64,000 nucleotides of DNA, from assembly GCF_900091475.1 (NCBI RefSeq), contig NZ_FMIB01000002.1, positions 3,100,001 through 3,164,000 on the forward strand, read 5' to 3'. How positions within the stretch are numbered: the first letter of the stretch is position 1; the number at the start of each line of letters is the position of its first letter. The stretch is from Micromonospora chersina. GTDB lineage: Bacteria > Actinomycetota > Actinomycetes > Mycobacteriales > Micromonosporaceae. The translations under genes and the position numbers were made by a program. Shown here in pieces: positions 1-64,000 of this stretch. The notes under the pieces were generated by a model that worked only from the letters and a program-made list of their open reading frames with translations, was not told where the DNA came from and ran no database searches.

Positions 1-258
1 GTCCTCCGGGGTGTCCTCGGTCGGGCAGTGCAGCGCCACCCGCGGGTCACGGCGCAGGTCGAGCGCCTTCCGCGCGCCCGCCATGCTGCCCAGCCGGAGC
101 TGCCCGTCGTCGCCGAAGTCGAACTCCGTGCCGCTGATGCGGGGCGAGCCGTCCCGCCGCAGGGTCGCCATCGTGCCGTGCTTGCGGACGGCGAAGCGGG
201 CGCGCACCCGCGCCGCGAAGTCGGGTTCGGACGCCACCAGGTCGGACCACCATGTCAT
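1..258 (-). CDS. Pyridoxamine 5'-phosphate oxidase (PPOX) family protein, C-terminus cut by window edge
   Basis: The reverse strand from the ATG at 258-256 reads MTWWSDLVASEPDFAARVRA and stays open to the window edge (about 86 codons). The run AVRKHGTMATLRRDGSPRIS followed by GTEFDFGDDGQLRLG and DLRRDPRVALHC is the usual split-barrel start of PPOX/FMN-binding proteins: first strand, arginine-rich loop, then the RDPRV segment. These proteins bind FMN or F420 and reduce or oxidise small molecules. The C-terminal half lies outside the window, so cofactor choice cannot be judged. The gene lies 54 bp upstream of the pentapeptide gene's stop-side end, with the pentapeptide gene on the same strand and transcribed toward it. 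Confidence 0.8.
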   Translation of the reverse strand, partial: MTWWSDLVASEPDFAARVRARFAVRKHGTMATLRRDGSPRISGTEFDFGDDGQLRLGSMAGARKALDLRRDPRVALHCPTEDTPED

Positions 259-312
259 GCGGGCCAGCCTGGCAGGAAAGCCTGACAGCCCGCGGCGCCT
301 TTCCCGCGCGGG

Positions 313-906
313 TCAGCGGATCTCGAAGCCCAGCGCCTGCGCCAGCACCACGGCCTGCTCGGCGTCGACGACCGCGCCGGCCCGCTCCACCGCCGTGGGG
401 TCGAGCGCGGTCAGGTCGCTGCCGCGCAGGTCGGCCCGGATCAGCTTGGCGGCGTGCAGCTGCGCGCCGGAAAGGTCGACGCCGGTGAGCACCGCGCCGG
501 TCAGGTCGGCGCCGGTCAGGTCGACCTCGCGCATCCGCACGTCGGTGATCCGCACCCCGCGCAGGTCGGCGCCGGGCAGCGCGACGAAGGACCAGTCGCC
601 GCCGTCGACCCGCAGCGGGCGCAGGTCGCACTGCTCGAAGGTGCTGCCGACCAGCTTGCAGCCGGTGAACTCGGCCTCGAACAGGTTGCACCGCTTGAAG
701 GTGCAGCGGTGGAACGCGGAGTCGGTGTGCCGGGAGGCGTTGAGGGCCACGTTGCCGAAGACGCACTCGGTGAAGGTGGCACCCTGGCTGACCGCCTCGG
801 TGAGGTCGACGTGGAAGAACTCGCACCGGACGAAGTGCCGGTCAACCAGCTCCTCGGCGTACCAGTCCTCGTGGCGGTAGGTGACGTCCTCGACGGCTTC
901 CGGCAT
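313..906 (-). CDS. Pentapeptide repeat protein
   Basis: This 197-aa protein begins MPEAVEDVTYRHEDWYAEEL at the ATG at 906-904. From about residue 25 it is made of A(D/N)LxG-like five-residue repeats, visible as CEFFHVDLTEA, CVFGNVAL, CTFKRCNLFEAEFTGCKL, ADLRGVRITDVRMREVDL and TGADLTGAVLTGVDLSGAQL. Such repeats fold into a right-handed quadrilateral beta-helix. Some relatives (Qnr, MfpA) mimic DNA and protect gyrase, but most have no known role and nothing here points to a target. There is no signal peptide, so it is probably cytoplasmic. It is divergent from the serine hydrolase at 973, with 66 bp between the starts. Confidence 0.9.
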   Translation of the reverse strand: MPEAVEDVTYRHEDWYAEELVDRHFVRCEFFHVDLTEAVSQGATFTECVFGNVALNASRHTDSAFHRCTFKRCNLFEAEFTGCKLVGSTFEQCDLRPLRVDGGDWSFVALPGADLRGVRITDVRMREVDLTGADLTGAVLTGVDLSGAQLHAAKLIRADLRGSDLTALDPTAVERAGAVVDAEQAVVLAQALGFEIR

Positions 907-972
907 GGGGCCGAGACTAGTGTGCGCGGCCGACACTTCCCGCCCGGCGTACCGGCCGGTAGGTTCGGCGTC

Positions 973-2205
973 GTGAGCGTCGCAGTGAGCACCGACCCGG
1001 ACCGCATCGGCTTCGACCCCGCCCGGCTGGCGCGGATCGACGAGCACTTCGGCAGGTACGTCGACGACGGCCGGCTCGCCGGCTGGCAGATCGTCGTCAC
1101 CCGCCGGGGCGAGGTGGCCCACTCCTCGACGTACGGGCTGCGGGACCGGGAGGCCGGCGCGCCGGTCGAGCCGGACACCCTCTGGCGCATCTACTCGATG
1201 ACCAAGCCGATCACCTCGGTCGCCGCCATGATGCTCTGGGAGGAGGGCCGGCTCGAGCTGAACGACCCGGTCAGCCGCTGGCTGCCGGAGTTCGCCGACG
1301 TCCGGGTCTACGACCGGGGCTCGGTCCTCAAGCCGTACACGGTGCCGGCGGTCGAGCCGGTCCGCGTGTGGCACCTGCTCACCCACACGGCCGGCCTGAC
1401 GTACGGCTTCGCCCAGGTCAGCGTGGTCGACGGCCTCTACCGGGCGGCGGGCTTCGACCTGGGCGTGCCGGCCGGCGCCGACCTGGCCGAGGCGACCCGC
1501 GGGATGGCCCGCCTGCCGCTGCTCTTCCAGCCGGGCACGAGCTGGAACTACGGCGTCTCCACCGACGTGCTGGGCCGGCTGGTCGAGGTGGTCTCCGGGC
1601 AGTCGCTGGACACGTTCTTCGCCGAGCGGATCTTCCGGCCGCTGGGCATGGCCGACACCCGCTGGTGGGTCGACGAGCCGGACGCCAAGCGCCTCGCCGC
1701 GCTCTACACGCCCCACCCGGCCACCGGCCAGGCGGTCCGCGCCGACGCGATCGGCCGCTACGCGCTCAGCGCGCCGGACTGCCTCTCCGGCGGCGGCGGG
1801 CTGGTCTCCACGGCCGCCGACTACCACCGGTTCACCCAGTTCCTGCTGCGCGGCGGCGAGCTGGACGGCGTACGCCTGCTCGGCCCCCGCACGGTGCGCT
1901 TCATGACCCGCAACCACCTGCCCGGCAACCGGGACCTGGCGTCGTTCTCCCCCGAAGGCTTCGCCGAGACGATCCTCGACGGGGTCGGCTTCGGGCTGGG
2001 CTTCGCCGTGGTGCTCGACCCGGTGCCGTCCCGGGTGCCGAGCAGCGTGGGCGAGTACTACTGGGGCGGCCTGGCCAGCACGGCGTTCTGGGTGGACCCG
2101 GTGGAGGAGGTTACGGCGCTGCTCTTCACCCAGCTCATGCCGTCGAGCACCTACCCGCTCCGCCCCCAGCTGCGCCAGCTCGTCTACTCGGCGCTGGTCG
2201 ACTGA
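973..2205 (+). CDS. Serine hydrolase, beta-lactamase / class C (AmpC-like) fold
   Basis: The product is about 410 aa, starting at GTG 973 (a second in-frame GTG at 985 is possible). It shows the class C beta-lactamase/esterase fold: nucleophile motif S75-M-T-K78 in WRIYSMTKPI, a tyrosine motif NYGVS near residue 194, and conserved blocks WHLLTHTAGL and LSGGGGLVSTAADY. Family members include esterases, D-aminopeptidases and PBP4*-type proteins. True beta-lactamase activity is unlikely without the usual signal peptide, and none is visible. The substrate is unknown. It is followed by a block of 51-bp tandem repeats and then the NAD(P)-binding protein gene on the same strand. Confidence 0.88.
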   Translation: MSVAVSTDPDRIGFDPARLARIDEHFGRYVDDGRLAGWQIVVTRRGEVAHSSTYGLRDREAGAPVEPDTLWRIYSMTKPITSVAAMMLWEEGRLELNDPVSRWLPEFADVRVYDRGSVLKPYTVPAVEPVRVWHLLTHTAGLTYGFAQVSVVDGLYRAAGFDLGVPAGADLAEATRGMARLPLLFQPGTSWNYGVSTDVLGRLVEVVSGQSLDTFFAERIFRPLGMADTRWWVDEPDAKRLAALYTPHPATGQAVRADAIGRYALSAPDCLSGGGGLVSTAADYHRFTQFLLRGGELDGVRLLGPRTVRFMTRNHLPGNRDLASFSPEGFAETILDGVGFGLGFAVVLDPVPSRVPSSVGEYYWGGLASTAFWVDPVEEVTALLFTQLMPSSTYPLRPQLRQLVYSALVD

Positions 2206-2208
2206 CAT

Positions 2209-2361
2209 CCGCCGGGTCCGCCGGGGGGCGCCGGTCGGGCTGGCGACTCCACCAACGCCCCGCCGGGTCCGCCGGCGGGCGCCGGTCGGGCTGGCGACTC
2301 CACCAACGCCCCGCCGGGTCCGCCGGTCGGCGCCGGTCGGTTCTGCCGTTCCACCAAGGCC
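2209..2361. repeat. Three tandem 51-bp repeats between two genes
   Basis: Units start at 2209, 2260 and 2311, each opening CCGCCGGGTCCGCCGG. The first two also share GGTCGGGCTGGCGACTCC and ACCAACGCC. The third is degenerate in its second half, and a weak fourth echo continues to about 2400. The period is a multiple of three and the antisense strand is open through it, but no start, ribosome-binding site or domain supports coding. It lies 3 bp after the serine hydrolase stop and may act on mRNA 3' structure. Confidence 0.85.
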
Positions 2362-2418
2362 GGGTCGGTTCGTCGGAACGGCACCGGTCGGGGCGGCGCG
2401 CTCCCTAGCCTGGGGAGC

Positions 2419-3060
2419 ATGAGCGACATCGTCGTGTTCGGCGCCGGCGGCACCGCGGGCTCGCGGATCGCCGCCGAGGCGGCCGAGCGGGGGCACCGGG
2501 TCACCGCGGCGGTGCGCCGCCCGGAGGCGACCAGCTACCTGCCACCCGGGGTCCGCACGGTGACCGGTGACGCGACCTCGCCCCGGAGCGTCCGGGAGCT
2601 GGCCGAGGACGCGGACGTGTTCGTGGTGGCCATCGGCGGCGGCGAACGCGAGCTGTGGCGCGACGCCGCGCGGACCCTTGTCGACACCCTGCGCGAACTG
2701 CCCGACCCGCCCCGGGTGATCCACGTGGGCGGCGGGGCGACGTTGCTGACCCCGAAGGGCACCCGCTACCTGGACGAGCCCGACTTCCCCGAGGAGTACC
2801 GGGACTCGGCCGAGGGCCAGGCCGACGCCCTGGAGTTCTACCGCTCCTCGGCCGACGGGGTGACCTGGACGTACGTCTCGCCGCCGCCGCTGGAGTTCCA
2901 CCCGGGCGAGCGGACCGGCCACTACCGCACCGGCACCGACCACCCGGTCACCGACGCGCAGGGCCGCTCGGTGCTCACCTACGAGGACCTGGCGGTGGCG
3001 ATCGTCGACGAGATCGAGAACCCGCGGTTCGGCAACGCCCGCTTCACGGCGGCGTACTGA
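2419..3060 (+). CDS. NAD(P)H-binding SDR-like oxidoreductase
   Basis: This 213-aa protein opens MSDIVVFGAGGTAGSRIAAE, a Rossmann GxGGxxG nucleotide-binding loop at residues 8-14, followed by an acid/basic switch at AVRRPEA. It belongs to the atypical SDR group (NmrA / NAD(P)H-binding, YwnB-like), whose members sense or use NADPH. The typical catalytic YxxxK is not obvious. The ATG at 2419 sits 7 bases after TAGCCT (2406-2411), which could be a -10 element giving a leaderless mRNA; GGGGAG just before the ATG could equally serve as a ribosome-binding site. The substrate is not predictable. It is convergent with the F420-type gene, with only 2 bp between stops. Confidence 0.85.
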   Translation: MSDIVVFGAGGTAGSRIAAEAAERGHRVTAAVRRPEATSYLPPGVRTVTGDATSPRSVRELAEDADVFVVAIGGGERELWRDAARTLVDTLRELPDPPRVIHVGGGATLLTPKGTRYLDEPDFPEEYRDSAEGQADALEFYRSSADGVTWTYVSPPPLEFHPGERTGHYRTGTDHPVTDAQGRSVLTYEDLAVAIVDEIENPRFGNARFTAAY

Positions 3061-3062
3061 GG

Positions 3063-3527
3063 TCAGTCGGCCAGCCGGGCCGGGAAGCCACCGGTCGCGA
3101 TCGGCCCCCAGCTGTCGATGGTCACCCGGATCAGCGACTTGCCCTGCTTGACCATGGCGGCGCGGTACTCGTCCCAGTCGGGGTGCTCGCCGGAGATGCT
3201 GCGGAAGTAGTCGACGAGCGGTTCCAGCGCCTCGGACAGGTCGAGGACCTCGGCGGTGCCGTCGACCTGCACCCACGGCCCGTTCCAGTCGTCGGAGAGC
3301 ACGCACGCGGAGACCCGGGGGTCGCGGCGGATATTGGCGACCTTGGCCCGCTCCGGGTAGGTGGAGATGACCAGGCGGCCCTCGGCGTCGACGCCGCAGG
3401 AGACCGGGGACGACTGCGGCCGGCCGTCGGCGCGGGTGGTCATGAGCACCACCCGGTGCCGGGGACGGAGGAACTCGATGAGGGCGTCCCGGTCGACCCG
3501 GGTGTTGCTCGCGATGGTGCGTGCCAT
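3063..3527 (-). CDS. PPOX-class F420-dependent oxidoreductase
   Basis: This 154-aa protein starts at the ATG at 3527-3525 (MARTIASNTRVDRDALIEFL). Split-barrel signatures include HRVVLMTTRADGRPQSSPVS, GRLVISTYPERAKVANIRRD, PRVSACVLSDDWNGPWVQVDG and the C-terminal SLIRVTIDSWGP. This pattern matches the actinobacterial F420-binding PPOX subfamily that uses deazaflavin F420 for two-electron reductions. The ISTYPERAKVANIRRDPRVS stretch supplies basic residues that in this group contact the F420 phosphate. It is a single-domain cytoplasmic enzyme with unknown substrate. The ribosome-binding site is weak. Confidence 0.88.
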   Translation of the reverse strand: MARTIASNTRVDRDALIEFLRPRHRVVLMTTRADGRPQSSPVSCGVDAEGRLVISTYPERAKVANIRRDPRVSACVLSDDWNGPWVQVDGTAEVLDLSEALEPLVDYFRSISGEHPDWDEYRAAMVKQGKSLIRVTIDSWGPIATGGFPARLAD

Positions 3528-3559
3528 GTCTCGGTTCTACCAGGCGGGCCGGACGGGCC

Positions 3560-4201
3560 TCAGCGGGGACGGCCCGCTACCCGGCGCGGGGACGCCTGCT
3601 CCGGCACGCGCGGCCGGGCGCTCGGCCGCCAGGCGCGGCCGTTTGCGTAGATCACCCGGAAGCCGAGGTAGGAGGCGAGCGGCGCCCAGTGCGCCGAGCC
3701 CATCCGCAGCTCGGCGGCGTTGTGCCGCTGCCCGTTGGCCAGCACGTCGAGCAGCACGGTCTCGAAGGCGGCCGACTCGACCCAGTCGACCTCGCGGGTG
3801 AAACCGCAGACCAGCGCGGCCCCGGTGACGTCGAGGAAGTCGCGCAGCGCGGCGTCGGACGCGCGCAGCACCGAGCAGCTGCCGAAGTAGAGGCGGCGCC
3901 CCTCGCAGCGGCCGGCCATCCGCTCGGCGACGTCGGCCAGCTCGACGGAGTCCCAGTCGGTGAGGCAGAGCCGGCTCGGCTCGCCGTGCATGGCGAAGAA
4001 GCCGACCCGGTAGTCGGCGTACTGCTTGAGCAGCCAGCGGTCGAGGAAGTAGAAGAGCTCGTCGCGGGTGGCGGCGTCCTTGTGGATGAAACGGATCCGG
4101 CCCAGCCGTTCGAGCAGTTCGAGGGTGGGCAGCACGGAGCCGCGCTCGTTGAGGTCCCGGTGCCACTGCCCCTCGACGCAGAAGACGCCACCACGCGCCA
4201 A
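3560..4201 (-). CDS. Conserved protein with caspase/CHAT-like His-Cys pattern
   Basis: The 213-aa product is best started at TTG 4201-4199, because GGGGGAGGTGG (4206-4215) lies about 7 bases upstream; an ATG at 4312 would add an implausible Gly/Arg/Pro-rich tail. It begins (M)ARGGVFCVEGQWHRDL. Two short motifs stand out: hydrophobic strand plus His-Gly (RVGFFAMHGEPS, His72) and hydrophobic strand plus Cys (LYFGSCSVLRAS, Cys109). Their order and spacing match the caspase-like (CHAT, C14/C25) catalytic dyad. It resembles small actinobacterial proteins of unknown function, and protease activity is an inference. The last 30 residues are basic and Pro-rich. No effector domain is fused and no obvious partner lies nearby. 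Confidence 0.7.
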   Translation of the reverse strand: MARGGVFCVEGQWHRDLNERGSVLPTLELLERLGRIRFIHKDAATRDELFYFLDRWLLKQYADYRVGFFAMHGEPSRLCLTDWDSVELADVAERMAGRCEGRRLYFGSCSVLRASDAALRDFLDVTGAALVCGFTREVDWVESAAFETVLLDVLANGQRHNAAELRMGSAHWAPLASYLGFRVIYANGRAWRPSARPRVPEQASPRRVAGRPR

Positions 4202-4479
4202 CGCCCACCTCCCCCGCCCGCGAAGGTCGCCCCGGGGGCCGCGCCCCGGCCCCCGGGGGCAGACGTTACCGGCCCGGGGTGACAAGGCGGCGTCACCCTC
4301 GGTGTGGCTCATTGCCGGATTCCGTCACGGTCGGGCGGTTCGGTCGTCGCCGATGCCGACCGGCCCGGGATGGGCGTTTCGCAATCGCCGCAATTCACAG
4401 GCAATGCCCAGCAAGCGCCTAATGCGAGAGCAATTCCGGTTATTCGCCACGAACCGCCAGGGCGGCTGTCACGGTGGAA

Positions 4480-4511
4480 GGGACGGGACGTCCCGGTCGA
4501 TGTCCCGTCCC
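4480..4511 (+). promoter_or_regulatory. Inverted repeat in the leader of the M15 peptidase gene
   Basis: GGGACGGGAC (4480-4489) and GTCCCGTCCC (4502-4511) are perfect 10-base arms around a 12-base loop. The loop side overlaps the self-complementary CGGGACGTCCCG (4484-4495), so two mutually exclusive hairpins are possible. The element ends 33 bases before the GTG at 4545 and lies in the likely 5' UTR. The rest of 4202-4479 is non-coding. No known riboswitch class was recognised. Confidence 0.5.
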
Positions 4512-4544
4512 AACCCCAGTACACCTTCAACCGGGAGGAACTCT

Positions 4545-5321
4545 GTGCGCGTCAACACGCTCAAGCGGGCGGCCGTCGCGTTCGCGCTGGCCCTGCCCGG
4601 GGCCGCCATCGCCACGGTCGTCGCCGCGCCACCGGCCCACGCCGACAGCTGCTACACCTGGACCCGGAACCTCTACCAGGGGCGCTCCGGGGAGGACGTG
4701 CGGCAACTCCAGATCCGCGTGGCCGGTTGGGCCGCGTACCGGGACATCGTCCGGGTCGACGGCATCTACGGCCCCGAGACGGCGGCCGCGGTGCGCCGGT
4801 TCCAGTCCGCGTACGGGCTGCGCGCCGACGGCGTCGCCGGCCCGCAGACCTTCGCCAAGATCTACGACCTCCAGGACGGCGACTGCACGCCGAAGCACTT
4901 CAGCTACACCGAACTCGACAACGGCTGCGGCAAGGGCGGGTGGAGCGGGGGCCCGCTCTCGCCTACCGCGACCCGGGAGAACGCGCTGCGCACCATGTGG
5001 AAGCTGGAGGCGCTGCGGCGCAGCCTCGGCGACAAGCCGCTCTACGTCAACAGCGCCTTCCGCAGCATCGCCTGCAACCAGCAGGTCGGCGGCGCCTCGG
5101 ACAGCCAGCACCTCTACGGCACCGCGGCCGACGTGATCTCCCGCAGCAGCTCGCTGTGCCAGGTGGCCAGGTCGGCCCGCAACCACGGCTTCAGCGGCCT
5201 CTTCGGCCCCGGATACCCGGGCCACGACGACCACGTCCACGTGGACTCCCGCCGGGAGAACAACCAGGACCGGTCGTCGAACACCACCACCTGGTCCGCC
5301 CCGGACTGCGGGGTCAGCTGA
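4545..5321 (+). CDS. Secreted peptidoglycan-binding M15 D,D-peptidase
   Basis: The 258-aa protein starts at GTG 4545, with GGGAGGAA five bases upstream. Residues 1-33 form a Sec signal peptide ending AHA-D. Residues about 42-105 are a peptidoglycan-binding type 1 domain (GEDVRQLQ, VDGIYGPETAAAVRRFQ, DGVAGPQTFAKI). The rest is a peptidase M15A zinc domain: SAFRS, then SQHLYGTAADV giving His189 and Asp196, then GHDDHVHVD supplying the third histidine. Such enzymes cut D-Ala-D-Ala bonds in cell-wall peptides outside the membrane. The C-terminus is Asn/Thr-rich. The leader has a strong inverted repeat (4480-4511), and a hairpin terminator follows. Confidence 0.92.
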   Translation: MRVNTLKRAAVAFALALPGAAIATVVAAPPAHADSCYTWTRNLYQGRSGEDVRQLQIRVAGWAAYRDIVRVDGIYGPETAAAVRRFQSAYGLRADGVAGPQTFAKIYDLQDGDCTPKHFSYTELDNGCGKGGWSGGPLSPTATRENALRTMWKLEALRRSLGDKPLYVNSAFRSIACNQQVGGASDSQHLYGTAADVISRSSSLCQVARSARNHGFSGLFGPGYPGHDDHVHVDSRRENNQDRSSNTTTWSAPDCGVS

Positions 5322-5330
5322 CCCGACGTC

Positions 5331-5380
5331 GACGGCGGCCCGGCGCGGGGGTGGGGGCTCCCCGCGACCGGGCCGCCGTC
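5331..5380. terminator. Long GC hairpin between convergent genes
   Basis: GACGGCGGCCCGG (5331-5343) pairs perfectly with CCGGGCCGCCGTC (5368-5380), with an inner GCGGGG/CCCCGC extension. There is no T-tract, as is common for actinomycete terminators. It separates the M15 peptidase (+) from the hypothetical gene at 5401 (-). A second hairpin overlaps that gene's stop region at about 5386-5417. Confidence 0.7.
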
Positions 5381-5400
5381 CCGTGCCCCGGGCCGAGCTG

Positions 5401-5853
5401 CTAGCTCGCCCGGGGCCAGCGCGGCCGGGTGGCGGGGGGCGCCACCGGCCGACCGGTACCGCCGGGCCGGAGAGCGGGCCGCACCGGAGGTGCGGCGACC
5501 CGGCCGGCCGGGCCGCGCGGGGACTGGGCGGCCGAAGGCCGTCCGGCCGACGGTCCGGACAGCACGAACGGGAAGGGCACGTGCACGAACGGGTTCCCGT
5601 GGCGTACCAGGGCGTCGATCTGGCGCTCGTTGAGGCCGTGGGCCTCCAGCACCCGCCGCCCCCACCGGTGCAGCCGGCAGGGGTACGCGGCGCCGTCGTT
5701 GCGGCACTTCGGTCCGGCGGGCCACTCCTCGGCGGCGTGCACCACCACCGCCCGGACCGCGAGCCGGACATCCTCGGGGGTCAGCGATGCCGGCACCGGC
5801 ACCTCACCCAGGATCTGATCGATGGGATCCGTCGACTGCTCACCAACTCGCAC
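5401..5853 (-). CDS. Conserved hypothetical protein
   Basis: The 150-aa product starts at GTG 5853-5851, chosen because GGGAGG (5860-5865) is 6 bases upstream. It begins VRVGEQSTDPIDQILGEVPV. Residues 1-95 look ordered: PIDQILGEV, SLTPEDVRLAVRAVVVHAAE, a two-Cys segment GPKCRNDGAAYPCRLHRWGR, then GLNERQIDALVRHGNPFVHV. The last 50 residues are Pro/Gly/Arg-rich and probably disordered. The helical ERQIDALVRHG segment is helix-turn-helix-like, but no family was recognised. It has no signal peptide or membrane segment. It is convergent with the M15 peptidase gene. Confidence 0.65.
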   Translation of the reverse strand: MRVGEQSTDPIDQILGEVPVPASLTPEDVRLAVRAVVVHAAEEWPAGPKCRNDGAAYPCRLHRWGRRVLEAHGLNERQIDALVRHGNPFVHVPFPFVLSGPSAGRPSAAQSPRGPAGRVAAPPVRPALRPGGTGRPVAPPATRPRWPRAS

Positions 5854-6053
5854 GGCAGGCCTCCCGCAGCTCGGCAGCGGTGCGGCGGACCGGCCGCACC
5901 ACATCCTCGACCACTGGTACGGCCCCGCGCCGGCAGCAGTTCAATCCGCTCGGCGGGCGCGCTGTCCCGGGCGGCTGGTCCCCGGTCCGCCGGACCGGGA
6001 CGGCGTACGGCGGTAGCGTCGGCGGTGGGACCACCGAGGCCGGGGAGGGCGCG

Positions 6054-6617
6054 ATGACCGAGCGGCAGCCGTACCGCGTGGTGGCCCGCCACCCGGGGTT
6101 CGAGCTGCGCCGCTACCCGGCCCACCTGGTCGCCGAGGTGCGCGTCGAAGGGTCGTTCGAGTCGGCCGGCAACGCCGCGTTCCGGCCGCTGGCCCGGTAC
6201 ATCTCCGGCGCGAACCGGTCCCGGCGGGCGGTCCCCGTGGTCACGGCGGTGACACCCGGGTCCGCCGGGGCGGAGCGGATCGCCATGACCGCTCCCGTGC
6301 TCCAGGAGGAGGACGAACGGCCGGGAAGCTGGCTGGTGCGGTTCGTGATGCCGGCCGGCTTCACCCCGGCCACGCTGCCCGAGCCGGCGGACCCCCTGGT
6401 CCGCACCCGGGAGATCCCCGCGCAGCTCGCCGCGGCGATGCGGTTCTCCGGGCGGTGGACCGCCCGGGCGTTCGAGCGGCGGACCACCGCGCTGGGCCGC
6501 GCGGTCACCGCCGCCGGCCTGCGCCCGACCGGCGCGGTCCGGTACGCCCGCTTCGACCCGCCGTGGAAGCCCTGGTTCCTGCGCCGTAACGAGGTCGTCC
6601 TCCCGGTCGCCGAATAG
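6054..6617 (+). CDS. SOUL-family heme-binding protein
   Basis: The 187-aa protein starts at ATG 6054 behind GGGGAGGG. Family marks are PGFELRRYPAHLVAEVRVEG at the N-terminus, the central GAERIAMTAPVLQE (the strongly conserved I-x-MTxPV block), LPEPADPLVRTREIP, and the C-terminal YARFDPPWKPWFLRRNEV. SOUL/HBP proteins fold as a distorted beta-barrel, and several bind heme or tetrapyrrole at a hydrophobic face. Bacterial roles are poorly defined. It is soluble, full-length for the family, and monocistronic, ending in a strong hairpin at 6676. Confidence 0.92.
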   Translation: MTERQPYRVVARHPGFELRRYPAHLVAEVRVEGSFESAGNAAFRPLARYISGANRSRRAVPVVTAVTPGSAGAERIAMTAPVLQEEDERPGSWLVRFVMPAGFTPATLPEPADPLVRTREIPAQLAAAMRFSGRWTARAFERRTTALGRAVTAAGLRPTGAVRYARFDPPWKPWFLRRNEVVLPVAE

Positions 6618-6675
6618 CCGGCGCGGCTGCTGCGGCGGCATCCCCGCTCCCACTCGAAGGCTGGCCACGGACGGC

Positions 6676-6710
6676 GTCGGGCCCGCGCCGATGTGCGGCG
6701 CGGGCCCGAC
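6676..6710. terminator. 14-bp perfect hairpin between convergent genes
   Basis: GTCGGGCCCGCGCC (6676-6689) and GGCGCGGGCCCGAC (6697-6710) flank a 7-base loop. It lies between the SOUL gene (+, ends 6617) and the metalloprotease (-, stop at 6723), close enough to serve both strands. There is no T-tract. Confidence 0.7.
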
Positions 6711-6722
6711 CGAGTGCGGCAA

Positions 6723-8852
6723 CTACTTCTTGTTGCCCGTGTTGCTCACCCGGAAGGTGTAGTCCGCGTCCAGGTACGTGAGGTCACCGGTCGGCAGGTT
6801 GGAGATCAGGACGGCGAAGTCGTCCTGGTTGCCGTTGGCGCACTTCGTCCGCAGGCCGCTGGCGGTGAACTGGTCGCCGGTGTACCGGTAGACCCAGTTG
6901 CCGGCGCCGTCGGTGGTCTCCCCCGCCGAGGTGACGCCCGGCGTGAGGTCGCAGTGGCTGACGATCTGCACCGTCCAGTTGTTGTCCTGCACGCCGGTGG
7001 TGGTCACCCAGTTGCCCGCCGCCGAGGTCAGGGTCGCGGCGGCGCCGTTGACCCGAACGTCGTCGACGAACCAGCCGGTGTCCAGGTACGCGGCGTCGGT
7101 CGAGTACCGGAACCGCACGTCGGTGGCGCCGGCCGGCAGGTCGGCGGTGAGGTGCACGTAGACCGGGTCGTCCACGAAGTACTCGCCACCGGAGGTGCCG
7201 GTGATCCCGTTGCCCTCCTCGTTGTTGCCGTGCGGGTCGTCGTCGGTGGTGACGACCTGCCCGGCGTCGTTGCGCACCGGCACCGTCACCCAGTTGCCGC
7301 CGACGAGCGCCTCGACGAAGCCGTAGTCCCAGCCTTCCTCGATGAAGTACCAGCTCCAGAAGTCCAGCGAGGTGACCGCGCCGGAGGTGGTGACGTCGAG
7401 GATGTTGTCGTCCTGGCTCTCGTAGCCGGCGTACCAGTGGGTGGTGCCGGTGTGCGGCGCGATCACCGTCTCGTCGTCGCCGTCGAACGCCAGCGACACC
7501 GTCGGGCCGGGGTTGCGGAACCGCTCGACCGACATGCCGAACGGCACGGCGGTGGTGTCGGGGCGGTTCTTCAGCCGCGCCCACTTGGCCTCCGGGGTGG
7601 CGCCGTTGTAGCTGCCCCGGCCCGCCCAGACGACGTCGTCGGCGATGTCGATCGTCCACGAGGTGTCGGCGGGGTCGCCGAAGTTGAACGCCTTGATGTC
7701 GTAGATCGGCGAGCCCTCGTCGTCCAGGTAGACGGCCACCGACCAGTCGCGGAACAGGTCGGCCGCGCTGCGCAGGTTCGCGCCGGTCGCCGCGTTGAAG
7801 TCGTCGATGGCGTTCTGCACGCCGGCCATGCCGTCCGCCTGCTCCTCGAAGATCATCTTGATGAGCAGGTCACCGGCCCTGCCGTCGTACTGCTTGTCCG
7901 GCGTGTAGGTGCCGTCGCCGTTGCCGCCCGCCTGCTCCCAGAGGTACTGGAAGTAGGTGAACGCGGCGCCGTAGTTGGCGAGGGTGCCACCCCACCGGGT
8001 CAGGGAGGTCTCCTCGTAGAGGACCTGGTGGTTGCTCAGGTGCGAGCCGCCGGCGTCCAGGCCGTTGAGGAAGATGGCGAAGTCGGCCAGGCCCTCGTCG
8101 ACCCAGGACAGCTCACCGGGGTCGCTGTAGTTGTGCAGCAGGTGCTCCAGCTCGTGCGCGACGGTGCCCTCGTACAGCTCCGGGCGGTCGTTGGCCGGGT
8201 TGGCGTCGCGCCACGGCGAGTCGTTCGGGCCGACCCGGTTGGCCCAGTCCAGGGCGTCGACCACGATGACGTTCATGCCGTTGGAGTCGATGAAGTCCGG
8301 CGCGAAGTAGCCGGCCGTGTACGAGCCGACGGCGCAGTCGTAGTAGGCGTCGTCCTGGATGTTGTAAATGATCATGACGAGCGAGTCGCTGGCCGGCTCG
8401 TCCGGGTCGGCCGCGTCCATCGGGCCGAAGTGCTCCTCGTCCACGGCCACGATCTGGTCGGCGAGCTTGTCACCGACGTAGTTGATCTCCGCCTGGGTGA
8501 GGGTGAACTGCGCGGCCGTGGCGGTGGCGCAGGGGACGAACTCGTCACCCGGATTGTGGTCGAACTGCGGGTCGAGGCTGGCCACGCCGGCCGGCGCGGT
8601 GCCGTCGAGCGGGGTGCCCTTCGGGACGTAGATGTAGACCGGGGTGCCGTCCGGCGTGGTGTTGGCGTAGACCCGGGTGAAGTCCTGGTTGTACGTGCCG
8701 CCCGCCGCGCTGTCGTTGATCGGCAACGTGATGGTCGGCTCGCCGGGAAGGTTCTCGTGGTCGTTGGCCTGGGCCGGGGCCGAGACCGTGAAGGCCAGCG
8801 CCGTCACGCCCGCCACCGCGGCCGCGATCCGGCTCGGTCGTCTCATTCGCAC
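6723..8852 (-). CDS. Secreted HExxH zinc metalloprotease (immune-inhibitor-A / M6-like)
   Basis: The 709-aa protein starts at GTG 8852-8850, with AGGAGG 7 bases upstream; the ATG at 8846 would sit 13 bases away. A Sec signal peptide (RRPSRIAAAVAGVTALAFTV, cleavage near AQA-N) is followed by a catalytic region with His233-Glu-Leu-Glu-His237 in VAHELEHLLHNY and a downstream glutamate in SWVDEGLADF, the third zinc ligand of gluzincin-type peptidases. The C-terminal half holds a jelly-roll segment (SLDFWSWYFIEEGWDYGFVE ... YLDTGWFVDDVRVNG) typical of choice-of-anchor-J / MAM-like modules found in M6 peptidases. It is exported; substrates are probably extracellular proteins. It is monocistronic and ends by a 14-bp hairpin. 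Confidence 0.88.
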   Translation of the reverse strand: MRMRRPSRIAAAVAGVTALAFTVSAPAQANDHENLPGEPTITLPINDSAAGGTYNQDFTRVYANTTPDGTPVYIYVPKGTPLDGTAPAGVASLDPQFDHNPGDEFVPCATATAAQFTLTQAEINYVGDKLADQIVAVDEEHFGPMDAADPDEPASDSLVMIIYNIQDDAYYDCAVGSYTAGYFAPDFIDSNGMNVIVVDALDWANRVGPNDSPWRDANPANDRPELYEGTVAHELEHLLHNYSDPGELSWVDEGLADFAIFLNGLDAGGSHLSNHQVLYEETSLTRWGGTLANYGAAFTYFQYLWEQAGGNGDGTYTPDKQYDGRAGDLLIKMIFEEQADGMAGVQNAIDDFNAATGANLRSAADLFRDWSVAVYLDDEGSPIYDIKAFNFGDPADTSWTIDIADDVVWAGRGSYNGATPEAKWARLKNRPDTTAVPFGMSVERFRNPGPTVSLAFDGDDETVIAPHTGTTHWYAGYESQDDNILDVTTSGAVTSLDFWSWYFIEEGWDYGFVEALVGGNWVTVPVRNDAGQVVTTDDDPHGNNEEGNGITGTSGGEYFVDDPVYVHLTADLPAGATDVRFRYSTDAAYLDTGWFVDDVRVNGAAATLTSAAGNWVTTTGVQDNNWTVQIVSHCDLTPGVTSAGETTDGAGNWVYRYTGDQFTASGLRTKCANGNQDDFAVLISNLPTGDLTYLDADYTFRVSNTGNKK

Positions 8853-9106
8853 GCGGATGCCTCCTGCCGTGAGGCGGTGATCAGCTCCGGCCACCGCCGT
8901 CGGGTGAGCAGATGCCCCGGCACCGCCGCGCGAGGCAGCAGCTGACCAGGGGAATGTTGTCTTCAGGCAACCACTTGCGACGGTGTCACGGGAGGGAGCT
9001 TCAGGTCACAAATGTGTCACGAACGCGAGTCACCTGTTCGCGGGCGGACGACCGGCGGAGACGGCTCTAGGCTGGCGTCCACGTGACGCCGAGGCGAGGA
9101 GGCCCG

Positions 9107-9646
9107 ATGAACCGCTACGCCGCCCTGCTGCGGGGCGTCAACGTGGGCACCACCCGCCTCGCCATGGCCGACCTGCGCCGCCTCGTCACCGACCTCGGGC
9201 ACTCCGACGTCAAGACCTACCTGCAGAGCGGCAACGTCGTCTTCAGCAGCCCGCCGGCGAAGGACGACATCCTGGCCGAGGGCATCGCGCGCAAGCTCGC
9301 CGACGAGCTGGGCCTGCGCGTGCCGGTGCTGGTGCGCGGCGGCGACGAGCTGGCTGCTGTGGTGGCGGCCAGCCCGTACGCCGGGAAGCAGGACGACCCG
9401 ACCCGGGTGCTGGTGGCCTTCCTCTCGGCCGCGCCCAGCAAGGCCAAGGTCAAGGATCTGGCCGCGCCGGCCGGGGAGAACCTGGAGTTCGCGGTCGACG
9501 GCCGCGAGATCCACCTGCACTTCCCCGACGGCGGTTACGGGCGGACCAAGTTCACCAACGCCCACCTGGAGAAGAAGCTGGGCGTCGTGGCGACCACCCG
9601 CAACTGGAAGTCGGTGCTGGCGCTGCGCGACCTGACCGCCGCCTGA
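9107..9646 (+). CDS. DUF1697 domain-containing protein
   Basis: The 179-aa protein opens MNRYAALLRGVNVGTTRLAM at ATG 9107, preceded by GAGGAGG. DUF1697 marks are YAALLRGVNVG, MADLRRLVTDLGHSDVKTYLQSGNVVF, and the late GRTKFTNAHLEKKLGVVATTRNWKSV. The family is widespread, cytoplasmic, about 175-185 aa, and has no assigned function. A possible -10 element TAGGCT lies at 9068-9073. A convergent hairpin terminator (9649-9680) follows the stop directly. Confidence 0.9.
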   Translation: MNRYAALLRGVNVGTTRLAMADLRRLVTDLGHSDVKTYLQSGNVVFSSPPAKDDILAEGIARKLADELGLRVPVLVRGGDELAAVVAASPYAGKQDDPTRVLVAFLSAAPSKAKVKDLAAPAGENLEFAVDGREIHLHFPDGGYGRTKFTNAHLEKKLGVVATTRNWKSVLALRDLTAA

Positions 9647-9648
9647 GC

Positions 9649-9680
9649 GGAGGGGCCGACCCCCGTGGCCCGGCCCCTCC
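9649..9680. terminator. 10-bp hairpin between convergent genes
   Basis: GGAGGGGCCG (9649-9658) pairs with CGGCCCCTCC (9671-9680) across a 12-base loop. It lies immediately after the DUF1697 stop and 12 bp before the MBL-fold gene's stop codon on the other strand. Confidence 0.7.
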
Positions 9681-9691
9681 CCCACCGGCTC

Positions 9692-10657
9692 CTAGAAGCG
9701 GTACGCCGTGTGGTACTCCGGCACCAGCACGCGACTGCGCGGCGACGCCTTCCGCACGGCGGCGATCAGGTCGTCGAGACGCCTGCGGTCGTTCGGCGCC
9801 ACCGTCGGCGGGTTGGTCAGCGGGGTCTCGAAGTTGTCCCAGTGCACCGGCACCACGACCTTCGGGTAATCGAGCGCGGCAATCAGCCGGGGCACGTAGT
9901 CGGCGGTGGAGGTGGTCGCGGCGGAGGCCACCATCGCCACGTCGGGGGCCAGCCCGACGAGGTTGCGCTCGGCGAAGTCGCTCGCCCCCATGAAGAACAC
10001 CGACGGGCCGCCGTCGACCCGGATCTGGTACGCCATGGTGTCCCCCTCGGGCAGGTCGGAGATCTTCTCCGGCTTCGGCGGACGGCTGACGCGTACGCCG
10101 GGGAAGGCCATCGACCAGGCGCCGTTGCGGCTGTGCAGGGAGCTGACCACCTCGACCGTGTACGCGCCGAAGTCGAGCACCTCGCCGCCCTTGACCGGTG
10201 CGAGCTGCCCGGACGGCAGCCCCTGTGCCAGCCCGAGGTGGTAGGCGGTCAGCGTGCCGATGACCCGGGCCCCGGTCCGCTCGGCGATGTAGGGCACGTC
10301 GTTGAAGTGGTCCCAGTGGGTGTGCGTGACAAGGATGTTCTCGGCCCGGTCGACGAGCGGGTCGATGACCGTGGGCCGCACGGTCAGCGGGGTGTTCTCG
10401 TCGAACGCGCCCCTGAACAGGCCGGTGTCGTAGCGGCTCAGGTACGGGTCGACAAGCACCGTCCGGTCGCCGATGTCGATCCGCCAGCCGGACGTACCCC
10501 ACCAGCGGAAGCTGACCGCGTCGGAGCGCGCGGTCCCGGTGGTGGTGGCGGCCCGGGCCGGCGCGCCGGCGACGAGGCCGGCGGTCGACACGGCGGCGGC
10601 GCCGACCGCGGCGTCGCGCAGGAAACGGCGGCGGTCGTACGACAGTTCGTCGAACAT
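9692..10657 (-). CDS. Tat-exported MBL-fold metallo-hydrolase
   Basis: The 321-aa protein starts at the ATG at 10657-10655 with GGGGAGG upstream. The N-terminus carries a twin-arginine-type signal (DRRRFLRDAAVGAAAVSTAG, then AGAPARA-A). The metallo-beta-lactamase fold is shown by VLVDPYLS, the metal motif THTHWDHFND (HxHxDH), a mid-protein SSLHSRNG histidine, FFMGASDFAE (metal-bridging Asp) and VVPVHWDNFETP (last His). Relatives (UlaG/YtnP-like) act on lactones, phosphodiesters or similar esters. Tat export suggests folding with metal before secretion. The substrate is unknown. Confidence 0.9.
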   Translation of the reverse strand: MFDELSYDRRRFLRDAAVGAAAVSTAGLVAGAPARAATTTGTARSDAVSFRWWGTSGWRIDIGDRTVLVDPYLSRYDTGLFRGAFDENTPLTVRPTVIDPLVDRAENILVTHTHWDHFNDVPYIAERTGARVIGTLTAYHLGLAQGLPSGQLAPVKGGEVLDFGAYTVEVVSSLHSRNGAWSMAFPGVRVSRPPKPEKISDLPEGDTMAYQIRVDGGPSVFFMGASDFAERNLVGLAPDVAMVASAATTSTADYVPRLIAALDYPKVVVPVHWDNFETPLTNPPTVAPNDRRRLDDLIAAVRKASPRSRVLVPEYHTAYRF

Positions 10658-10810
10658 GGAGGGTCCTCCCCGTGCAGCAGGTGATGCGGGTGGCTCCACC
10701 CCACCACCGGCCACCCGTCCACGTCCAAGATCGTCCGCCGGCACTGTCGATACGTGACCGGATATCACCGCAGGCCACAGCCTCGGGGAACGGCCCGGCC
10801 CGTACGGAAA

Positions 10811-11692
10811 TCAGCCGGCGCGCAGGGCCTCGACGGCGGCCCGGGCGGCATCGCCCATCGCCAGGTCCACGTCGATCCGTCGGGTGCTGAGCCGCTCGGT
10901 CCTGGCGAAGACCGCGACCGCGTACCGGCCGCCGTCGGGATACTCGACGACGCCGGCCTCCAGGTGCAGGCCGGGCAGGGTGCCGGTCTTGCCGGCGACC
11001 CGGACGCCGGGCGGGAAGCCGGCGGCGAGCCGGGTCCAGAAGAGCTGCCGGGCCATCAGTTCCCGGACCAGCGCGCAGGCGGCGGGCGGCCCGGCCTCGT
11101 CCCGCCAGATCAGGCCGAGCAGCCGGGTGATCTCCCGGGCCGTGCTGGAGGTGGTGTGGTCCGGGTCGAACACCCGCATGGACCGGACCCGCTCCGGCGG
11201 CAGGGTGGGGAAGATCCGCGCGAAGTCGGCCTCGGTGCGGGCCCCCACGTCGGCGAGCATCGTCTCCACCAGCTGCCGGGGGCCGCCGACGATCCGGGTA
11301 CGCGGCAGGTCCAGCTCGGCGGCGAGCATCGGCAGCACGTCCGGGCCGACCCGGCGCAGCAGCAGGTCAGCGGCCGTGTTGTCGCTCACCGACATGGCGA
11401 AGTAGGCCAGGTCGCGCAGGGACACCTCGACGTCGTCGGCGCAGCCGGCCACACCCCAGCCGCCGAGCCGGTCGGCGGCGTCGACCACCACCCGCTCGGC
11501 CGGGTCGAGCTGCCCGGCGACGGCCTGCCGGGCGAACTCCAGCACCAGCAGGATCTTGAACACCGAGGCGATCACCATCTGCTCGTCGGCGCGCAGCGCC
11601 ACCTCCCGCCCCGGCGCGTCGACGTCCACGACGTGCAGGCAGCCGCTGATCCCGGCCCGCTGGAAGATCTCCCCGATCCGCTCGGTGCTCAC
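10811..11692 (-). CDS. Class A beta-lactamase-fold serine hydrolase
   Basis: The 293-aa protein starts at GTG 11692-11690. The nucleophile motif is S43-V-F-K46, the SDN loop is S103-D104-N105 (MSVSDNTAAD), and the KTG motif is in VAGKTGTLPG. Two points are unusual for a resistance enzyme: no signal peptide, and no clear E-x-x-L-N in the omega-loop region (the corresponding stretch reads MRVFDPDHTTSSTARE), so the usual deacylation glutamate seems absent. It may therefore be a penicillin-interacting or esterase-like protein. It is divergent from a LysR regulator with 49 bp between starts, recalling AmpR/AmpC-type control. It appears leaderless, since TAGCGT lies 6 bases before the GTG. Confidence 0.82.
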   Translation of the reverse strand: MSTERIGEIFQRAGISGCLHVVDVDAPGREVALRADEQMVIASVFKILLVLEFARQAVAGQLDPAERVVVDAADRLGGWGVAGCADDVEVSLRDLAYFAMSVSDNTAADLLLRRVGPDVLPMLAAELDLPRTRIVGGPRQLVETMLADVGARTEADFARIFPTLPPERVRSMRVFDPDHTTSSTAREITRLLGLIWRDEAGPPAACALVRELMARQLFWTRLAAGFPPGVRVAGKTGTLPGLHLEAGVVEYPDGGRYAVAVFARTERLSTRRIDVDLAMGDAARAAVEALRAG

Positions 11693-11741
11693 CCCGACAC
11701 GCTAGCCACCGCCGACCGGAGCGGGCGTAGGGTGGCCCGTC
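11693..11741. promoter_or_regulatory. Divergent leaderless promoters, LysR / beta-lactamase-fold pair
   Basis: On the minus strand TAGCGT (11704-11699) precedes the GTG of the beta-lactamase-fold gene by 6 bases. On the plus strand TAGGGT (11728-11733) precedes the LysR GTG (11742) by 8 bases. Both fit the TAnnnT -10 pattern with transcription starting at or next to the start codon. The whole 49-bp gap must also hold any LysR operator. No clear -35 boxes are visible. Confidence 0.55.
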
Positions 11742-12734
11742 GTGGACCTGCTGCGACACCTGCGGCACTTCGTGGTGGTGGCCCGGGAGCTGCACTTCGG
11801 CCGGGCGGCCGAGGTGCTCGGCATGGCGCAGCCGCCGCTGAGCCAGTCGATCCAACGGCTGGAACGCGAGCTGGGCGCCACGCTCTTCGACCGGTCACAG
11901 CGCCGGGTCCGGCTCACCACGGCCGGCCAGCTCCTGCTCGGCGAGGCCGACGAACTGCTCGCCGGGGAGCGCCGACTGCGCAACCTCGTCGACCAGGTAC
12001 GCCGGGGCGCGCTCGGCGTGCTGCGCGCCGGCGTACCCCCGGAGACCCCGGCCGTGACGCTGCGGGCCCTGCTCGACGGCCTCGCGGCGCAGGCGCCCGG
12101 GCTCGACCTGGACCTGCACGAGCTGACCAGCGCCGAGCAGGGTCGGATGCTGGCCGAGGGGCGGCTCGACGTCGGCCTGCTGCACCACCCGGTCGAGGAG
12201 GCGGGGCTACGCTTCGGCCCGGCCGTGGAGGCGCCGGTCGGGGTGCTGCTGCCCCGGACGGCCCCGGCGGCCCGGGCACGCGAGGTGCAGCTGGCCGACC
12301 TGGCGGGCCTGGACCTGATCACCGCGCCGCCGGCCACCGCGCCCGGCTGGCACGGGCACCTGCTGGCGGTCTGCCACCGGCACGGCTTCGTGCCGGCCCG
12401 GGTGCGGCCCGCCCGCAACCCGGAGTTCCTGTTCGGGCTGCTCCTGGCCGGCGGCGCGGTCGCCCTGGAACCGGAGTCGGTGGCCCGACGCGAGGCCCGG
12501 ATCGCCTGGCGGCCGCTGGTCGGCACGCCGCTGGTGAAGCGCACCTCGGCCGCCTGGCCGGCCCGGGCGGGCCACCCCGCCGCCCCGATGTTCGGGCAGC
12601 TCGCGGCCGAGGTGCTGGCCATCGCGGAGCCGGTGCCGGCGACCGCGGCGCTCGCGTCGTCCGCCCGGCCCTGGCCGGTGCTCTTCGAGGCCGGCCAGGG
12701 CGGCCACGGCCCCGGTCAGCAGCCGCAGGTGTAG
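11742..12734 (+). CDS. LysR-family transcriptional regulator
   Basis: The 330-aa protein starts at GTG 11742 (VDLLRHLRHFVVVARELHFG). The winged helix-turn-helix AAEVLGMAQPPLSQSIQRLE spans about residues 21-40, followed by LGATLFDRSQRRVRLTTAGQ and the linker helix. The C-terminal effector domain shows GVLRAGVPPE, LDVGLLHHPVEEAG and FGLLLAGGAVALEPES. It very probably controls the divergent beta-lactamase-fold gene and itself through the 49-bp spacer. The last 19 bp overlap the end of the convergent M15-like gene, so the two 3' ends are antisense to each other. The effector is unknown. Confidence 0.9.
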   Translation: MDLLRHLRHFVVVARELHFGRAAEVLGMAQPPLSQSIQRLERELGATLFDRSQRRVRLTTAGQLLLGEADELLAGERRLRNLVDQVRRGALGVLRAGVPPETPAVTLRALLDGLAAQAPGLDLDLHELTSAEQGRMLAEGRLDVGLLHHPVEEAGLRFGPAVEAPVGVLLPRTAPAARAREVQLADLAGLDLITAPPATAPGWHGHLLAVCHRHGFVPARVRPARNPEFLFGLLLAGGAVALEPESVARREARIAWRPLVGTPLVKRTSAAWPARAGHPAAPMFGQLAAEVLAIAEPVPATAALASSARPWPVLFEAGQGGHGPGQQPQV

Positions 12735-13219
12735 TAAAGGATGTCCCAGTGGTTGCCCTCCAAGGTGTAGAGGTTGCCGGAGGGCGCGCGGTACTGGTAG
12801 CCCCAGCCGGAGATGTAGCCGACGTAGGTGTAGGCGGCGGAGATGTAGTTCTGGATGCAGGTGCTGGGGGCGATGTCGACCTTGTAGCCGTTCCAGTGGC
12901 TGTAGGTGCCGCTCGCGTGGCCGACCTCGGTGCCGGCCGTGATGGTGATGGCGCAGCCGCTGGCGCGCTTGAAGGTGATGATCCCGTCGATGGTGGCCTG
13001 GCGGATGCCCTCGAACGACGTGCAGGTGGAAACGTAGCGGTCGCTGCAGTTGCCGCTGGAGGTCCAGGAGATCCCGGCGGCGCGTAGCTGCGAGGTGGCG
13101 CTGGAGTGGCTGATGGCCCACGCCGGCGCGGCCAGCCCGAGGGCGGCGCCGACGGTGACGGCCGTGGCAGTGAGCAGGGTGAGCAGGCGACGACGCAGAC
13201 CGGTTCGGATGGACGACAT
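12716..13219 (-). CDS. Small secreted M15-like zinc peptidase
   Basis: The 167-aa protein begins at the ATG at 13219-13217. The signal peptide ends LGLAAPAWA-I. The mature part is about 132 aa with several cysteines (NCSDRYVSTC, GCAITI, TCIQNY, YTCGC). The zinc signature of the M15B/D (VanX/VanY-like) fold is visible: YSHWNGYKVDI gives His108 and Asp115, and TLEGNHWDI gives Glu154 and His157, matching SxHxxGxAxD plus ExxHxD. Family members cleave D-Ala-containing cell-wall peptides. It is shorter than usual and has no cell-wall-binding module. A 9-bp stem-loop lies upstream of its ribosome-binding site. Confidence 0.78.
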   Translation of the reverse strand: MSSIRTGLRRRLLTLLTATAVTVGAALGLAAPAWAISHSSATSQLRAAGISWTSSGNCSDRYVSTCTSFEGIRQATIDGIITFKRASGCAITITAGTEVGHASGTYSHWNGYKVDIAPSTCIQNYISAAYTYVGYISGWGYQYRAPSGNLYTLEGNHWDILYYTCGC

Positions 13220-13246
13220 GACGCTCCCGTTCCCGTGGCGGTGGAG

Positions 13247-13276
13247 TCCTGCAAGACGGTGAAACGACTTGCAGGA
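13247..13276 (-). promoter_or_regulatory. Leader hairpin upstream of small M15-like peptidase
   Basis: TCCTGCAAG (13247-13255) and CTTGCAGGA (13268-13276) form a perfect 9-bp stem with a 12-base loop. It ends 27 bases before the ATG at 13219, just ahead of GGGAGCG. Position and strength suggest an RNA leader element or a regulator site. The remainder of 13277-13503 is the promoter region shared with the divergent aldo/keto reductase. Confidence 0.5.
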
Positions 13277-13503
13277 TTCCTACCAAGCATTGAAGATCGC
13301 CAATATGTGTCCGGCACACAGGAGCGGCCCGGGCGGGTGTGCGCCCCCGACCTTGCCCGCGCCACCTCAGCCGTGCTGCGCAGATCACCCCGGCCGGGGC
13401 TGTGACGAGCCGGGCCGAGCGGGTAGAGAAGCCTGGTGGCAGGCCCGGCGCCGCGCGTGGAAGCGTTCCCGGGCACCCCGGACGATCGGAGATGAGGCTT
13501 TCC

Positions 13504-14358
13504 ATGGCCCCGAACAGCGTTCCCGACATCTCGCTCAACGACGGCAACACCATCCCGCAGCTCGGCTTCGGGGTCTTCCAGATCGACCCGAAGGACACCG
13601 CGCAGGCCGTCGGCACCGCGCTGGAGGTCGGCTACCGGCACATCGACACCGCCGAGATGTACGGCAACGAGGCCGAGGTCGGGCAGGCGGTCCGCACCTC
13701 CGGGCTGGACCGGAGCGAGGTCTTCGTCACCAGCAAGCTGAACAACGGCTTCCACCGCCCGGACGACGCCCGCAAGGCGTTCGAGTCGACACTCCAGGCG
13801 CTGAAGTTCGACTACCTCGACCTGTTCCTCATCCACTGGCCGCTGCCGACCCTCTACGACGGCGACTTCGTCTCGACCTGGAAGGTGCTGGAGGACCTCC
13901 AGCGCGACGGCAGGATCAGGTCGATCGGCGTCTCCAACTTCCAGGTGGCCCACCTGGAGCGGCTGGCCGCCGAGGCGACGGTCACGCCGTCGGTGAACCA
14001 GATCGAGGTGCACCCGTACTTCGCCAACGAGGAGGTGCGCGCCTACGGGAAGGCGCACAACATCCTCACCGAGGCGTGGTCCCCGATCGCCCAGGGCAAG
14101 GTGCTCGACGACCCGACCGTCGTCGACATCGCCGAGGAGGTCGGCCGGACGCCGGCGCAGGTGGTGCTGCGCTGGCACGTGCAGCGCGGCGACATCGTCT
14201 TCCCGAAGTCGACCACCCCGAGCCGGATCGAGGAGAACTTCCGGATCTTCGACTTCGAGTTGGACGACGCCTCGATGGACCGGATCAACGGCCTGAACAA
14301 GGGCGAGCCGGGCCGGCAGGGACCGAACCCGGACACCTTCGACTACGTGCCCCGATGA
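13504..14358 (+). CDS. Aldo/keto reductase (AKR5-like, 2,5-diketo-D-gluconate reductase type)
   Basis: The 284-aa protein is started at ATG 13504 (MAPNSVPDISLNDG), for which GATGAGG upstream serves as ribosome-binding site; an in-frame ATG at 13492 is an alternative. The catalytic tetrad is visible: Asp and Tyr in HIDTAEMYGNE, Lys in VTSKL, His in FLIHWPLP. GVSNFQVAHLE, VNQIEVHPYF and IVFPKSTTPSRIEENF (NADPH phosphate binding) complete the family pattern. It reduces aldehydes or ketones with NADPH. It is monocistronic, ending at a 16-bp hairpin shared with the convergent MmyB-type regulator. Confidence 0.92.
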   Translation: MAPNSVPDISLNDGNTIPQLGFGVFQIDPKDTAQAVGTALEVGYRHIDTAEMYGNEAEVGQAVRTSGLDRSEVFVTSKLNNGFHRPDDARKAFESTLQALKFDYLDLFLIHWPLPTLYDGDFVSTWKVLEDLQRDGRIRSIGVSNFQVAHLERLAAEATVTPSVNQIEVHPYFANEEVRAYGKAHNILTEAWSPIAQGKVLDDPTVVDIAEEVGRTPAQVVLRWHVQRGDIVFPKSTTPSRIEENFRIFDFELDDASMDRINGLNKGEPGRQGPNPDTFDYVPR

Positions 14359-14366
14359 GCCGTCGC

Positions 14367-14401
14367 CGCGCCCGGGGCCCGGCCACCGGGCCCCGGGCGC
14401 G
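14367..14401. terminator. 16-bp perfect hairpin, 3-base loop
   Basis: CGCGCCCGGGGCCCGG (14367-14382), loop CCA, then the exact complement at 14386-14401. It lies between the aldo/keto reductase stop (14358) and the regulator stop (14405) and is the strongest convergent hairpin in the window. No T-tract. Confidence 0.75.
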
Positions 14402-14404
14402 GGT

Positions 14405-15241
14405 TCAGGAGTCGACCCGCTCGGCGACCCGGCGGAACGCCGCCTGGGTCGACGACCCCGGCTCGGGAACGTAGACGATCAGCCGCTGGTCGGTCTCCGG
14501 CACGTGCAGCACCCGGCACTCGAACTCCAGCGGGCCCAGCTCCGGGTGGGCCACCCGCTTGACAGTCGGGCGCCGCTCCCCCACCTCGTGCTCCGCCCAC
14601 AGCGCGGCGAACCGCGGTGAGAGCCCGAGCAGCTCGGTGACCAGCGCGGCCAGCGCCGGATCGGCCGGATAGCGGCCGTACGCGGCCCGCAGGTCCGCCA
14701 CTGTGGTCCGCGCGAAGCGCAGCACCTCCGGGTCGGCCCAGTGCGACTCGGGCACCGCCGCGCCGAACATCCAGCGGACCATGCTCCGCTCGCCGGCCGG
14801 CACCGCCGACAGGTCGCCGACGAAGAAGGCGGCCAGCCGGTTCCAGGCCAGGATCTCGTACGCCGCGTCGACCAGGTAGGCGGGCGTCTCCGCCATCGCG
14901 TCGAGCAGGTGCCGCAGGCCGGGCGACACCTCCCGGCCGGGCCCGGTCGCGTCCGGTGGGGCCTCCCCGGCGACCCGGAACAGGTAGGCCCGCTCGTCGC
15001 GGCTGAGCAGCAGCGCCCGGGCCAGCGCGGCGAGCACCTGCCGGGACGGGTGCGGGCCGCGCCCCTGCTCCAGCCGGATGTAGTAGTCGATGGACATGCC
15101 GGCGAGCTGGGCGACCTCCTGGCGGCGCAGGCCCGGCGTGCGGCGGCGTACCCCCTCGGGGAGGCCGACCTCGGCGGGACGCAGCCGGGCGCGGCGGGTG
15201 CGCAGGAAATTCGCCAGTTCGTCGCGGCGCAGCGTGCTCAC
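14405..15241 (-). CDS. XRE-family regulator with MmyB-like ligand-binding domain (copy 1)
   Basis: The 278-aa protein starts at GTG 15241-15239 (STLRRDELANFLRTRRARLR). The helix-turn-helix covers RRQEVAQLAGMSIDYYIRLE with GRGPHPSRQVLAALARAL after it. From about residue 100 the MmyB-like domain shows AYEILAWNRLAAFF, RWMFG, DLRAAYGRYPADPALAALV, ELLGLSPRFAALWAEHEV and HPELGPLEFECRVLHVPETD. This regulator type binds small or lipid-like ligands and usually represses a neighbouring dehydrogenase gene; here the divergent SDR at 15345 is the expected target. The spacer holds a perfect inverted repeat. A paralogous pair occurs at 35,853-37,563. Confidence 0.9.
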   Translation of the reverse strand: MSTLRRDELANFLRTRRARLRPAEVGLPEGVRRRTPGLRRQEVAQLAGMSIDYYIRLEQGRGPHPSRQVLAALARALLLSRDERAYLFRVAGEAPPDATGPGREVSPGLRHLLDAMAETPAYLVDAAYEILAWNRLAAFFVGDLSAVPAGERSMVRWMFGAAVPESHWADPEVLRFARTTVADLRAAYGRYPADPALAALVTELLGLSPRFAALWAEHEVGERRPTVKRVAHPELGPLEFECRVLHVPETDQRLIVYVPEPGSSTQAAFRRVAERVDS

Positions 15242-15276
15242 GCTCCCAAGCGTGCCGCATCGCCGGCTGCCGGAGG

Positions 15277-15293
15277 TGGTACCGCCGGTACCA
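15277..15293. promoter_or_regulatory. Probable operator, MmyB-type regulator / SDR pair 1
   Basis: TGGTACC (15277-15283), spacer GCC, GGTACCA (15287-15293): a 17-bp perfect inverted repeat in the 103-bp gap between divergent regulator and SDR. It shares an ACCGC-CGGTA core with the gap of the second pair (36,770-36,785). Confidence 0.6.
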
Positions 15294-15344
15294 GCCTCAG
15301 CGGACCTCTCCCGCCGGCCCGCGACGGGCGGCAGCCTCGACGCC

Positions 15345-16094
15345 ATGACGACGACGATCGCCCTGATCACCGGGGCCAACAAGGGAATCGGCCTGGCCAC
15401 CGCCCGGCAGCTCGGCGCGCGCGGGATGACCGTGCTGGTCGGCGCGCGCGACGCCGCGCGCGGCCGGGAGGCGGCGGACAAGCTGCGCGCCGAGGGGGTG
15501 GACGCCCGCTTCGTGCCGCTGGAGGTCACCGACGCGGCGTCGATCGCCGCCGCGGCCGAGCTGGTCGAGCGGGAGTACAGCCACCTGGACGTGCTGGTCA
15601 ACAACGCCGGGATCGTCCGGGCCGACGGCGCCGGGCTGCCCAGCCAGACCACCCTGGACACGCTGCGCGAGGTGTACGAGACAAACGTGTTCGGCGTGGT
15701 CGCGGTGACAAACGCGCTGCTGCCGCTGCTGCGCCGGGCGCCCGCCGCCCGGATCGTGAACGTCTCCAGCGAGGTCGGCTCGATCGCCGTGATGACCGAC
15801 CCGCAGGGCGCCCTGTTCGCGCTGACCTCGGTCCCCTACCCGTCCTCCAAGACGGCGCTGAACATGATCACGGCCATGTACGCCAAGGAGCTGCGGGACA
15901 CCCCGATCAAGGTGAACGCGGCCAACCCCGGCTACTGCGCGACCGACCTCAACCACCACAGCGGCTTCCGCACCCCGGAGGAGGGCGCGGAGGTGAGCGT
16001 GCACCTGGCGACCCTGCCGGCGGACGCGCCCAGCGGCCTGCTCTGGGGCTACCAGATGGATGCCGGCGGCGGCTACGGCGTGCTCCCCTGGTGA
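15345..16094 (+). CDS. Short-chain dehydrogenase/reductase (copy 1 of MmyB-linked SDR)
   Basis: The 249-aa classical SDR starts at ATG 15345 (MTTTIALITGANKGIGLATA). It has cofactor loop TGANKGIG, NNAG in VLVNNAGIV, Ser in VNVSSEVGS and the catalytic YPSSK (Tyr-x-x-x-Lys). The GARDAARG stretch after strand 2 favours NADPH. It resembles carbonyl-reductase-like SDRs (GANKGIG type). The substrate is unknown. It is divergently paired with the MmyB-type regulator and is followed on the same strand by an aldo/keto reductase 65 bp downstream, possibly co-transcribed. Confidence 0.9.
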   Translation: MTTTIALITGANKGIGLATARQLGARGMTVLVGARDAARGREAADKLRAEGVDARFVPLEVTDAASIAAAAELVEREYSHLDVLVNNAGIVRADGAGLPSQTTLDTLREVYETNVFGVVAVTNALLPLLRRAPAARIVNVSSEVGSIAVMTDPQGALFALTSVPYPSSKTALNMITAMYAKELRDTPIKVNAANPGYCATDLNHHSGFRTPEEGAEVSVHLATLPADAPSGLLWGYQMDAGGGYGVLPW

Positions 16095-16159
16095 GGGAGT
16101 TTGACTTCGCGCGCACTCGAAGGTGGAGGGTGGTGGCACGTTCTGACGGGGAGGAATCC

Positions 16160-17143
16160 ATGCGATACCGCACCATCGGCACCGACCCGGCCACCCGCCG
16201 CGAGGTCAGCGTGCTCAGCCTCGGCGCGATGCTCTTCGGCACCGCCACCGACGAGGCCACCTCGTACGCCATCCTCGACCGGTACGTCGAGGCCGGCGGC
16301 ACCTTCATCGACACCTCGGACAACTACGCGTTCTGGCAGAACGGGGGCCAGGGCGGGGAAAGCGAGGAGCTGCTGGGCCGCTGGCGGCGCAGCCGCGGCG
16401 TCGGCGGCGAGGTGGTCATCGCCACCAAGCTCGGCGCCCGGCCCCTCGCCCCGGGCACCAGCTACGTGGACAACGCCGAGGGCCTGTCGGCAAAGGTGAT
16501 CCGCGAGTCGGCCGAGCGCAGCCGGGAACGGCTCGGCGTGGACCGGCTCGACCTGCTCTACGCGCACATCGAGGACCACACCGTGCCGCTGGAGGAGACG
16601 GTCCAGGGCTTCGCGGAACTGGTCGCCGAGGGCACGGTCGGCCTGCTGGGCGCGAGCAACCACCGCGCCTGGAGGGTCGAGCGGGCCCGGGCGCTCGCCG
16701 CCGCGGCCGGCCTGCCCGGGTACGAGGTGCTCCAGTACCACCGCAGCTACCTGGCGCGGCGGCCGGACCTGCCGAGCGACCTGGACCCGGACGGCGACGT
16801 CGGCTGGGTCGGCCCGGACCTGGCCAGCTACCTGCGCGCCGAGCCGCGGCTCACCCTGGTGGCGTACTCGCCGCTGCTCAAGGGCGCCTACGCGAAGCCG
16901 GAACGCCTCGGCGAGGACTACGCGCTGCCCAGCACCCCGGCCCGGCTGGCGGCGCTGCGCGCGGTGGCCGACGAGACCGGGGCGACGGTCAACCAGGTGG
17001 TGCTCGCCTGGCTGCTGGGCGGCGACGTGCCGTCGATCCCGCTGGTCGGGTTCTCCTCCGTGGCGCAACTGGAGGAGAGCCTCGCGGCGGTCGATCTGGA
17101 GCTGACCCCGGAGCAGCGGACCCGGCTGGACACGGCCCGCTGA
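16160..17143 (+). CDS. Aldo/keto reductase
   Basis: The 327-aa protein starts at ATG 16160 behind GGGGAGGAATCC. It has Asp and Tyr in FIDTSDNYAFWQNG, Lys in IATKLGARP, His in YAHIEDHTVP, and GLLGASNHRAWRVERARA. The C-terminal VPSIPLVGFSSVAQLEESL is the cofactor phosphate-binding segment. The family reduces carbonyl compounds with NADPH. It may form a unit with the SDR immediately upstream (65 bp). Its 3' end is followed by two tandem hairpins. Confidence 0.9.
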   Translation: MRYRTIGTDPATRREVSVLSLGAMLFGTATDEATSYAILDRYVEAGGTFIDTSDNYAFWQNGGQGGESEELLGRWRRSRGVGGEVVIATKLGARPLAPGTSYVDNAEGLSAKVIRESAERSRERLGVDRLDLLYAHIEDHTVPLEETVQGFAELVAEGTVGLLGASNHRAWRVERARALAAAAGLPGYEVLQYHRSYLARRPDLPSDLDPDGDVGWVGPDLASYLRAEPRLTLVAYSPLLKGAYAKPERLGEDYALPSTPARLAALRAVADETGATVNQVVLAWLLGGDVPSIPLVGFSSVAQLEESLAAVDLELTPEQRTRLDTAR

Positions 17144-17149
17144 CGCCGG

Positions 17150-17215
17150 CCCTGGTCGGGCGTGCCCCGCACGCCCGACCAGGGATCCGCGCCGGGCGTG
17201 CCCCGCACGCCCGGC
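17150..17215. terminator. Two tandem perfect hairpins with identical loops
   Basis: Hairpin 1: CCCTGGTCGGGCGTG (17150-17164), loop CCCCG, exact complement 17170-17184. Hairpin 2: GCCGGGCGTG (17191-17200), loop CCCCG, complement 17206-17215. The shared core GGGCGTG-CCCCG-CACGCCC shows duplication. They separate the aldo/keto reductase (+) from the secreted repeat protein (-). Confidence 0.75.
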
Positions 17216-17230
17216 CAGGGGTCCGCGAGG

Positions 17231-18775
17231 TCAGCCCGCCGGGAACGGGCGCAGTCCGATGTCGACGGTCAGCGTGCCGCTGGACGGGACGGTGACCCGC
17301 TTCGCGGCGGCCGCGTCGGCGACGCCGTCGTACCAGCCGGCGTAGCTGACGAAGCTGCCCCACTCCCAGCCGACGGTGATCGTCTGCCGGCCGAGCACCC
17401 GTGCCTCGTACCGGCCGTCGTAGTCCCACACCGACCCGACCACCTCACCGGTGGCCGCGTTGTGGAACGTGAGCACCGCGCTGACCGGGCGTCCCGCGGA
17501 GTCGGTCAGCCCGCCGGTCACGAGAGTGCCGGGCTTCAGCGCCGGGCTGTAGACAGTGCTGCGACCGGCCCGGACGGTGACCGGCTTCGCCTGGCCCCGG
17601 GTGGCGACGCCGCCCGACCACTGGAGGGCGTGGTCGCCGGTGGTGAACAGCAGCGGCCACCGGTAGGGACCGAGCCAGTCGATCCGGTAGCCGCCCTGGT
17701 CGTCCAGGTAGGCGCCCCAGCGGAGGTAGGAGAGGCCGGACGCGTGGGCGAGCGACACCTCGCCCGAGGTGACCGGCGCACCGGTGGCGGCGCTGGTCAC
17801 CGTGCCGGTGACGATCCCGGCCCGGTCCAGCCGGATCGGCGGGACGGTGACGGCCTGACCCGTGGCGAGGGTGATCGTGCGCGCCTGCGCCGGGTCGCCC
17901 GTGCCGCCGGTGGCCCCGACCCACTGCGCCCCGTACGGCGAGTCACCAGTCGGACGGACGAAGAGGTTCCAGGAGCCGGCCTCGACCTCGCCGAGCCGGA
18001 GCCGCCCCGTCGCGTCGCTACAGGCCAGCGGGCCGACGGCGGGGAGTTCCCCGGTGCCGGCCGGCGCGACCACCGCGCACGCTCCCGCGACCGGCGCGCC
18101 GGTGGCGGCGTCGACAACCGTCGTCTCGACGTGGGCCGCGGGCGTCAGGTCGACCACCGCGACGGCGGTCTCGCCCTCGACCACGTTCACCGTGGCGTCC
18201 GTGGCCAGGTAGTTGCCGTCCTCGGTGTAGACCCGGATCGTCTGCGGGCCGGGGACGAGCCCGTGGATGGTGATCTCGGGGTCGCCGCAGTTGGCGCCAC
18301 GGCCGTCCGCGTACGCGCAGACCTCGGTGATCGGCGCGCCCGTGATCGCGTCCCGCGCCCGCACGGTGATCGGGCTCGGCGGGAGCAGCCGCTCGGCGAC
18401 GTCCGTCGTGCCCCCCGCGGTCACGCGGAACGCCTCGGCCTGGGCGTAACTGGTCTTCCCCGGCACCCACTGCCGGAGCCCCTCGTCCGGCATGTCGGGG
18501 TCGTAGTAGGCCGGAGTGATCCTGATCTTGTAGTCGGTGGCCGGCACCTCGACGCTGAGCTGCCCGGACTCGTCGAGTTGCAGGTATTCGGCGTGGCTGT
18601 CGTCGGTGGCGGTCAGGTCGACCGCGCCCCGGGCGGCGGTGCCGTCGGGCTGGGTCACGGTGAGCCGGAGCAGCCCGACATCCTGCTCCTGCGTGGCGGA
18701 GGCGGCGGTGGCCGGTAGGACGGCGGCCAGAACCGCGGCGGTGAACGTGGCGAGACTTCGACGTGCGACGGACAC
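17231..18775 (-). CDS. Secreted multi-domain protein with carboxypeptidase-regulatory-like (Ig-like) repeats
   Basis: The 514-aa protein starts at GTG 18775, with GGAGAGGGG upstream. The signal peptide is RRSLATFTAAVLAAVLPATA, cleavage near ASA-T. The mature part is a string of beta-sandwich repeats with recurring motifs such as ITVRARDAITGAPITEVCAY, VETTVVDAATGAPVAGACAV, IVTGTVTSAATGAPVTSGEV and LVTGGLTDSAGRPVSAVLTF. These are CarboxypepD_reg-like modules of about 80-90 aa. No catalytic motif and no LPxTG or membrane anchor were seen. Such proteins usually act in extracellular binding or as structural spacers. Confidence 0.8.
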   Translation of the reverse strand: MSVARRSLATFTAAVLAAVLPATAASATQEQDVGLLRLTVTQPDGTAARGAVDLTATDDSHAEYLQLDESGQLSVEVPATDYKIRITPAYYDPDMPDEGLRQWVPGKTSYAQAEAFRVTAGGTTDVAERLLPPSPITVRARDAITGAPITEVCAYADGRGANCGDPEITIHGLVPGPQTIRVYTEDGNYLATDATVNVVEGETAVAVVDLTPAAHVETTVVDAATGAPVAGACAVVAPAGTGELPAVGPLACSDATGRLRLGEVEAGSWNLFVRPTGDSPYGAQWVGATGGTGDPAQARTITLATGQAVTVPPIRLDRAGIVTGTVTSAATGAPVTSGEVSLAHASGLSYLRWGAYLDDQGGYRIDWLGPYRWPLLFTTGDHALQWSGGVATRGQAKPVTVRAGRSTVYSPALKPGTLVTGGLTDSAGRPVSAVLTFHNAATGEVVGSVWDYDGRYEARVLGRQTITVGWEWGSFVSYAGWYDGVADAAAAKRVTVPSSGTLTVDIGLRPFPAG

Positions 18776-18954
18776 AGGGATCCCCTCTCCGGTGCGCGCA
18801 CGGGGACCTTCGTGGCAACCGACGAGACACGCCCCCGTGCGTCATGTGCCGCCGGCAGCGTAGGGCGACCGGCCGGTCGCGCACTGTCCGCGACCCGGCA
18901 CCCGGCGGCGGTGCCGCACTCCCCGCGCGAAGAGGCATATCGGTCGTGCCCGCG

Positions 18955-19461
18955 TCACCCCTTCCCCGTCAGCTCCACGCGCCAGTCGTTCGACCGCATG
19001 AGGTGCCCCGGCGGGTATTCGAACTCCGTCTCGCCGAGCAGCGCGAACCCGGCCTTGCGGCACACCGCGTTCGACGCCGGGTGGTCCACCGACGGGTAGG
19101 CGTGCGCGTGGCGCCGGTCGCCGTGCGCCGCGGCCTCCGCGACGAGCGCGCGCACCGCCGCGCTCGCCAGCCCCCGCCCCTGGTACGCCGGCAGCACCGC
19201 CCAGCCCATCTCGTAGACCGGCTCGCCGCGCCACTCCCGCTCCCAGTAGCCCACGCTGCCGACCTTCGTGCCGTCGGGCAGGCCGACGGTGAACATGTGC
19301 CCGCTGCGCGCGCCGGGCCCGCGCAGGTAGCGCTCGTGCCGGGCCACCACCTGCTCGTCGGTCTCCGGGCCGCCCGTGTGCGCCCGCACCTCCGGCGCGT
19401 TGAGCTGCCGCAGCAGCGCCAGGTCGTCGGCGCTCCACCGCGCGAGGCGTACCTCGGTCAT
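18955..19461 (-). CDS. GNAT-family N-acetyltransferase
   Basis: The 168-aa protein starts at the ATG at 19461-19459 (MTEVRLARWSADDLALLRQL). The acetyl-CoA binding motif A is in YEMGWAVLPAYQGRGLASAAVRAL (Q-x-x-G-x-G/A), followed by HAYPSVDHPASNAVCRKAGFALLGE, typical of RimJ/RimL-like GNATs. It acetylates an unknown amine or protein N-terminus. It is divergent from the FMN reductase gene at 19598. Confidence 0.9.
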   Translation of the reverse strand: MTEVRLARWSADDLALLRQLNAPEVRAHTGGPETDEQVVARHERYLRGPGARSGHMFTVGLPDGTKVGSVGYWEREWRGEPVYEMGWAVLPAYQGRGLASAAVRALVAEAAAHGDRRHAHAYPSVDHPASNAVCRKAGFALLGETEFEYPPGHLMRSNDWRVELTGKG

Positions 19462-19597
19462 GCCGTTCCCCTTCCGGTCCGGCGCCGATTCAAGCAGCCA
19501 CCCCCGACACGCGCCGGCCGCCAGATCGGATCTGGCGGGCTGCCGGCCGGCGTCTGGCGCCTGTGGGACGAGACCCGACACCAGCGGGGAGGGGAGC

Positions 19598-20152
19598 ATG
19601 ACGCCGTTGCGGCTCGCCGTGATCATCGGCAGCACCCGGGAGGGGCGGATGGGCGACCGGATCGGTCGCTGGTTCGTCGCGCAGGCACGCCGGCGCGAGG
19701 GCGTGGACGTGTCCGTGCTCGACCTGGCCGGATACGACTTCCCGGCCAGCCTGCCGGCCGAGCCCACGGACGCGATGCGGTCGTTCGCCGAGGAGGTGAA
19801 CCGCGCGGAGGCGTTCGTGGTGGTCACCCCCGAGTACAACCACAGCTTCCCGGCCTCGTTGAAACAGGCGATCGACTACGCCTACGACGAGTGGCAGGCC
19901 AAGCCGGTCGGCTTCGTGTCGTACGGCTGCCGGTCGGTCGGCCTGCACGCGGTCGACCAGCTGCGCACCGTGTTCACCGCCCTGCACGCGATGACCGTGC
20001 GGGACACCGTCGGCGTCGACCTGCTCGACGGCGAGCCGACGGGGCGGGCCGAGGAGCAGCTCCGGCAGGACGTCCGGGTGCTCCTCGACGAGCTCTGCTG
20101 GTGGGGTCTGGCGCTGCGCGAGGGTCGCGCGGCGCGCCCGTACGTCTCCTGA
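19598..20152 (+). CDS. NADPH-dependent FMN reductase
   Basis: The 184-aa flavodoxin-fold protein starts at ATG 19598 after GGGAGGGGAGC. Family marks are [20 protein letters not shown] (FMN phosphate loop G-S-T-R), [40 protein letters not shown] and [12 protein letters not shown]. It transfers electrons from NADPH to FMN or quinone-like acceptors. Only 28 bp separate it from the ABC ATPase start downstream, so co-transcription is likely. Confidence 0.92.
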
Positions 20153-20153
20153 G

Positions 20154-23100
20154 CTACACCGACGAAGAGAGGTAGTGATCATGAGTAACCGGAACACCGG
20201 CCCGGCCGTCGAGGCCGACGGGCTGGTCCGGTCGTTCGGCTCGACCCGCGCGCTCGACGGCCTGGACCTCCAGGTCCCCGCCGGCACCGTCTACGGGCTG
20301 CTCGGCCCGAACGGCGCCGGCAAGACCACAGCGGTACGGGTGCTGGCCACGCTGCTGCGCCCCGACGGCGGGCGGGCCCGCGTCTTCGGCCACGACGTCG
20401 TCACCGAGGCGGACGCGGTCCGCGCCCGGGTCAGCCTGACCGGCCAGTACGCCTCGCTCGACGAGGATCTCACCGGGGCGAAGAACCTGGTCCTGCTGGG
20501 CCGGCTGCTCGGGCTGGCTAGGCCGGCGGCCCGGCAGCGGGCCGAGAGCCTGCTCGCCGCGTTCGGGCTGACCGAGGCGGCCGGGCGGCAGGTGAAGAAG
20601 TACTCGGGCGGGATGCGGCGGCGGATCGACATCGCGGCCAGCATCCTCAACACCCCGGACCTGCTCTTCCTGGACGAGCCGACGACCGGGCTGGACCCGC
20701 GCAGCCGCAACCAGGTGTGGGAGATCGTCCGGGCGGTGGTGGCGCACGGCACCACGGTGCTGCTGACCACCCAGTACCTGGACGAGGCCGACCAGCTCGC
20801 CGGCCGCATCGCGGTGGTCGACCACGGCCGGGTGATCGCGGCCAGCCGCCTCGCCGGGCTCGGAGAGGCGCCAGGGCACGGGCTCGCGGGGCAGGTAGCG
20901 GCAGGAACTGCCGGTGGAGACGGTGGCCCGCAGGTGCTCGGCGAGCGCCGGATGCCGATCGTCCAGCCGGCGCAGCGTGTCACGGATCCGGGCCGTCACC
21001 GCCTTGCGGGCCCGCTCAGCCTCGTCCCCGAGCCGGCGGGTGCGCCCGGCCAGCCCGGCTGCGGCGCGCAACTCGGCCAGCAGCGCGGTGCGCTCGGCGT
21101 CCAGGGCGGCCACCTTCCGGCCGTCGCCCCGGCCGGCGGCCCGGTCGATCTCGTCGTCGAGCCGTTGCAGGTGGCGCCGGTAGCGGGCCTTGGCCTCGTC
21201 GTCGAGGACCGGGTCACCACCGAGCCGCCGGGCGGCGACCAGCTCCGGCCCGGCGGCAGGGTCGAGCAGCTCGACCGCGGGCACGTCGACGCCGGGCCGG
21301 CCCAGCAGCAGCCGCAGGTCGTGCAGGCCCTTGGCATCGGGCAGGTGCACCACCGTGCCGGCGTACCCGAGCCGCCACACGGCCCCGTCCCACCGGAACT
21401 CGGGTTCGTCGGCGACGGCCGAGTCGCCGCTGCCGGAACCGACCGGGCCAGCGGCCGGGGCAGGCACCGGGACGGCCGGGCCGGCATCCTGTCGTCCCGG
21501 CGCGGGTCCGGCGACGACGGGCACCTCGCCCAGCCGGTGCAGGACGTGGGTCATGCCGAGCGCCCGGGCCTCGGCCGCCGTGTCGGCGCGCAACCGGGCC
21601 GCCGTGGCCACGTCGCCGGGCCGCCCCCGCGCGCCCAGGGCGGCCACCAGCCCGGCCCGGCTGAGCAGCGACCAGGGCCGGGCGCCCATCCGGTCGGCGG
21701 CGTCGCGGGCCGCCGTGTAGCCGGCGACCGCGTCGTCCCAGCGCCCCTCGGCGGCGTCGACTGCGGCCAGCCAGAGGTCGACCGGGCCGCTGATGTCGCA
21801 GCCGAAGAGCGCGGCCAGCCACCGGCCCCGGTGCGGCTCCAGCGCCGCCCGCGCCTCGGCGCAGCGCCGCGGGTCGCCGCTCGCTGCCGCCGCCTGCGCC
21901 CGCAGCCGCACCCACAACGGCGACACCGGCCGGGGGTACGTGGTGCCGGCCGCCTCGATGCCGGCGGCGAGCCGCAGCACGGTCTCCGTGTCGCCGCGCT
22001 CGGCGGCCGTGATGGCCTTCAGCAGCTCCAGTTGCGGGTGGCCGGCCGCCTCCGGCCCGTCAAGCAGGGCTTCGGCCTCGGCGAGGCGGCCGCGGAGCAG
22101 CAGCAGGCACCAGCGCAGGTGCTGGCCCATGAAGGCGTGGTCGGAGTGCTCCCACTCGCCGTAGCCGTCCATCTCGGCGAAGTGCGTCTCGGCGGCGGCG
22201 AAGTCGCCGCGGAAGCCGGCGATGATGCCGCTGTCGATGGCCGCCCCCATCCGGTGGCGGGCGACGTCCCCCTGCCGGCAGCCGGTGACGAAGGCGGTGA
22301 GCTCGTCGCGGTAGCGCGGGTCGCCCAGTTCCAGCAGCGCGACCCAGCGCAGCGAGGTCGCCCACAGCTCGGTCTCCCGGTCCCCGGTCCGGCGGGCCAC
22401 CTCGCGGATCTCGGCGGTGACCACGGCCCGGTCCTCGGCGGTGCCGAGCCCCCAGGTGGTGTCGTGCCGGGCCCACAGGCTGAAGGTCAGCGCCTCGTCG
22501 TCGCGGCCGTGCCGGGCGAGCGTCTCGGTGGCGGTGATCAGGTCGGTGACCAGGGCCCTCGTCCCCCGCCCCGGCTCGGGCTCCCCGATCAACCGCCGGT
22601 ACGCCTCGCCCACCAGCGCGTCGGCGCCGACGCGGCGGCGGGCGGCCGCCCGCTGCCGGTGGGCGGTGAGCGCGACACGGGCCAGCAGCGCCGGCTCGTC
22701 GAGCGGGCGGGCCAGCGCCGCGGCGTCGACGAGCAGCCGCTCGGCCTCCTCCTGCGTGCCCACGTGGGTGAGCAGTTGGGCCAGCTCCAGCAGCACCTTG
22801 ACCCGGCGGGCCGGCTCGTCGGCGACCTCCAGCGCGCGCCGGAAGTGCTGCGTCGACTCCTCCACGGCCAGCCGGCCGCTGGCGTCCCGGGCGGCGGCGA
22901 CCAGCAGGTCGACGGCACGGGCCGGGTCGAGGTCGGCGCCGGCGAGCCACGCGTGGCGGGCCAGGTCGGCGGGGATGAGCCGCTCGGCGAGCGCCGCCGA
23001 CCTGTCGACGGCGCGGACGACGGCGGCGTGCCGGGCACTCCGCTCGGCATCGGCCAACCCGTCGTAGAGGGTCTCCCGGACCAGATCGTGGGCGAAGGCG

Positions 23101-24107
23101 AACCGGCCGTCGCCCCGGGGCAGCACGAGCCGGGCGGTGGCCGCGCGGTCGAGCAGCCGGTCCACCTGTGCGGCAGGCCCGGGCAGGCAGGCCGCGAGGA
23201 CCTGGCGGTGGAACTCGCGGCCCAGCACGGCAGCCACGGTGAGCGCCTCGACGACCGGGGCGGGCAACTGGTCGAGCCGGCGGCGCACCGCCTCCCGTAC
23301 GCCGGGTGCGATGGTGGTGGCCAGCCCGTCGGTGTGCCACAGCCGGGCGGTCTGCTCGACGAAGAACGGGTTGCCGCCGGTGCGCCGGTGCACCTCGTCG
23401 ACGAGGTCGGCGCCGGGTTCGCGCCCGGCGGTGCGGCGGATCAGCGCGGCCACCTCGTCGCGGGCCAACCCGGTGAGGGTGATCGTGGTGGCCTTCGCGG
23501 TCAGCGGCAGCAGCAGCGGCCGGAGCCGGTGGTCGCCGGACTCGACCTCGGCGTCGCGGTAGGTGCCGACCAGCAGGAGCCGTTCGAACCAGGTGTGCTG
23601 GGTGGCGAACTGGAGCAGCCGCATCGAGGCCGGGTCAGCCCAGTGCAGGTCGTCGAGGACGACCACGACCGGCCGGTGCTGGGCGACGGCCACCAGCGCG
23701 GTGGTCACGGCGTCGTGCAGGGCGAACTCCGCCTGGCCGCCGTCGTCGGCGGGCTCGTCGCCAACCGGGTCGGCGCCCTCGCCGAGCAGCGCCGCGAGCC
23801 CCGGCCCCGCGGCCTCCCGCGCCCGGGCCCAGTCGTCCGGCCGGCGGCCCAGGCGGCGCAGCACCTGTACCCAGGGCCAGTAGCCGGGGGCGCTGTGGGA
23901 GTCCCAGCAGGCCGCGCCGAGCACCAGCGCCCCGCGCCGCCGGGCCTCGTCGGCGGCGGCGCTCACCAGCGTGGTCTTGCCGATGCCCGGCTCGCCGGCG
24001 ACCAGGACCAGACCGCCGTGGCTCGCGGTCACCCGGTCCACTTCGGCGCGCAGCAGGGCCGCGGGGTGCTCCCGCCCGATGATCGCCTCGCCGAACCGCG
24101 GCTCCAT
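20154..24107 (-). CDS. Large AAA-type ATPase with TPR-like region; true C-terminus lost
   Basis: It starts at the ATG at 24107-24105 ([20 protein letters not shown]). Residues about 20-330 form a MalT/LuxR-class STAND-like ATPase: Walker [18 protein letters not shown], Walker [24 protein letters not shown] sensor and GGNPFFVEQ. Then come TPR-like helices and a C-terminal module ([20 protein letters not shown] ... [29 protein letters not shown]) usual in such actinobacterial regulators. No LuxR helix-turn-helix is present. The homologous part ends near 20862 (about 1,080 aa), where a stop is expected after PVPWRLS. Instead the frame runs on antisense through the ABC ATPase to 20154 (1,317 aa total), so the last 235 or so residues are not genuine. 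Confidence 0.75.
20181..20862 (+). pseudogene. DrrA-type ABC transporter ATPase, 3' end truncated
   Basis: The reading frame starts at ATG 20181 with GAGAGG upstream. It is a near-complete drug-exporter ATPase: Walker [17 protein letters not shown], signature [12 protein letters not shown], Walker [14 protein letters not shown], and the DrrA-type switch region [16 protein letters not shown]. Homology stops just after [10 protein letters not shown] (20840). Beyond about 20845-20865 the DNA is the antisense of the neighbouring AAA gene, so the normal 80-100 C-terminal residues and the expected downstream permease are gone. No in-frame stop follows for several kb. The limit given is approximate. 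It is either a deletion/inversion scar or an assembly join. Confidence 0.75.
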
Positions 24108-24246
24108 GACTTCCCGACGGTAGTCGACACGTCCGACAACGCGGGGTACCCGACCGGCGCCGCTCGCACCACAGCCGTGGCACGCACCGGGATCGGGCCG
24201 GCTCGGGGCCAGGACTACCGCCGGAGGCAGCGGGTAACCGCGGCCC

Positions 24247-24468
24247 ATGGGTAGCCACAAGGAGAACAAGCACGATCCGGGCGGCGAGTCGGCGCGGGCG
24301 GGGCGGAACCCGGGCAGCGGCGCCCGGGGTCGCCAAGGCGCGGGGATGGAACGTCCGGGGAAGCGGCACCAGTTGCACACCGCCACCGGCGCCGGGGGCA
24401 GCGAGCGGGACCAGGGCCGGGCGAAGGTCGAGGGCGCGCAGCGCGTGCAGCGGCAGGGCAACAGCTGA
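24247..24468 (+). CDS. Small basic hydrophilic protein (hypothetical)
   Basis: This is a 73-aa frame from ATG 24247 ([20 protein letters not shown]) to the stop at 24468, one base before the next gene's ATG. It is rich in Gly, Arg, Gln and Lys, with [20 protein letters not shown] and [19 protein letters not shown], and has no hydrophobic core, so it is probably disordered. Lysines and asparagines use AAG/AAC. The one-base spacing suggests coupling to the GYD-domain gene. No family was recognised; no convincing ribosome-binding site is visible. Confidence 0.45.
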
Positions 24469-24469
24469 G

Positions 24470-24790
24470 ATGCCCGCCTTCCTGCTGCGGTCCATCTACA
24501 CCGTCGACGGGATCAGCGGGCTCACCCGCGACGGTGGCAGCAAGCGCGCCGAGGTGGTCCGCAAGATGGTCGAGGAGGCCGGCGGGCGGATGCTGTCGAT
24601 GCACTTCGCCTTCGCCGACGACGACACGTACGTGCTGTGCGACCTGCCCGACCACCGCACCGCCGCCGCACTGGCGATGCGCATCGGCGCGGCCGGCGGG
24701 CTGCGGAGCCGCGTCACCCCGCTGCTGACCCCGGCCGAAGTGGACGAGGCCACGCGGACGCCTACCGACTACAGCGCCCCGGGCGACTGA
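24470..24790 (+). CDS. GYD-domain-like protein
   Basis: The 106-aa protein starts at ATG 24470 (MPAFLLRSIYTVDGISGLTR). It fits the GYD family of small ferredoxin-fold alpha/beta proteins: SIYTVDGISGLTRDGGSKRAEVVRKMVEEAGGRML, SMHFAFADDDTYVLCDLPDH, AAALAMRIGAAGG, TPLLTPAEVDEA. Function is unknown; dimeric small-molecule or stress roles have been suggested for the fold. It lies one base downstream of the small basic gene and is probably translated with it. Confidence 0.85.
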   Translation: MPAFLLRSIYTVDGISGLTRDGGSKRAEVVRKMVEEAGGRMLSMHFAFADDDTYVLCDLPDHRTAAALAMRIGAAGGLRSRVTPLLTPAEVDEATRTPTDYSAPGD

Positions 24791-24820
24791 GCCATCGGGC
24801 GGCGGATCCCGCGGGCTGGA

Positions 24821-24858
24821 CTTATCGATTGATAAGGATGACTGGACCTCCCTAGCAT
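24821..24858 (+). promoter_or_regulatory. Promoter with palindromic operator for the CBM3-like protein gene
   Basis: TTGATA (24829-24834), an 18-base spacer and TAGCAT (24853-24858) form a good sigma-A-type promoter. TAGCAT is 7 bases before the ATG at 24866, so the mRNA is probably leaderless. The AT-rich inverted repeat CTTATC-GATT-GATAAG (24821-24836) overlaps the -35 box, where a repressor would block polymerase. It stands out in GC-rich DNA. Confidence 0.65.
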
Positions 24859-24865
24859 CCGCACC

Positions 24866-25750
24866 ATGCGTGCCCGTCGTGTCACCGTCAGCGCTGTCGC
24901 CGTGCTGGCGACCGTGCTCGCCGCCGGCGTCGCCCACGCCGACGACGAACCCGCCCTCACCACGCCCGGCGCGCCGGTGGTGGTCGCCAACGAGCCGCAC
25001 CGGCTCGCGCTCTCCTGGACGCCGTCGACCTGGCGCGACCCCGCCCGGCAGGAGCCGGTCACGTACGACGTGCGCGCGCAGGTCGGTCCCAACGCGTACC
25101 GGGGGCTGGCCAGCACCGGCTCCACCGCCAGCACGCTGACCGGCCTCGCCCCGGGCACCAGCTACCGGATCGCCGTGCAGGCGTACGCGCCGGGCGGCTA
25201 CTCCGACACCTCGCCGGTCACCGTGGTCCGCACCGCGTACGGCCGGGCGAAGGTCGACTACCTGAACCTGGACTGGTCGCCGACGAACAACCAGGCGCAG
25301 TTCGCGCTCCAGGTCACCAACACCGGCGCGACACCGCTCGACCTCACGACCGTCCGGGTGCGCTACCACCTGCGCTTCGAGGACGGCAATCCGTCGCTGG
25401 CGATCGAGTGCGACTGGGCGGCGCTGGGCTGCGCCACGATCCGCCGCACCCTCCAGTACTTCCTGCCGCCCGCGCCGCCGCCCGGCCCCACGCCGAGCCC
25501 CACGCCGACGGTCTACCCGGTTCCCGGCACCCCGGTCCCCGGCTGGGTCGAGCTGACCTTCGCCGCGGGCGTGCTGGCCCCCGGCGCCTCCTCCGGACCG
25601 ATCCAGCTCCGGCTGCACCGTCCGGCCTGGACGGACCTCGACGAGCGGGACGACCCGAGCTGGCGGGCCGCGACCGGCACCTGGGCCGACAACGACCACG
25701 TCACAGTCGACGTCGACGGCGTCCGCGAGTTCGGCGACACCTGGTCCTGA
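24866..25750 (+). CDS. Secreted FnIII plus CBM3-like cellulose-binding protein
   Basis: The 294-aa protein starts at ATG 24866 with signal peptide VSAVAVLATVLAAGVAHA-D. Residues about 35-120 are a fibronectin type III domain (APVVVANEPHRLALSWTPST ... STLTGLAPGTSYRIAVQAYA). From about 125 it resembles family 3 carbohydrate-binding modules: VDYLNLDWSPTNNQAQFALQ, VTNTGATPLDLTTVRVRYHL, IECDWAALGC, GVLAPGASSGPIQLRLH, DDPSWRAATGTWADNDHVTV. A Pro/Thr-rich stretch (PPGPTPSPTPTVYPVPGTP) interrupts the module. No catalytic domain is present, so it may target polysaccharide alone or with other enzymes. A repressible leaderless promoter precedes it. Confidence 0.75.
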   Translation: MRARRVTVSAVAVLATVLAAGVAHADDEPALTTPGAPVVVANEPHRLALSWTPSTWRDPARQEPVTYDVRAQVGPNAYRGLASTGSTASTLTGLAPGTSYRIAVQAYAPGGYSDTSPVTVVRTAYGRAKVDYLNLDWSPTNNQAQFALQVTNTGATPLDLTTVRVRYHLRFEDGNPSLAIECDWAALGCATIRRTLQYFLPPAPPPGPTPSPTPTVYPVPGTPVPGWVELTFAAGVLAPGASSGPIQLRLHRPAWTDLDERDDPSWRAATGTWADNDHVTVDVDGVREFGDTWS

Positions 25751-25753
25751 GCC

Positions 25754-26158
25754 TCAGCGCGCGTCGGTGACCACGTGCGAGCAGGCCGGGCAGGCCGCCG
25801 GACCCTGCTCGGCGAACCACCGGCAGGTACGCCGGATCGCGCACTTCGGCAGCTGCTCCTCGCCCGGCTCGGCGGTCTCCGCGTAGGAGGCGGCCATCCG
25901 CGCGCCCAGGCCGCAGTGCTCGCCGGTCCAGAAGCCGCAGGACGAGGTGACGCAGGGTCCGGCCAGCCGGAAGCGGGACTCGACCGGGGCGTCGGAGTCG
26001 CCCGCCGCGGCGAGCGCCACCTCGGCCGGCACCGCCGGCGTGACGTAGGCGACCCGCCCCGCCGGAGTGATCATGCCGAGGAACACCGTGGCGTTCGCCG
26101 CGGGCGTGCTCGGACACATCCGCTCCGGCGGGTCGGTCCGTCCGACGGCGTCGGTCAC
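25754..26158 (-). CDS. Cysteine-rich hypothetical protein, last gene of a three-gene cassette
   Basis: The 134-aa product starts at GTG 26158-26156, overlapping the previous stop by four bases (GTGA), so translation is coupled. Nine cysteines are arranged as RMCPSTPAAN, GPCVTSSCGFWTGEHCGLG, LPKCAIRRTCRWFAEQG and AACPACSHVV. The last (CPAC) looks like a zinc or Fe-S knuckle. No signal peptide is visible. The family was not recognised. Context (86-aa protein and Tat-exported protein upstream) suggests a dedicated small system. Confidence 0.65.
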   Translation of the reverse strand: MTDAVGRTDPPERMCPSTPAANATVFLGMITPAGRVAYVTPAVPAEVALAAAGDSDAPVESRFRLAGPCVTSSCGFWTGEHCGLGARMAASYAETAEPGEEQLPKCAIRRTCRWFAEQGPAACPACSHVVTDAR

Positions 26159-26415
26159 CGCTGCATCCAGAAGCCGATGTCGTTGATCTTCTGGCCGAGG
26201 TCCTGGGCGAACGCACCGTCGAGCACCCAGAGGCCGTACCACTCGGGGCGCAGCTTGAGGTTGCCGTGGCCGAGGGTGAGCGGGTTGGTCAGCTTGGCGT
26301 TGGCGGTGCCCAGGGCGGCCAGGCCGGCCTTCTGGATCTCGCCGGCGATGAGGGTCTGCTGCTCGGGGGTCAGGTCGACGCCGTCGACCACGAACCGGAA
26401 CTCGTTGCGGGACAT
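26155..26415 (-). CDS. 86-aa small protein, middle gene of three-gene cassette
   Basis: It starts at the ATG at 26415-26413 with GGAGGT six bases upstream. The N-terminal half (MSRNEFRFVVDGVDLTPEQQ, TLIAGEIQKAGLAALGTANA) has a strand then a helix, and the C-terminal half (KLTNPLTLGHGNLKLRPEWY, GLWVLDGAFAQDLGQKINDI) is mixed and ends GFWMQR. Size and leader-like beginning recall peptide precursors, but no known precursor family or processing enzyme was identified, and none of the flanking genes is a recognisable maturase. It overlaps the next gene by four bases. Confidence 0.65.
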   Translation of the reverse strand: MSRNEFRFVVDGVDLTPEQQTLIAGEIQKAGLAALGTANAKLTNPLTLGHGNLKLRPEWYGLWVLDGAFAQDLGQKINDIGFWMQR

Positions 26416-26428
26416 GTGCTACCTCCGG

Positions 26429-27136
26429 TCACTCGTACGATTCGGTGCCCAGCCCGCGGCGCAGGCTGATCCGGGTGAAGGCCGCCCAGCCGGCGTGCGA
26501 GGCGGCGTGGGCCGGCTGCCCGGCCCGGGCGAGCGCCCGTCCGGCGTGCTCGGCCCAGCGGGCCGCGGTGGCGTCGTCGTCGCCCCACAGCTCCCGGCAG
26601 GCCGCGACCGCGAACGCGACCTGCCCCGGCGCGCCGGTGAAGCCGGCGGGCCCGTCGCCGACCCGGACCGTCCCGTCCGGCAGGACGCGCACGCTCGGGA
26701 AGTGGTGGTGCAGGCTGGCCAGGGTCGCCGCGTGGCTGGCGTCCCGCCGCCCCGCCGCGAAGCCGGCGCGCAGTTCGTCGTCGCGCCGGTAGCGGATCGC
26801 GTGCAGGGTGAGGGCGTCGCCGGCCGGCGCGACCCGGCCGACCACGTGGACGGGAGCGCTCCAGGCGCGGGGTGAGTTCGCCGACCAGAAGGCCAGCCAG
26901 GCGGCCAGCCGGGCGTGGAAGTCGGCCTGGAAGCGGACCGCCGCCGCGGTGCCATCGGGAGCACGCAGCGCGGCGGTGGCTATCCGGTCCCGGGCGACCA
27001 GCGGGGTGGTGGCGCGGACGGGGGTCGCCGCGGTGGCGGTCGGGGCGACGGCCACGCCGGTCACGGTGACCGCCGAGGCCGCCGCCGCGCCGGCGAGCAG
27101 CCGCCGGCGCGAGAGGGGGTACGGGTTGTCGTTCAT
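26429..27136 (-). CDS. Tat-exported protein of unknown function, first gene of three-gene cassette
   Basis: The 235-aa protein starts at the ATG at 27136-27134. The N-terminus has a twin-arginine-type signal (SRRRLLAGAAAASAVTVTGV, cleavage near ATA-A). The mature region is mostly helical and contains HARLAAWLAFWSANSPRAWS, HVVGRVAPAGDALTLHAIRY, and HHHFPSVRVLPDGTVRVGDG, a histidine-rich patch. No enzyme family was recognised. The 86-aa gene starts 13 bp past its stop, so the three genes form an operon read 27136 to 25754. Confidence 0.65.
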   Translation of the reverse strand: MNDNPYPLSRRRLLAGAAAASAVTVTGVAVAPTATAATPVRATTPLVARDRIATAALRAPDGTAAAVRFQADFHARLAAWLAFWSANSPRAWSAPVHVVGRVAPAGDALTLHAIRYRRDDELRAGFAAGRRDASHAATLASLHHHFPSVRVLPDGTVRVGDGPAGFTGAPGQVAFAVAACRELWGDDDATAARWAEHAGRALARAGQPAHAASHAGWAAFTRISLRRGLGTESYE

Positions 27137-27356
27137 CGTCGGCCTTTCGTCGACGGCAGTGCACCGACGCTATCGACCGAGACGAATCAGATGAACACTG
27201 CGCGTGACGGGAGACCGACACGAAAGCCGGGAATCCCCGGCGGCGTGAATCATCATTCCTGTGCCACCCCCGCACCGCATTCACGCCGTGCTCCCGGCTC
27301 GGCGAGGTGGCATACCCGCGGCGGCCGGCCCGAACGACGCCGGGCGGCGCGGCGCG

Positions 27357-28601
27357 TCAGCCGCGCGCCGGGGCGGGCACCGCCCGCGCCAGGTGACCGG
27401 GAACGGCCCCGACCAGGGAAGGCAGGATCACCGTCACGACGAGCCCGCCGCCCTCGCGGGGTTGGGCGTGCACGGCACCGCCGTGCGCCTGCGCCACCGC
27501 CCGCACGATCGACAGGCCCAGCCCGAAGCCCCGTCCGGCACCCGCCCGGTCCGGCGCGCCGTTGCGCCGAGGTGCGGCCACCCGGTCGTGGTGCAGCCGC
27601 CGGAACGGCTGGAAGATCGTCTCGATCTCGTAGCCGGGCACCACGGGTCCGGTGTTGGCCACGACCAGGGTGGCACGGCCGTCGACGGTGCCGGTGCTCA
27701 CGTCGATCTCGCCCCCGGCCGGCAGGTTGTGCCGGACCGCGTTCTCCACCAGGTTCTGCGTCAGCCGCTCCAGCAGCACCGGGTCACCGGCCGTGGTGGC
27801 GGGCGCGAGCCGCCGGCGTACGGTCAGCTCCGGCGTGCCGGCCACCTGGTCGAGGAGGTGGCCGGCGATGTCGGCGAGGTCGACCGGGGTACGGTCGACC
27901 ACCCGCTGCTCCGAGTCGGCCAGGGTGAGCAGCCCGTCGATGAGCCGCTCGTGGCGTTCGTTGACCGCCATGAGGGTCTCCCCGAGCTGCCGCAGTTCGG
28001 CGGAGGCGCCCGGCCGGGACATGGCCACCTCCAGCAGCGACCGGTTGAGCGCGAGCGGGGTACGCAGCTCGTGGGACGCGTTCGCCACGAACCGCCGCTG
28101 GCCGTCGAAGGACCGGTCGAGCCGCTCCAGCATGAGGTCGAAGGTGTCGGCCAGTTCCCTCACCTCGTCGCGTGGCCCCCGCAGCGCGATCCGCTCGTGC
28201 AGCCCCCGGCCGCCGGCGTCAGCGGCCGCGATCCGCCGCGCGGTGCCGGTGATCTGGTGCAGCGGCTGCAACGCCCGCCCGGCGATCAGCCAGCCGAAGC
28301 CGACGGCGACCACCGAGATCAGCAGGAGCGCCACGCCGCCCTGGGTGAGCAGCGACTCCAGCGCGTTCCGCTTCGCCTCGTCCTGGGCCTCCTGGATCAG
28401 GATCCGCAGCTGGTCGGCCGCACCCACGCCGGGCAGCGCGCCGAACGGGTTCTGGACGACCTGCGCCCGCACACCCGTCAGCGGCTCCCGCATCCGCTGG
28501 TCCACCAGCACGTACGTGACGGCGAGCAGGACCACGCCGGCGAGCAGCAGGAGCCCGCCGTACACCAGGGTCAGGCGCGCCCGGATGGTCAGTCGTTTCA
28601 C
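27357..28601 (-). CDS. Sensor histidine kinase of a two-component system
   Basis: The 414-aa protein starts at GTG 28601-28599, overlapping the regulator stop by four bases. Two membrane segments bracket an extracytoplasmic loop: LVYGGLLLLAGVVLLAVTYV near residue 20 and ALLLISVVAVGFGWLIAGRA near 115. A HAMP linker follows (LQPLHQITGTARRIAAAD), then the dimerisation helix with phospho-accepting His in VANASHELRTPLALNR, then the HATPase: LTQNLVENAVRH (N box), GRGFGLGLSIVRAVAQAHGG (G box). The sensed signal is unknown. The likely target is the divergent exporter operon at 29388-33056. Confidence 0.93.
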   Translation of the reverse strand: MKRLTIRARLTLVYGGLLLLAGVVLLAVTYVLVDQRMREPLTGVRAQVVQNPFGALPGVGAADQLRILIQEAQDEAKRNALESLLTQGGVALLLISVVAVGFGWLIAGRALQPLHQITGTARRIAAADAGGRGLHERIALRGPRDEVRELADTFDLMLERLDRSFDGQRRFVANASHELRTPLALNRSLLEVAMSRPGASAELRQLGETLMAVNERHERLIDGLLTLADSEQRVVDRTPVDLADIAGHLLDQVAGTPELTVRRRLAPATTAGDPVLLERLTQNLVENAVRHNLPAGGEIDVSTGTVDGRATLVVANTGPVVPGYEIETIFQPFRRLHHDRVAAPRRNGAPDRAGAGRGFGLGLSIVRAVAQAHGGAVHAQPREGGGLVVTVILPSLVGAVPGHLARAVPAPARG

Positions 28602-29263
28602 CGGATCTGATACCCCACTCCCGGCACCGTCTCGACCACCTGCGGGTCGCCGAGCTTGCGGCGCAGCTTCATCACTGTCACCCGCACCACGTTGGTGAAC
28701 GGGTCGATGTGCTCGTCCCAGGCCCGGTCCAGCAGCTCCTCGGCGGAGACCACCGCCCCGCCGGCCCGCACCAGCTCCGCCAGCACCGCGAACTCCTTGC
28801 GGGACAGCGCGACGTACCGGCCGTCGCGGTAGACCTCCCGGCGGGCCGGGTCGACCACGATGCCGGCCCGGCTCAGCTTCGGCGGGGCCGCCGGCCGGGC
28901 CCGCCGGGCCAGCGCGTGCACCCGGGCGGACAGCTCCACCAGCGCGAACGGTTTGACCAGGTAGTCGTCGGCGCCGAGGGCCAGCCCCGCCACCCGTTCC
29001 CGGACCGCCGCGGCGGCGGTCAGCATGAGCACCCGGGTCTCGGTGCCGCTGTCCACCACCGCCCGGCACACGTCGTCGCCGTGGACCACCGGCAGGTCCC
29101 GGTCGAGCACCACGACGTCGTAGTCGGTGACGCCGAGCCGTTCCAGCGCCGCGTCCCCGTCGTACGCGACGTCCACGGCGAACGCCTCCCGGCGCAGCCA
29201 CTCCGCGATGGAGTCGGCCAGCAGCGTCTCGTCCTCGACCACAAGCACTCGCACGTCCCCCAT
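28598..29263 (-). CDS. OmpR/PhoB-family response regulator
   Basis: The 221-aa protein starts at the ATG at 29263-29261 (MGDVRVLVVEDETLLADSIA). The receiver domain has acidic pair Glu10-Asp11, phospho-acceptor Asp54 in DVVVLDRDLP, and Lys in DDYLVKPFALVEL. The C-terminal winged helix spans GIVVDPARREVYRDGRYVAL, LSRKEFAVLAELVRAGG and FTNVVRVTVMKLRRKLGDP. It is translationally coupled to the kinase gene through a GTGA overlap. The 124-bp gap to the divergent exporter operon holds repeated GTTA-CGCC half-sites expected for this regulator class. Confidence 0.93.
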   Translation of the reverse strand: MGDVRVLVVEDETLLADSIAEWLRREAFAVDVAYDGDAALERLGVTDYDVVVLDRDLPVVHGDDVCRAVVDSGTETRVLMLTAAAAVRERVAGLALGADDYLVKPFALVELSARVHALARRARPAAPPKLSRAGIVVDPARREVYRDGRYVALSRKEFAVLAELVRAGGAVVSAEELLDRAWDEHIDPFTNVVRVTVMKLRRKLGDPQVVETVPGVGYQIR

Positions 29264-29280
29264 GGTGCCGCGCCCGCGGA

Positions 29281-29312
29281 TAACGGCGGCGTTAACGCCG
29301 GCGGTTACGCCC
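29281..29312. promoter_or_regulatory. Candidate response-regulator binding region
   Basis: GTTAACGCC (29291-29299) and GTTACGCC (29304-29311) are direct repeats with starts 13 bp apart. They overlap the perfect palindrome GGCGTTAACGCC (29288-29299). A further TAACGGCGG begins at 29281. Tandem half-sites between a PhoB-type regulator gene and a divergent operon suggest shared control. Confidence 0.5.
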
Positions 29313-29387
29313 GGGATACCGCCGCTGCGGTCGACTCGTCCGTATACGGCCGGCGATCGGCGCCGGCCGGAGGGAAGGAGTTGTGCC

Positions 29388-29942
29388 ATGCGCCGACGAA
29401 TGTCGGGCACACTGCTCGTCCTGCCCCTGCTCCTGGGTCTGGCGGCCGCCGGTTGCGCGGGTGCCGACCCGGACGGGGAGCGGGTGGCCACGGCCGGCGG
29501 CGGTGCGGGTGGCGCGTCGCCCAGCGCCAGCGTCGCCCCGGTCAGCGACGAGGACCGGCAGCGCGAGTTCGCCAAGTGCATGCGGGAGAACGGGGTGCCG
29601 GACTTCCCCGACCCGGAGCCCGGTGAGGGCGGCGGCTTCCGCATCCGGATGCCCGCCGGGACCGACAAGGCGAAGGTCGAGGCGGCCATGGAGCAGTGCC
29701 GGAGCTTCATGCCCAACGGCGGCAAGGCGCTCAAGCTCGACCCCGAGCAGGTGGAGCAGGTGCGCAAGCTGGCCCGGTGCATGCGGGAGAACGGCGTGCC
29801 GGACTTCCCGGACCCGGGCCCGGACGGCAGCATCGAGCTGAAGGCCGGCGCCGGCATCGACCCGGAGAACCCGACCACGCGGGCCGCGCTGGAGAAGTGC
29901 CGCGAGGGCGACACGCCGCTGCTGATGAAGAGGACCTCGTGA
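29388..29942 (+). CDS. Lipoprotein with duplicated CMRENGVPDFPDP motif
   Basis: The 184-aa product starts at ATG 29388 after GGAGGGAAGGAG. The lipobox is LAAAGC, so Cys23 is the lipid-modified residue. The mature protein carries the same segment twice: EFAKCMRENGVPDFPDPEPG near residue 65 and ARCMRENGVPDFPDPGPDG near 130. Each is followed by a later Cys (EQCRSF, EKCREG), which gives two Cys-pair units. Similar proteins are common next to actinobacterial MacB-type exporters, but function is unknown. Its stop overlaps the GTG of the next gene (GTGA). Confidence 0.88.
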   Translation: MRRRMSGTLLVLPLLLGLAAAGCAGADPDGERVATAGGGAGGASPSASVAPVSDEDRQREFAKCMRENGVPDFPDPEPGEGGGFRIRMPAGTDKAKVEAAMEQCRSFMPNGGKALKLDPEQVEQVRKLARCMRENGVPDFPDPGPDGSIELKAGAGIDPENPTTRAALEKCREGDTPLLMKRTS

Positions 29943-31159
29943 GCGCGAGGAGTGAGCCGGGTTTCGCGAGCCCCGCAGTCGCGAACAACTGTGGCCCCGT
30001 GACGGCGGGCACCACCGCGCCGGCCGAGGCGACCACCGCCACCCCGCCGGCCGTCGTGCCGGCGAGCGCCGGGCGCAGCCGTCGCCGCCGCCGGGCGCGT
30101 ACCCCGCTGGTGGTGGCCTCGGCGGTGGTGGTCGCCGCCGCGGCGGGCGTCACGGCCGTGGTGGCCTCCGGTGGCCGCGACGGGGGTACGGCGGCCAGCG
30201 GGGGCCTGCCGCCGGCGACCACCCCGGTCACCCGGCAGACCCTTGTCGACGCCGAGAGCTTCGACGGGGAACTCGGCTACGGCACCAGCCACAGCGCGGC
30301 GCCGCGCACCGGCGGCACGGTCACCTGGCTGGCCGCCACCGGCAGCCAGGTGACCCGGGGCAAGCCGCTGTTCACGGTCGACGACGCCAAGGTCGTGCTG
30401 CTGTACGGAAAGCTGCCGGCGTACCGGACCCTGGGTCCCGGCGTGTCCGGCGACGACGTGCGGCAGTTCGAGCGGAACCTCAAGGCGCTCGGCTACTCCG
30501 GGTTAACCGTCGACGACGAGTACACCTCGGCCACCGCCGATGCCGTCCGGGACTGGCAGGAGGACCTCGGCCTGCCCGAGACCGGCCGGGTCGAGCTGGG
30601 CCGGGTGGTCTACGCCGACGGCGCGGTGCGGGTGGAGAGCCACGAGGCGGAACCCGGCGACCCGGCCCAGCCGGGCCAGGCGGTGCTCAGCTGGACCGGC
30701 ACCACCCGGGTGGTGACCGTGTCCCTCGACGTCGACGACGAGCGGCTGGCGAAGAAGGGCACCAAGGTGACCGTCTCGCTACCCGACGGCAAGGAGGTCG
30801 CCGGCACCGTCGCCGCGACGGAAACGGTGATCGAGCCCGGCGCCGACGGCGGGGCGGGCGGCCAGGGCGACCCGGAGACGAAGATCGAGGTCACCGTGAC
30901 GGTGGCCGACCCCAAGGCGCTGACCGGCTTCGACCAGGCCTCGGCCACTGTCGCGTTCACCGCCGCCGAGCGCCGCGACGTGCTCACCGTGCCGGTCGCC
31001 GCGCTGCTCGCGCTGGCCGAGGGCGGCTACGGCGTGCAGCTCGTCGAGGGCAGCACCACCCGGATCGTCGCGGTGGAGACCGGCCTGTTCGCCGCCGGCC
31101 GGGTGGAGGTCTCCGGCGCGGGGCTCACCGAGGGGGCGACCGTGGGGATGCCGACGTGA
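29939..31159 (+). CDS. HlyD-like periplasmic adaptor with peptidoglycan-binding domain
   Basis: The 406-aa protein starts at GTG 29939, overlapping the lipoprotein stop. A basic cluster ([11 protein letters not shown]) and one membrane segment ([20 protein letters not shown]) come first. Then an adaptor strand region ([20 protein letters not shown]), a peptidoglycan-binding type 1 domain ([20 protein letters not shown] ... [18 protein letters not shown]), and barrel domains ([40 protein letters not shown]). This is the Gram-positive form of a membrane fusion protein, linking an ABC exporter to the wall. Its stop overlaps the ATPase GTG. Confidence 0.9.
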
Positions 31160-31851
31160 CCGGCGAGGCGGTCGTCGAGCTGACCGAGGTGACCAAGGTC
31201 TACCCGGGCGGCGTACGGGCCCTGGACGGGGTGTCGCTGACGGTCCGGCGCGGCGAGCTGGTCGCCATCGTCGGCCCCTCCGGGTCGGGCAAGTCCACAA
31301 TGCTGCACCTGATCGGCACCCTGGACCGGCCGACCACCGGCCGGGTACGCATCGACGGGCACGACGTGGCCGCGCTCGCCGACCGGCAGCTCTCCGCGCT
31401 GCGGTCCACCCGGATCGGCTTCGTCTTCCAGCAGTTCCACCTCGCCCCGAACGTGCCGGTGCGGGACAACGTCGCCGACGGGCTGCTCTACGCGGGCGTA
31501 CCCCTTCGGGAGCGGCGGCGGCGCGCGGAGGCCGCGCTGGCCCGGGTGGGGCTGGGGCACCGCCTCGACCACCGGCCGCACGAGCTGTCCGGCGGCGAGC
31601 GGCAGCGGGTGGCGATCGCCCGCGCGGTGGTGGGGGCGCCCGCGCTGCTGCTGGCGGACGAGCCGACCGGCAACCTGGACTCGGCGTCCGGCGCCGGGGT
31701 GCTGGCGCTGCTGCGGGACCTGCACGCGACCGGGACCACCATCGTGGTGATCACCCACGACCTGGAGGTCGCGGCCGGGCTGCCCCGGCGGGTCCAGATG
31801 CGGGACGGCCGGATCGTGGCCGACCACCGCCCCGCGGGGGTGCCGGCATGA
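31156..31851 (+). CDS. MacB/LolD-type ABC transporter ATPase
   Basis: The 231-aa ATPase starts at GTG 31156. Walker A is [17 protein letters not shown]-loop VFQQFHL, signature [16 protein letters not shown], Walker [14 protein letters not shown], and H-loop [10 protein letters not shown]. The [11 protein letters not shown] form is typical of the MacB/LolD/FtsE group, which drive mechanotransmission rather than classical transport. It pairs with the permease whose ATG overlaps its stop (ATGA at 31848). Confidence 0.94.
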
Positions 31852-33056
31852 GCGGGCCGGTCCGGCTGACGCCCGCCCGGCTCCGCCCCCGGGACGTCCT
31901 GCGGGTCGGCGGTGTCGGGCTGCGCACCCGACCGCTGCGGGCCTTCCTGTCGGCGCTGGGCATCGCGATCGGGATCGCCGCCATGGTGTCGGTGGTGGGG
32001 ATCTCGGCGTCGTCCCGGGCGGAGCTGGACCGCACGCTTGCCGAACTCGGCACCAACCTGCTCACCGTCGGCCCGGGCAACACGCTCTTCGGCGACGACG
32101 CCCAGCTCCCGACGGAGTCGGTGGCGATGATCGGGCGGATCGGGCCGGTGCGGGAGGTGGCCGCCACCGGGCTGCTGGCCGACGCGCGGGTGTACCGCTC
32201 GGACCTGATCTCCCGGAGTGAGAGCGGCGGGATCGCGGCCCGCGCCGCTGGTCTGGAGCTGCGTGACACGGTAGGGCTGGAGGTGGTCAGCGGCACCTGG
32301 CTGAACGCCGCCACCGCCCACTACCCGGCGGTGGTGCTCGGCGCCACCACGGCCCAGCGGCTCGGCATCGGCGCCGCCGGGCCGGACGTGCGGATCCAGC
32401 TCGGCGGGCGCCTGTTCACCGTGGTGGGCATCCTGGCGCCCGCGCCGCTCGCGCCGGAGCTGGACCTGTCCGCGCTTGTCGGCTGGGACGCCGCGCGCTC
32501 GTACCTCGACTTCGACGGGCACCCGACCACGGTCTACACCCGGACGTCGGAGACCGCTGTCGAGGCGGTACGCGCGGTGCTCGCCGCCACGGCGAACCCG
32601 GAGGCGCCGAACGAGGTGAAGGTGGCACGGCCCTCCGACGCGCTCGCGGCGAAGCAGGCCACCGACGAGGCGTTCACCGGGCTGCTGCTCGGCCTCGGCG
32701 CGGTCGCCCTGCTGGTGGGTGGCGTCGGGGTGGCCAACACCATGGTGATCTCGGTGCTGGAGCGGCGCCCGGAGATCGGCCTGCGCCGGTCGCTCGGGGC
32801 CACCCGCGGGCAGGTCCGCACCCAGTTCCTGGCCGAGTCGCTGCTGCTGTCCGCCCTCGGCGGGCTGGGCGGGGTCCTGCTGGGCGGCGCGGTCACGGCG
32901 GGCTATGCGTTCTCCCGGTCCTGGCCGGCGGTGGTGCCGCCCTGGGTGTTGGGCGGCGGGATCGGCGCGACCCTGCTGATCGGGGCCCTCGCCGGCCTCT
33001 ACCCGGCGATCCGCGCGGCGCGGCTCGCACCGACCGAGGCGCTCGCCACGCCGTGA
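31848..33056 (+). CDS. MacB/FtsX-type ABC transporter permease
   Basis: The 402-aa protein has an N-terminal membrane helix ([20 protein letters not shown]), a large extracytoplasmic MacB_PCD domain ([16 protein letters not shown] ... [20 protein letters not shown]), and three C-terminal helices of the FtsX domain, including [40 protein letters not shown] and a final [20 protein letters not shown]. The coupling motif [18 protein letters not shown] is conserved in MacB. With the ATPase, adaptor and lipoprotein it forms a likely efflux or envelope-stress export complex under control of the divergent two-component system. Confidence 0.93.
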
Positions 33057-33061
33057 GCGCC

Positions 33062-33104
33062 GGCCGGCGGGCGTAGGCCGGGTGACCGGTCACGCCCGCC
33101 GGCC
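33062..33104 (+). terminator. 13-bp hairpin after the exporter operon
   Basis: GGCCGGCGGGCGT (33062-33074) pairs with ACGCCCGCCGGCC (33092-33104); the loop contains palindrome GTGACCGGTCAC (33082-33093). CGTTTC follows. A second hairpin, ACCCGGAT (33111-33118) with ATCCGGGT (33129-33136), is just downstream. The first lies 5 bp past the permease stop. Confidence 0.7.
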
Positions 33105-33223
33105 CGTTTCACCCGGATCCTCCCGGGTATCCGGGTCGCCCGGCCGGGTCGCCGTCCCACGACGGCCAGCCGGGCGGCGGTCGTCGCGTGATGTCGGGTA
33201 TCGGGGCAGGTTCGGGGGGACGC

Positions 33224-34234
33224 ATGCGCGCGCTGCTGACCGTCGTGGCCTGGGTCGTCGCCGCCCTGCTCGTGGCCTGGCTCGCCGGGCTGTTCTTCCG
33301 GTGGGCGTGCCGCACCCGCTACGGGTGGATCATCAAACCGGTGTACGAGGCGTGCCGCCGTCCCGCGGTGGTGGTCCTGGTGGTCGGGGCGCTGTTCGCC
33401 TCGGTCCCCGGCCGGCGGTACGAGTGGTTGGCGGCGTTCCGGCACGGGCTGCTGCTGGCGTTCGCGGCGGCCTGCGCCTGGCTGGTGATCAGATTCCTCC
33501 AGGTCACCGAGGGCCTGGCGTTGGGGCGCCTGTCCCACGAGCCGACGGCGAACCGGCAGCACCGGCGGGCCCGTACCCAGATCCGGATGATCCGGGGCGT
33601 GACGGCCGTGCTCGTGACGCTGGCCGCGATCGCCGTCGCCCTGATGAGCTACCAGCAGATACGCGTCGTCGGAGTGTCCCTGGTGACCTCCGCGGGCGTG
33701 ATCGGCGTGCTCATCGGCGTGGCCGCCCGCACGTCGCTGTCCAACGCCTTCGCGGGCCTGCAGATCGCGTTCACCGACGCGATCCACGTCGACGACGTGG
33801 TGGTGGTCGACGACGCGTGGGGTCGCGTCGAGGAGGTGAAGCTGACCAGCGTCGTGATCCGAATGTGGGACGAGCGTCGACTCATCCTGCCGACCACCCA
33901 CTTCACCGACCGCCCCTTCCAGAACTGGACGCGACACGAGTCCCGCGTGGTTGGCGAGTTGCGGGTGCACGTCGACTACACGGCGGACGTGGAGCAGATC
34001 CGGCGCGAGGCGCGCCGGCTGGTCGAGGAGTCACCGCTGTGGGACCGGGCCCTCTGGGTGCTCCAGGTGGTCGACGTCACCCCGCAGACGCTGGAACTCC
34101 AGGTGCGCGTCTCGGCCGCGGACGGGCCGAGCAGCTGGGATCTCCGCTGCGACCTGCGCGAGGGCCTCATGAAGTACATCCGCGAGCAGCACCCTCAGTG
34201 GCTGCCCCGGACCCGCGCCGAGTTCCAGCCCTAG
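33224..34234 (+). CDS. MscS-family mechanosensitive ion channel protein
   Basis: The 336-aa protein is started at ATG 33224 with GGGGGGA upstream; in-frame starts at 33188/33191 are possible. Membrane helices: VVAWVVAALLVAWLAGLFFR, AVVVLVVGALFASV, GLLLAFAAACAWLVIRFLQV, GVTAVLVTLAAIAVALMSYQ and the pore helix region VGVSLVTSAGVIGVLIGVAA. The MscS signature follows: TSLSNAFAGLQIAFTDAIHV, DDVVVVDDAWGRVEEVKLTS, then WDERRLILPTTHFTDRPFQN. It would act as a pressure-relief or small-ion channel. It is monocistronic and convergent with the DUF5937 regulator. Confidence 0.9.
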   Translation: MRALLTVVAWVVAALLVAWLAGLFFRWACRTRYGWIIKPVYEACRRPAVVVLVVGALFASVPGRRYEWLAAFRHGLLLAFAAACAWLVIRFLQVTEGLALGRLSHEPTANRQHRRARTQIRMIRGVTAVLVTLAAIAVALMSYQQIRVVGVSLVTSAGVIGVLIGVAARTSLSNAFAGLQIAFTDAIHVDDVVVVDDAWGRVEEVKLTSVVIRMWDERRLILPTTHFTDRPFQNWTRHESRVVGELRVHVDYTADVEQIRREARRLVEESPLWDRALWVLQVVDVTPQTLELQVRVSAADGPSSWDLRCDLREGLMKYIREQHPQWLPRTRAEFQP

Positions 34235-34255
34235 CTGGCGGCTGGTGGACACGCG

Positions 34256-35224
34256 CTAACCGAGCGCGGCTTCGCCGAGGGGTGTACGCCGATAGCGGAT
34301 CTCGTGCCGGTGTCGTTCCCCGGCGACGAACCCGGCGTCGCGCAGCACCGACAGATGCTCGGACACCGTCCCGGCCGCCAGCGCGTGGCGGTGGGCCAGC
34401 GTCGTCGTGCTGGTGGGCTCGTCGAGGCTGAACAGCAGCGCCGCCCGGGTTCTGCCGATCAGCCGTCCCAGAGCCGCATGCCGATCGGTGGACAGCGGCT
34501 GCCAGAGCGTGCCGAGCCCTCGCGCCGGATAGATCACTGTGGGCTGCCACGGCGGGTCCACGATGACCACGACCTGATCCCACTTGAAGGCGCTGGGCAC
34601 CAGGGCAAGCCCCTCGCCGCGCAGATCGCGATGCTCGTCGTCGCCGTACTCGCGGGTCAGCACGCCGTTGTTCCAGCGCAGTCGTGGATGCAGCTCGGCG
34701 AACAACCGGTCCAGGCCGCCTTCGGCGAGACGTCGGGTCTGGAAGCCCACATCGGCATCGAGCAGTCCGCGTACGTGCGGCCAGACCGGTTCGATCAGGA
34801 CCTCCCACGCCTGCGTCACGAGTGACACCAGCGTCTGGAGAACAACGGCCGGATCGCCCAGCAGGAGGCGTCCGGTCGACGACTCGGCCGCCCCCGGGGT
34901 GTCCGCCAGTGACCGGCGCACCTCCGCGCGTACCCGATCATGGTCGGTGGCCGCCACGGCCGCGAGCTCGTCCTGGAACCGGGCGTGTGGGCTGACCGGA
35001 GGCGGCGAGAGGAAGTCGGGGGTGTAGCCGCGACGCGGCTGCAGCAGGGCGATCGGTCGCAGGTCGAGCCCCCGCGTGTCGAGGGTGTCGAGCCAGCGGC
35101 GGTGGGGGCCGACGCCCTCGTGCGGGGAGAGCAGGCGCACCGCGGACAGCGTCTCGAGCATGGGCGAGACGGCGAAGCGACAGTGCAGCAGGTCGGCGGC
35201 ACCGAACCGCAGCGTGATCGCCAT
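34256..35224 (-). CDS. ArsR-type winged-helix regulator with DUF5937-like N-terminal domain
   Basis: The 322-aa protein is started at the ATG at 35224-35222 (MAITLRFGAADLLHCRFAVS), because GAAGG is 8 bases upstream; a GTG at 35230 is too close. The N-terminal about 240 aa match the DUF5937 pattern (RFAVSPMLETLSAVRLLSPH, PPWQPTVIYPARGLGTLW). The C-terminus is an ArsR-like helix-turn-helix: GRTRAALLFSLDEPTSTTTL, AHRHALAAGTVSEHLSVLRD, AGFVAGERHRHEIRYRRTPL. No metal-binding cysteines are present. It is divergent from the TPR-like gene at 35336, its possible target. Confidence 0.85.
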   Translation of the reverse strand: MAITLRFGAADLLHCRFAVSPMLETLSAVRLLSPHEGVGPHRRWLDTLDTRGLDLRPIALLQPRRGYTPDFLSPPPVSPHARFQDELAAVAATDHDRVRAEVRRSLADTPGAAESSTGRLLLGDPAVVLQTLVSLVTQAWEVLIEPVWPHVRGLLDADVGFQTRRLAEGGLDRLFAELHPRLRWNNGVLTREYGDDEHRDLRGEGLALVPSAFKWDQVVVIVDPPWQPTVIYPARGLGTLWQPLSTDRHAALGRLIGRTRAALLFSLDEPTSTTTLAHRHALAAGTVSEHLSVLRDAGFVAGERHRHEIRYRRTPLGEAALG

Positions 35225-35335
35225 CCGCACCGCCTTCGGGAGGAAGATTCGGCCTGCGCCGAATCACTCGCGGCGACGGTACCAGCGCTCGCAGAGTGTC
35301 TCCCGTCCGAACCGACGATCACGAGGAGAACGACG

Positions 35336-35842
35336 ATGAACCCGAGCGCCGACTGGGAGCAGCGCAGCGCGGACCTGTGGGCGGCCTTCAACGCCGCACC
35401 CGACGGCTGGGACGAGGAGGAGTTCCGCGAGCGGGTCGACGTGCTCGCCGACGAGTTGGGGCCGGATCATCCGGTGGCGGCGTTCGAGCGGGCCTGCGCC
35501 TGGGACTCGACAGGTCATTCGGACAAGGCGGTGCCGCTCTACCGCAGGGCACTGGAGCGGGGCATCGACGGCATCCGTCGCCGGCGCGCGGTGATCCAGA
35601 TGTCCAGCTCCCTGCGGAACACCGGGCAGCCCGAGGAGAGCGTCCGGCTGCTGACCGAGGAGCGCGAGCGCGGCTCCGACGAGCTCGACGACGCGGTCAG
35701 CGCGACGCTCGCGCTGGCGCTGACCAGCGTCGGCCGGGAGCGGGAGGCGGTCTCAATCGCCGTCGGGGCACTGGCCAGGCATTTGCCGCGCTACCAGCGG
35801 TCGATGGCGAACTACGCCCGGCTCCTGATCGAGCCCAACTGA
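35336..35842 (+). CDS. Tetratricopeptide-repeat-like protein
   Basis: The 168-aa cytoplasmic protein starts at ATG 35336 behind ACGAGGAGAAC. Helical pairs resemble TPR units: HPVAAFERACAWDSTGHSDK AVPLYRRALE, RRRAVIQMSSSLRNTGQPEE SVRLLTEERE, and ATLALALTSVGREREAVSIA. Small proteins of this type usually mediate protein contacts. It is divergent from the DUF5937/ArsR-like regulator (111 bp between starts), which may control it, and convergent with the second MmyB-type regulator (10 bp between stops). Confidence 0.8.
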   Translation: MNPSADWEQRSADLWAAFNAAPDGWDEEEFRERVDVLADELGPDHPVAAFERACAWDSTGHSDKAVPLYRRALERGIDGIRRRRAVIQMSSSLRNTGQPEESVRLLTEERERGSDELDDAVSATLALALTSVGREREAVSIAVGALARHLPRYQRSMANYARLLIEPN

Positions 35843-35852
35843 TCCGTCTCGT

Positions 35853-36698
35853 CTAAGTGCTGGCCGGGAAGCGCTCATGCCCCAGCACGGCCAGCAGCCG
35901 CAGCTTCTCGTCGCCCTCGCTGCGCGGCGGCGCGGTGAGCACGAGCAGGGCCTGGGACTGGTCCTCGGTGAACAGCACCTGGCAGTCCAGCTCGATCGGC
36001 CCCAGCTCGGGGTGGATCAGCGTCTTGTGGTCCGCGAAGCGCTGGGCCACCTCGTGCCGCTCCCACAGCTCGGCGAACTCCGGGCTGGCCTTCTGCAGCG
36101 CCCGCACCAGCTCACCGGCCCGCGACTGCGGCCCCATCGACCCGTACGCGGCGCGCAGGTTGGCGACCTGGGCGCGGCTCTGCCGGTCGCGGTCCTCCTC
36201 GGGGTAGCGGCTCCGCTCCGCCGGGTCGGTGAACCACCGGTAGATCTCGCTGCGGGCCAGCCCCGTGTGGCCCGACCGGTCCCCGAACAGCGCCTCGGCC
36301 ATCCGGTTCTGCACGAGGGTCTCGCCGAGGTTGGACAGGATGAGCGCCGGGGTGTCCGCCAGCCGGTCGAGCACCCGCAGCAGCGCCGGGGAGACGTGCG
36401 TCGCCGCGGACACCGAGGCCGGCGGGTTGTGCCCCGCCACCCGGAACAGGTAGTCGCGCTCGTCGCCGGTCAGCCGCAGCGCCCGGGCCAGCGCGGCGAG
36501 CAACTGCGGGCTCGGCTGCGGGCCGCGCTGCTGCTCCAGCCGGGTGTAGTAGTCGGTCGACATGGTGGCCAGCGCGGCCACCTCCTCGCGCCGCAGCCCC
36601 GGGGCGCGGCGGCGGACGCCGGCGGCCAGCCCGACGTCCCCGGGCTGCAACGCCTCACGGCGGCGGCGGAGGAAGTCGGCCAGGGCTGCGCGGTCCAT
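35853..36698 (-). CDS. XRE-family regulator with MmyB-like ligand-binding domain (copy 2)
   Basis: The 281-aa protein starts at the ATG at 36698-36696 (MDRAALADFLRRRREALQPG). The helix-turn-helix RREEVAALATMSTDYYTRLE is followed by the MmyB-like domain: SPALLRVLDRLADTPALILS, NRMAEALFGD, RYPEEDRDRQSRAQVANLRA, FAELWERHEVAQRFADHKTL, IHPELGPIELDCQVLFTEDQ. It is clearly a paralogue of the protein at 14405-15241 and is likewise divergent from an SDR gene (36799), the expected target. Confidence 0.9.
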   Translation of the reverse strand: MDRAALADFLRRRREALQPGDVGLAAGVRRRAPGLRREEVAALATMSTDYYTRLEQQRGPQPSPQLLAALARALRLTGDERDYLFRVAGHNPPASVSAATHVSPALLRVLDRLADTPALILSNLGETLVQNRMAEALFGDRSGHTGLARSEIYRWFTDPAERSRYPEEDRDRQSRAQVANLRAAYGSMGPQSRAGELVRALQKASPEFAELWERHEVAQRFADHKTLIHPELGPIELDCQVLFTEDQSQALLVLTAPPRSEGDEKLRLLAVLGHERFPAST

Positions 36699-36769
36699 GA
36701 TCCCAGTATCCGCCGGTCGTGCGGCCCAACCAGGGATTGCCGATCCCCCGATAAGCGGTCTCTGCCCCC

Positions 36770-36785
36770 GGACCGCACCGGTAGG
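36770..36785. promoter_or_regulatory. Candidate operator, MmyB-type regulator / SDR pair 2
   Basis: GGACCGCACCGGTAGG lies 14 bases before the SDR ATG at 36799 and shares ACCGC(N)CGGTA with the inverted repeat of pair 1 (15277-15293). A looser repeat GCGGTC / GACCGC (around 36,755-36,776) overlaps it. Confidence 0.4.
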
Positions 36786-36798
36786 CCAGGCTCGACGC

Positions 36799-37563
36799 AT
36801 GAACATTTCCGGAAACACCATCTTCGTCCCCGGCTCCACGAGCGGGATCGGCCTCGCCCTCGCCCTCGCCCTCAAGGCCAGGGGCAACACGGTGATCATC
36901 GGCGGCCGGCGTACCGACCTGCTCGAGAAGGTCGCCGCGGAGCACCCCGACATCGACACCGTCACGATCGACACGGCGGACCCCGCGAGCATCGCCTCGG
37001 CGGCCGCGCAGGTGCTGGCGAAGCACCCGGACCTCAACGTCCTGGTCACCATGGCGGGCATCATGCGCGTCGAGGACTGGCACCGGCCCGAGTCGTTCCT
37101 GGACTCGGCCGAGGCGACCGTGACCACCAACCTGCTCGGCCCGATCCGCCTCATCGCCGCGTTCATCGAGCACCTGCGGGCGCAGCCGGACGCCACGATC
37201 ATGACGGTCTCCTCGGGCCTGGCGTTCACTCCGCTCAAGGTCACCCCCAGCTACAACGCGTCGAAGGCCGCGATCCACATGCTCAGCGAGTCGCTGCGGC
37301 TGCAGCTGGCGGACACGAGCGTCAAGGTCGTGGAGCTTGAGCCGCCGGCGGTCCGTACCGCGCTGATGCCCGGACAGGAGACCAGCGAGTTCGCCATGCC
37401 GCTCGACGAGTTCGTCAGCGAGGTCGTCGCGCTGATCGAGGCGCAGCCCGACGCCCGGGAGATCCAGGTCGAGCGGGTGAAATTCCTCCGCTACGGCGAG
37501 GCGCGCGGCGACTACGACCAGGTCGTCGCCACCCTCAACGCCGCCGACCCGCACGGCAAGTAG
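36799..37563 (+). CDS. Short-chain dehydrogenase/reductase, DltE-like (copy 2 of MmyB-linked SDR)
   Basis: The 254-aa protein starts at ATG 36799 (MNISGNTIFVPGSTSGIGLA). The nucleotide loop is GSTSGIG, IGGRRTDLLEK favours NADPH, Ser is in MTVSSGLAF, and the active-site Tyr-x-x-x-Lys is in SYNASKAAIH. The NNAG position reads TMAG in VLVTMAGIM, a departure from the consensus that also occurs in DltE-like members. The substrate is unknown. It is probably repressed by the divergent MmyB-type regulator. Its stop lies 9 bp from the convergent helicase stop. Confidence 0.9.
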   Translation: MNISGNTIFVPGSTSGIGLALALALKARGNTVIIGGRRTDLLEKVAAEHPDIDTVTIDTADPASIASAAAQVLAKHPDLNVLVTMAGIMRVEDWHRPESFLDSAEATVTTNLLGPIRLIAAFIEHLRAQPDATIMTVSSGLAFTPLKVTPSYNASKAAIHMLSESLRLQLADTSVKVVELEPPAVRTALMPGQETSEFAMPLDEFVSEVVALIEAQPDAREIQVERVKFLRYGEARGDYDQVVATLNAADPHGK

Positions 37564-37572
37564 GGGGCGTGG

Positions 37573-38895
37573 TCAGCGGGCGTGGTGCGCGGCGAGATGG
37601 GCCAGCATGGTGTGGTTGGCCTCCCAGCCGTCCGGGAACTTCACCGGCACGTCCAGGTGCACCCGCTCGGTCGACGGGTGGGCGTCCAGCAGTTCGGTGA
37701 TCCCGGCCCGCGCCACCACCACGCACGCGTGCCGGTGCCGCGACGCCAGCACGCAGAGCCGTCCCGACTCCAGGTGGAAGGCGGTCGCGTCCCGCCGCCC
37801 CGAGAGGGGGTGCAGCACGATCGTCACGTCGTACTCCCGGCCCTGGAGCCGGTTGGCGGTGTCGACGGTGATGCCCGCGCCGGCCGCGCCCAGGTGCGAC
37901 CGGATGGCCGCCACCTGGTCGCGGTGCGCGGCCCCGACGGCGATCCGGTCCGCGGTCACCGGCGCGCCGCCGGGCGCATGCTCGGAGATCCCGACCGGTT
38001 TCCGGTCCAGGAATCGCAGGGCGAGGGCGGCGCAGGCCACGGCGGCCTCTCCATCGGTACGCAGCGTGTGCCGGGCGGGCAGTTCGTGCAGCGCCCAGCC
38101 AGCGGCGGCCGCCACCTCAACGGTCGCGTCGAAGCGGTCGCCCGGCCCGGGCTCGGTGAAGGTGAGCGCCCGGTCGGCCGGCCCGGTGCCGGCGCGGAAC
38201 CCGGTGAACGGGTAGAACGCGGCGGCCACCACCGGCGCGGCGGTGGCGGGCAGCCGCCACGACACCGGCAACCGGTGCACGGGCAGCTCGGGGTTGTGCC
38301 GCAGCAGGGTGGCCACCGCCGACTGCATCGGATCCCAGGTCAGCCCGGTCCACCGCGCGGTCTCCACGGTCGAGAACGGGTCGAGCTGCCCCGGGTCGCC
38401 CACGAACAGTGCCCGCTCGAACCGCCCGGCCACGCGCAGCAGCGCGTCCGACCGCATCTGGTACGCCTCGTCGACAATCGCCCACGGCCACACGCCCTCG
38501 GCGACGGTGGCCCACTTGGCGGCCGTACCGATGACGACGGCCGGACCACCGAGGTCGGCGACCTTTGCCGCGACCCGGACCGTCTCGTGGCCCTTCACCC
38601 GGTCGGTGGGCTGGTAGTCGGTGGCGGAGAGCCGGCCGATGCGCAGCTCGGGGGCTTTGCGGGCGAGCCGGTCAATGAGGTCGTCGACCTGCTCGTTGGT
38701 CTGCGCCACGATGATCAGCGGCTCGCCGGCGGCGGCCAGCTCGACGGCGGCGCGGACCACGAGGGTGGATTTCCCGGCGCCGGGCGGCGAGTCGACCACC
38801 ACGCCCCGGTGGTCGCCGGAGCGCAGGTCGGCCAGGACGGCGGTGATCACCCGCTCGGCCGCGACGGCCGGTGGGGCTGCGAGTTCCGCGAGCAT
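37573..38895 (-). CDS. Compact superfamily 1 (DNA2/NAM7-like) helicase-like ATPase
   Basis: The 440-aa protein starts at the ATG at 38895-38893 with GGGGAGGG upstream. SF1 motifs in order: I (Walker A) VVVDSPPGAGKSTLVVRAAV; Ia IIVAQTNEQVDDLI; II AIVDEAYQMRS (DEAY); III LFVGDPGQLDPF; IV/V VGAAHRDQVAAI and ITVDTANRLQGREYDVTIVL; VI-like LASRHRHACVVVARAG. It has no 1B/2B insertions, no nuclease domain and is short for the family, so it is a minimal helicase core. Its role (DNA/RNA unwinding or defence) cannot be assigned, and no partner gene adjoins it. Confidence 0.85.
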   Translation of the reverse strand: MLAELAAPPAVAAERVITAVLADLRSGDHRGVVVDSPPGAGKSTLVVRAAVELAAAGEPLIIVAQTNEQVDDLIDRLARKAPELRIGRLSATDYQPTDRVKGHETVRVAAKVADLGGPAVVIGTAAKWATVAEGVWPWAIVDEAYQMRSDALLRVAGRFERALFVGDPGQLDPFSTVETARWTGLTWDPMQSAVATLLRHNPELPVHRLPVSWRLPATAAPVVAAAFYPFTGFRAGTGPADRALTFTEPGPGDRFDATVEVAAAAGWALHELPARHTLRTDGEAAVACAALALRFLDRKPVGISEHAPGGAPVTADRIAVGAAHRDQVAAIRSHLGAAGAGITVDTANRLQGREYDVTIVLHPLSGRRDATAFHLESGRLCVLASRHRHACVVVARAGITELLDAHPSTERVHLDVPVKFPDGWEANHTMLAHLAAHHAR

Positions 38896-38999
38896 GGACC
38901 ACCCTCCCCGAGCCGACTGCCGCGTCCCGCCACCATACGAGCCGGGTCCGTCAGCGGTAGCGCCCCCTGGTCCTTCGATCCCTCGGTGCCGGGGCGTCT

Positions 39000-39587
39000 T
39001 CAGCGGGTGAGCGCGGCGAGGAAGTCGTCGACGAGTCGGGTCTGTGTCGCGGCCGGCAGCCGGTCCGGGTCGAACAGCGCCTGGACCACCAGGCCGTGCG
39101 TGAACGCCAGCACGGTCGTCGCGAGCCGGCCCGGGTCACCGTCGGCAAGCTCGCCCAGCCGCTGGGCGTCCTCGATGGACGCGCGCAGCCCGGCCCGGAC
39201 GCGTTCGTAGCGAAGGGTCTGGGCGGCGAACAGGTCCGGATCCGACAGGGCGACGTCCCAGGAGCCGACCCAGATCCGGTTCATCGCCACCGCGTCGGGA
39301 GTCAGCGGGAGGATGTTGACCATCTGCGTGCGCAGCGCCGCCAGTCCGGGTGCGGGAGCGGCCTGCCGGGGGCGCTGCGCGGTGCGTACCTCGAGGATGT
39401 CGAGGGCGTGGGCGATCAGCTCGCGCTTGCCCGCGAAGTAGTGGGTGACCAGTCCGGTCGAGGAGCCCAGGGCCGCCGCGACGGCGCGCATGGTGAGGCC
39501 GCCGAAGCCGTGCTCGGCCAGGACCTGCCAGACCGCCTCCGAGACGTCCTGTCTGCGGGAGTCGTGGTCGGTGCGTGCGGGGGTCAT
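39000..39587 (-). CDS. TetR/AcrR-family repressor
   Basis: The 195-aa protein starts at the ATG at 39587-39585. The helix-turn-helix is AVWQVLAEHGFGGLTMRAVA AALGSSTGLVTHYFAGKREL. The C-terminal ligand domain contains LRTQMVNILPLTPDAVAMNR, WVGSWDVALSDPDLFAAQTL and LATTVLAFTHGLVVQALFDP. It is divergent from the GNAT-NTF2-like gene with 47 bp between starts. A perfect palindrome CAAACGTTTG in the gap is the likely operator for both promoters. Confidence 0.92.
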   Translation of the reverse strand: MTPARTDHDSRRQDVSEAVWQVLAEHGFGGLTMRAVAAALGSSTGLVTHYFAGKRELIAHALDILEVRTAQRPRQAAPAPGLAALRTQMVNILPLTPDAVAMNRIWVGSWDVALSDPDLFAAQTLRYERVRAGLRASIEDAQRLGELADGDPGRLATTVLAFTHGLVVQALFDPDRLPAATQTRLVDDFLAALTR

Positions 39588-39606
39588 GGCCTGTTAGCGT
39601 ACCTGC

Positions 39607-39616
39607 CAAACGTTTG
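39607..39616. promoter_or_regulatory. Palindromic TetR operator candidate
   Basis: CAAACGTTTG is a perfect 10-bp palindrome in the 47-bp gap between the TetR gene and the GNAT-NTF2-like gene, about 19 bp from each start codon. Any promoter in this short gap would be covered by a bound dimer. Confidence 0.65.
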
Positions 39617-39634
39617 TTATGTACGGAGGTTGTG

Positions 39635-40666
39635 ATGTTCGCGTTGCCCCTCACCGACTCGGCCGTGCTGCGCCCGCTGGAGCCCTGGCACGCCGAGGAG
39701 TTCCTCGACCACCTGGACCGGGCGCGCGAGCACATCCTGCCGTGGGTCTCACCCGCGTTCGTCGCCCGCGACCTCGACGGGGCCCGCGCGGTCCTGCGGC
39801 GCTACGCGGACAAGCGCACCCAGGACAGCGGCGGCATCTGGGGCATCTGGCGGGACGGCCGCCTGGTCGGCGGCGTCATGTTCGTCTCCTTCGACACCGC
39901 GTCGGGCGTCGCCGAGGCGGGCTGCTGGCTGGAGCCCGGCGCACAGGGCCACGGGCTGATCACCCGCGCCGCGGAGCGGATCATCGACTGGGCCGTCGAG
40001 GAACGCGGCATCGCCCGCGTCGAGTGGCGCACCAACTCCCGCAACGCGCGCAGCATCGCGGTCGCCCGGCGGCTGGGAATGAGCCGCGACGGAACGCTGC
40101 GCCAGAACTACCCGGACGGCGAAGGCGGACGGATCGATCTCGACATCTGGTCCGTGCTGGCCGACGAGTGGCGGGCCCGCCGCGCCGGCCAGTCCGGCCT
40201 CGCGGCCAGGGGCATGTCCGCGAAGGTGAAGGCTTCGGAGGTGAAGGCCGAACTCGACGGCCTGATGGCCACCTTCCTGGGTGCCTTCGCCAACCCGGGC
40301 GGCGCCAAGCCGAACATCGGGGCGATAGAGGAGGTGTTCATCTCCGAAGGGATGATCATCAGCACCGTCGGCGAGACCCCGGTCGTCTACGACCTGCGCC
40401 AGTTCGTCGAACCTCGCGAGAAGATCCTCACCGACGGGACGCTGACCGAGTTCCGGGAGTGGGAGACCTCGGAGACCACCGAGATCTACGGCTCGATCGC
40501 CCACCGGTTCAGCGAGTACCGCAAGTCGGGCTACCTCAACGGCGAGTGGTTCGAGGGGCGGGGCGTGAAGACGACCCAGTTCGTCAGGACCCCGTCGGGC
40601 TGGAAGCTCAGCTCACTGGCCTGGGACGACGAGCCGACCCTCGGGCACACCAGGGCAGTTGCCTGA
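39635..40666 (+). CDS. Fusion of RimJ/RimL-type GNAT with a C-terminal SnoaL/DUF4440-like domain
   Basis: The 343-aa protein starts at ATG 39635 with GGAGGT upstream. Residues 1-180 are a ribosomal-protein-type acetyltransferase: LTDSAVLRPLEPWHAEEFLD, EAGCWLEPGAQGHGLITRAA, ARVEWRTNSRNARSIAVARR, LGMSRDGTLRQNY. After a linker (RRAGQSGLAARGMSAKVKAS) the last about 140 aa form an NTF2-like domain (ELDGLMATFLGAFANPGG, WETSETTEIYGSIAHRFSEY, FVRTPSGWKLSSLAWDDEP). The frame is continuous; an internal ATG (MSAKVK) could yield the second domain alone, but its ribosome-binding site is poor. The TetR protein on the opposite strand probably controls it. Confidence 0.85.
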   Translation: MFALPLTDSAVLRPLEPWHAEEFLDHLDRAREHILPWVSPAFVARDLDGARAVLRRYADKRTQDSGGIWGIWRDGRLVGGVMFVSFDTASGVAEAGCWLEPGAQGHGLITRAAERIIDWAVEERGIARVEWRTNSRNARSIAVARRLGMSRDGTLRQNYPDGEGGRIDLDIWSVLADEWRARRAGQSGLAARGMSAKVKASEVKAELDGLMATFLGAFANPGGAKPNIGAIEEVFISEGMIISTVGETPVVYDLRQFVEPREKILTDGTLTEFREWETSETTEIYGSIAHRFSEYRKSGYLNGEWFEGRGVKTTQFVRTPSGWKLSSLAWDDEPTLGHTRAVA

Positions 40667-40678
40667 GCGGATCCGAAC

Positions 40679-40764
40679 GCGGCCACGAGGGATCGCTGCT
40701 TCTCGCGGAAGCGCCGGCCGCAGGCGGCCACGACGGATCGCTGCTTCTGACGAAAGCGCCGGCC
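40679..40764. repeat. Two near-identical 41-bp direct repeats
   Basis: Copies at 40679-40719 and 40724-40764 share GCGGCCACGA, GGATCGCTGCTTCT and AAGCGCCGGCC, differing at a few positions. They lie between the GNAT fusion stop and its terminator. No coding or mobile-element feature is attached. Confidence 0.8.
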
Positions 40765-40781
40765 TCCCTGACACGCGGAGC

Positions 40782-40817
40782 CCGGGCAGGTCGTGTCGAT
40801 CCTGCCCGGCCCCTTTT
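40782..40817 (+). terminator. Rho-independent terminator with T-tract
   Basis: CCGGGCAGG (40782-40790), 10-base loop, CCTGCCCGG (40801-40809), then CCCCTTTTG. It terminates the GNAT fusion transcript and abuts the convergent EamA gene stop (40821). It is the clearest of the listed convergent terminators to have a T-run. Confidence 0.75.
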
Positions 40818-40820
40818 GTG

Positions 40821-41732
40821 TCAGCGGTGCCCGCGGGTGTTCAGCACGATGGCGATGGTGATCAGCCCGGCGCCGACGAGCCCGGCCGCGCTCAGGCGAT
40901 CGCCGAGGAACAGGGTGGCCAGGAGTGTGGCGACGAGTGGTTCCAGCAGCGCGATCAGCGCGGCCGTACTGGCCGGGGTGGTGCGCAGGCCGCGGAAGTA
41001 CAGGGCGTACGCCGTCGCGGTCGGCACGGCGCCCAGCAGGAGCAGCAACCCCACGGACGTCGGGGTCGGGACGAAGCTCATGCCGGACGTCAGTGTGGAC
41101 GCGGCGGCGAGCACGGCCCCACCGATGGCGAAGCTCACGCCGGTGGCGGTGAGATCGTCGAGACCGGCGACAGGCCGGGTGCCGATCACCGTCAGCGCGG
41201 CGAAGCCAGCGGCCGCCAGCAACGCGAGTCCGCCCCCGGCGAGCGCGCCGGTCGTGGTGATACCGCCGGCCGGGGTGCCGACGAGCAGGACCAGACCGGC
41301 CACGGCCAGCGCCACCGCGGCGAGCCTCGACGCGCCGACCCGCCGCCGTCCGGCGACCCGCTCCGCGGCCAGAACCAGCGCTGGTGAGGCACCGATGGTG
41401 AGCAGGGTGGCGAGGCTGACGTTGGTCAGTGACACCGCTGCGAAGAAGCTGGCCTGGAAAACCGCGGCGAGCAGTGCGTTCACGGTGATCCGAGACCAGG
41501 CTTCCCGGCTGCGGGGCAGCGGCTTCCGCGCCAGGCAGAGCCAGCCGATGACGAGCAGGCCCGCAACGGCGAGCCGGTAGGACGCCACCGCCAGCGGTGA
41601 CAGCCCCGTTTGGTGGGCGAGCAGGCCGCCGGTGGGGCCACCGGTGCCCCACAGCACGCCGGCGAGGACAAGCGACCACAGGCCGGTGGCGGAGCCTCGG
41701 GCGGCAACCACCGGTTTTTCGGAGACAAGCAT
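40821..41732 (-). CDS. EamA-family (DMT) transporter
   Basis: The 303-aa protein starts at the ATG at 41732-41730 (MLVSEKPVVAARGSATGLWS). Ten hydrophobic segments are visible, including LWSLVLAGVLWGTGGPTGGL, LAVASYRLAVAGLLVIGWLC, SLATLLTIGASPALVLAAER and the second EamA half TATAYALYFRGLRTTPASTA, ALIALLEPLVATLLATLFLG. It is an inner-membrane drug/metabolite exporter of unknown substrate. An AGGAG ribosome-binding site is 12 bases from the ATG. A leader of about 165 nt with a 13-codon frame and a hairpin precedes it, so expression may be regulated by leader translation. Confidence 0.9.
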   Translation of the reverse strand: MLVSEKPVVAARGSATGLWSLVLAGVLWGTGGPTGGLLAHQTGLSPLAVASYRLAVAGLLVIGWLCLARKPLPRSREAWSRITVNALLAAVFQASFFAAVSLTNVSLATLLTIGASPALVLAAERVAGRRRVGASRLAAVALAVAGLVLLVGTPAGGITTTGALAGGGLALLAAAGFAALTVIGTRPVAGLDDLTATGVSFAIGGAVLAAASTLTSGMSFVPTPTSVGLLLLLGAVPTATAYALYFRGLRTTPASTAALIALLEPLVATLLATLFLGDRLSAAGLVGAGLITIAIVLNTRGHR

Positions 41733-41812
41733 GAGGAAATCGCTCCTGCGACGAGAAGAAGTTGGGGTCGCGGAAGCGGGGCGGGCCGGACTCAGCGCTG
41801 GGTGAACCGCGC

Positions 41813-41834
41813 GTCCAGCCGACACCGGCTGGAC
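41813..41834 (-). promoter_or_regulatory. Leader hairpin upstream of EamA gene
   Basis: GTCCAGCC (41813-41820) and GGCTGGAC (41827-41834) form an 8-bp stem with 6-base loop. It is located between the possible leader peptide frame and the EamA ribosome-binding site, where transcription attenuation or translation control would occur. Confidence 0.45.
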
Positions 41835-41856
41835 ACGATGAGCGAAGGCGCCCCGC

Positions 41857-41898
41857 TCAGGAGCGCGGCGGGGAGATGATGTCGAAGGTCCGGCCCAT
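41857..41898 (-). CDS. Possible leaderless 13-aa upstream frame (leader peptide)
   Basis: MGRTFDIISPPRS is read from the ATG at 41898-41896 to a TGA at 41859-41857. A -10-like TAGGAT lies at 41910-41905, six bases before the ATG, the spacing of leaderless mRNAs in actinomycetes. It precedes the EamA gene by about 125 nt, with a hairpin between. No run of one amino acid is present, so any attenuation would not be a classical amino-acid leader. It could be chance; comparison with relatives is decisive. Confidence 0.35.
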   Translation of the reverse strand: MGRTFDIISPPRS

Positions 41899-42054
41899 GA
41901 CCCGATCCTATGCACGCCGCGAACCCGTTTTCGCCGGGCACCACGCATTTCATGGGTCGACGACGGCTGTGCGGGGCGACACACCGCCAGGTCATCACAC
42001 GCCGGACCGGTGATCCGTCCAGAGGGGTGAGACCCACAGGAAGGGACCGAAGCC

Positions 42055-42981
42055 ATGAGAGTCCTGCTCGCCGGCGCCTCGGGCGCGATCGGTACGCCCC
42101 TCACCCGGCAACTTCTCGCCGCCGGCCACCAGGTGGTCGGCATCAGCCGCAGCCAGTCCAACGCCGAGCGGCTGCGCAGCGCCGGCGCCGAGGCGGTGGT
42201 GGCCGACGTGCTGGACCGCGAGAACCTGCTCGCCGCCGTACGGGACGTGCGGGCCGACGCGGTCGTCCACGAGTTGACGGCGCTGGGCACCACGAAGATG
42301 GGCGAGGCGCTCCAGGGCACGAACGCCCTGCGTACCACCGGCACGGCCAACCTGCTCGCAGCGGCCCGGGCGGTCGGCGCCCACCGCTTCGTCACCCAGT
42401 CGATCGTGCTCGGGTACGGCTACCGCGACCACGGGCCGCGTGTGATCACCGAGGACGACCCGTTCGCCGAACCCGTGGGCGGCAAGCTCGGGGAGGCCGT
42501 CGCGGCCATGGGCTCCACCGAAAAGCAGGTGTTCTCGGCCGACGAGATGGAGGGCGTCGCGCTGCGCTACGGGTTCTTCTACGGGCACGACCGCATGACG
42601 AACATGATGGTCAACCTGGTGCGCAAGCGCCGGTTGCCAGTGCCCTCATCCGGTGGCTTCGCCAACTTCATCTACCTGGACGACGCCGCCGCGGCGACGG
42701 TGGCCGGGCTCGAGAAGGGGCGGGCCGGGCAGGCGTACAACATCGTCGACGACGAGCCGGTGCGCTGGGGCGACTACCTGGACACGCTCGCGGCCGCGTT
42801 CGGGGCGCGCCGGCCGTGGCGGGTCCCGAGCTGGATGCTGCGGCCCATCCCGTACGCGCACGCCATGATGACCACGTCGATGCGCGTCTCCAATGCCAAG
42901 GCCAAGCGCGAGCTGGGCTGGGCTCCGGGGGTGCCGACCTACCGCGAGGGCATCCCGCTGATCGCGAGGGCGATCGGCTGA
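42055..42981 (+). CDS. NAD(P)-dependent epimerase/dehydratase-like oxidoreductase (extended SDR)
   Basis: The 308-aa protein starts at ATG 42055 (MRVLLAGASGAIGTPLTRQL). The Rossmann loop is GASGAIG, with VGISRSQSNAERL after strand 2, VVADVLDRENL, and VVHELTALG. The catalytic tyrosine motif is not classical: the equivalent is RFVTQSIVLGYGYRDHG. The C-terminal half shows NFIYLDDAAAATVAGLEKGR, QAYNIVDDEPVRWGDYLD and AKRELGWAPGVPTYREGI. This pattern is common in atypical extended SDRs of unknown substrate. A 44-bp tandem repeat array follows. Confidence 0.88.
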   Translation: MRVLLAGASGAIGTPLTRQLLAAGHQVVGISRSQSNAERLRSAGAEAVVADVLDRENLLAAVRDVRADAVVHELTALGTTKMGEALQGTNALRTTGTANLLAAARAVGAHRFVTQSIVLGYGYRDHGPRVITEDDPFAEPVGGKLGEAVAAMGSTEKQVFSADEMEGVALRYGFFYGHDRMTNMMVNLVRKRRLPVPSSGGFANFIYLDDAAAATVAGLEKGRAGQAYNIVDDEPVRWGDYLDTLAAAFGARRPWRVPSWMLRPIPYAHAMMTTSMRVSNAKAKRELGWAPGVPTYREGIPLIARAIG

Positions 42982-43011
42982 GCGCTCACCCCGGGGTGGT
43001 GTTAGCAGGCT

Positions 43012-43274
43012 CGGGCTCGAGCTGCGGCTCCTCCGCTGCCCTACGTGCAGGGTCTCGGGCTCGGGCTTCGGCCCGTCCCCTGCCCGACGCGGAGGGCCTC
43101 AGGCTCGGGCTTCGGCCCGTCCGCTGCCCGACGCGGAGGGTCTCGGGCCCGGGCTGCGGGCCGTCCGCTGCCCGACGCGGAGCGTCTCGGGCCCGGGCTT
43201 CGGCCCGTCCGCTGCCCGACGCGGAGCGTCTCGGGCCGGGCTTCGGCCCGTCCGCTGCCCCAAGCACGGGGTCT
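43012..43274. repeat. Six tandem 44-bp units with UUCG-capped hairpins
   Basis: Units start at 43012, 43056, 43100, 43144, 43188 and 43232 (period 44, the last one base shorter). Units 2, 3, 5 and 6 contain GGGCTTCGGCCC, a GC stem closed by C-TTCG-G, the most stable RNA tetraloop. Unit 4 has GGCCCGGGCTGCGGGCC, changed in sequence but still folding. A second potential stem, CCGC-TGCCCGAC-GCGG, recurs in each complete unit. 44 is not a multiple of three, so the array is non-coding. It lies between the convergent epimerase and aldo/keto reductase genes. Confidence 0.9.
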
Positions 43275-43307
43275 CGGTCGGTGGCGGGCGGGGTCCGGCG
43301 TGGCCGG

Positions 43308-44171
43308 TCAGTCGATGGTGTTCAGTTCGGTCAGGGCGTCCTCGGGGAGGGCCAGCGCGGCGGCGGCGACGTTCTCGCGCAGGTGCGCGACGGAGGAGGT
43401 GCCCGGAATGAGCAGGATATTCGGGGACCGGTGCAGCAGCCATGCCAGCGCGACCGCCAGCGGGGTGGCCTCCAGGCGGGCGGCGACGGCCTGCAGCTCC
43501 TCGGACTGCAGCGGGGTGAAGCCGCCGAGGGGAAAGTAGGGCACGTAGGCGATGCCCTGCGCCGCGAGGGAATCGATGAGCGGGTCGTCGTCGCGGTTGG
43601 CGATGTTGTAGAAGTTCTGCACGCACACCACCGGTGCAATGGACTGCGCCTCGGCGACCTGCTCGGCGTTGACGGTGCTGAGCCCGAGGTGCTTGATCAG
43701 CCCCTGCTGCTGCAGCTCGGCGAGGACCGTGAACGGCTCCTCGACCGAGCCGGGGGTGGGCCGGTCGAACCCGCCGACGCGCAGGTTGACCACGTCGAGC
43801 ACGTCGAGGCCCAGGCGGTTCAGGTTGTCGTGGACGGCCTGGCGTAGTTGCTCCGGCGCGAGGGCCGGTGGCCAGTTGCCCTCGGCGTCGCGCAGCGCCC
43901 CGACCTTGGTGACGATGTGCAGGTCATCCGGATACGGGTGCAGGGCCTCGCGGATGATCTCGTTGGTGACGTACGGGCCGTAGTAGTCGGCCGTGTCGAT
44001 GTGGTTGATGCCGAGGCCGACGGCCTCGCGCAGCACGGCCACGGCAGCGGCACGGTCGGCTGGCGGGCCGAAGACGTGCGGTCCGGCCAGCTGCATGGCG
44101 CCGTAACCCATCCGGGTGACCGTCAGGTCCCCCAGGCTGAACGTCCCGCCGGGGAGGCTGGTCGATGTCAT
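43308..44171 (-). CDS. Aldo/keto reductase
   Basis: The 287-aa protein starts at the ATG at 44171-44169 (MTSTSLPGGTFSLGDLTVTR) with GAGGAGAGG upstream. It shows RMGYGAMQLAG, Asp and Tyr in NHIDTADYYGPYV, Lys in HIVTKVGAL, LGLSTVNAEQVAEAQ, CVQNFYNIANR and IPGTSSVAHLRENVAA. In the position of the catalytic His it reads VVNLRVGGFD, as in some AKR groups without that His. It probably reduces carbonyls with NADPH. It is convergent with the epimerase gene across the 44-bp array. Confidence 0.9.
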   Translation of the reverse strand: MTSTSLPGGTFSLGDLTVTRMGYGAMQLAGPHVFGPPADRAAAVAVLREAVGLGINHIDTADYYGPYVTNEIIREALHPYPDDLHIVTKVGALRDAEGNWPPALAPEQLRQAVHDNLNRLGLDVLDVVNLRVGGFDRPTPGSVEEPFTVLAELQQQGLIKHLGLSTVNAEQVAEAQSIAPVVCVQNFYNIANRDDDPLIDSLAAQGIAYVPYFPLGGFTPLQSEELQAVAARLEATPLAVALAWLLHRSPNILLIPGTSSVAHLRENVAAAALALPEDALTELNTID

Positions 44172-44511
44172 GGGATTTCCTCTCCTCGTGGTGGCAAATC
44201 CGCAAGCTTCCCGCCGGCACGAGCACCAAACCGCCGCGGCGTCAGCCGATGCGAACCCCACACTCCGCCACCATCGGCCCGGGTGGGACGCGATCCGGAA
44301 TCAGATGCGCAAAGCCGGGCCGGCTAGGTCGAAACTGGGTGAGGGCCAGCCCGGAGGCTTTGCGATTCCCACTCGCCCCGCCACCAGGCGGGCCGGTGCC
44401 GGTCCAGGTGCCAGTGCCAGTGCCAATCCCGGTCCCGGGCCAGTGCCGGCGTCGCTGCCGCTGCGGCTACCGCTGCCGGGAGCAGGGTCCGTCCGCTCGG
44501 CGCTCCCCCGG
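44172..44511. other. Intergenic region, no gene seen
   Basis: It contains the promoter region of the aldo/keto reductase (its 5' end is at 44171) and the 3' flank of the OGG-fold gene. At about 44390-44460 it holds low-complexity GGTGCC/CCAGTG hexamer-like runs without a supported frame. No terminator, RNA gene or mobile element was recognised. Confidence 0.5.
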
Positions 44512-45153
44512 TCAGCCCCAGCGGTCGTGGAACAGCGCCATCTCCACCTCGTCGGGCTCGATGCCCCGGCGGTGCGCCTGATCCGCCGCCCAGCCCAGGT
44601 AGGCGAGCCACTCCTCCGACACCCACCCGGACTCGCGTCGCACACCGGCCTCGACGGGCAGCCGGCGCCGGACGACGCTGTCGAGGATGAGCGGTTGCCG
44701 GCCCGGCGCGCCGCGCCGGTAGCCGGCGAAATAGAGCAGCTTGGTGAAAAGGTTGGGGCCGAGCCGCGGCAGCCGCGACTCCTTCGGGTCACGCAAGCGC
44801 TGGTAGGCGGTCCGCAGGGCGTCCTCGTCCAGGGCTGGCGTGCGCAGCCCCTCGAGCGTGTGCAACAGGCGCTTGCCGTCCGGGTCGCCCTCCAGCGACC
44901 GCGCGGCGCGCCACGGGCCGTATCCGATCGGGCCGTAGCCCCACATGAGCACCGCGCTCAGCAACTGCCGCGGGCTCGCCTCTCCGGCGCGCCACGCCTC
45001 GGCAACGGTGAACACGTCCCGCCGCCACACCGACCCGACCTCCGGAAAACCGTCGGGCCAGGCATCCGGCGGAAGCGCGGCACGCCATTTCTCGATGTGC
45101 ACGGTCACGGGTTTCGGCTCGCCGGGGAGCGCCGGACTGGGTGGCTGGCTCAC
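44512..45153 (-). CDS. 8-oxoguanine DNA glycosylase (OGG) fold protein
   Basis: The 213-aa protein starts at GTG 45153-45151 with GAGGAGG five bases upstream. The core features SAVLMWGYGPIGYGPWRAAR, YQRLRDPKESRLPRLGPNLF and TKLLYFAGYRRGAPGRQPLI. The RLPRLGPNLFTKLLYFAGY stretch is helix-hairpin-helix-like, and the following LILDSVVRRRL resembles the catalytic-helix region of OGG/AGOG-type enzymes (the Asp is present, the usual Lys nucleophile is not clear). It may act in base-excision repair, but enzymatic activity is unproven. It is monocistronic. Confidence 0.75.
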   Translation of the reverse strand: MSQPPSPALPGEPKPVTVHIEKWRAALPPDAWPDGFPEVGSVWRRDVFTVAEAWRAGEASPRQLLSAVLMWGYGPIGYGPWRAARSLEGDPDGKRLLHTLEGLRTPALDEDALRTAYQRLRDPKESRLPRLGPNLFTKLLYFAGYRRGAPGRQPLILDSVVRRRLPVEAGVRRESGWVSEEWLAYLGWAADQAHRRGIEPDEVEMALFHDRWG

Positions 45154-45303
45154 GCATCCTCCTCGATCGTTGACCGGTCACCCGAACGCTATTGGCGGCA
45201 CCGGCCCCCGCGGTGTCCCGCCCGGGCAGGTGGCGGTATCACGCCGAGGCGCCGAGCCGGACCACCGCGAGAATCCGGTGGTGCCGGGCGCATGAGTCAC
45301 GCC

Positions 45304-47801
45304 TCAGTCCTGGGCACGGATGCTGCCCACCCGGTAGCTGACCAGGTTCGGGTCGGCACGAAGCTGTCGCTCGGTGAACTTGATCGTGTCCCAGCCCTTG
45401 CGGGAGTAGAGCGTGGTCTGGTCGGCGTACCAGGGCGAGTTCGGGTTGGCCGACTGCGAGTAGGTGAGCAGCTGCCGGCCCGACGGCCCGTCCGGACCCA
45501 GCTCGACGGCCATGAGGTACGAGGTGCCGTGCCGCACCTTCGGGTAGCCGACCCCGGGCACCAGCATGTCGACGGCCATGTTGAACGCCCCCGGCTCCGG
45601 ACGGCCGCCGTGGATCGGAATCCGCCGGCCGCCACGCGGCTCGGTCTGGAGGTCACCGAGGCGGGCATCGAGAGGGATGCCGGCCAGTCGGCGGACGGCG
45701 TCGGCCAGTGCGATGCGTACCCTCGGGTCGTCGACGGCCAAGCGACGCGGGGTGGTGAGCGGCGCGGCCGGGTCGAAGCGGTCGGCGAAGCGCAGCCCGC
45801 CGGCCAGGGTGAACTCGCTGAACAGGTGCGCCCCCCGGCTGTCCAGGTCGACCCGCAGGTCCCAGCCGCGCAACGCCCGGCATGCCGCGGTCAGGTCGGT
45901 CCGGGTGCCGTCACTCGCGGCCGCGATCGGGTGCGCTGTGCAGAGTCGCACGAGGTCGTCGCGGACCAGCTCGCCGGCGTACGTCCGATTGCCGAGCGTG
46001 ACCGCCCACAGCCGGTCGACCGTGAAGCGGGTGCCGGGAAGGCCGTCGCTGCCGGCCAAGCGCCGTTGGACCTGGTCCACGCCGAGGCGGGTACGCAGGC
46101 TGCGCTCGGTCCGCTCGTCGCCGATGACGCGCGGGAAGCCGGTCAGCGGGTGGGCCGGGTTGGCCAGCCAGTAGCTGTCGTTGGAGTTCGTCACGTAATC
46201 GCGGCGGACGAGCGTGGGCAGGTGCCCCGGGCCGAGGATGCCGGGCAGCGCGGCCTCCGGGTCGCGGCCCAGCGCGCAGCGGGACCGGGAGCCGTCGAGG
46301 ACGGCCTGGCCGCTGGTGGCGTAGAGGTCGCGCCAGGCGGGCGGGATGCAGGTGGCGGCGAGCCGGTCGGTGACCCGGGGCACGACCGAGTGGTCGGCGT
46401 AGAGGGCAGCGCCGGAGCGGTCGGCGGCGATCACGTTGACCCACGGCAGGAACTGCCGCCGGTCCAGCTCTTTCCGTAGCTGCGGCACGGACCGGGCCCG
46501 TCCCATCGCGAGCCAGCCGTCCAAGGCCGGAGGCTGGCCGCGTTGGGGTCGGAGATGGCGTACGCGGTGTCGGCGGTCCAGTCGAAGACGTCGGGTACCA
46601 GCACGACGGGGCCGAAGTGGGTGTCGTAGAGGGTGCGGGTCGTGCTTGGTTTTTGGAGGGTGACCGTCCGGGCGGTCATCTTCCGGGGTCGGCCGTCGTA
46701 GAGGTAGCTGGTCGGGTCGCCGGGGACGAGGGTGAGCCGGTGCCAGACGAAGCGGCGGGCCGTGGAGACGGTGTGGCTCCAGGCGAGCCGGCCGTTGTGG
46801 CCGATCTCGATGAGCGGGTCGCCGACCAGGGCGGCGCCCTCGACGTCGTAGCGGCCGGGCACCTTGAGGTGCATCCGGTAGAACCGTTCCGGGCCGTCCC
46901 ACGGGAAGTGCGGGTTGGCCAGCAGCATCCCGGCGCCGCTGACGGTGGCGTCGCTACCGAGGCCGTACGCGTTGCTGCCCAACCCGGCCGGCGCACCGTC
47001 GCGTGCCTTCACCACGGCGGTGGCCTTCGGTGCGGGGAGCTGGCCAGCTATCTCCGTCGTGGCCCGGGTTGCCGGCTCGGCTGTGGTGTCTCGCTTGGGG
47101 GCGGCCTGACGGGGTGCGGTGCTCCCTGCGGGCGGGACGGCAGCACGGGCGATTGGCGCACTCGCCGGGGATGAGGCGGCAGCTGTGCTTGTCGTGGGAG
47201 GGGCGGCGGCGATGATACCGTCCGCGAGGGCTCCTGAGCCCGCCCGGACCATGGTCGTCCAGTGAACGCGCCAGACGTCCAGGTCGGTGATCGGAAGTAC
47301 CCATGGCTTGCCGGCGCAGGCCGGGTCGGTGAGGCGGGCCGGGCCGGTGCGGCGCAGGTAGGCGTTGTATCCGGCGGCGAAGCCGCGGACCTGGTCACGG
47401 ACCTCCTGCGACGGTGAGTGGATGCCGTCGCGGCGGCCGGTGAGCAGCCGCTCGACGGTCCTGTCGTCGATGGCCTTCTGGTGGAACAGATCGCTGGTGA
47501 TGTTGCTGCCGTCCTCGCCCGTGGGGCCGAACCATCGGGTGCGTTGGGCGCGGACGGTCACGACGTTCTCGGCGATGAGGCAGATGTTGTCCTCGGCCTG
47601 GGCGTAGCCGACACCGAAGCCGAGGCTGCCGAAGTCGCGGGCGGTGATGTGGGGGACGCCGTAGGAGGCGCGGCGGATGAGGGCTTCATATCCGCCCTGC
47701 CGGGCGGCGGCGGGGCCGGTGGGAACAGTCAAGGGGGCGGCGAGCAGGGCGAGGGCGGTGATCGCGGCGAGCTGGCGTCGCCACGAATGTGAATGGGGCA
47801 T
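45304..47801 (-). pseudogene. Penicillin/aculeacin-type acylase (Ntn hydrolase), broken by one frameshift
   Basis: It starts at the ATG at 47801-47799 with GCGAGGAGG upstream and signal peptide LAAITALALLAAPLTVPTGP. The alpha region ends at a Thr/Ala/Pro-rich linker, then Gly275-Ser276 in GLGSNAYGLGSDATV: Ser276 would be the N-terminal nucleophile after self-cleavage. HFPWDGPERFYRMHLKVPGR and GHNGRLAWSHTVS follow. After NAASLRP the frame is lost near 46528 (CCGG); adding one base restores LDGWLAMGRARSVPQLRKEL and homology to the stop at 45304. The second part (YVTNSNDSYWLANPAHPLTG) is intact. Homologues deacylate lipopeptides, penicillins or acyl-homoserine lactones. The single defect could be a sequencing error. 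Confidence 0.85.
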
Positions 47802-47882
47802 CAGGGGCCTCCTCGCCTGTCAATCGTCCAAATCGGCTTGAAGTTCAAGATGCCTGTGTGATGCGAACATCCAGGGAAATTG

Positions 47883-48131
47883 CTATTTCGATCCGTTTTG
47901 GTGGCTTCGGGCGGACTGCCAGGAGCGGAGGGCGCCTCTGATTCGCTGGCCTTCGTGGCGCGCTTCGTCCCGCTCCTGCGTACGGCGCTGCAGCTCAAAG
48001 GCGAGCCGGTGCAGCAGCGCGTCCACGTCCTCGGGCCGGTAACCCCTTCGGGCCGTGGGGATCCGCAGGGCGGCGATCCGGTTCGGAGTGAGCGGGCCGG
48101 CCAGGGCGTGGCGGCTGCGGTAGACCGTCAT
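47883..48131 (-). CDS. Small DivIVA-domain-like protein
   Basis: The 82-aa protein starts at the ATG at 48131-48129, overlapping the reductase stop by four bases (ATGA). The core is TPNRIAALRIPTARRGYRPE and DVDALLHRLAFELQRRTQER, matching the RGY-x-P-E-x-V-D-x-x-L signature of the DivIVA N-terminal domain, followed by a helix likely to form a coiled coil. Full DivIVA/Wag31 is larger; this is a truncated-size relative. Its coupling to a globin-like/FNR enzyme suggests it positions or regulates that enzyme, which is an inference. Confidence 0.75.
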   Translation of the reverse strand: MTVYRSRHALAGPLTPNRIAALRIPTARRGYRPEDVDALLHRLAFELQRRTQERDEARHEGQRIRGALRSWQSARSHQNGSK

Positions 48132-49294
48132 CGCCACGGGATCCGGTTCGGCAGGTGCAGGTGATCTGCGGGCACGCCGGCGGCGAGCAGCCGCAGCCGC
48201 GCACCGGCCAGCATCAGCGGGGGCCCGCAGACGTAGACGTGCTGACCGGGACGGTGGTGGTAGAGGCCGACGGTCAGCGCGTCGCCTTGCTCGGCCGGCT
48301 CCGCACAGAGGTCGTGGGAGAACGCCGGCACAATGCTCAGCCAGTCGTGGCGCAGCTTGTCGAGGGTGATCGCGTCGTACAGGCTCTCCACCGATCGGGC
48401 CCCGACGACCAGCGTGACCCGCCGGCCGCCCGGGGCCGCGGCGACCTGCTCGACCAGGGCGCGCAGCGGGGCCAGGCCGGTGCCGCCGGCGATCAGCAGC
48501 AGGTCCCGGCCTTCGCCCAGGTGCAGGCCGGCGTCCGCGGGTGGGCCGAGGTGTAGGAGTTCGCCGGGGCGTACCTCGCGGACCAGGCTGGTGGAGACGG
48601 CGCCGCCGCGGACCGCGCGGACATGCAGCTCGACCGTGCCGTCCGGGCGCGGCGCGTTCGCCGGGCAGTACCAGCGCCATCGGCCCGGGTGGCGCGGCGT
48701 GCAGACCGGCAGCGCCTGGCCGGGCCGCCAGAGCAGCCGCCGCCATGGCCGTACGGTGAGAACGCCGACGCCGTCGGCGGCCCGGTCGTGGTCGATGACC
48801 TCCGCCGGCCACCAGGCGGGGCCGTCCCCCGCGCGGCGGGCGGCCCGCTCGACTTCTCGCCACGGCACCCTGGTCCGCAGTACGTCGTCGATGACTCCCC
48901 CGTGCTCCGGTCGCAGGCCGTAGCGGCGGTATGCGCGGCCGAGCACGCTGAGCAGCGCCAGCTTGTTGGGTCGACTGTCCTCGCGCGTGAGCTGACGCAG
49001 CGTGGCCTCGACGAGCGGGCCGTCCCGCTCGGGTAGCAGGCCGGGACAGCGGTCCTCGACCTGTTCCCAGAAGGGCGGTCGGCTCACGGCTCCGGTCAGG
49101 TAGTCGGTGGCGCGGCGGTGCTGGGCCTCCGGCCAGCCGAGGTTCGGCAGTTCCTCCCCGGTGGTCAGCGTCCGCGCGACGTGCGCCTTCAGCCGGTCCC
49201 AGTCCACGCCCATCAGGTACGGGGACAGCTCGGCGTCAGCCGCAATGAGGCTGAGCCAGCGGGCGGCCACCTCTCGGAACTGCGCTTCCGTCAC
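48128..49294 (-). CDS. Globin-like plus FAD/NAD(P)H reductase fusion (flavohemoprotein-like)
   Basis: The 388-aa protein starts at GTG 49294-49292, overlapping the upstream stop (GTGA). Residues about 1-135 look like a globin-type helical domain (EVAARWLSLIAADAELSPYL, WDRLKAHVARTLTTGEELPN, EAQHRRATDYLTGAV). The C-terminal ferredoxin reductase part has an FAD region (RWYCPANAPRPDGTVELHVR), GELLHLGPPADAGLH, NAD motif LLLIAGGTGLAPLRALVEQV, SVESLYD and VYVCGPPLMLAGARLRL. This organisation is that of a nitric-oxide dioxygenase or oxygen-reducing flavohemoprotein, although heme ligation cannot be proven from sequence alone. Confidence 0.8.
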   Translation of the reverse strand: MTEAQFREVAARWLSLIAADAELSPYLMGVDWDRLKAHVARTLTTGEELPNLGWPEAQHRRATDYLTGAVSRPPFWEQVEDRCPGLLPERDGPLVEATLRQLTREDSRPNKLALLSVLGRAYRRYGLRPEHGGVIDDVLRTRVPWREVERAARRAGDGPAWWPAEVIDHDRAADGVGVLTVRPWRRLLWRPGQALPVCTPRHPGRWRWYCPANAPRPDGTVELHVRAVRGGAVSTSLVREVRPGELLHLGPPADAGLHLGEGRDLLLIAGGTGLAPLRALVEQVAAAPGGRRVTLVVGARSVESLYDAITLDKLRHDWLSIVPAFSHDLCAEPAEQGDALTVGLYHHRPGQHVYVCGPPLMLAGARLRLLAAGVPADHLHLPNRIPWR

Positions 49295-49512
49295 GCCGGG
49301 CCCCCGAGCTGGTCTGCCATAGGGCCGGCGGATTCGAGCGCTGCGTGGCCCCAGCATGCCCGACGGCACGGGTAGGGGCGGCGTTCGGTGCGGCAGAGCA
49401 GGGCGCGCGGCCAAGGCCAGGGCACGTTCACGCGGATCGCCCGGGAAGTGAGGGCCAACGCCTCGTCGATGACCGGGGCGAGCAGGGGAAAGTCGGCGAA
49501 TACGGTGGACAT
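49291..49512 (-). CDS. Small hypothetical protein, first gene of globin/FNR operon
   Basis: The 73-aa frame runs from the ATG at 49512-49510 (MSTVFADFPLLAPVIDEALA) to a TGA overlapping the next GTG. Three cysteines cluster in RALLCRTERRPYPCRRACWG, which might bind a metal or Fe-S. The GGAGG ribosome-binding site is about 10 bases from the ATG. The family was not recognised. The three genes 49512 to 47883 overlap by four bases each and form one operon. Confidence 0.65.
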   Translation of the reverse strand: MSTVFADFPLLAPVIDEALALTSRAIRVNVPWPWPRALLCRTERRPYPCRRACWGHAALESAGPMADQLGGPA

Positions 49513-49721
49513 AAATGGGCGCCTCCGGCCTAGTGGTGCGCGAAGTGGCGCCGGGGCGGGCGGGGGCGGTCGCCGTCGTTCGGGTCGACGGCGACCGGAG
49601 CCAGCACCCGCCCCGGGCCATGCGCCTAGCTTCGGCGGGCAGCTGACCTGGAACTACAGCGTCCGAGGAGCGTCAATGACGCAGAAATGAGGCGTCTGCG
49701 TACCCGCGGCATCGACGCACA

Positions 49722-49735
49722 GTCACTACAGTGAC
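49722..49735 (+). promoter_or_regulatory. Inverted repeat over the -10 of the XRE/flavoprotein operon
   Basis: GTCACT-AC-AGTGAC is a perfect inverted repeat (49722-49735). It contains TACAGT (49728-49733), a good -10 hexamer 25 bases before the GTG at 49759. A bound XRE dimer would occlude the promoter, suggesting autorepression. Confidence 0.6.
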
Positions 49736-49758
49736 GGCAGAACGGAGGGAGACCGGGC

Positions 49759-51006
49759 GTGGCTTTGAAGCGGCATCGGCTGTGTCAGCGACGAAAGGCC
49801 GTCGGCTACAGCCAGGAGCGCCTGGCCGGCCTCCTCGGTGTGGAACGGTCGACCGTTGTGCGCTGGGAAAACGCCGAGACGGACCCGCAGCCGTGGCATC
49901 GCAGCCGGATCGCCTCCGCCCTGGGCGTTACGCTCGAACAGCTCGACGACATGCTCGTCGACGTGTCGGTGGCAGCACATCGAGGGCAGGCCATGGGAGA
50001 TGAGAGCCGCGTTCCCGCTTCCGGCGCCACCCGTCCGGAGCTACTGAACGATCTCCGGGCTTTTCTCACCACCTACCTGGGGGCGCCGAACGAATCGGCG
50101 CAGTCGCCTGTCGAGGTACGGCGTGTTGTGGGCCGGGTGCACAACCTGTACCAGAGGGCGAGCTACACCTCCGCAGCGCGTCTCCTGCCGGACGTGCTCA
50201 ACCAGGCGACGGCCCTTACCACCAGCTCCACCGGGATGCATCGCGGCAGCGGCTGCCGCCTACTCTCTGCTGCCTACATCGCCGCATCCAAGCTAGCTGC
50301 CAAGGTCGGTGACGGCGATACTGCTCTGCTGACCGCCGATCGGGCGGCCACCGCGGCTCGGCTCGCGAGCGATCAGGCGTTGGCAGCCGTCGCGGCGTAT
50401 CAGGCAGCGTGCGGGCTGCTGCGACTGCCGGGGAGAAGAACCGAGGCTGAGCAGGTTGTGCTGGGCACGATCGATCGCCTGGCCGACGCCGGTCCGGGCG
50501 CTGATTCGGACCTGCTCTCCGCTCACGGCGCGTTGCTGCTTCTCGCTGCTGTGCTAGCGGCCGGGCAGGGCAACCCTCGGGCGGCGGGTCAGTTCCTGGC
50601 GCGGGCTGAAGGGCTGGCGACGGTGCTTGGCTCAGACCGCAACCGGTTGTGGACGGGGTTCGGTCCGACGAATGTCGTCATCCACGCAGTCTCCGCTGCC
50701 GTTCGGGCCGGCAACGCTGATCAAGCGCTGGAGATCGGGTCACAACTCGACACGTCGCGGATGCCCACGGTTTTGGTCGGTCGGCGGGCGCAGGTGCACG
50801 TCGATTTGGCGGCAGCGGCGGTGATGTCGTCCGGGGACAGGTCGGCGTCCGTCCTGCATTTGCTTGAAGCCGAGCGGGTGGCCGTCGAGGCGGTTCATGC
50901 GAATGTGCAGGCGCGGGCGCTGCTGCTCGACCTTCTAGCCAAGGAGCGACGAGCGGCAACGCCGGGGCTACGGCCGCTGGCGGAGCGGGCCGGGCTGCTG
51001 GCATGA
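49759..51006 (+). CDS. XRE helix-turn-helix regulator with TPR-like C-terminal region
   Basis: The 415-aa protein starts at GTG 49759 (ALKRHRLCQRRKAVGYSQER) after GGAGGGAG. The helix-turn-helix is GYSQERLAGLLGVERSTVVR WENAETDPQPWHRSRIASAL. From residue 110 on it is all-helical, TPR-like: RVHNLYQRASYTSAARLLPD, LAAVAAYQAACGLLRLPGRR, GNPRAAGQFLARAEGLATVL. Such proteins are common in actinomycetes next to a flavoprotein gene, as here (ATGA overlap at 51003). An inverted repeat on its -10 suggests autoregulation. The effector is unknown. Confidence 0.88.
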   Translation: MALKRHRLCQRRKAVGYSQERLAGLLGVERSTVVRWENAETDPQPWHRSRIASALGVTLEQLDDMLVDVSVAAHRGQAMGDESRVPASGATRPELLNDLRAFLTTYLGAPNESAQSPVEVRRVVGRVHNLYQRASYTSAARLLPDVLNQATALTTSSTGMHRGSGCRLLSAAYIAASKLAAKVGDGDTALLTADRAATAARLASDQALAAVAAYQAACGLLRLPGRRTEAEQVVLGTIDRLADAGPGADSDLLSAHGALLLLAAVLAAGQGNPRAAGQFLARAEGLATVLGSDRNRLWTGFGPTNVVIHAVSAAVRAGNADQALEIGSQLDTSRMPTVLVGRRAQVHVDLAAAAVMSSGDRSASVLHLLEAERVAVEAVHANVQARALLLDLLAKERRAATPGLRPLAERAGLLA

Positions 51007-51515
51007 CGCAGCGAGGCGTACTTGCTCTGATCATCTGTGCCGCTCCTCCCGTGCTGCGAATCGGTGAGTTGATCGAGCTGCTACATGAGGATGGATGGAC
51101 CGTCTGCCTCACTGCTACGCCGACCGCTGCAACGTGGATCGACCGAGAGGCGCTAGCCCGGCAGACGGGATATCCGGTGCGGGTGGAGTGGCGGATGCCG
51201 GGTGAGGCGGAGCCGCATCCGCCGGCGGATGCGGTCGCTGTAGTGCCGGCGACGTTCAATGTGATTAACAAATGGGCCCAGGGGATCAACGACGCGCTTG
51301 CCCTCGGCATCCTCAACGAAGCACTTGGCGCTGGCATCCCGGTGTACGCCTTCCCAAACGTCAAGGCGCAACTTGCCGCACATCCGAGCTACGACCGGCA
51401 CCTGAGACTGCTTGAGAGCGCCGGCGTCCGAGCAACACCCATGACCAGCGTTCCCAATTGGCAGATGATCGCGGATCGCGTCCGCCCGTACGACGCGAGG
51501 CCGCTGGACTTTTAA
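51003..51515 (+). CDS. HFCD-family flavoprotein (phosphopantothenoylcysteine decarboxylase-like)
   Basis: The 170-aa protein starts at ATG 51003 overlapping the regulator stop (ATGA). Flavoprotein-fold marks are RGVLALIICAAPPVLRIGEL, VCLTATPTAATWID, and ADAVAVVPATFNVINKWAQG followed by INDALALGILNEALGAGIPV: the PAxxN(x)(I/K)WxxGI(A/N)D segment of HFCD flavoproteins. The active-site His is not obvious. It is commonly paired with XRE/TPR regulators, but function is unknown. No membrane segment. Confidence 0.85.
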   Translation: MTQRGVLALIICAAPPVLRIGELIELLHEDGWTVCLTATPTAATWIDREALARQTGYPVRVEWRMPGEAEPHPPADAVAVVPATFNVINKWAQGINDALALGILNEALGAGIPVYAFPNVKAQLAAHPSYDRHLRLLESAGVRATPMTSVPNWQMIADRVRPYDARPLDF

Positions 51516-51697
51516 TACACAGCTTCTTTTGAATGCAAAGCGCTAAGGCACCCATGCTGCGGATAAGCCACACCCTGCCCCGCCATCCATTGCGGCTTCC
51601 GGGTGCTCATAGGGTTGCGGTTGTTTGCACGTTCCTTGGCAGCGGCGGCAATGGCCTCAACCAGATTGCTATCGAACCTCAGCCGCGGCGTTTGCAC
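51512..51697 (-). CDS. Possible small protein or gene remnant downstream of mcrC
   Basis: This is a 61-aa frame from the ATG at 51697 (MQTPRLRFDSNLVEAIAAAA) to a TAA at 51512. It reads as a plausible protein (KERANNRNPMSTRKPQWMAG, QGVAYPQHGCLSALHSKEAV) but has no recognised family and no good ribosome-binding site. It lies 61 bp after the mcrC stop and its end overlaps the flavoprotein stop by three bases, antisense. It could be a remnant of island DNA. Confidence 0.3.
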   Translation of the reverse strand: MQTPRLRFDSNLVEAIAAAAKERANNRNPMSTRKPQWMAGQGVAYPQHGCLSALHSKEAVY

Positions 51698-51758
51698 GGG
51701 CAGAGGCGCTGACTGCGCCCAGGCGACGAGTCAGCAAGCAACAGACGGCATTAACTCG

Positions 51759-52967
51759 TCAGCCAGCACGCATGCCTGGTTCGGCCATTTTTTCAGCAAG
51801 ATTGACGGCAAAGCTACGAAGATCGGCAAGGCTCGGCGTTGCAAGGTTCACGGTGCGTATCCGAATCGTCCTTCCGTTGAACTCGTACATGCTGTCGATC
51901 TGGTCCTCCATCTCTGGGTATACGAGTAAGCCATCACATCGAAGGGCAGCGCAGTAGGTTGCGAGCTGATAAAGGTGCTGGTTGCGTAGACGCTTCTTGC
52001 CGTACCTGAGCTCGAGGGCAGGAGCCCATTTGAGGTCGATTGCGAGTGCGGGAGTCCCTCGATAGCCAATGAGTAGATCCGGCCGGAGCGTGACTCTCAG
52101 TTTGGGATAACCGCCTTGCTGCACAAAGCGGTCAGCAAACTCAGGCTGTTCATGCACGTGCTGAATGCCCGCATCACGTAACGCCGAGGCTACAGCTGCC
52201 TCCCAAACCCGCCACATAGGAACGAAGTACGCCGGTGCGGTCGACGCGCCAACAGCATCATGCACGCCTGCCCCTTCGAGAGCGATCCGTGCCAGCCGGA
52301 GACTCGGCTGATAGTGGGCATTCAGCCGAGTCACCGCGACTCGATCGAAGGCCACCAGCGATGGCCGAACCAACGAGACACCAGCGAAAGCCGCGAGGGC
52401 GTCCCCCATGCGCCGGCGAACGATAGGGTTACTCGCAGCGGGTGCGAGAAATTCCAGGACGCCACGCAGCAGCCGGTTTTCTGCCGTGTCCGAAACGAAG
52501 TCGCTGTATTCACAATCAGCGAACGGGAGTCTAGCCGGGTTGAGCTGTGGCCGCAGCCGACCTCGGACGTAGGCGAGCAACTCGCGACGCTCGACGTACC
52601 CGCGGCGAAGCCCGCGTGAAAGCAGCTCCTCGATTTCACCAATTAATTGGAGAAGAAGCCAGTCTGTTGGTATGGCCTCGTCGATCGCCGCAGCACCTGC
52701 GGCCAGCGGAAGAGCCATGGCTCGGTAGGCCAACGCCAACAATTCGGGTAGATTGGAAATTGGAGCCTTCGGCATGACCACGATGCGCCGACCCGTCGGA
52801 AGCAGTACCGTGCCGGCGTATCCGATCCGCGGGCCCACCCGCACGCGGTCGTCACCCAATTCTTCGATACGCAGGCCATGGCGCGCTCTTCGAAGCGTGC
52901 GCAGCTCGGAAGGCGTCGCCGTGATTTCTCGGGGCGGGTCGAGCTCCGTGAATTCGAGATCAATCAT
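51759..52967 (-). CDS. mcrC: McrC-like subunit of McrBC-type restriction system
   Basis: The 402-aa protein starts at the ATG at 52967-52965 (MIDLEFTELDPPREITATPS), overlapping the mcrB stop (ATGA). N-terminal: RVGPRIGYAGTVLLPTGRRI and VVMPKAP, then YVERRELLAYVRGRLRPQLN and NRLLRGVLEFLA, typical of McrC. The PD-(D/E)xK nuclease site is visible: Pro296-Asp297 in TLRPDLLIGY and Asp311-x-Lys313 in AIDLKWAP, with a later Gln (HLYQLATYC). McrC stimulates McrB NTP hydrolysis and cuts DNA. Here it sits in AT-enriched island DNA. Confidence 0.9.
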   Translation of the reverse strand: MIDLEFTELDPPREITATPSELRTLRRARHGLRIEELGDDRVRVGPRIGYAGTVLLPTGRRIVVMPKAPISNLPELLALAYRAMALPLAAGAAAIDEAIPTDWLLLQLIGEIEELLSRGLRRGYVERRELLAYVRGRLRPQLNPARLPFADCEYSDFVSDTAENRLLRGVLEFLAPAASNPIVRRRMGDALAAFAGVSLVRPSLVAFDRVAVTRLNAHYQPSLRLARIALEGAGVHDAVGASTAPAYFVPMWRVWEAAVASALRDAGIQHVHEQPEFADRFVQQGGYPKLRVTLRPDLLIGYRGTPALAIDLKWAPALELRYGKKRLRNQHLYQLATYCAALRCDGLLVYPEMEDQIDSMYEFNGRTIRIRTVNLATPSLADLRSFAVNLAEKMAEPGMRAG

Positions 52968-54727
52968 AAGAGCGGACCCAGGAAAGCGTCCCGAAGCGCA
53001 GGGAGGTCGTCCTGGCGGCCGAGTAGATGGTCCCGCAGGACGGCCTCGAGATCCTCCATCCAAACTGCCTCGAAGCCTACCTGGGCCAGATCCTCCCGCA
53101 TCAGAAACGAATGGCCGATCGCTCGGTCGTCATCCAGAAGAGCGACTACCTGGGAATTGAGGCGTTTCAAGCGCTCCACCGCCTCCTTGCCCAGTTCAAC
53201 GCTGGTGCGCTTCTCGTGCCAGCGGAGCAGTGCGTCCAGGTCCACACCGAACCGAACCTCTTTGAACCGTCGACGCATTGCGGCATCCATCAGTGCGACT
53301 GAGCGATCTGCAGTGTTCATGGTGCCGATCAACCAAAGGTTCTCTGGCATGTAGATCTGTTCGCCGCTATAAGGCAATTCAATCTTGTTGTCCTCACCTC
53401 GGTACTCTAGGGCGAATAGCAGCTCGCCCAGGACGCGCGGCAAGTTTGCCCGGTTAATCTCATCGACGATCAGGAAGTGCGCGGCACCGGGGGCGTCAGT
53501 AGCGGCGGAGATGAGCCGCCGGAGCACGCCTTTATGGACCTTATACCTCAGTTCGGTGGCGGCCTCATCCAGGCGGGGACGTATGCCCTCGACAAAATCT
53601 TCATAAGCGTACGTCGGATGAAACTGGACCAACTTCACGCGTGTATCGCCGCCTAAAGCCCTGGCGAGAGCGCGTGCGGCGAGTGTCTTCCCGGTGCCCG
53701 GCGGTCCGGCAAACAGCAGCTGACGAGAGCGGCCGGCAAGCTCGACGAGCGCTCGTGCCCGTTCCTCTGCCCAGTGCAGTTCGGTTACAAGCACATGGGT
53801 GGGATCGTTTCCGATGTCATCGGCCGTCGCGATCGCGCGCAACGTCACGACAGTCAGCTGCTTGACCAGCTCACCAGCGTTATCCGTCGCAGCTAACGTT
53901 TCAGGATCTATATGCCGTCTCACTAGACCGCTGCTGGACGGCTCCGCAGCCATCGCGGCGATCCATTCCCCGGCAGTCGCGAACCGGGCCCCCGTTCCGT
54001 TGTCGGCCTCAAATATCCAATCGTCCGAAGCGAGGGACTCCAGTGGTACGCGGTCTTGGGCGGAAAGGGACGCGAGCTGCATGCGAACGCGTAGACGACT
54101 TTCTGATTCTTTGGCCTCGAGAGATTCCTCGTCCGCGGGTGCCAGTTGGAACATGAGGTCTAGTCCCTGACCGTCCAGACGAGCAATGACGCAGGAACGG
54201 GCCGGTTCCATGCCTGAGATGTACACGGTGAGAATCGGCTTATCGTCGTCGACGATCGCCGACACGGTTACTCCTTCATCCGCTGCAGCCCGCTTGGCTA
54301 GACGTCCGAGCAGCGCTAATCTCGCGCGGGCTTTTGCGAGCGCCGCCGTTTGGGCTGCGTCGAGTCCTCGCCTGTCGGCTGCTTGTAGAACGCGCCCGGC
54401 GAGTTCGCAATCGTCCGTGCTGAACCGGATCGAAAGCATACGTCTCATCTGACCGCTTAGAGTCCAGACCGTTGCTGTCTTCCCGGACCCCGTCGGACGC
54501 TTCCTCCCGGAATCTTCGAGCAGCCCGATGTTGACTAGCTCGTTCCGTCGCGGGCGGATGTTATTGAGACCGCCCGGCGCCTCCAGGATTTCCGAAAGCT
54601 CGTGATCCGTGGTCCCCTGCGCACGACGGTCGGCTACGACCATCAACGCCTTGTAAAGCCAGTTGTCCGGATTGCCCACCTGCGCGGGAAGGAGCTGGTC
54701 AGCTATCAGATCATCGAGGTCGGCCAT
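52964..54727 (-). CDS. mcrB: McrB-like AAA+ NTPase of McrBC-type restriction system
   Basis: The 587-aa protein starts at the ATG at 54727-54725. Residues 20-90 look like a winged helix (NWLYKALMVVADRRAQGTTD, HELSEILEAPGGLNNIRPRR). A helical middle follows, and the AAA+ module begins near 330: Walker A GPPGTGKT 341-348, FHPTYAYEDFVEGIRP, Walker B HFLIVDEINRANLPRVLGEL, and the McrB-specific MNTADRSVALMDAAMRRRFK. The N-terminal domain is not the E. coli McrB methylcytosine-binding domain, so target recognition may differ. It lies 3' of the m5C methyltransferase gene on the same strand (720-bp gap). Confidence 0.9.
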   Translation of the reverse strand: MADLDDLIADQLLPAQVGNPDNWLYKALMVVADRRAQGTTDHELSEILEAPGGLNNIRPRRNELVNIGLLEDSGRKRPTGSGKTATVWTLSGQMRRMLSIRFSTDDCELAGRVLQAADRRGLDAAQTAALAKARARLALLGRLAKRAAADEGVTVSAIVDDDKPILTVYISGMEPARSCVIARLDGQGLDLMFQLAPADEESLEAKESESRLRVRMQLASLSAQDRVPLESLASDDWIFEADNGTGARFATAGEWIAAMAAEPSSSGLVRRHIDPETLAATDNAGELVKQLTVVTLRAIATADDIGNDPTHVLVTELHWAEERARALVELAGRSRQLLFAGPPGTGKTLAARALARALGGDTRVKLVQFHPTYAYEDFVEGIRPRLDEAATELRYKVHKGVLRRLISAATDAPGAAHFLIVDEINRANLPRVLGELLFALEYRGEDNKIELPYSGEQIYMPENLWLIGTMNTADRSVALMDAAMRRRFKEVRFGVDLDALLRWHEKRTSVELGKEAVERLKRLNSQVVALLDDDRAIGHSFLMREDLAQVGFEAVWMEDLEAVLRDHLLGRQDDLPALRDAFLGPLL

Positions 54728-55447
54728 GCGGGGATCTTACCGTTCGTAGGCTTCAATTCGATCATCCAGGCACCGGCGCGAGGACTCCGGAACATCCTCA
54801 GTCGATCAAGGAGCGGACCACCGCGTGACCGCTCACAGGAGATTTCCGTCCCCTCAGTTGGCTGGCCAGGAGGCCTGACAGTTAGGCAGCGGTAGATGAC
54901 TGAGCAGGCCGTGGCGAGGCGAGCTTCGGGTGATCGTTTTTGCCCGGTAAGGGCGTGGCGTGCAGGCCACAAGTGAGCGCTCGGCGAGGGTGTCGGTCGT
55001 GACACAAAAAATCCCACGACTGTCTACCGGTCCCGCCTACCGCTGTCCACGACGACGCCGACAGTCAGCATCGCCATCCGCCGATACCTTACCCGTGCGG
55101 CGGTGGCGGTGGCGGTGGCGGTGGCGGTGGCGGAACCTACAACACCACACCGCAGCGGCGATCGGGCTGGCCGTGCTGCCACGCCAACGCCCCGCCGACC
55201 TGGCCGCGGCAAACCGCACCTACGCCCTTCGAGTTGACTATGTTGACCTTCACCGATCTTCAGAAGTACCCGCTGTGGATCTCCGCTGCCCCCACCGCCG
55301 GCCGCGCCGCCGATATCACCGCAGATTCGCCCGGCATCCCCGCCTACGCCCCACGACCCGACCGCCAGCCGTGACCTCGGCTTACCAACTCTGACGACCG
55401 ACCTGGCCCGACCCAGTGGCCGCGATGGATGGGGTATTGGCCGCCAC
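54728..55447. other. Non-coding island region
   Basis: No frame here has a convincing start, ribosome-binding site or family. It holds a CGGTGG hexanucleotide array (55101-55130). One plus-strand stretch (AAAIGLAVLPRQRPADLAAA, near 55160-55210) faintly recalls a LysR effector domain, but has no usable context. The promoter of mcrB is expected next to 54728. Confidence 0.5.
55101..55130. repeat. CGGTGG hexanucleotide microsatellite, five copies
   Basis: Five perfect tandem CGGTGG units followed by CGG. It is the only perfect short-unit microsatellite noted in the window. Loss or gain of a unit would not shift a frame, so any effect would be on spacing. Confidence 0.85.
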
Positions 55448-56566
55448 TCATTCCCACCTCAAAGGGTCAACGATCGCCTCGCCAAGCGCGCGTCCAAGGC
55501 GCGGCGGAACGGCGTTCGCTACTTGAAGTCGCTGGGAGGTGCTGACCCCTAAGAAATGGAATCTGTCAGGAAAGGACTGCAGTCGGGCGCCTTCTCTAGT
55601 CGTTAGGCCTCGATGCTGCGATGGGTGAATACAGCGCGTACCAGACGGCTTGCCCATGTTCTGCGTTACTGCAACTGCAGGGGCCCATGAAGCGAGTCGG
55701 CTGTATGAGTTGTGGAATCCGGATTTGGGCTGCAGGTGGTCTGGGATACTTCGCCTGTTGCCACCGTCAGGCACGTGGGAGATCGCCTCGACCAAGTAGG
55801 CCGGATGTTTTGAGGCGGCATGACCCTGAAGGGAGACTGAATCTTCTCGCATCTCTTTCTGGTAAGGGTTCTCAGGCTCGCGATCGTAATCGGTAGCGGA
55901 TTGTCCCGCCGTCAGGCGAGGGAGATCCCCAATCGCTTCGCCGACCGTGACATAGGTGTCTGGATCATGGCTTGCTGTAACGCCCAGGAACCTGCGTTCG
56001 AGATGCCCGACAAACACTACGCGTCGGCGCAACTGTGGCACGCCATGCTCCGCTGCCGTCAAGATAAACCATTGAACGGAATATCCGAGTTCTCTGAACG
56101 CTGTGGCGACCTCTTCCTCGAATGACATGTCCTTCAAGCCTAGAACATTTTCGAGGAGGAACCCGGATGGCTTCAATTCCGCCACAATACGGCGGAATTG
56201 CAGAAAGAGCTGGTTTCGGTCGTCCGTGCGCTGTCGTTTGCCGACAGTGGAGTAGCCCTGACACGGCGGTCCACCGACGACCCAATCAGGAACTTCCTCA
56301 AGGACTCGGGCCAGCCGCGGAGCGTCTAGCTCGTGAACATCACGACATTCAGCCAAGTGGTCGGGCATGTTCGCGCGATAGGTCTCAATTGCGTCTTTCC
56401 AGTAGTCCACCGCGTAGAGGGGCTTCCATCCTGCCTGGACAAGCCCCCATGAAAGGCCTCCAGCACCGGAGAATAGGTCAATGAAGGATGGGCCAACCAT
56501 GCGGAGGAGGGTACACGAGAGCTCCGACATTTCGACTGCACCGCTCCGTGACCGCGCGACAGCCAT
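55448..56566 (-). CDS. DNA (cytosine-5-)-methyltransferase
   Basis: The 372-aa protein starts at the ATG at 56566-56564, with GGGAGGG 11 bases upstream; internal ATGs at MSELSC and MVGPSF are possible. C5-MTase motifs in order: I DLFSGAGGLSWGL (30-42), IV GGPPCQGYST with catalytic Cys102, VI LLENVLGL (139-146), VIII PQLRRRVVFVG, the target-recognition region from about 215, and IX/X with RLQSFPDRFHF and QVANAVPPRLGRALGEAI. It methylates cytosine in an unknown sequence. Same strand as mcrBC; together they suggest a LlaJI/BsuMI-like restriction-modification system. Confidence 0.93.
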   Translation of the reverse strand: MAVARSRSGAVEMSELSCTLLRMVGPSFIDLFSGAGGLSWGLVQAGWKPLYAVDYWKDAIETYRANMPDHLAECRDVHELDAPRLARVLEEVPDWVVGGPPCQGYSTVGKRQRTDDRNQLFLQFRRIVAELKPSGFLLENVLGLKDMSFEEEVATAFRELGYSVQWFILTAAEHGVPQLRRRVVFVGHLERRFLGVTASHDPDTYVTVGEAIGDLPRLTAGQSATDYDREPENPYQKEMREDSVSLQGHAASKHPAYLVEAISHVPDGGNRRSIPDHLQPKSGFHNSYSRLASWAPAVAVTQNMGKPSGTRCIHPSQHRGLTTREGARLQSFPDRFHFLGVSTSQRLQVANAVPPRLGRALGEAIVDPLRWE

Positions 56567-57006
56567 CAGTAGACCAGCCCTCCCGAAAGCGGAACGTAGT
56601 TGCTAGATGACAGACAGTTGCGGAGCGGCACTCGTCACTCTAGGCCCGCAAGGTAAGCGGGTGGGGACAATCCCGACAGCAACGCTGACAGCATCCGCTC
56701 CGGATAAGGCGACACGTGCACTTGATCACTCGCGATCTGAACGAGCGGCTCCAGCACGTCGACTCCTCCTGACCCACGGAGCAGCTCGACCGTCGGCACC
56801 CGCGAGACCCTCCTTCGACACAATGCCGTCGGGCCCGCCGCGGCTCTCCAGGTCCCCACGACGACAGACTCACCTGTCAGATCCGGGCAACAAGCCTCTC
56901 GATAAGCTGTTACGCCGCCCGGGCGCCGCACATTCCACGGGCGCTCACCGAGCGCCTGCCGAGAGGCATGTCGTCAACGCCTGGAGCGAGCCGCGCTATT
57001 CTTCAA
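56567..57006. other. Intergenic region of defence island
   Basis: A 98-codon minus-strand frame (ATG near 56931; contains VELLRGSGGVDVLEPLVQIA and SDQVHVSPYPERMLSALLSG) is protein-like in places but has no ribosome-binding site or family, so it is not called. No terminator or RNA gene was seen. It spans the promoter of the methyltransferase gene. Confidence 0.4.
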
Positions 57007-57525
57007 TCACTCTAGAAGCAGCTCAAGGATCTTCCCGACAAAGACCGCAGCGCTCCTATGCTGTTCGACAATTTCTGAAACGGTCTTCTCGATAGTGAAG
57101 CTGGCGTAGTCTTGATGAACAAGCTGGTTCCTTAAAGAACCAAGTTCCATGAAATCGCGGACCGCCTGATCCAGTGTCGGATCGCCGCGCACAACTTCGA
57201 CGACGCGCGCTTTGAACTCTTCCCCAAAGAGGCCGAAGAACTTGTTTGCATTCCTTCGATCCCAATCAAAGAAACTGTGATACTGCCGAGAAATCGCCTT
57301 ATTTTTAACGAAGTTCACGGCAAGCGAGTGCCGTCCTGACACTTCCTTGAAGTAGCGTATTATCGCTTCACAAATACGGCTCTCCGCCTGGCTCGCCGAG
57401 GCTAGGAGGAGAACTTTGGGAAAGGTCCGCTCAAGAGTCGCGAGATAGGAGATCTCCTGCGCATCTCGTAAGTGATGGACGATTCTCTCATATTCGTCAT
57501 ACAAGGACTCGACCAAGTCCATCAT
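57007..57525 (-). CDS. HEPN-domain protein (RiboL-PSP-HEPN-like), probable RNase
   Basis: The 172-aa protein starts at the ATG at 57525-57523, overlapping the DUF262 stop by four bases (ATGA). It is all-helical: TFPKVLLLASASQAESRICE, AIIRYFKEVSGRHSLAVNFV, SRQYHSFFDWDRRNANKFFG, LFGEEFKARVVEVVRG. The HEPN catalytic motif Rx4H is intact: Arg132-Asn-Gln-Leu-Val-His137 in SLRNQLVHQDYA. HEPN proteins are metal-independent RNases used as toxins or effectors in defence. Base composition is much more AT-rich than the chromosome. Translational coupling makes it the obligate partner of the DUF262 protein. Confidence 0.85.
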   Translation of the reverse strand: MMDLVESLYDEYERIVHHLRDAQEISYLATLERTFPKVLLLASASQAESRICEAIIRYFKEVSGRHSLAVNFVKNKAISRQYHSFFDWDRRNANKFFGLFGEEFKARVVEVVRGDPTLDQAVRDFMELGSLRNQLVHQDYASFTIEKTVSEIVEQHRSAAVFVGKILELLLE

Positions 57526-58733
57526 TTACCCGCAGATTCAAGAATCGTCCGGGCAACGCGAAGCCTGCCCTTAACATTTTCAGTGTGAGTTGTGCGCTCG
57601 GAGGCGTAAGCCTGAAACTCTGAGTCGTCGCGTATCTGCATAACGAGCCGGGTGCTAAACACTACCGGGAAACCCTCATCGCGAAGACGACAAGCGGCCG
57701 CAAAAATGCTTTCAAAGAGGGGGACGCTAAACTTCTTCTGCCTAAGCCACGCATTGCGTTCAACGTTCTTGGCCTCGCTCAGGAACCAGTCAAGGTTGGA
57801 AAAGGCCGCAGACCTCTCGCTCTCTCCATATCTCTGCGCGTTATGAGAAAATCGATTAAGGAACCGCACCATCGACGGCGTGTACTCGTCTCCAAGGCGC
57901 CAGACTGCAAAAGCCCGCAGAAGTACCTCGATGTCCCGCATATGCAAGTCGGGTTCTCGTCGTCCAAGGAGAGCCCTCCATCGATCATCCAAATTCCATT
58001 TGAACAAGTCGTCATAAAAGCTTGAGTGATATAGGCTGGACCTGATCTCCTGCGGCGTCAGATTGACGCCACCTGTGTTTAGCCGATTGAACATCTCGTA
58101 AATTGACGACGTATCGTCCGACGGCCTGACCTGCTTGACAATGATATTACGGATAGTGCGCAGGTCGAACTGCATACGATACTCGCCAAGCGTCGAGTAT
58201 CTCAACTTGTTGAACCGATTCGGTCCACCCGGCCTTACCTCGGCCAGGCGGAGATCGAACGACTCGAAATAGTCATCGTCATGCAGGATGTCGTCGGGTA
58301 TCGTACCTGCGTCGCCGAAAATCTTCCGGATTTCGGACCTCCGCTCCTTTCGCGGGAAGCGCTCTTTCACGAAATAGTAGATCGTCATCAGCCGCTGCTG
58401 ACCATCGACGACCAAGAACCTGTTGCGATCTTCCTCGTAAAGGAACACCTGCGGAACCGGAAGCCCAATAATCAGAGACTCAATAAGTTTCGAGGCTCTT
58501 TTAATGTCCCAGACATAATTCCGCTGGAAGCCGGGTATCTTCACCGCCCCGGACTCGATGAAGCTGAAAATGGTTGACACATTGAAGTCATTCGGAGAGG
58601 AAGTTAGGTCGTACTCCTCGATCTGATCAGTCTCTTCGATCTCGATATCGCGCCACTCTTCCTCGACTGCGTCGTCAAACACAACCTCAGTCCTCTCCGA
58701 TTCTATCGCCGAGCCATTGCAGTCCGGGGTCAA
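57522..58733 (-). CDS. DUF262 (GmrS N-terminal-like) protein without HNH half
   Basis: The 403-aa protein starts at the ATG at 58733-58731. After an acidic N-terminus (VEEEWRDIEIEETDQIEEYD) the DUF262 core shows VKIPGFQRNYVWDIKRASKL, GLPVPQVFLYEEDRNRFLVV, and the signature Asp110-Gly-Gln-Gln-Arg114 in VDGQQRLMTIYY. SIYEMFNRLNTGGVNLTPQE IR is the conserved second block. The C-terminal half is helical and lacks the DUF1524 His-Asn-His nuclease motif of GmrSD enzymes. DUF262 is an NTP-using ParB-like domain. The missing nuclease may be replaced by the coupled HEPN protein. Strongly AT-enriched, a sign of transfer. Confidence 0.85.
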   Translation of the reverse strand: MTPDCNGSAIESERTEVVFDDAVEEEWRDIEIEETDQIEEYDLTSSPNDFNVSTIFSFIESGAVKIPGFQRNYVWDIKRASKLIESLIIGLPVPQVFLYEEDRNRFLVVDGQQRLMTIYYFVKERFPRKERRSEIRKIFGDAGTIPDDILHDDDYFESFDLRLAEVRPGGPNRFNKLRYSTLGEYRMQFDLRTIRNIIVKQVRPSDDTSSIYEMFNRLNTGGVNLTPQEIRSSLYHSSFYDDLFKWNLDDRWRALLGRREPDLHMRDIEVLLRAFAVWRLGDEYTPSMVRFLNRFSHNAQRYGESERSAAFSNLDWFLSEAKNVERNAWLRQKKFSVPLFESIFAAACRLRDEGFPVVFSTRLVMQIRDDSEFQAYASERTTHTENVKGRLRVARTILESAGK

Positions 58734-59158
58734 GCACGAACCGCTAGCTCGGCTAGCACTCGTCGACTTGCCTCTCCCAACGCGTCCTCGGACCCTACCT
58801 CCAAAGGCGAAGTAGCGGGGCCCCTGACCCTCATTAATGCGTGCCCCAGGGTCGCCTGACTAGCCGGTCACTTGTCAGGAATCCGACAGATAATCTGCGG
58901 TGCCGAGGCCACGACGGTCTCAAATGGTATTGCGAGGCTGGGCGCCAGAACGCGAAGGGATGCCAAGCTCACGGAATGCCCACAGGAGTTGAGTCGCGTT
59001 TAGACGCCGGCGCCAACGAGAGGCTCCATGCACGGCAGGCGTTGTCGGCCATGTCGGCGGAGACTCACAGACTGATAGCCGGCATGACCCTTGCCGCCAG
59101 ATGCCCCGGCACGCAAAATTCAGCCACTCAGCACGGCGCCGGCCCTTCACCGGCGGGT
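58734..59158. other. Non-coding right edge of the island
   Basis: No supported gene. A minus-strand stretch at about 58920-59030 (RRRLNATQLLWAFRELGIPS) vaguely recalls the tail of actinobacterial recombinase-like proteins, but is too short and broken to call. Base composition returns to the chromosomal norm here. No attachment-site repeat was identified. Confidence 0.4.
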
Positions 59159-59184
59159 GGCCGCCGACCCCCTGGTCGGCGGCC
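59159..59184 (-). terminator. 11-bp perfect hairpin after the M14 carboxypeptidase
   Basis: GGCCGCCGACC (59159-59169), loop CCCT, GGTCGGCGGCC (59174-59184). It lies 20 bp downstream of the carboxypeptidase stop (minus strand). No T-tract. Confidence 0.7.
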
Positions 59185-59203
59185 CCCAACCTCCAAGCGG
59201 TGG

Positions 59204-61645
59204 CTACTGGACCCTTACCCTCTGCCTGCTGTAGTTCGTACCTTCACCGTCCGGCTTGTAGTTGCTCTCCACGTTGCCGGCGATGTCGATCGAGAACCAG
59301 TTCACGGTGGTATCGCTGTTCACCGTGATGTTCTGGACCCCCTCACGCATCCCCGCCAGCGCCAGCTTGGCCGACCCGTACGTAGGCCGACTCCCGTCAA
59401 GCGTGTAGTACAGGTTCGCCGGCTCACTCGTGCTGAACGTGAACGCCGTAGCCCCCTGCTCCCGCTTGACGACCTGCAACGACGTCCGAGGCTGGGTCTT
59501 GTCCGTCGCGTACGCCCGGGCCACCTCAAGGATCGCGATGTTGCCGTTGGCAAACTCCATCGCCTCCTCATGCCCCTCGGCGAACGGCGGCTGGAACCCG
59601 ACGGCCGTGAACCGCCCGGTCGCCGGGTTGTAGATGTCCGCACCGACCTCGAAGTCCCAGCCGATGATGCCCCGGTTGTACCAGTGCTCGTCGGCGCTGT
59701 TGCCGGCCGCCGAGTACAGAACATCGGTCACCGGTCCGGTGCGGCCCGGCCAGATCGCCGTGCCCCGGTACTCCTGGACCCGGGAGAGGATGTAGTCGGA
59801 GGAGGTCCAGAAGTACGCCTCGGTGCCCTGATCCACCCGCGGCAGCACCTCCCGCCCCTCGGCCTTGTACGCCCCCGGCGGCCACATGAAGTACCCGCCG
59901 TAGGAGTGGGTGTTCATGGACAGCTTGATGTTGGGGAAGGTGTCGACCAGCCAGACCTCGTTGCGCGCCTCCGGCTCGGACAGCTCACTGGGCCCGGCGA
60001 ACGTGTCGCTGACGCAGTTGGTGGCCGACGCGCCGACATAGCCGTCGAAGACGGAGCCGACCGAGAAGTTCCGGTTGATGTCGACGCCCCAGGCGTTGCG
60101 GCGGGCGGGGTCGGCGTTGGACTCCGGGCAGTAGTTCGTCAGGTTTCGCCGCTGCATGTTGTAGTCGTACATGCTGTAGTGCGCGCCGTCGGGGTTGACG
60201 ACCGGGAGGATGAAGATGTCCAGGTCGTCGACGATCTTGCGGGTGTCCGGATCCTTGGCGTAGTTGCGCAGCAGCCGCTCGGCCGACTCCACGCAGACCA
60301 GCGGGGTCACCCACTCCCGGGCGTGCTCTTGGCAGTAGAGGAAGACGCCGACCTTCGAGCCGTCGCGGTGCTTGCCGATGCGCAGCACCTTCATCTGGAA
60401 CGGTTCGCGGGACACGCTCGCCGGCGCCTTCAGGTTGTCGGTCAGCTGGGTGACGGGAGCGGCGGCCATCACGCCGGCGCCGGCGTTGCCCCGGTAAGTG
60501 CTGGCGGTGAGCAGCTTGGCCGCGTCGGCGTTGCCGTTGACCGCGGCGACGACCTGCGCCGCCGTGCTGGTGATGGCACCGGAGCCGTCGGTGGCAAGAC
60601 GCACCGTGACGGCCTTGCCGGACACGCTCACCGTCAGCGGAGCGTTGGCCGTGCCCGGGTCGACCAGCGCCATGGTGATGTCGTTGCCGCCCTCGGAGCC
60701 GTACGCCGTCGAGGTGACGTAGAGGGTGCTCGCCGCGGCGGTGCCGAACTGCGCCTGCGCGTTGCGCCGATAGCCGTTCGTCTTGTACGGCAGGTCGATC
60801 AGCTCGGTCAGCTTCGGGAACTCCGCGGCCAGGCCGGTGAACCGCGCGGTGACCTCGGTCGGGTCCATGTAGTGGTCGACGAAGTCCGACACGTACGGGT
60901 GCTTGCCGGGGTCCTTGCGCGGGCTGCCGAGCCACTTCGCGACGTCGACCGTGGCCGAGCCGCCCTTGTTGCTGGTGATGGTGGCCCTGGCCGGCGCGGC
61001 GGTGACGGGGACCGGGTTGCTGAACCGGTGGTACATGTACTGGCCGGCGTCGGTGAACCGGGACATGGTGGCGGTGCCGCCGGAGCCGATCTCCGTGCCG
61101 GGTCCGCTGTCCCAGCTCGCCGTCAGCACCGTCGTCGAGTCGGTGCCGGCGCTCGACTTCACCTCGATGTTGAGGAAGAGCTGGTTGTCGAGGCTGGTGA
61201 ACCATTCGGCCCGCAGCACGGTCAGGGTGTCGGTGGTGGCGGTCGCCGCCGTCGCGGCCCGGATGGCGGCGGAGCGTTCGGCCATGTTCTGCGCGTAGTC
61301 GCTCTGGTCGGAGATGGCGTCCCGCACGTCGAAGCCCTTGTCGCGCAGCGCCCGGCTCTCCTCGGGGCTGAGGATGGCGTGCACCTCGATGCCGTTGTCG
61401 ACGGGCTTGACGTACTCGGCGAGGTCGACGCCGAGCTGGTGGAGGCGGTCGATGCCCGACTTGTCGGCCACGACGATGCGCATGAGGCCGACGCCGTTCT
61501 GTTCGCCGGTCGATGACCGGTCGGGGGCGACGGCGGCATCATTCGTCGGGCTGGCGAGGCTGGGTGCGCTGACGGCGAGCGCCAGCGGTAGGGCGAGCAG
61601 GGCCAGGAATCGGCGCGGGCGGTTGGATCTTCCTGTACTCCTCAT
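59204..61645 (-). CDS. Secreted M14 zinc carboxypeptidase
   Basis: The 813-aa protein starts at the ATG at 61645-61643 (MRSTGRSNRPRRFLALLALP) with GGAAGG upstream; the signal peptide ends near SLA-S. A pro-region precedes the M14 domain: YVSDFVDHYMDPTEVTARFT, zinc ligands His and Glu in YCQEHAREWVTP, DIFILPVVNPDGAHYS, VDINRNFS, third ligand in LSMNTHSYGGYFMWP, and catalytic Glu in GWDFEVG. It carries an insert (about 360-450) with IVNG-type beta structure. The C-terminal YYTLDGSRPTYGSAKL is a chitobiase/hexosaminidase C-terminal module. It probably degrades extracellular peptides. An 11-bp hairpin terminates it. Confidence 0.92.
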   Translation of the reverse strand: MRSTGRSNRPRRFLALLALPLALAVSAPSLASPTNDAAVAPDRSSTGEQNGVGLMRIVVADKSGIDRLHQLGVDLAEYVKPVDNGIEVHAILSPEESRALRDKGFDVRDAISDQSDYAQNMAERSAAIRAATAATATTDTLTVLRAEWFTSLDNQLFLNIEVKSSAGTDSTTVLTASWDSGPGTEIGSGGTATMSRFTDAGQYMYHRFSNPVPVTAAPARATITSNKGGSATVDVAKWLGSPRKDPGKHPYVSDFVDHYMDPTEVTARFTGLAAEFPKLTELIDLPYKTNGYRRNAQAQFGTAAASTLYVTSTAYGSEGGNDITMALVDPGTANAPLTVSVSGKAVTVRLATDGSGAITSTAAQVVAAVNGNADAAKLLTASTYRGNAGAGVMAAAPVTQLTDNLKAPASVSREPFQMKVLRIGKHRDGSKVGVFLYCQEHAREWVTPLVCVESAERLLRNYAKDPDTRKIVDDLDIFILPVVNPDGAHYSMYDYNMQRRNLTNYCPESNADPARRNAWGVDINRNFSVGSVFDGYVGASATNCVSDTFAGPSELSEPEARNEVWLVDTFPNIKLSMNTHSYGGYFMWPPGAYKAEGREVLPRVDQGTEAYFWTSSDYILSRVQEYRGTAIWPGRTGPVTDVLYSAAGNSADEHWYNRGIIGWDFEVGADIYNPATGRFTAVGFQPPFAEGHEEAMEFANGNIAILEVARAYATDKTQPRTSLQVVKREQGATAFTFSTSEPANLYYTLDGSRPTYGSAKLALAGMREGVQNITVNSDTTVNWFSIDIAGNVESNYKPDGEGTNYSRQRVRVQ

Positions 61646-61913
61646 GAGAGTCCTTCCGGCAAGCGATCCAGAAGGCCGCGCAGTCGAGGAGTCGGGGTAG
61701 GTCACCCCGGCTGCCGCAGCTACACACAGCGTCGTCGCCGTCTCACCATCAGTCAAGATCTATAGTGAGCCACGCTCACCCGGATTCGTCGACCCGGCGG
61801 CGGTAGCCGCACAACGCCGGCGCCAGCAGGTGAACAAGGGCGGCGGGCTGACTGGCCGGCCGTCCGCGCCCGGGGGGCACGGGGCGTCCGGCGCCGAGCT
61901 GTCAGCGCAACGG

Positions 61914-62818
61914 TCACCCAGTGATCGTCAGCTTTACCGGCAGGCCCTGCGTCACCTCCAGGACTGCCCGCTCCCCCAGCGGTCGCGACAGCTTGAGGGT
62001 GGCGGTGCGCTGCGCGCCGATGTCCGCGCATGCCTCGTCCTTGGCGTGCCGGTGCTCGATGACGATCACCACGACCGCCAGATCCGACTCGACCGCTTCG
62101 GCACTGTAGTCGGCCCCGCACGGCTCGCTGCCGGGGCCGGGCGCGCCGGTGAAGGTGACGGTCAGTTCGCTGCTCGCGGTCGTGGTGGTCGCCGACTCGA
62201 TCGCCAGCCCCGCATGTGGGTGATCGGCGTCCCAGGGCGGTGGGGTCACCCGGACGATGGCCGAGGGATCCACCGCCACCCGCGCCAGCCGCACGGTCGT
62301 TCCATCGAGGGTGTATTCCCACGCCGGGGCGGTCGCCGGGCCGCGGGTGGTCGGGACCGTCATGGTGGTGAGGCGAGCCCGGGTGATCTTGAGCGGCGCG
62401 CAGCCGGAACAGTCGCCCGTCCCCGCGGCGCGTAGCTGCACCAACGCCCCGTCCGCCGAGAGCACGGGCATGTCCTGACGGGTGCCGTTGGCCCAGACGA
62501 TGGTGCCGGCCTGCTGGGGCGCCCCGGGCAGCGTCGAGGCGGCCTCGACACGGCCGGCCGACAGGCTCTCCTTGTAGGACCCGTTCGCCGGCTCCCAGTC
62601 GCCGAGCTGGCGGGTCAGCTCCCCACCGGAACGAAGGGCGCACCTCCCGCGGCGCGAAACGCCTGGTCGTACCGGGTGAGGGCCTCGCCCGCCTGCTGGC
62701 GCAGCCCGTCGAGCGGCTCGACGGCCGGATTGTTCCCGGCGGCCCCACAACCGCCGAGCAGGGCGACGGCCGTGATCCAAGGAAGAATCCGGCCCCGACG
62801 GGTCCTCGCTGTCTCCAC
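61914..62818 (-). pseudogene. Lipoprotein gene broken by one frameshift, downstream of MMPL gene
   Basis: The N-terminal part (GTG 62818; a GTG at 62839 is possible) reads TARTRRGRILPWITAVALLG GCGAAG, giving a lipobox LLGGC. It then loses frame after FVPVG at a C4 run on the plus strand (62621-62624). One extra base restores GELTRQLGDWEPANGSYKES and a coherent 230-aa secreted domain (TIVWANGTRQDMPVLSADGA, DCSGCAPLKITRARLTTMTV, VIVIEHRHAKDEACADIGAQ) to the TGA at 61914. The family was not recognised. It lies 50 bp after the MMPL stop, so it is likely the co-exported or accessory lipoprotein. Sequencing error is a real alternative to true inactivation. Confidence 0.7.
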
Positions 62819-62868
62819 CTCCTTGAGACGCCCGCACACCGGTCCGGGTTGCACGCCCGCGCCGCCCG

Positions 62869-64000
62869 CTACACCTCCGCCACGCTCACCGGCTCGGGCG
62901 GGGCCTGCGGCCCGGTGACCCGCCGCTCGTCCCCGTGCCCCGGCCACCATGCCTTGTGCCCGATCAACGCCGTCAACGCCGGCACGAAGAACATCGACAT
63001 CACGAACGCCGACAGCACGATCCCGATGGCGACCGCGAACCCCATCTGCTGCAGGAACGAGATCGGCGCCAGCATCAGCACCCCGAAGGTCCCGGCCAGG
63101 ATGAGGCCGGCCGCGGCGACGGTCGGCCCGGCATGCTCCACGCCGATGGCGGCGGCCTGGTGCGGCTCGTTGCCCTCCCGGGCCTCCTCCCGCAGCCGGG
63201 CGATCATGAGGATGTTGTAGTCCGTCCCGATCGCCACCACGAAGAGGTACAGGATGATCGGCAACTGGAAGGTCACCCCGGGCTTGTCCTGGAGCCCCTG
63301 GAACAGGTAGACCGTCGCCCCCAGGGTCGCCGCGAAGTTGAGCAGCACCGCGATCACCAGGTAGATCGGCGCGACCAGGCTCCGGAGCAGCAGCGCGAGG
63401 ATGAGCGCGATGAGCCCCGCCGCCACCGGCAGGATCACCGACAGGTCCCGGTTGTTCGCCGAGTTGATGTCCGCGAAGATCGCGGTCGTTCCGCCGACCA
63501 GCGCCTTGGTGCCGGGTGGCGCCGCCTCGTGCACGGCGTCGCGCAGGTCGTCGCGGACAAGAGTGATGGCCTCGTTGGAGACCGGATTCTCGTTCAGCAG
63601 CAGGTTGACCCGGGCCACGCTCGGGTCGCTGGCCCGCTCCGGCGGCTGCACCCGGGCCACGCCCGGGGCCTTCGCGGCGGCCGCCGCGAAGTCGGTGACC
63701 TGCTGCTCGGTCAGCGGCGTGCCGTTGCCGGTGGTCAGGTAGACCTCGGTGGGGGCCAGGGCGCCGGCGGCGAACCCGCGCTGGAGGTCCTTGGCGGCCT
63801 TCGCCGACTCGGTGTCCTGCGGGAAGCCGGCGCTGAAGTCGTAGTCGGCCTTGTAGCTCAGCACGCCCGCGGCGAGCGCGACCAGCAGGGCGCCGGAGGC
63901 CGCCGCGACGAGCGCCGGTCGGCGTCCGACGGCGGTGCCGAGCCGCCGCGACAGGGTCGCCTTGGGGGTACGCTGCCACGCCTTTGACGGCCAGAACACG
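62869..64000 (-). CDS. MMPL-family RND transporter, C-terminal part (5' end outside window)
   Basis: The frame is open to the right edge and ends at 62869; only the last 377 residues are visible. A membrane segment at AAASGALLVALAAGVLSYKA starts the second repeat, then a porter-like domain, then a cluster of helices: ILPVAAGLIALILALLLRSL, APIYLVIAVLLNFAATLGAT, QLPIILYLFVVAIGTDYNIL, FGVLMLAPISFLQQMGFAVA and IGIVLSAFVMSMFFVPALTA. GTDYNILM is the proton-relay core of MMPL proteins. These export lipids, siderophores or antibiotics. The downstream lipoprotein (50 bp) is probably co-transcribed. Confidence 0.93.
   Translation of the reverse strand, partial: VFWPSKAWQRTPKATLSRRLGTAVGRRPALVAAASGALLVALAAGVLSYKADYDFSAGFPQDTESAKAAKDLQRGFAAGALAPTEVYLTTGNGTPLTEQQVTDFAAAAAKAPGVARVQPPERASDPSVARVNLLLNENPVSNEAITLVRDDLRDAVHEAAPPGTKALVGGTTAIFADINSANNRDLSVILPVAAGLIALILALLLRSLVAPIYLVIAVLLNFAATLGATVYLFQGLQDKPGVTFQLPIILYLFVVAIGTDYNILMIARLREEAREGNEPHQAAAIGVEHAGPTVAAAGLILAGTFGVLMLAPISFLQQMGFAVAIGIVLSAFVMSMFFVPALTALIGHKAWWPGHGDERRVTGPQAPPEPVSVAEV

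Follow-up and report, generated by a model that had tools for sequence, protein, structure and literature searches.

The window, that is, the whole analyzed stretch of 64,000 nucleotides from Micromonospora chersina (genome assembly of 6.68 Mb), contains two adjoining genes, which were recovered by ORF calling where an earlier sequence-only reading had placed them. The upstream gene encodes a DUF262 protein and the downstream gene a HEPN protein, arranged as follows.

58733..57522, minus strand: DUF262 gene, 403-aa open frame from TTG 58733
57525..57007, minus strand: HEPN gene, 172 aa
57522..57525, minus strand: 4-bp overlap ATGA, comprising the HEPN start and the DUF262 stop

As that reading had described, the genes share four bases (57522-57525) and lie in AT-rich DNA: the GC content per kb was 0.52-0.55 over 57000-58999, where the pair is located, versus 0.67-0.76 in the flanks at 45000-50999 and 59000-63999 (52-55% against 67-76%). 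The remaining part of the island, 51000-56999, had 0.57-0.65 per kb. The database copy of the DUF262 protein (P0121) is 386 aa long, consistent with a GTG start at 58682, and this codon is likely the start of the gene. No Rfam match was obtained over 51000-59300. A promoter and terminator scan found 3 and 3 elements, respectively, against 1.1 and 2.4 in shuffled sequences, and its output was disregarded.

The DUF262 protein matched Pfam PF03235 (GmrSD_N) with 111.8 bits (cut-off 33.2). Since this was its sole Pfam match at E <= 1, PF07510/DUF1524 is absent from the protein. The motifs QR, DGQQR, and FxxxN, which are named in PMC12137116 as highly conserved in DUF262, were all located in an alignment of 40 rows, consisting of the window's own sequence and 39 from the 120 matches listed; the underlying family search scored 7997 candidates and reported 5088 of them.

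58521..58526, minus strand: DUF262 motif QR (Q70 R71), invariant in 40/40 aligned rows
58392..58406, minus strand: DUF262 motif DGQQR (D110-R114), invariant in 40/40 aligned rows
58077..58091, minus strand: DUF262 motif FxxxN (F215-N219), F215 and N219 invariant in 40/40 rows

In the structure model of the DUF262 protein (mean pLDDT 83), the best VIA-align row was BrxU residues 1-422 of 580. The model matched BrxU and DndI through the helical linker and stopped before their HNH part. No Foldseek match was found at E <= 0.001, and the best E-value of the sequence profile against the PDB was 0.015. A hidden HNH domain in this protein was rejected from the Pfam result together with a structural match ending short of the BrxU and DndI ends, which bears out the earlier statement that the DUF1524/HNH half is missing; when 81 relatives were scanned with a loose HNH motif, a single match turned up (L037), and it looked like chance. 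The DUF262 protein is a GmrSD_N (ParB/Srx-like) protein with a helical linker and, by analogy with family members, a probable NTP-switch sensor.

The HEPN protein matched Pfam PF18735 (RiboL-PSP-HEPN) with 54.7 bits (cut-off 28.4) and carries the catalytic motif given below, so the intact Rx4H reported for Arg132-His137 was upheld.

57115..57132, minus strand: HEPN motif RNQLVH (R132-H137), R132, N133, and H137 invariant in 52/52 rows

Invariant in the same 52 rows, which consist of the window's sequence and 51 from the 120 matches listed of 141, were K37, S45, E48, H83, F86, W88, F96, F100, G101, G129, R132, N133, and H137. The structure model had a mean pLDDT of 95, and its best structural rows included HEPN toxins of MNT pairs; rows with IKK and designed bundles were treated as helical-bundle background. 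No Foldseek match was found for the model at E <= 0.001, and the sequence profile gave nothing relevant in the PDB. The protein thus combines membership in a HEPN family with the R-x4-H motif, as in a HEPN RNase, with weak and consistent support from the fold. Judging from family and motif, it is probably a RiboL-PSP-type RNase effector.

Conservation of the pair was surveyed by scanning genome contigs with the HEPN alignment. At 62 of the 66 genome loci, a DUF262 gene was found directly upstream on the same strand, and the check proposed in the sequence-only reading, a search for conserved DUF262-HEPN neighbors across genomes, was thereby positive. At 382-437 aa, the DUF262 frames of these 62 pairs leave no room for an HNH half. 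The spacing ranged from a 41-bp overlap to a 37-bp gap, except at three loci (L017, L020, and L046) in which the ORF caller had extended the HEPN frames farther upstream. In viral contigs, 17 of 23 loci were paired. All of the following were counted as misses in this HEPN-anchored survey: L064 and L079, each lying at the end of its contig or stretch; L072 and L073, where the HEPN match is partial and DUF262 was not hit; L078, a match spanning 29 residues; and L097-L101, weak matches of 73 aa. Adding one phage locus (L004) and one plasmid locus (L008) to the 62 genome and 17 viral-contig pairs gave 81 pairs. DGxQR was kept in 81/81 of them, in agreement with the intact DGQQR core claimed earlier, and RNxxxH in 80/81. 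Furthermore, the DUF262 and HEPN distance matrices correlated in the 62 genome pairs (r 0.70, versus 0.27 as the best of 2000 permutations); such co-divergence may arise from common ancestry and transfer no less than from physical contact. The DUF262-HEPN adjacency is no chance neighborhood.

The pair also occurs on mobile elements. A DUF262 search matched 18 phage and 114 plasmid records, and in 9/9 regions opened, annotation or Pfam placed a HEPN gene next to the DUF262 gene; these were hand-picked, mostly as the fullest matches, and are a non-random sample in which L007 and L012 look like one type. Akkermansia phage Chambord (L004:3827-6637) carries consecutive genes for a C5 methyltransferase, a DUF262 protein, and a HEPN protein; the methyltransferase and DUF262 genes overlap by 8 bp. 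Peduovirus P24B2 (L006:140-3041) has a DUF262 gene followed by a MAE_28990-family HEPN gene (PF18737) and then a DNA methyltransferase gene on the opposite strand.

The DUF262 profile matched 12 of 396 actinobacterial genomes at E <= 1e-10. In five of these, namely the source genome and the four with the next-best matches, a PF18735 HEPN gene follows. At L116, a 207-aa ORF without a Pfam match lies downstream, and at L113, L114, L117, L118, and L119 no HEPN was identified in flanks of about 1.5 kb whose neighbors are without a Pfam scan. L115 has an AAA_15 ATPase downstream instead of HEPN; its 385-aa DUF262-profile protein (L115:1363-3245) shows no DGxQR by pattern, and the ATPase-type gene overlaps by 4 bp, in a Menshen-like manner. 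The HEPN profile matched one genome in the 61-genome set of relatives and one of the 396 genomes of the phylum, in each case the window's own, and none of the 36 other genomes of the genus; the pair is therefore accessory. The labels of the DUF262 tree give the window-type clade 17 phylum-level names, including an ANME-2 archaeon whose entry, like many loci of the clade, is a metagenome-assembled genome.

Downstream of the pair, the island contains three further genes on the same strand.

55448..56566, minus strand: C5-cytosine DNA methyltransferase (Dcm), PF00145 211 bits; island context
52964..54727, minus strand: McrB-like AAA ATPase, AAA_5 3.5e-20; island context
51759..53063, minus strand: McrC-like protein, PF10117 131.5 bits; island context

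The McrB-like protein matched the NCBIfam McrB model at 1.9e-35, below the model's cut-off. The arrangement of this cluster (51759-56566) is reminiscent of LlaJI-type restriction-modification. The gap between the HEPN and Dcm genes is 440 bp. Around the surveyed pairs, 102 of the 114 upstream and 102 of the 112 downstream neighbor ORFs called were scanned: PF00145 was the commonest upstream family (8/102), followed by HAD hydrolases (4/102), and no downstream family exceeded 2/102. When the window Dcm was used in BLAST, a methyltransferase was detected in the fetched stretches of 8 of the 62 genome pairs, once on the opposite strand. From the upstream count, the methyltransferase was rejected as an obligate third component for this clade.

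We also compared the insertion site with that of another genome of the genus (G022, C1:1291000-1326000; L135 and L136), in which the flanking genes are 80% and 91% identical. They lie 29.7 kb apart there versus 8.2 kb in the window genome, and 9 of the 10 proteins scanned between them matched models of Dpd (DpdB twice, C, D, E, F, G, H, and J), a 7-deazapurine DNA modification and restriction system. Because Dpd occupies the site in one genome and the DUF262-HEPN island in the other, the site takes different defense cargoes and, from these two genomes, is a hotspot for them.

PD-T4-2 is a phage-tested Escherichia coli system reported by Vassallo et al. in 2022 (PMC9519451). The review PMC10952713 groups it both with the DUF262 systems that lack DUF1524 and with the systems that have a PF18735 HEPN. 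According to PMC9519451, its deletion from the native strain greatly raised plaquing of T4, and systems selected with T4 were generally protective against T2 and T6 too. The window pair resembles it in having a DUF262 protein that matches PD-T4-2_A and a PF18735 HEPN partner. In PADLOC comparisons, judged by E-value with PADLOC's own thresholds not applied, the DUF262 protein matched NsnA best (1.9e-53) and PD-T4-2_A at 2e-32; PD-T4-2_A matched 40/40 rows of the DUF262 alignment at E <= 1e-5. The window HEPN differs from PD-T4-2 in that no PADLOC model, PD-T4-2_B included, matched it at E <= 1. PD-T4-2_B of PADLOC-DB 2.0.0 matched 4 of the 52 HEPN alignment rows at E <= 0.01, one of the 396 phylum genomes, which was G440 (5e-4) and not the source genome, and one of 14 controls (Bacteroides ihuae). 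Both models matched L104 (PD-T4-2_A, 1.8e-55; PD-T4-2_B, 1.4e-8), a pair in an E. coli P2-type prophage; this pair (L104:2964-6827) sits between the CI repressor and integrase genes. A search of phages and viral contigs for closer PD-T4-2 copies yielded three viral loci that carry both a DUF262 and a PF18735 gene.

Profile comparison linked the window families with PD-T4-2-like pairs: the DUF262 family matched five DUF262 rows of such pairs with an E-value of 8e-66, and the HEPN family matched four HEPN rows with 1e-6, aligning E48 and the RNxxxH motif. In the DUF262 tree, which has several long branches among its outer rows, 65 window-type rows stood apart from L104 and the plasmid relative L009 with an SH-aLRT of 88, below the mark of 95. 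On the basis of this separation and of the few HEPN rows matched by PD-T4-2_B, the window pair appears to be a divergent variant, or clade, of the PD-T4-2 kind and not a member of PD-T4-2.

Taken together, these findings lead us to favor, with moderate confidence, a PD-T4-2-like anti-phage module of two genes, in which the sensor half of GmrSD is kept and the HNH half is replaced by a separate HEPN protein. The gene overlap, the conserved pairing, the co-divergence, the motifs, the predicted folds, the missing HNH half, and the setting in a defense island are the observed basis of this reading, from which we infer the trigger and the NTPase, RNase, and defense activities of the pair. DUF262 proteins of the GmrSD family are thought to sense modified DNA and to control a nuclease by NTP hydrolysis (PMC10952713, PMC11411939, PMC12137116, PMC11662687). 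NTP-gated RNA cleavage is the most economical reading here, because the same sensor half is present and HEPN stands in the place of HNH. The NTP-bound DUF262 protein would restrain its HEPN partner. Infection, sensed most likely through modified phage DNA, would then cause NTP hydrolysis and a change of shape, as suggested by BrxU, SspE, and DndI, the nature of the trigger being drawn from analogy. The HEPN protein, probably as a dimer, would cleave RNA through Arg132 and His137, as its family and invariant motif suggest, and stop the phage, perhaps with the host. The cytosines of T4 are modified, and its use as the phage that selected PD-T4-2 is compatible with, but no proof of, modification sensing.

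The pair could instead be a plain toxin-antitoxin unit that maintains the island, in which DUF262 merely neutralizes a HEPN RNase and defense is secondary or absent. An upstream partner and a small HEPN protein with a 4-bp overlap resemble such units, the best structural rows include HEPN toxins from MNT pairs, and related pairs occur on plasmids and in phages or prophages. However, the three NTPase-sensor motifs invariant in DUF262 seem to go beyond the needs of a mere inhibitor, and the tested relative PD-T4-2 protects against T4 (PMC9519451). We regard this explanation as unlikely.

That the HEPN protein acts on DNA or has a structural role, the pair being ordinary type IV restriction, appears very improbable to us: neither protein had an HNH or other DNase Pfam match, and RNxxxH is kept in 80/81 pairs, as expected for HEPN RNases, although GmrSD, BrxU, TgvAB, and GrwAB do act on modified DNA via their DNase half (PMC10952713, PMC11411939, PMC12137116). 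A somewhat better, still decidedly small chance is given to a guard function, in which HEPN would be freed when the adjacent methyltransferase/McrBC-like locus is inhibited. The co-oriented Dcm, McrB-like, and McrC-like neighbors, the lead of PF00145 among upstream families (8/102 ORFs), and the methyltransferase gene overlapping the DUF262 gene in phage Chambord would fit such a guard, for which PrrC, the guard of a type I host system, offers a parallel. However, 440 bp separate the pair from Dcm in the window, a Dcm-type methyltransferase was detected near only 8 of 62 genome pairs, in one case on the opposite strand, HAD hydrolases come next at 4/102 upstream, and no downstream family is above 2/102. 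The sensor-plus-HEPN-effector arrangement proposed in the sequence-only reading holds as the best reading, along with the conserved pair and the missing HNH half.

If modified DNA gates the RNase, type IV recognition and abortive infection would be joined in one two-gene module. More broadly and tentatively, such pairs may form a widespread modification-dependent branch of immunity in which a GmrS-type sensor of DNA modification switches on a separate HEPN RNase rather than cutting DNA, so that recognition in the style of type IV systems leads to abortive cleavage of RNA, and the window clade is a subtype, an extension that we find conceivable and rather doubtful. The marks of this subtype could be the invariant HEPN residues H83, W88, and F100-G101 and a longer DUF262 stretch at about residues 131-170, a proposal of similarly modest standing. 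With the same reserve, the subtype might be mostly missed by the second-gene model of PADLOC, which in PADLOC-DB 2.0.0 recognizes few clade members (4/52 rows at E <= 0.01).

The architecture itself has already been published. In the 2013 HEPN survey of Anantharaman et al. (PMC3710099), 'Ribo L-PSP-HEPN' is entered as active and in an 'operon with ParB', and 'MAE_28990' HEPN as 'In operon with a ParB nuclease and DNA methylase genes'. The former operons share with the window pair the HEPN family and the conserved catalytic motif, and the pair indeed shows a PF18735 HEPN with R-x4-H beside a ParB/DUF262 gene; they appear as a table entry, and the available text of the survey gives neither a clade nor a distribution nor a tested function for the pair. 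HEPN and ParB proteins are placed in BREX and Dnd settings in PMC12839542 and PMC10853773, whose available open-licence PMC text does not describe a DUF262-HEPN pair. From the survey and the listing of PD-T4-2, the DUF262-HEPN design was therefore already known; no mechanism for it was found in the available text of this literature. Of the earlier suggestion of an undescribed RNase-based module, the conserved pairing stood, whereas its novelty did not (PMC3710099, PMC10952713, PMC9519451), and PD-T4-2, listed with DUF262 and a PF18735 HEPN (PMC10952713), is a named system of this design, of which that reading knew none.

Menshen (NsnABC) likewise has a DUF262 protein without DUF1524, and NsnA ranked first among the PADLOC models for the DUF262 protein of the pair. 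The DUF262 gene of Menshen, however, pairs with a predicted OLD nuclease (PMC10952713), and neither the NsnB ATPase nor the NsnC nuclease was recognized beside the window pair by Pfam or PADLOC. The NsnB model, which also matched all 14 controls, gave only two short stretches elsewhere in the source genome, and NsnC gave no match in that genome, its controls being equally silent. Identity with Menshen from the top NsnA rank was rejected: NsnA outscores PD-T4-2_A on the E. coli prophage pair as well, and its ranking therefore does not discriminate. HEPN-MNT toxin-antitoxin systems share the HEPN fold and the two-gene unit, whereas the partner there is a nucleotidyltransferase and here DUF262.

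GmrSD, BrxU, SspE, DndI, TgvAB, and GrwAB share with the window pair a DUF262 part with QR, DGQQR, and FxxxN. PF07510, the GmrSD HNH family, was not among the matches listed for the DUF262, HEPN, Dcm, and McrC-like proteins, nor among the best 25 of 30 families for the McrB-like protein. The source genome encodes another DUF262 protein (G000:C2:1145551-1146213; L002:1-2187, minus strand), covered for 729 of 863 aa, which has PF07510 at 88.9 bits and, farther along, a borderline PF01035 6-O-methylguanine-methyltransferase DNA-binding domain at the cut-off (27.0 bits). In GmrSD and the other systems just named, the nuclease is a DUF1524 HNH, whereas the window pair has HEPN instead. The DUF262 family thus appears with swapped effectors, HNH in GmrSD, a predicted OLD nuclease in Menshen, and HEPN here, and the window pair offers a simple, testable case.
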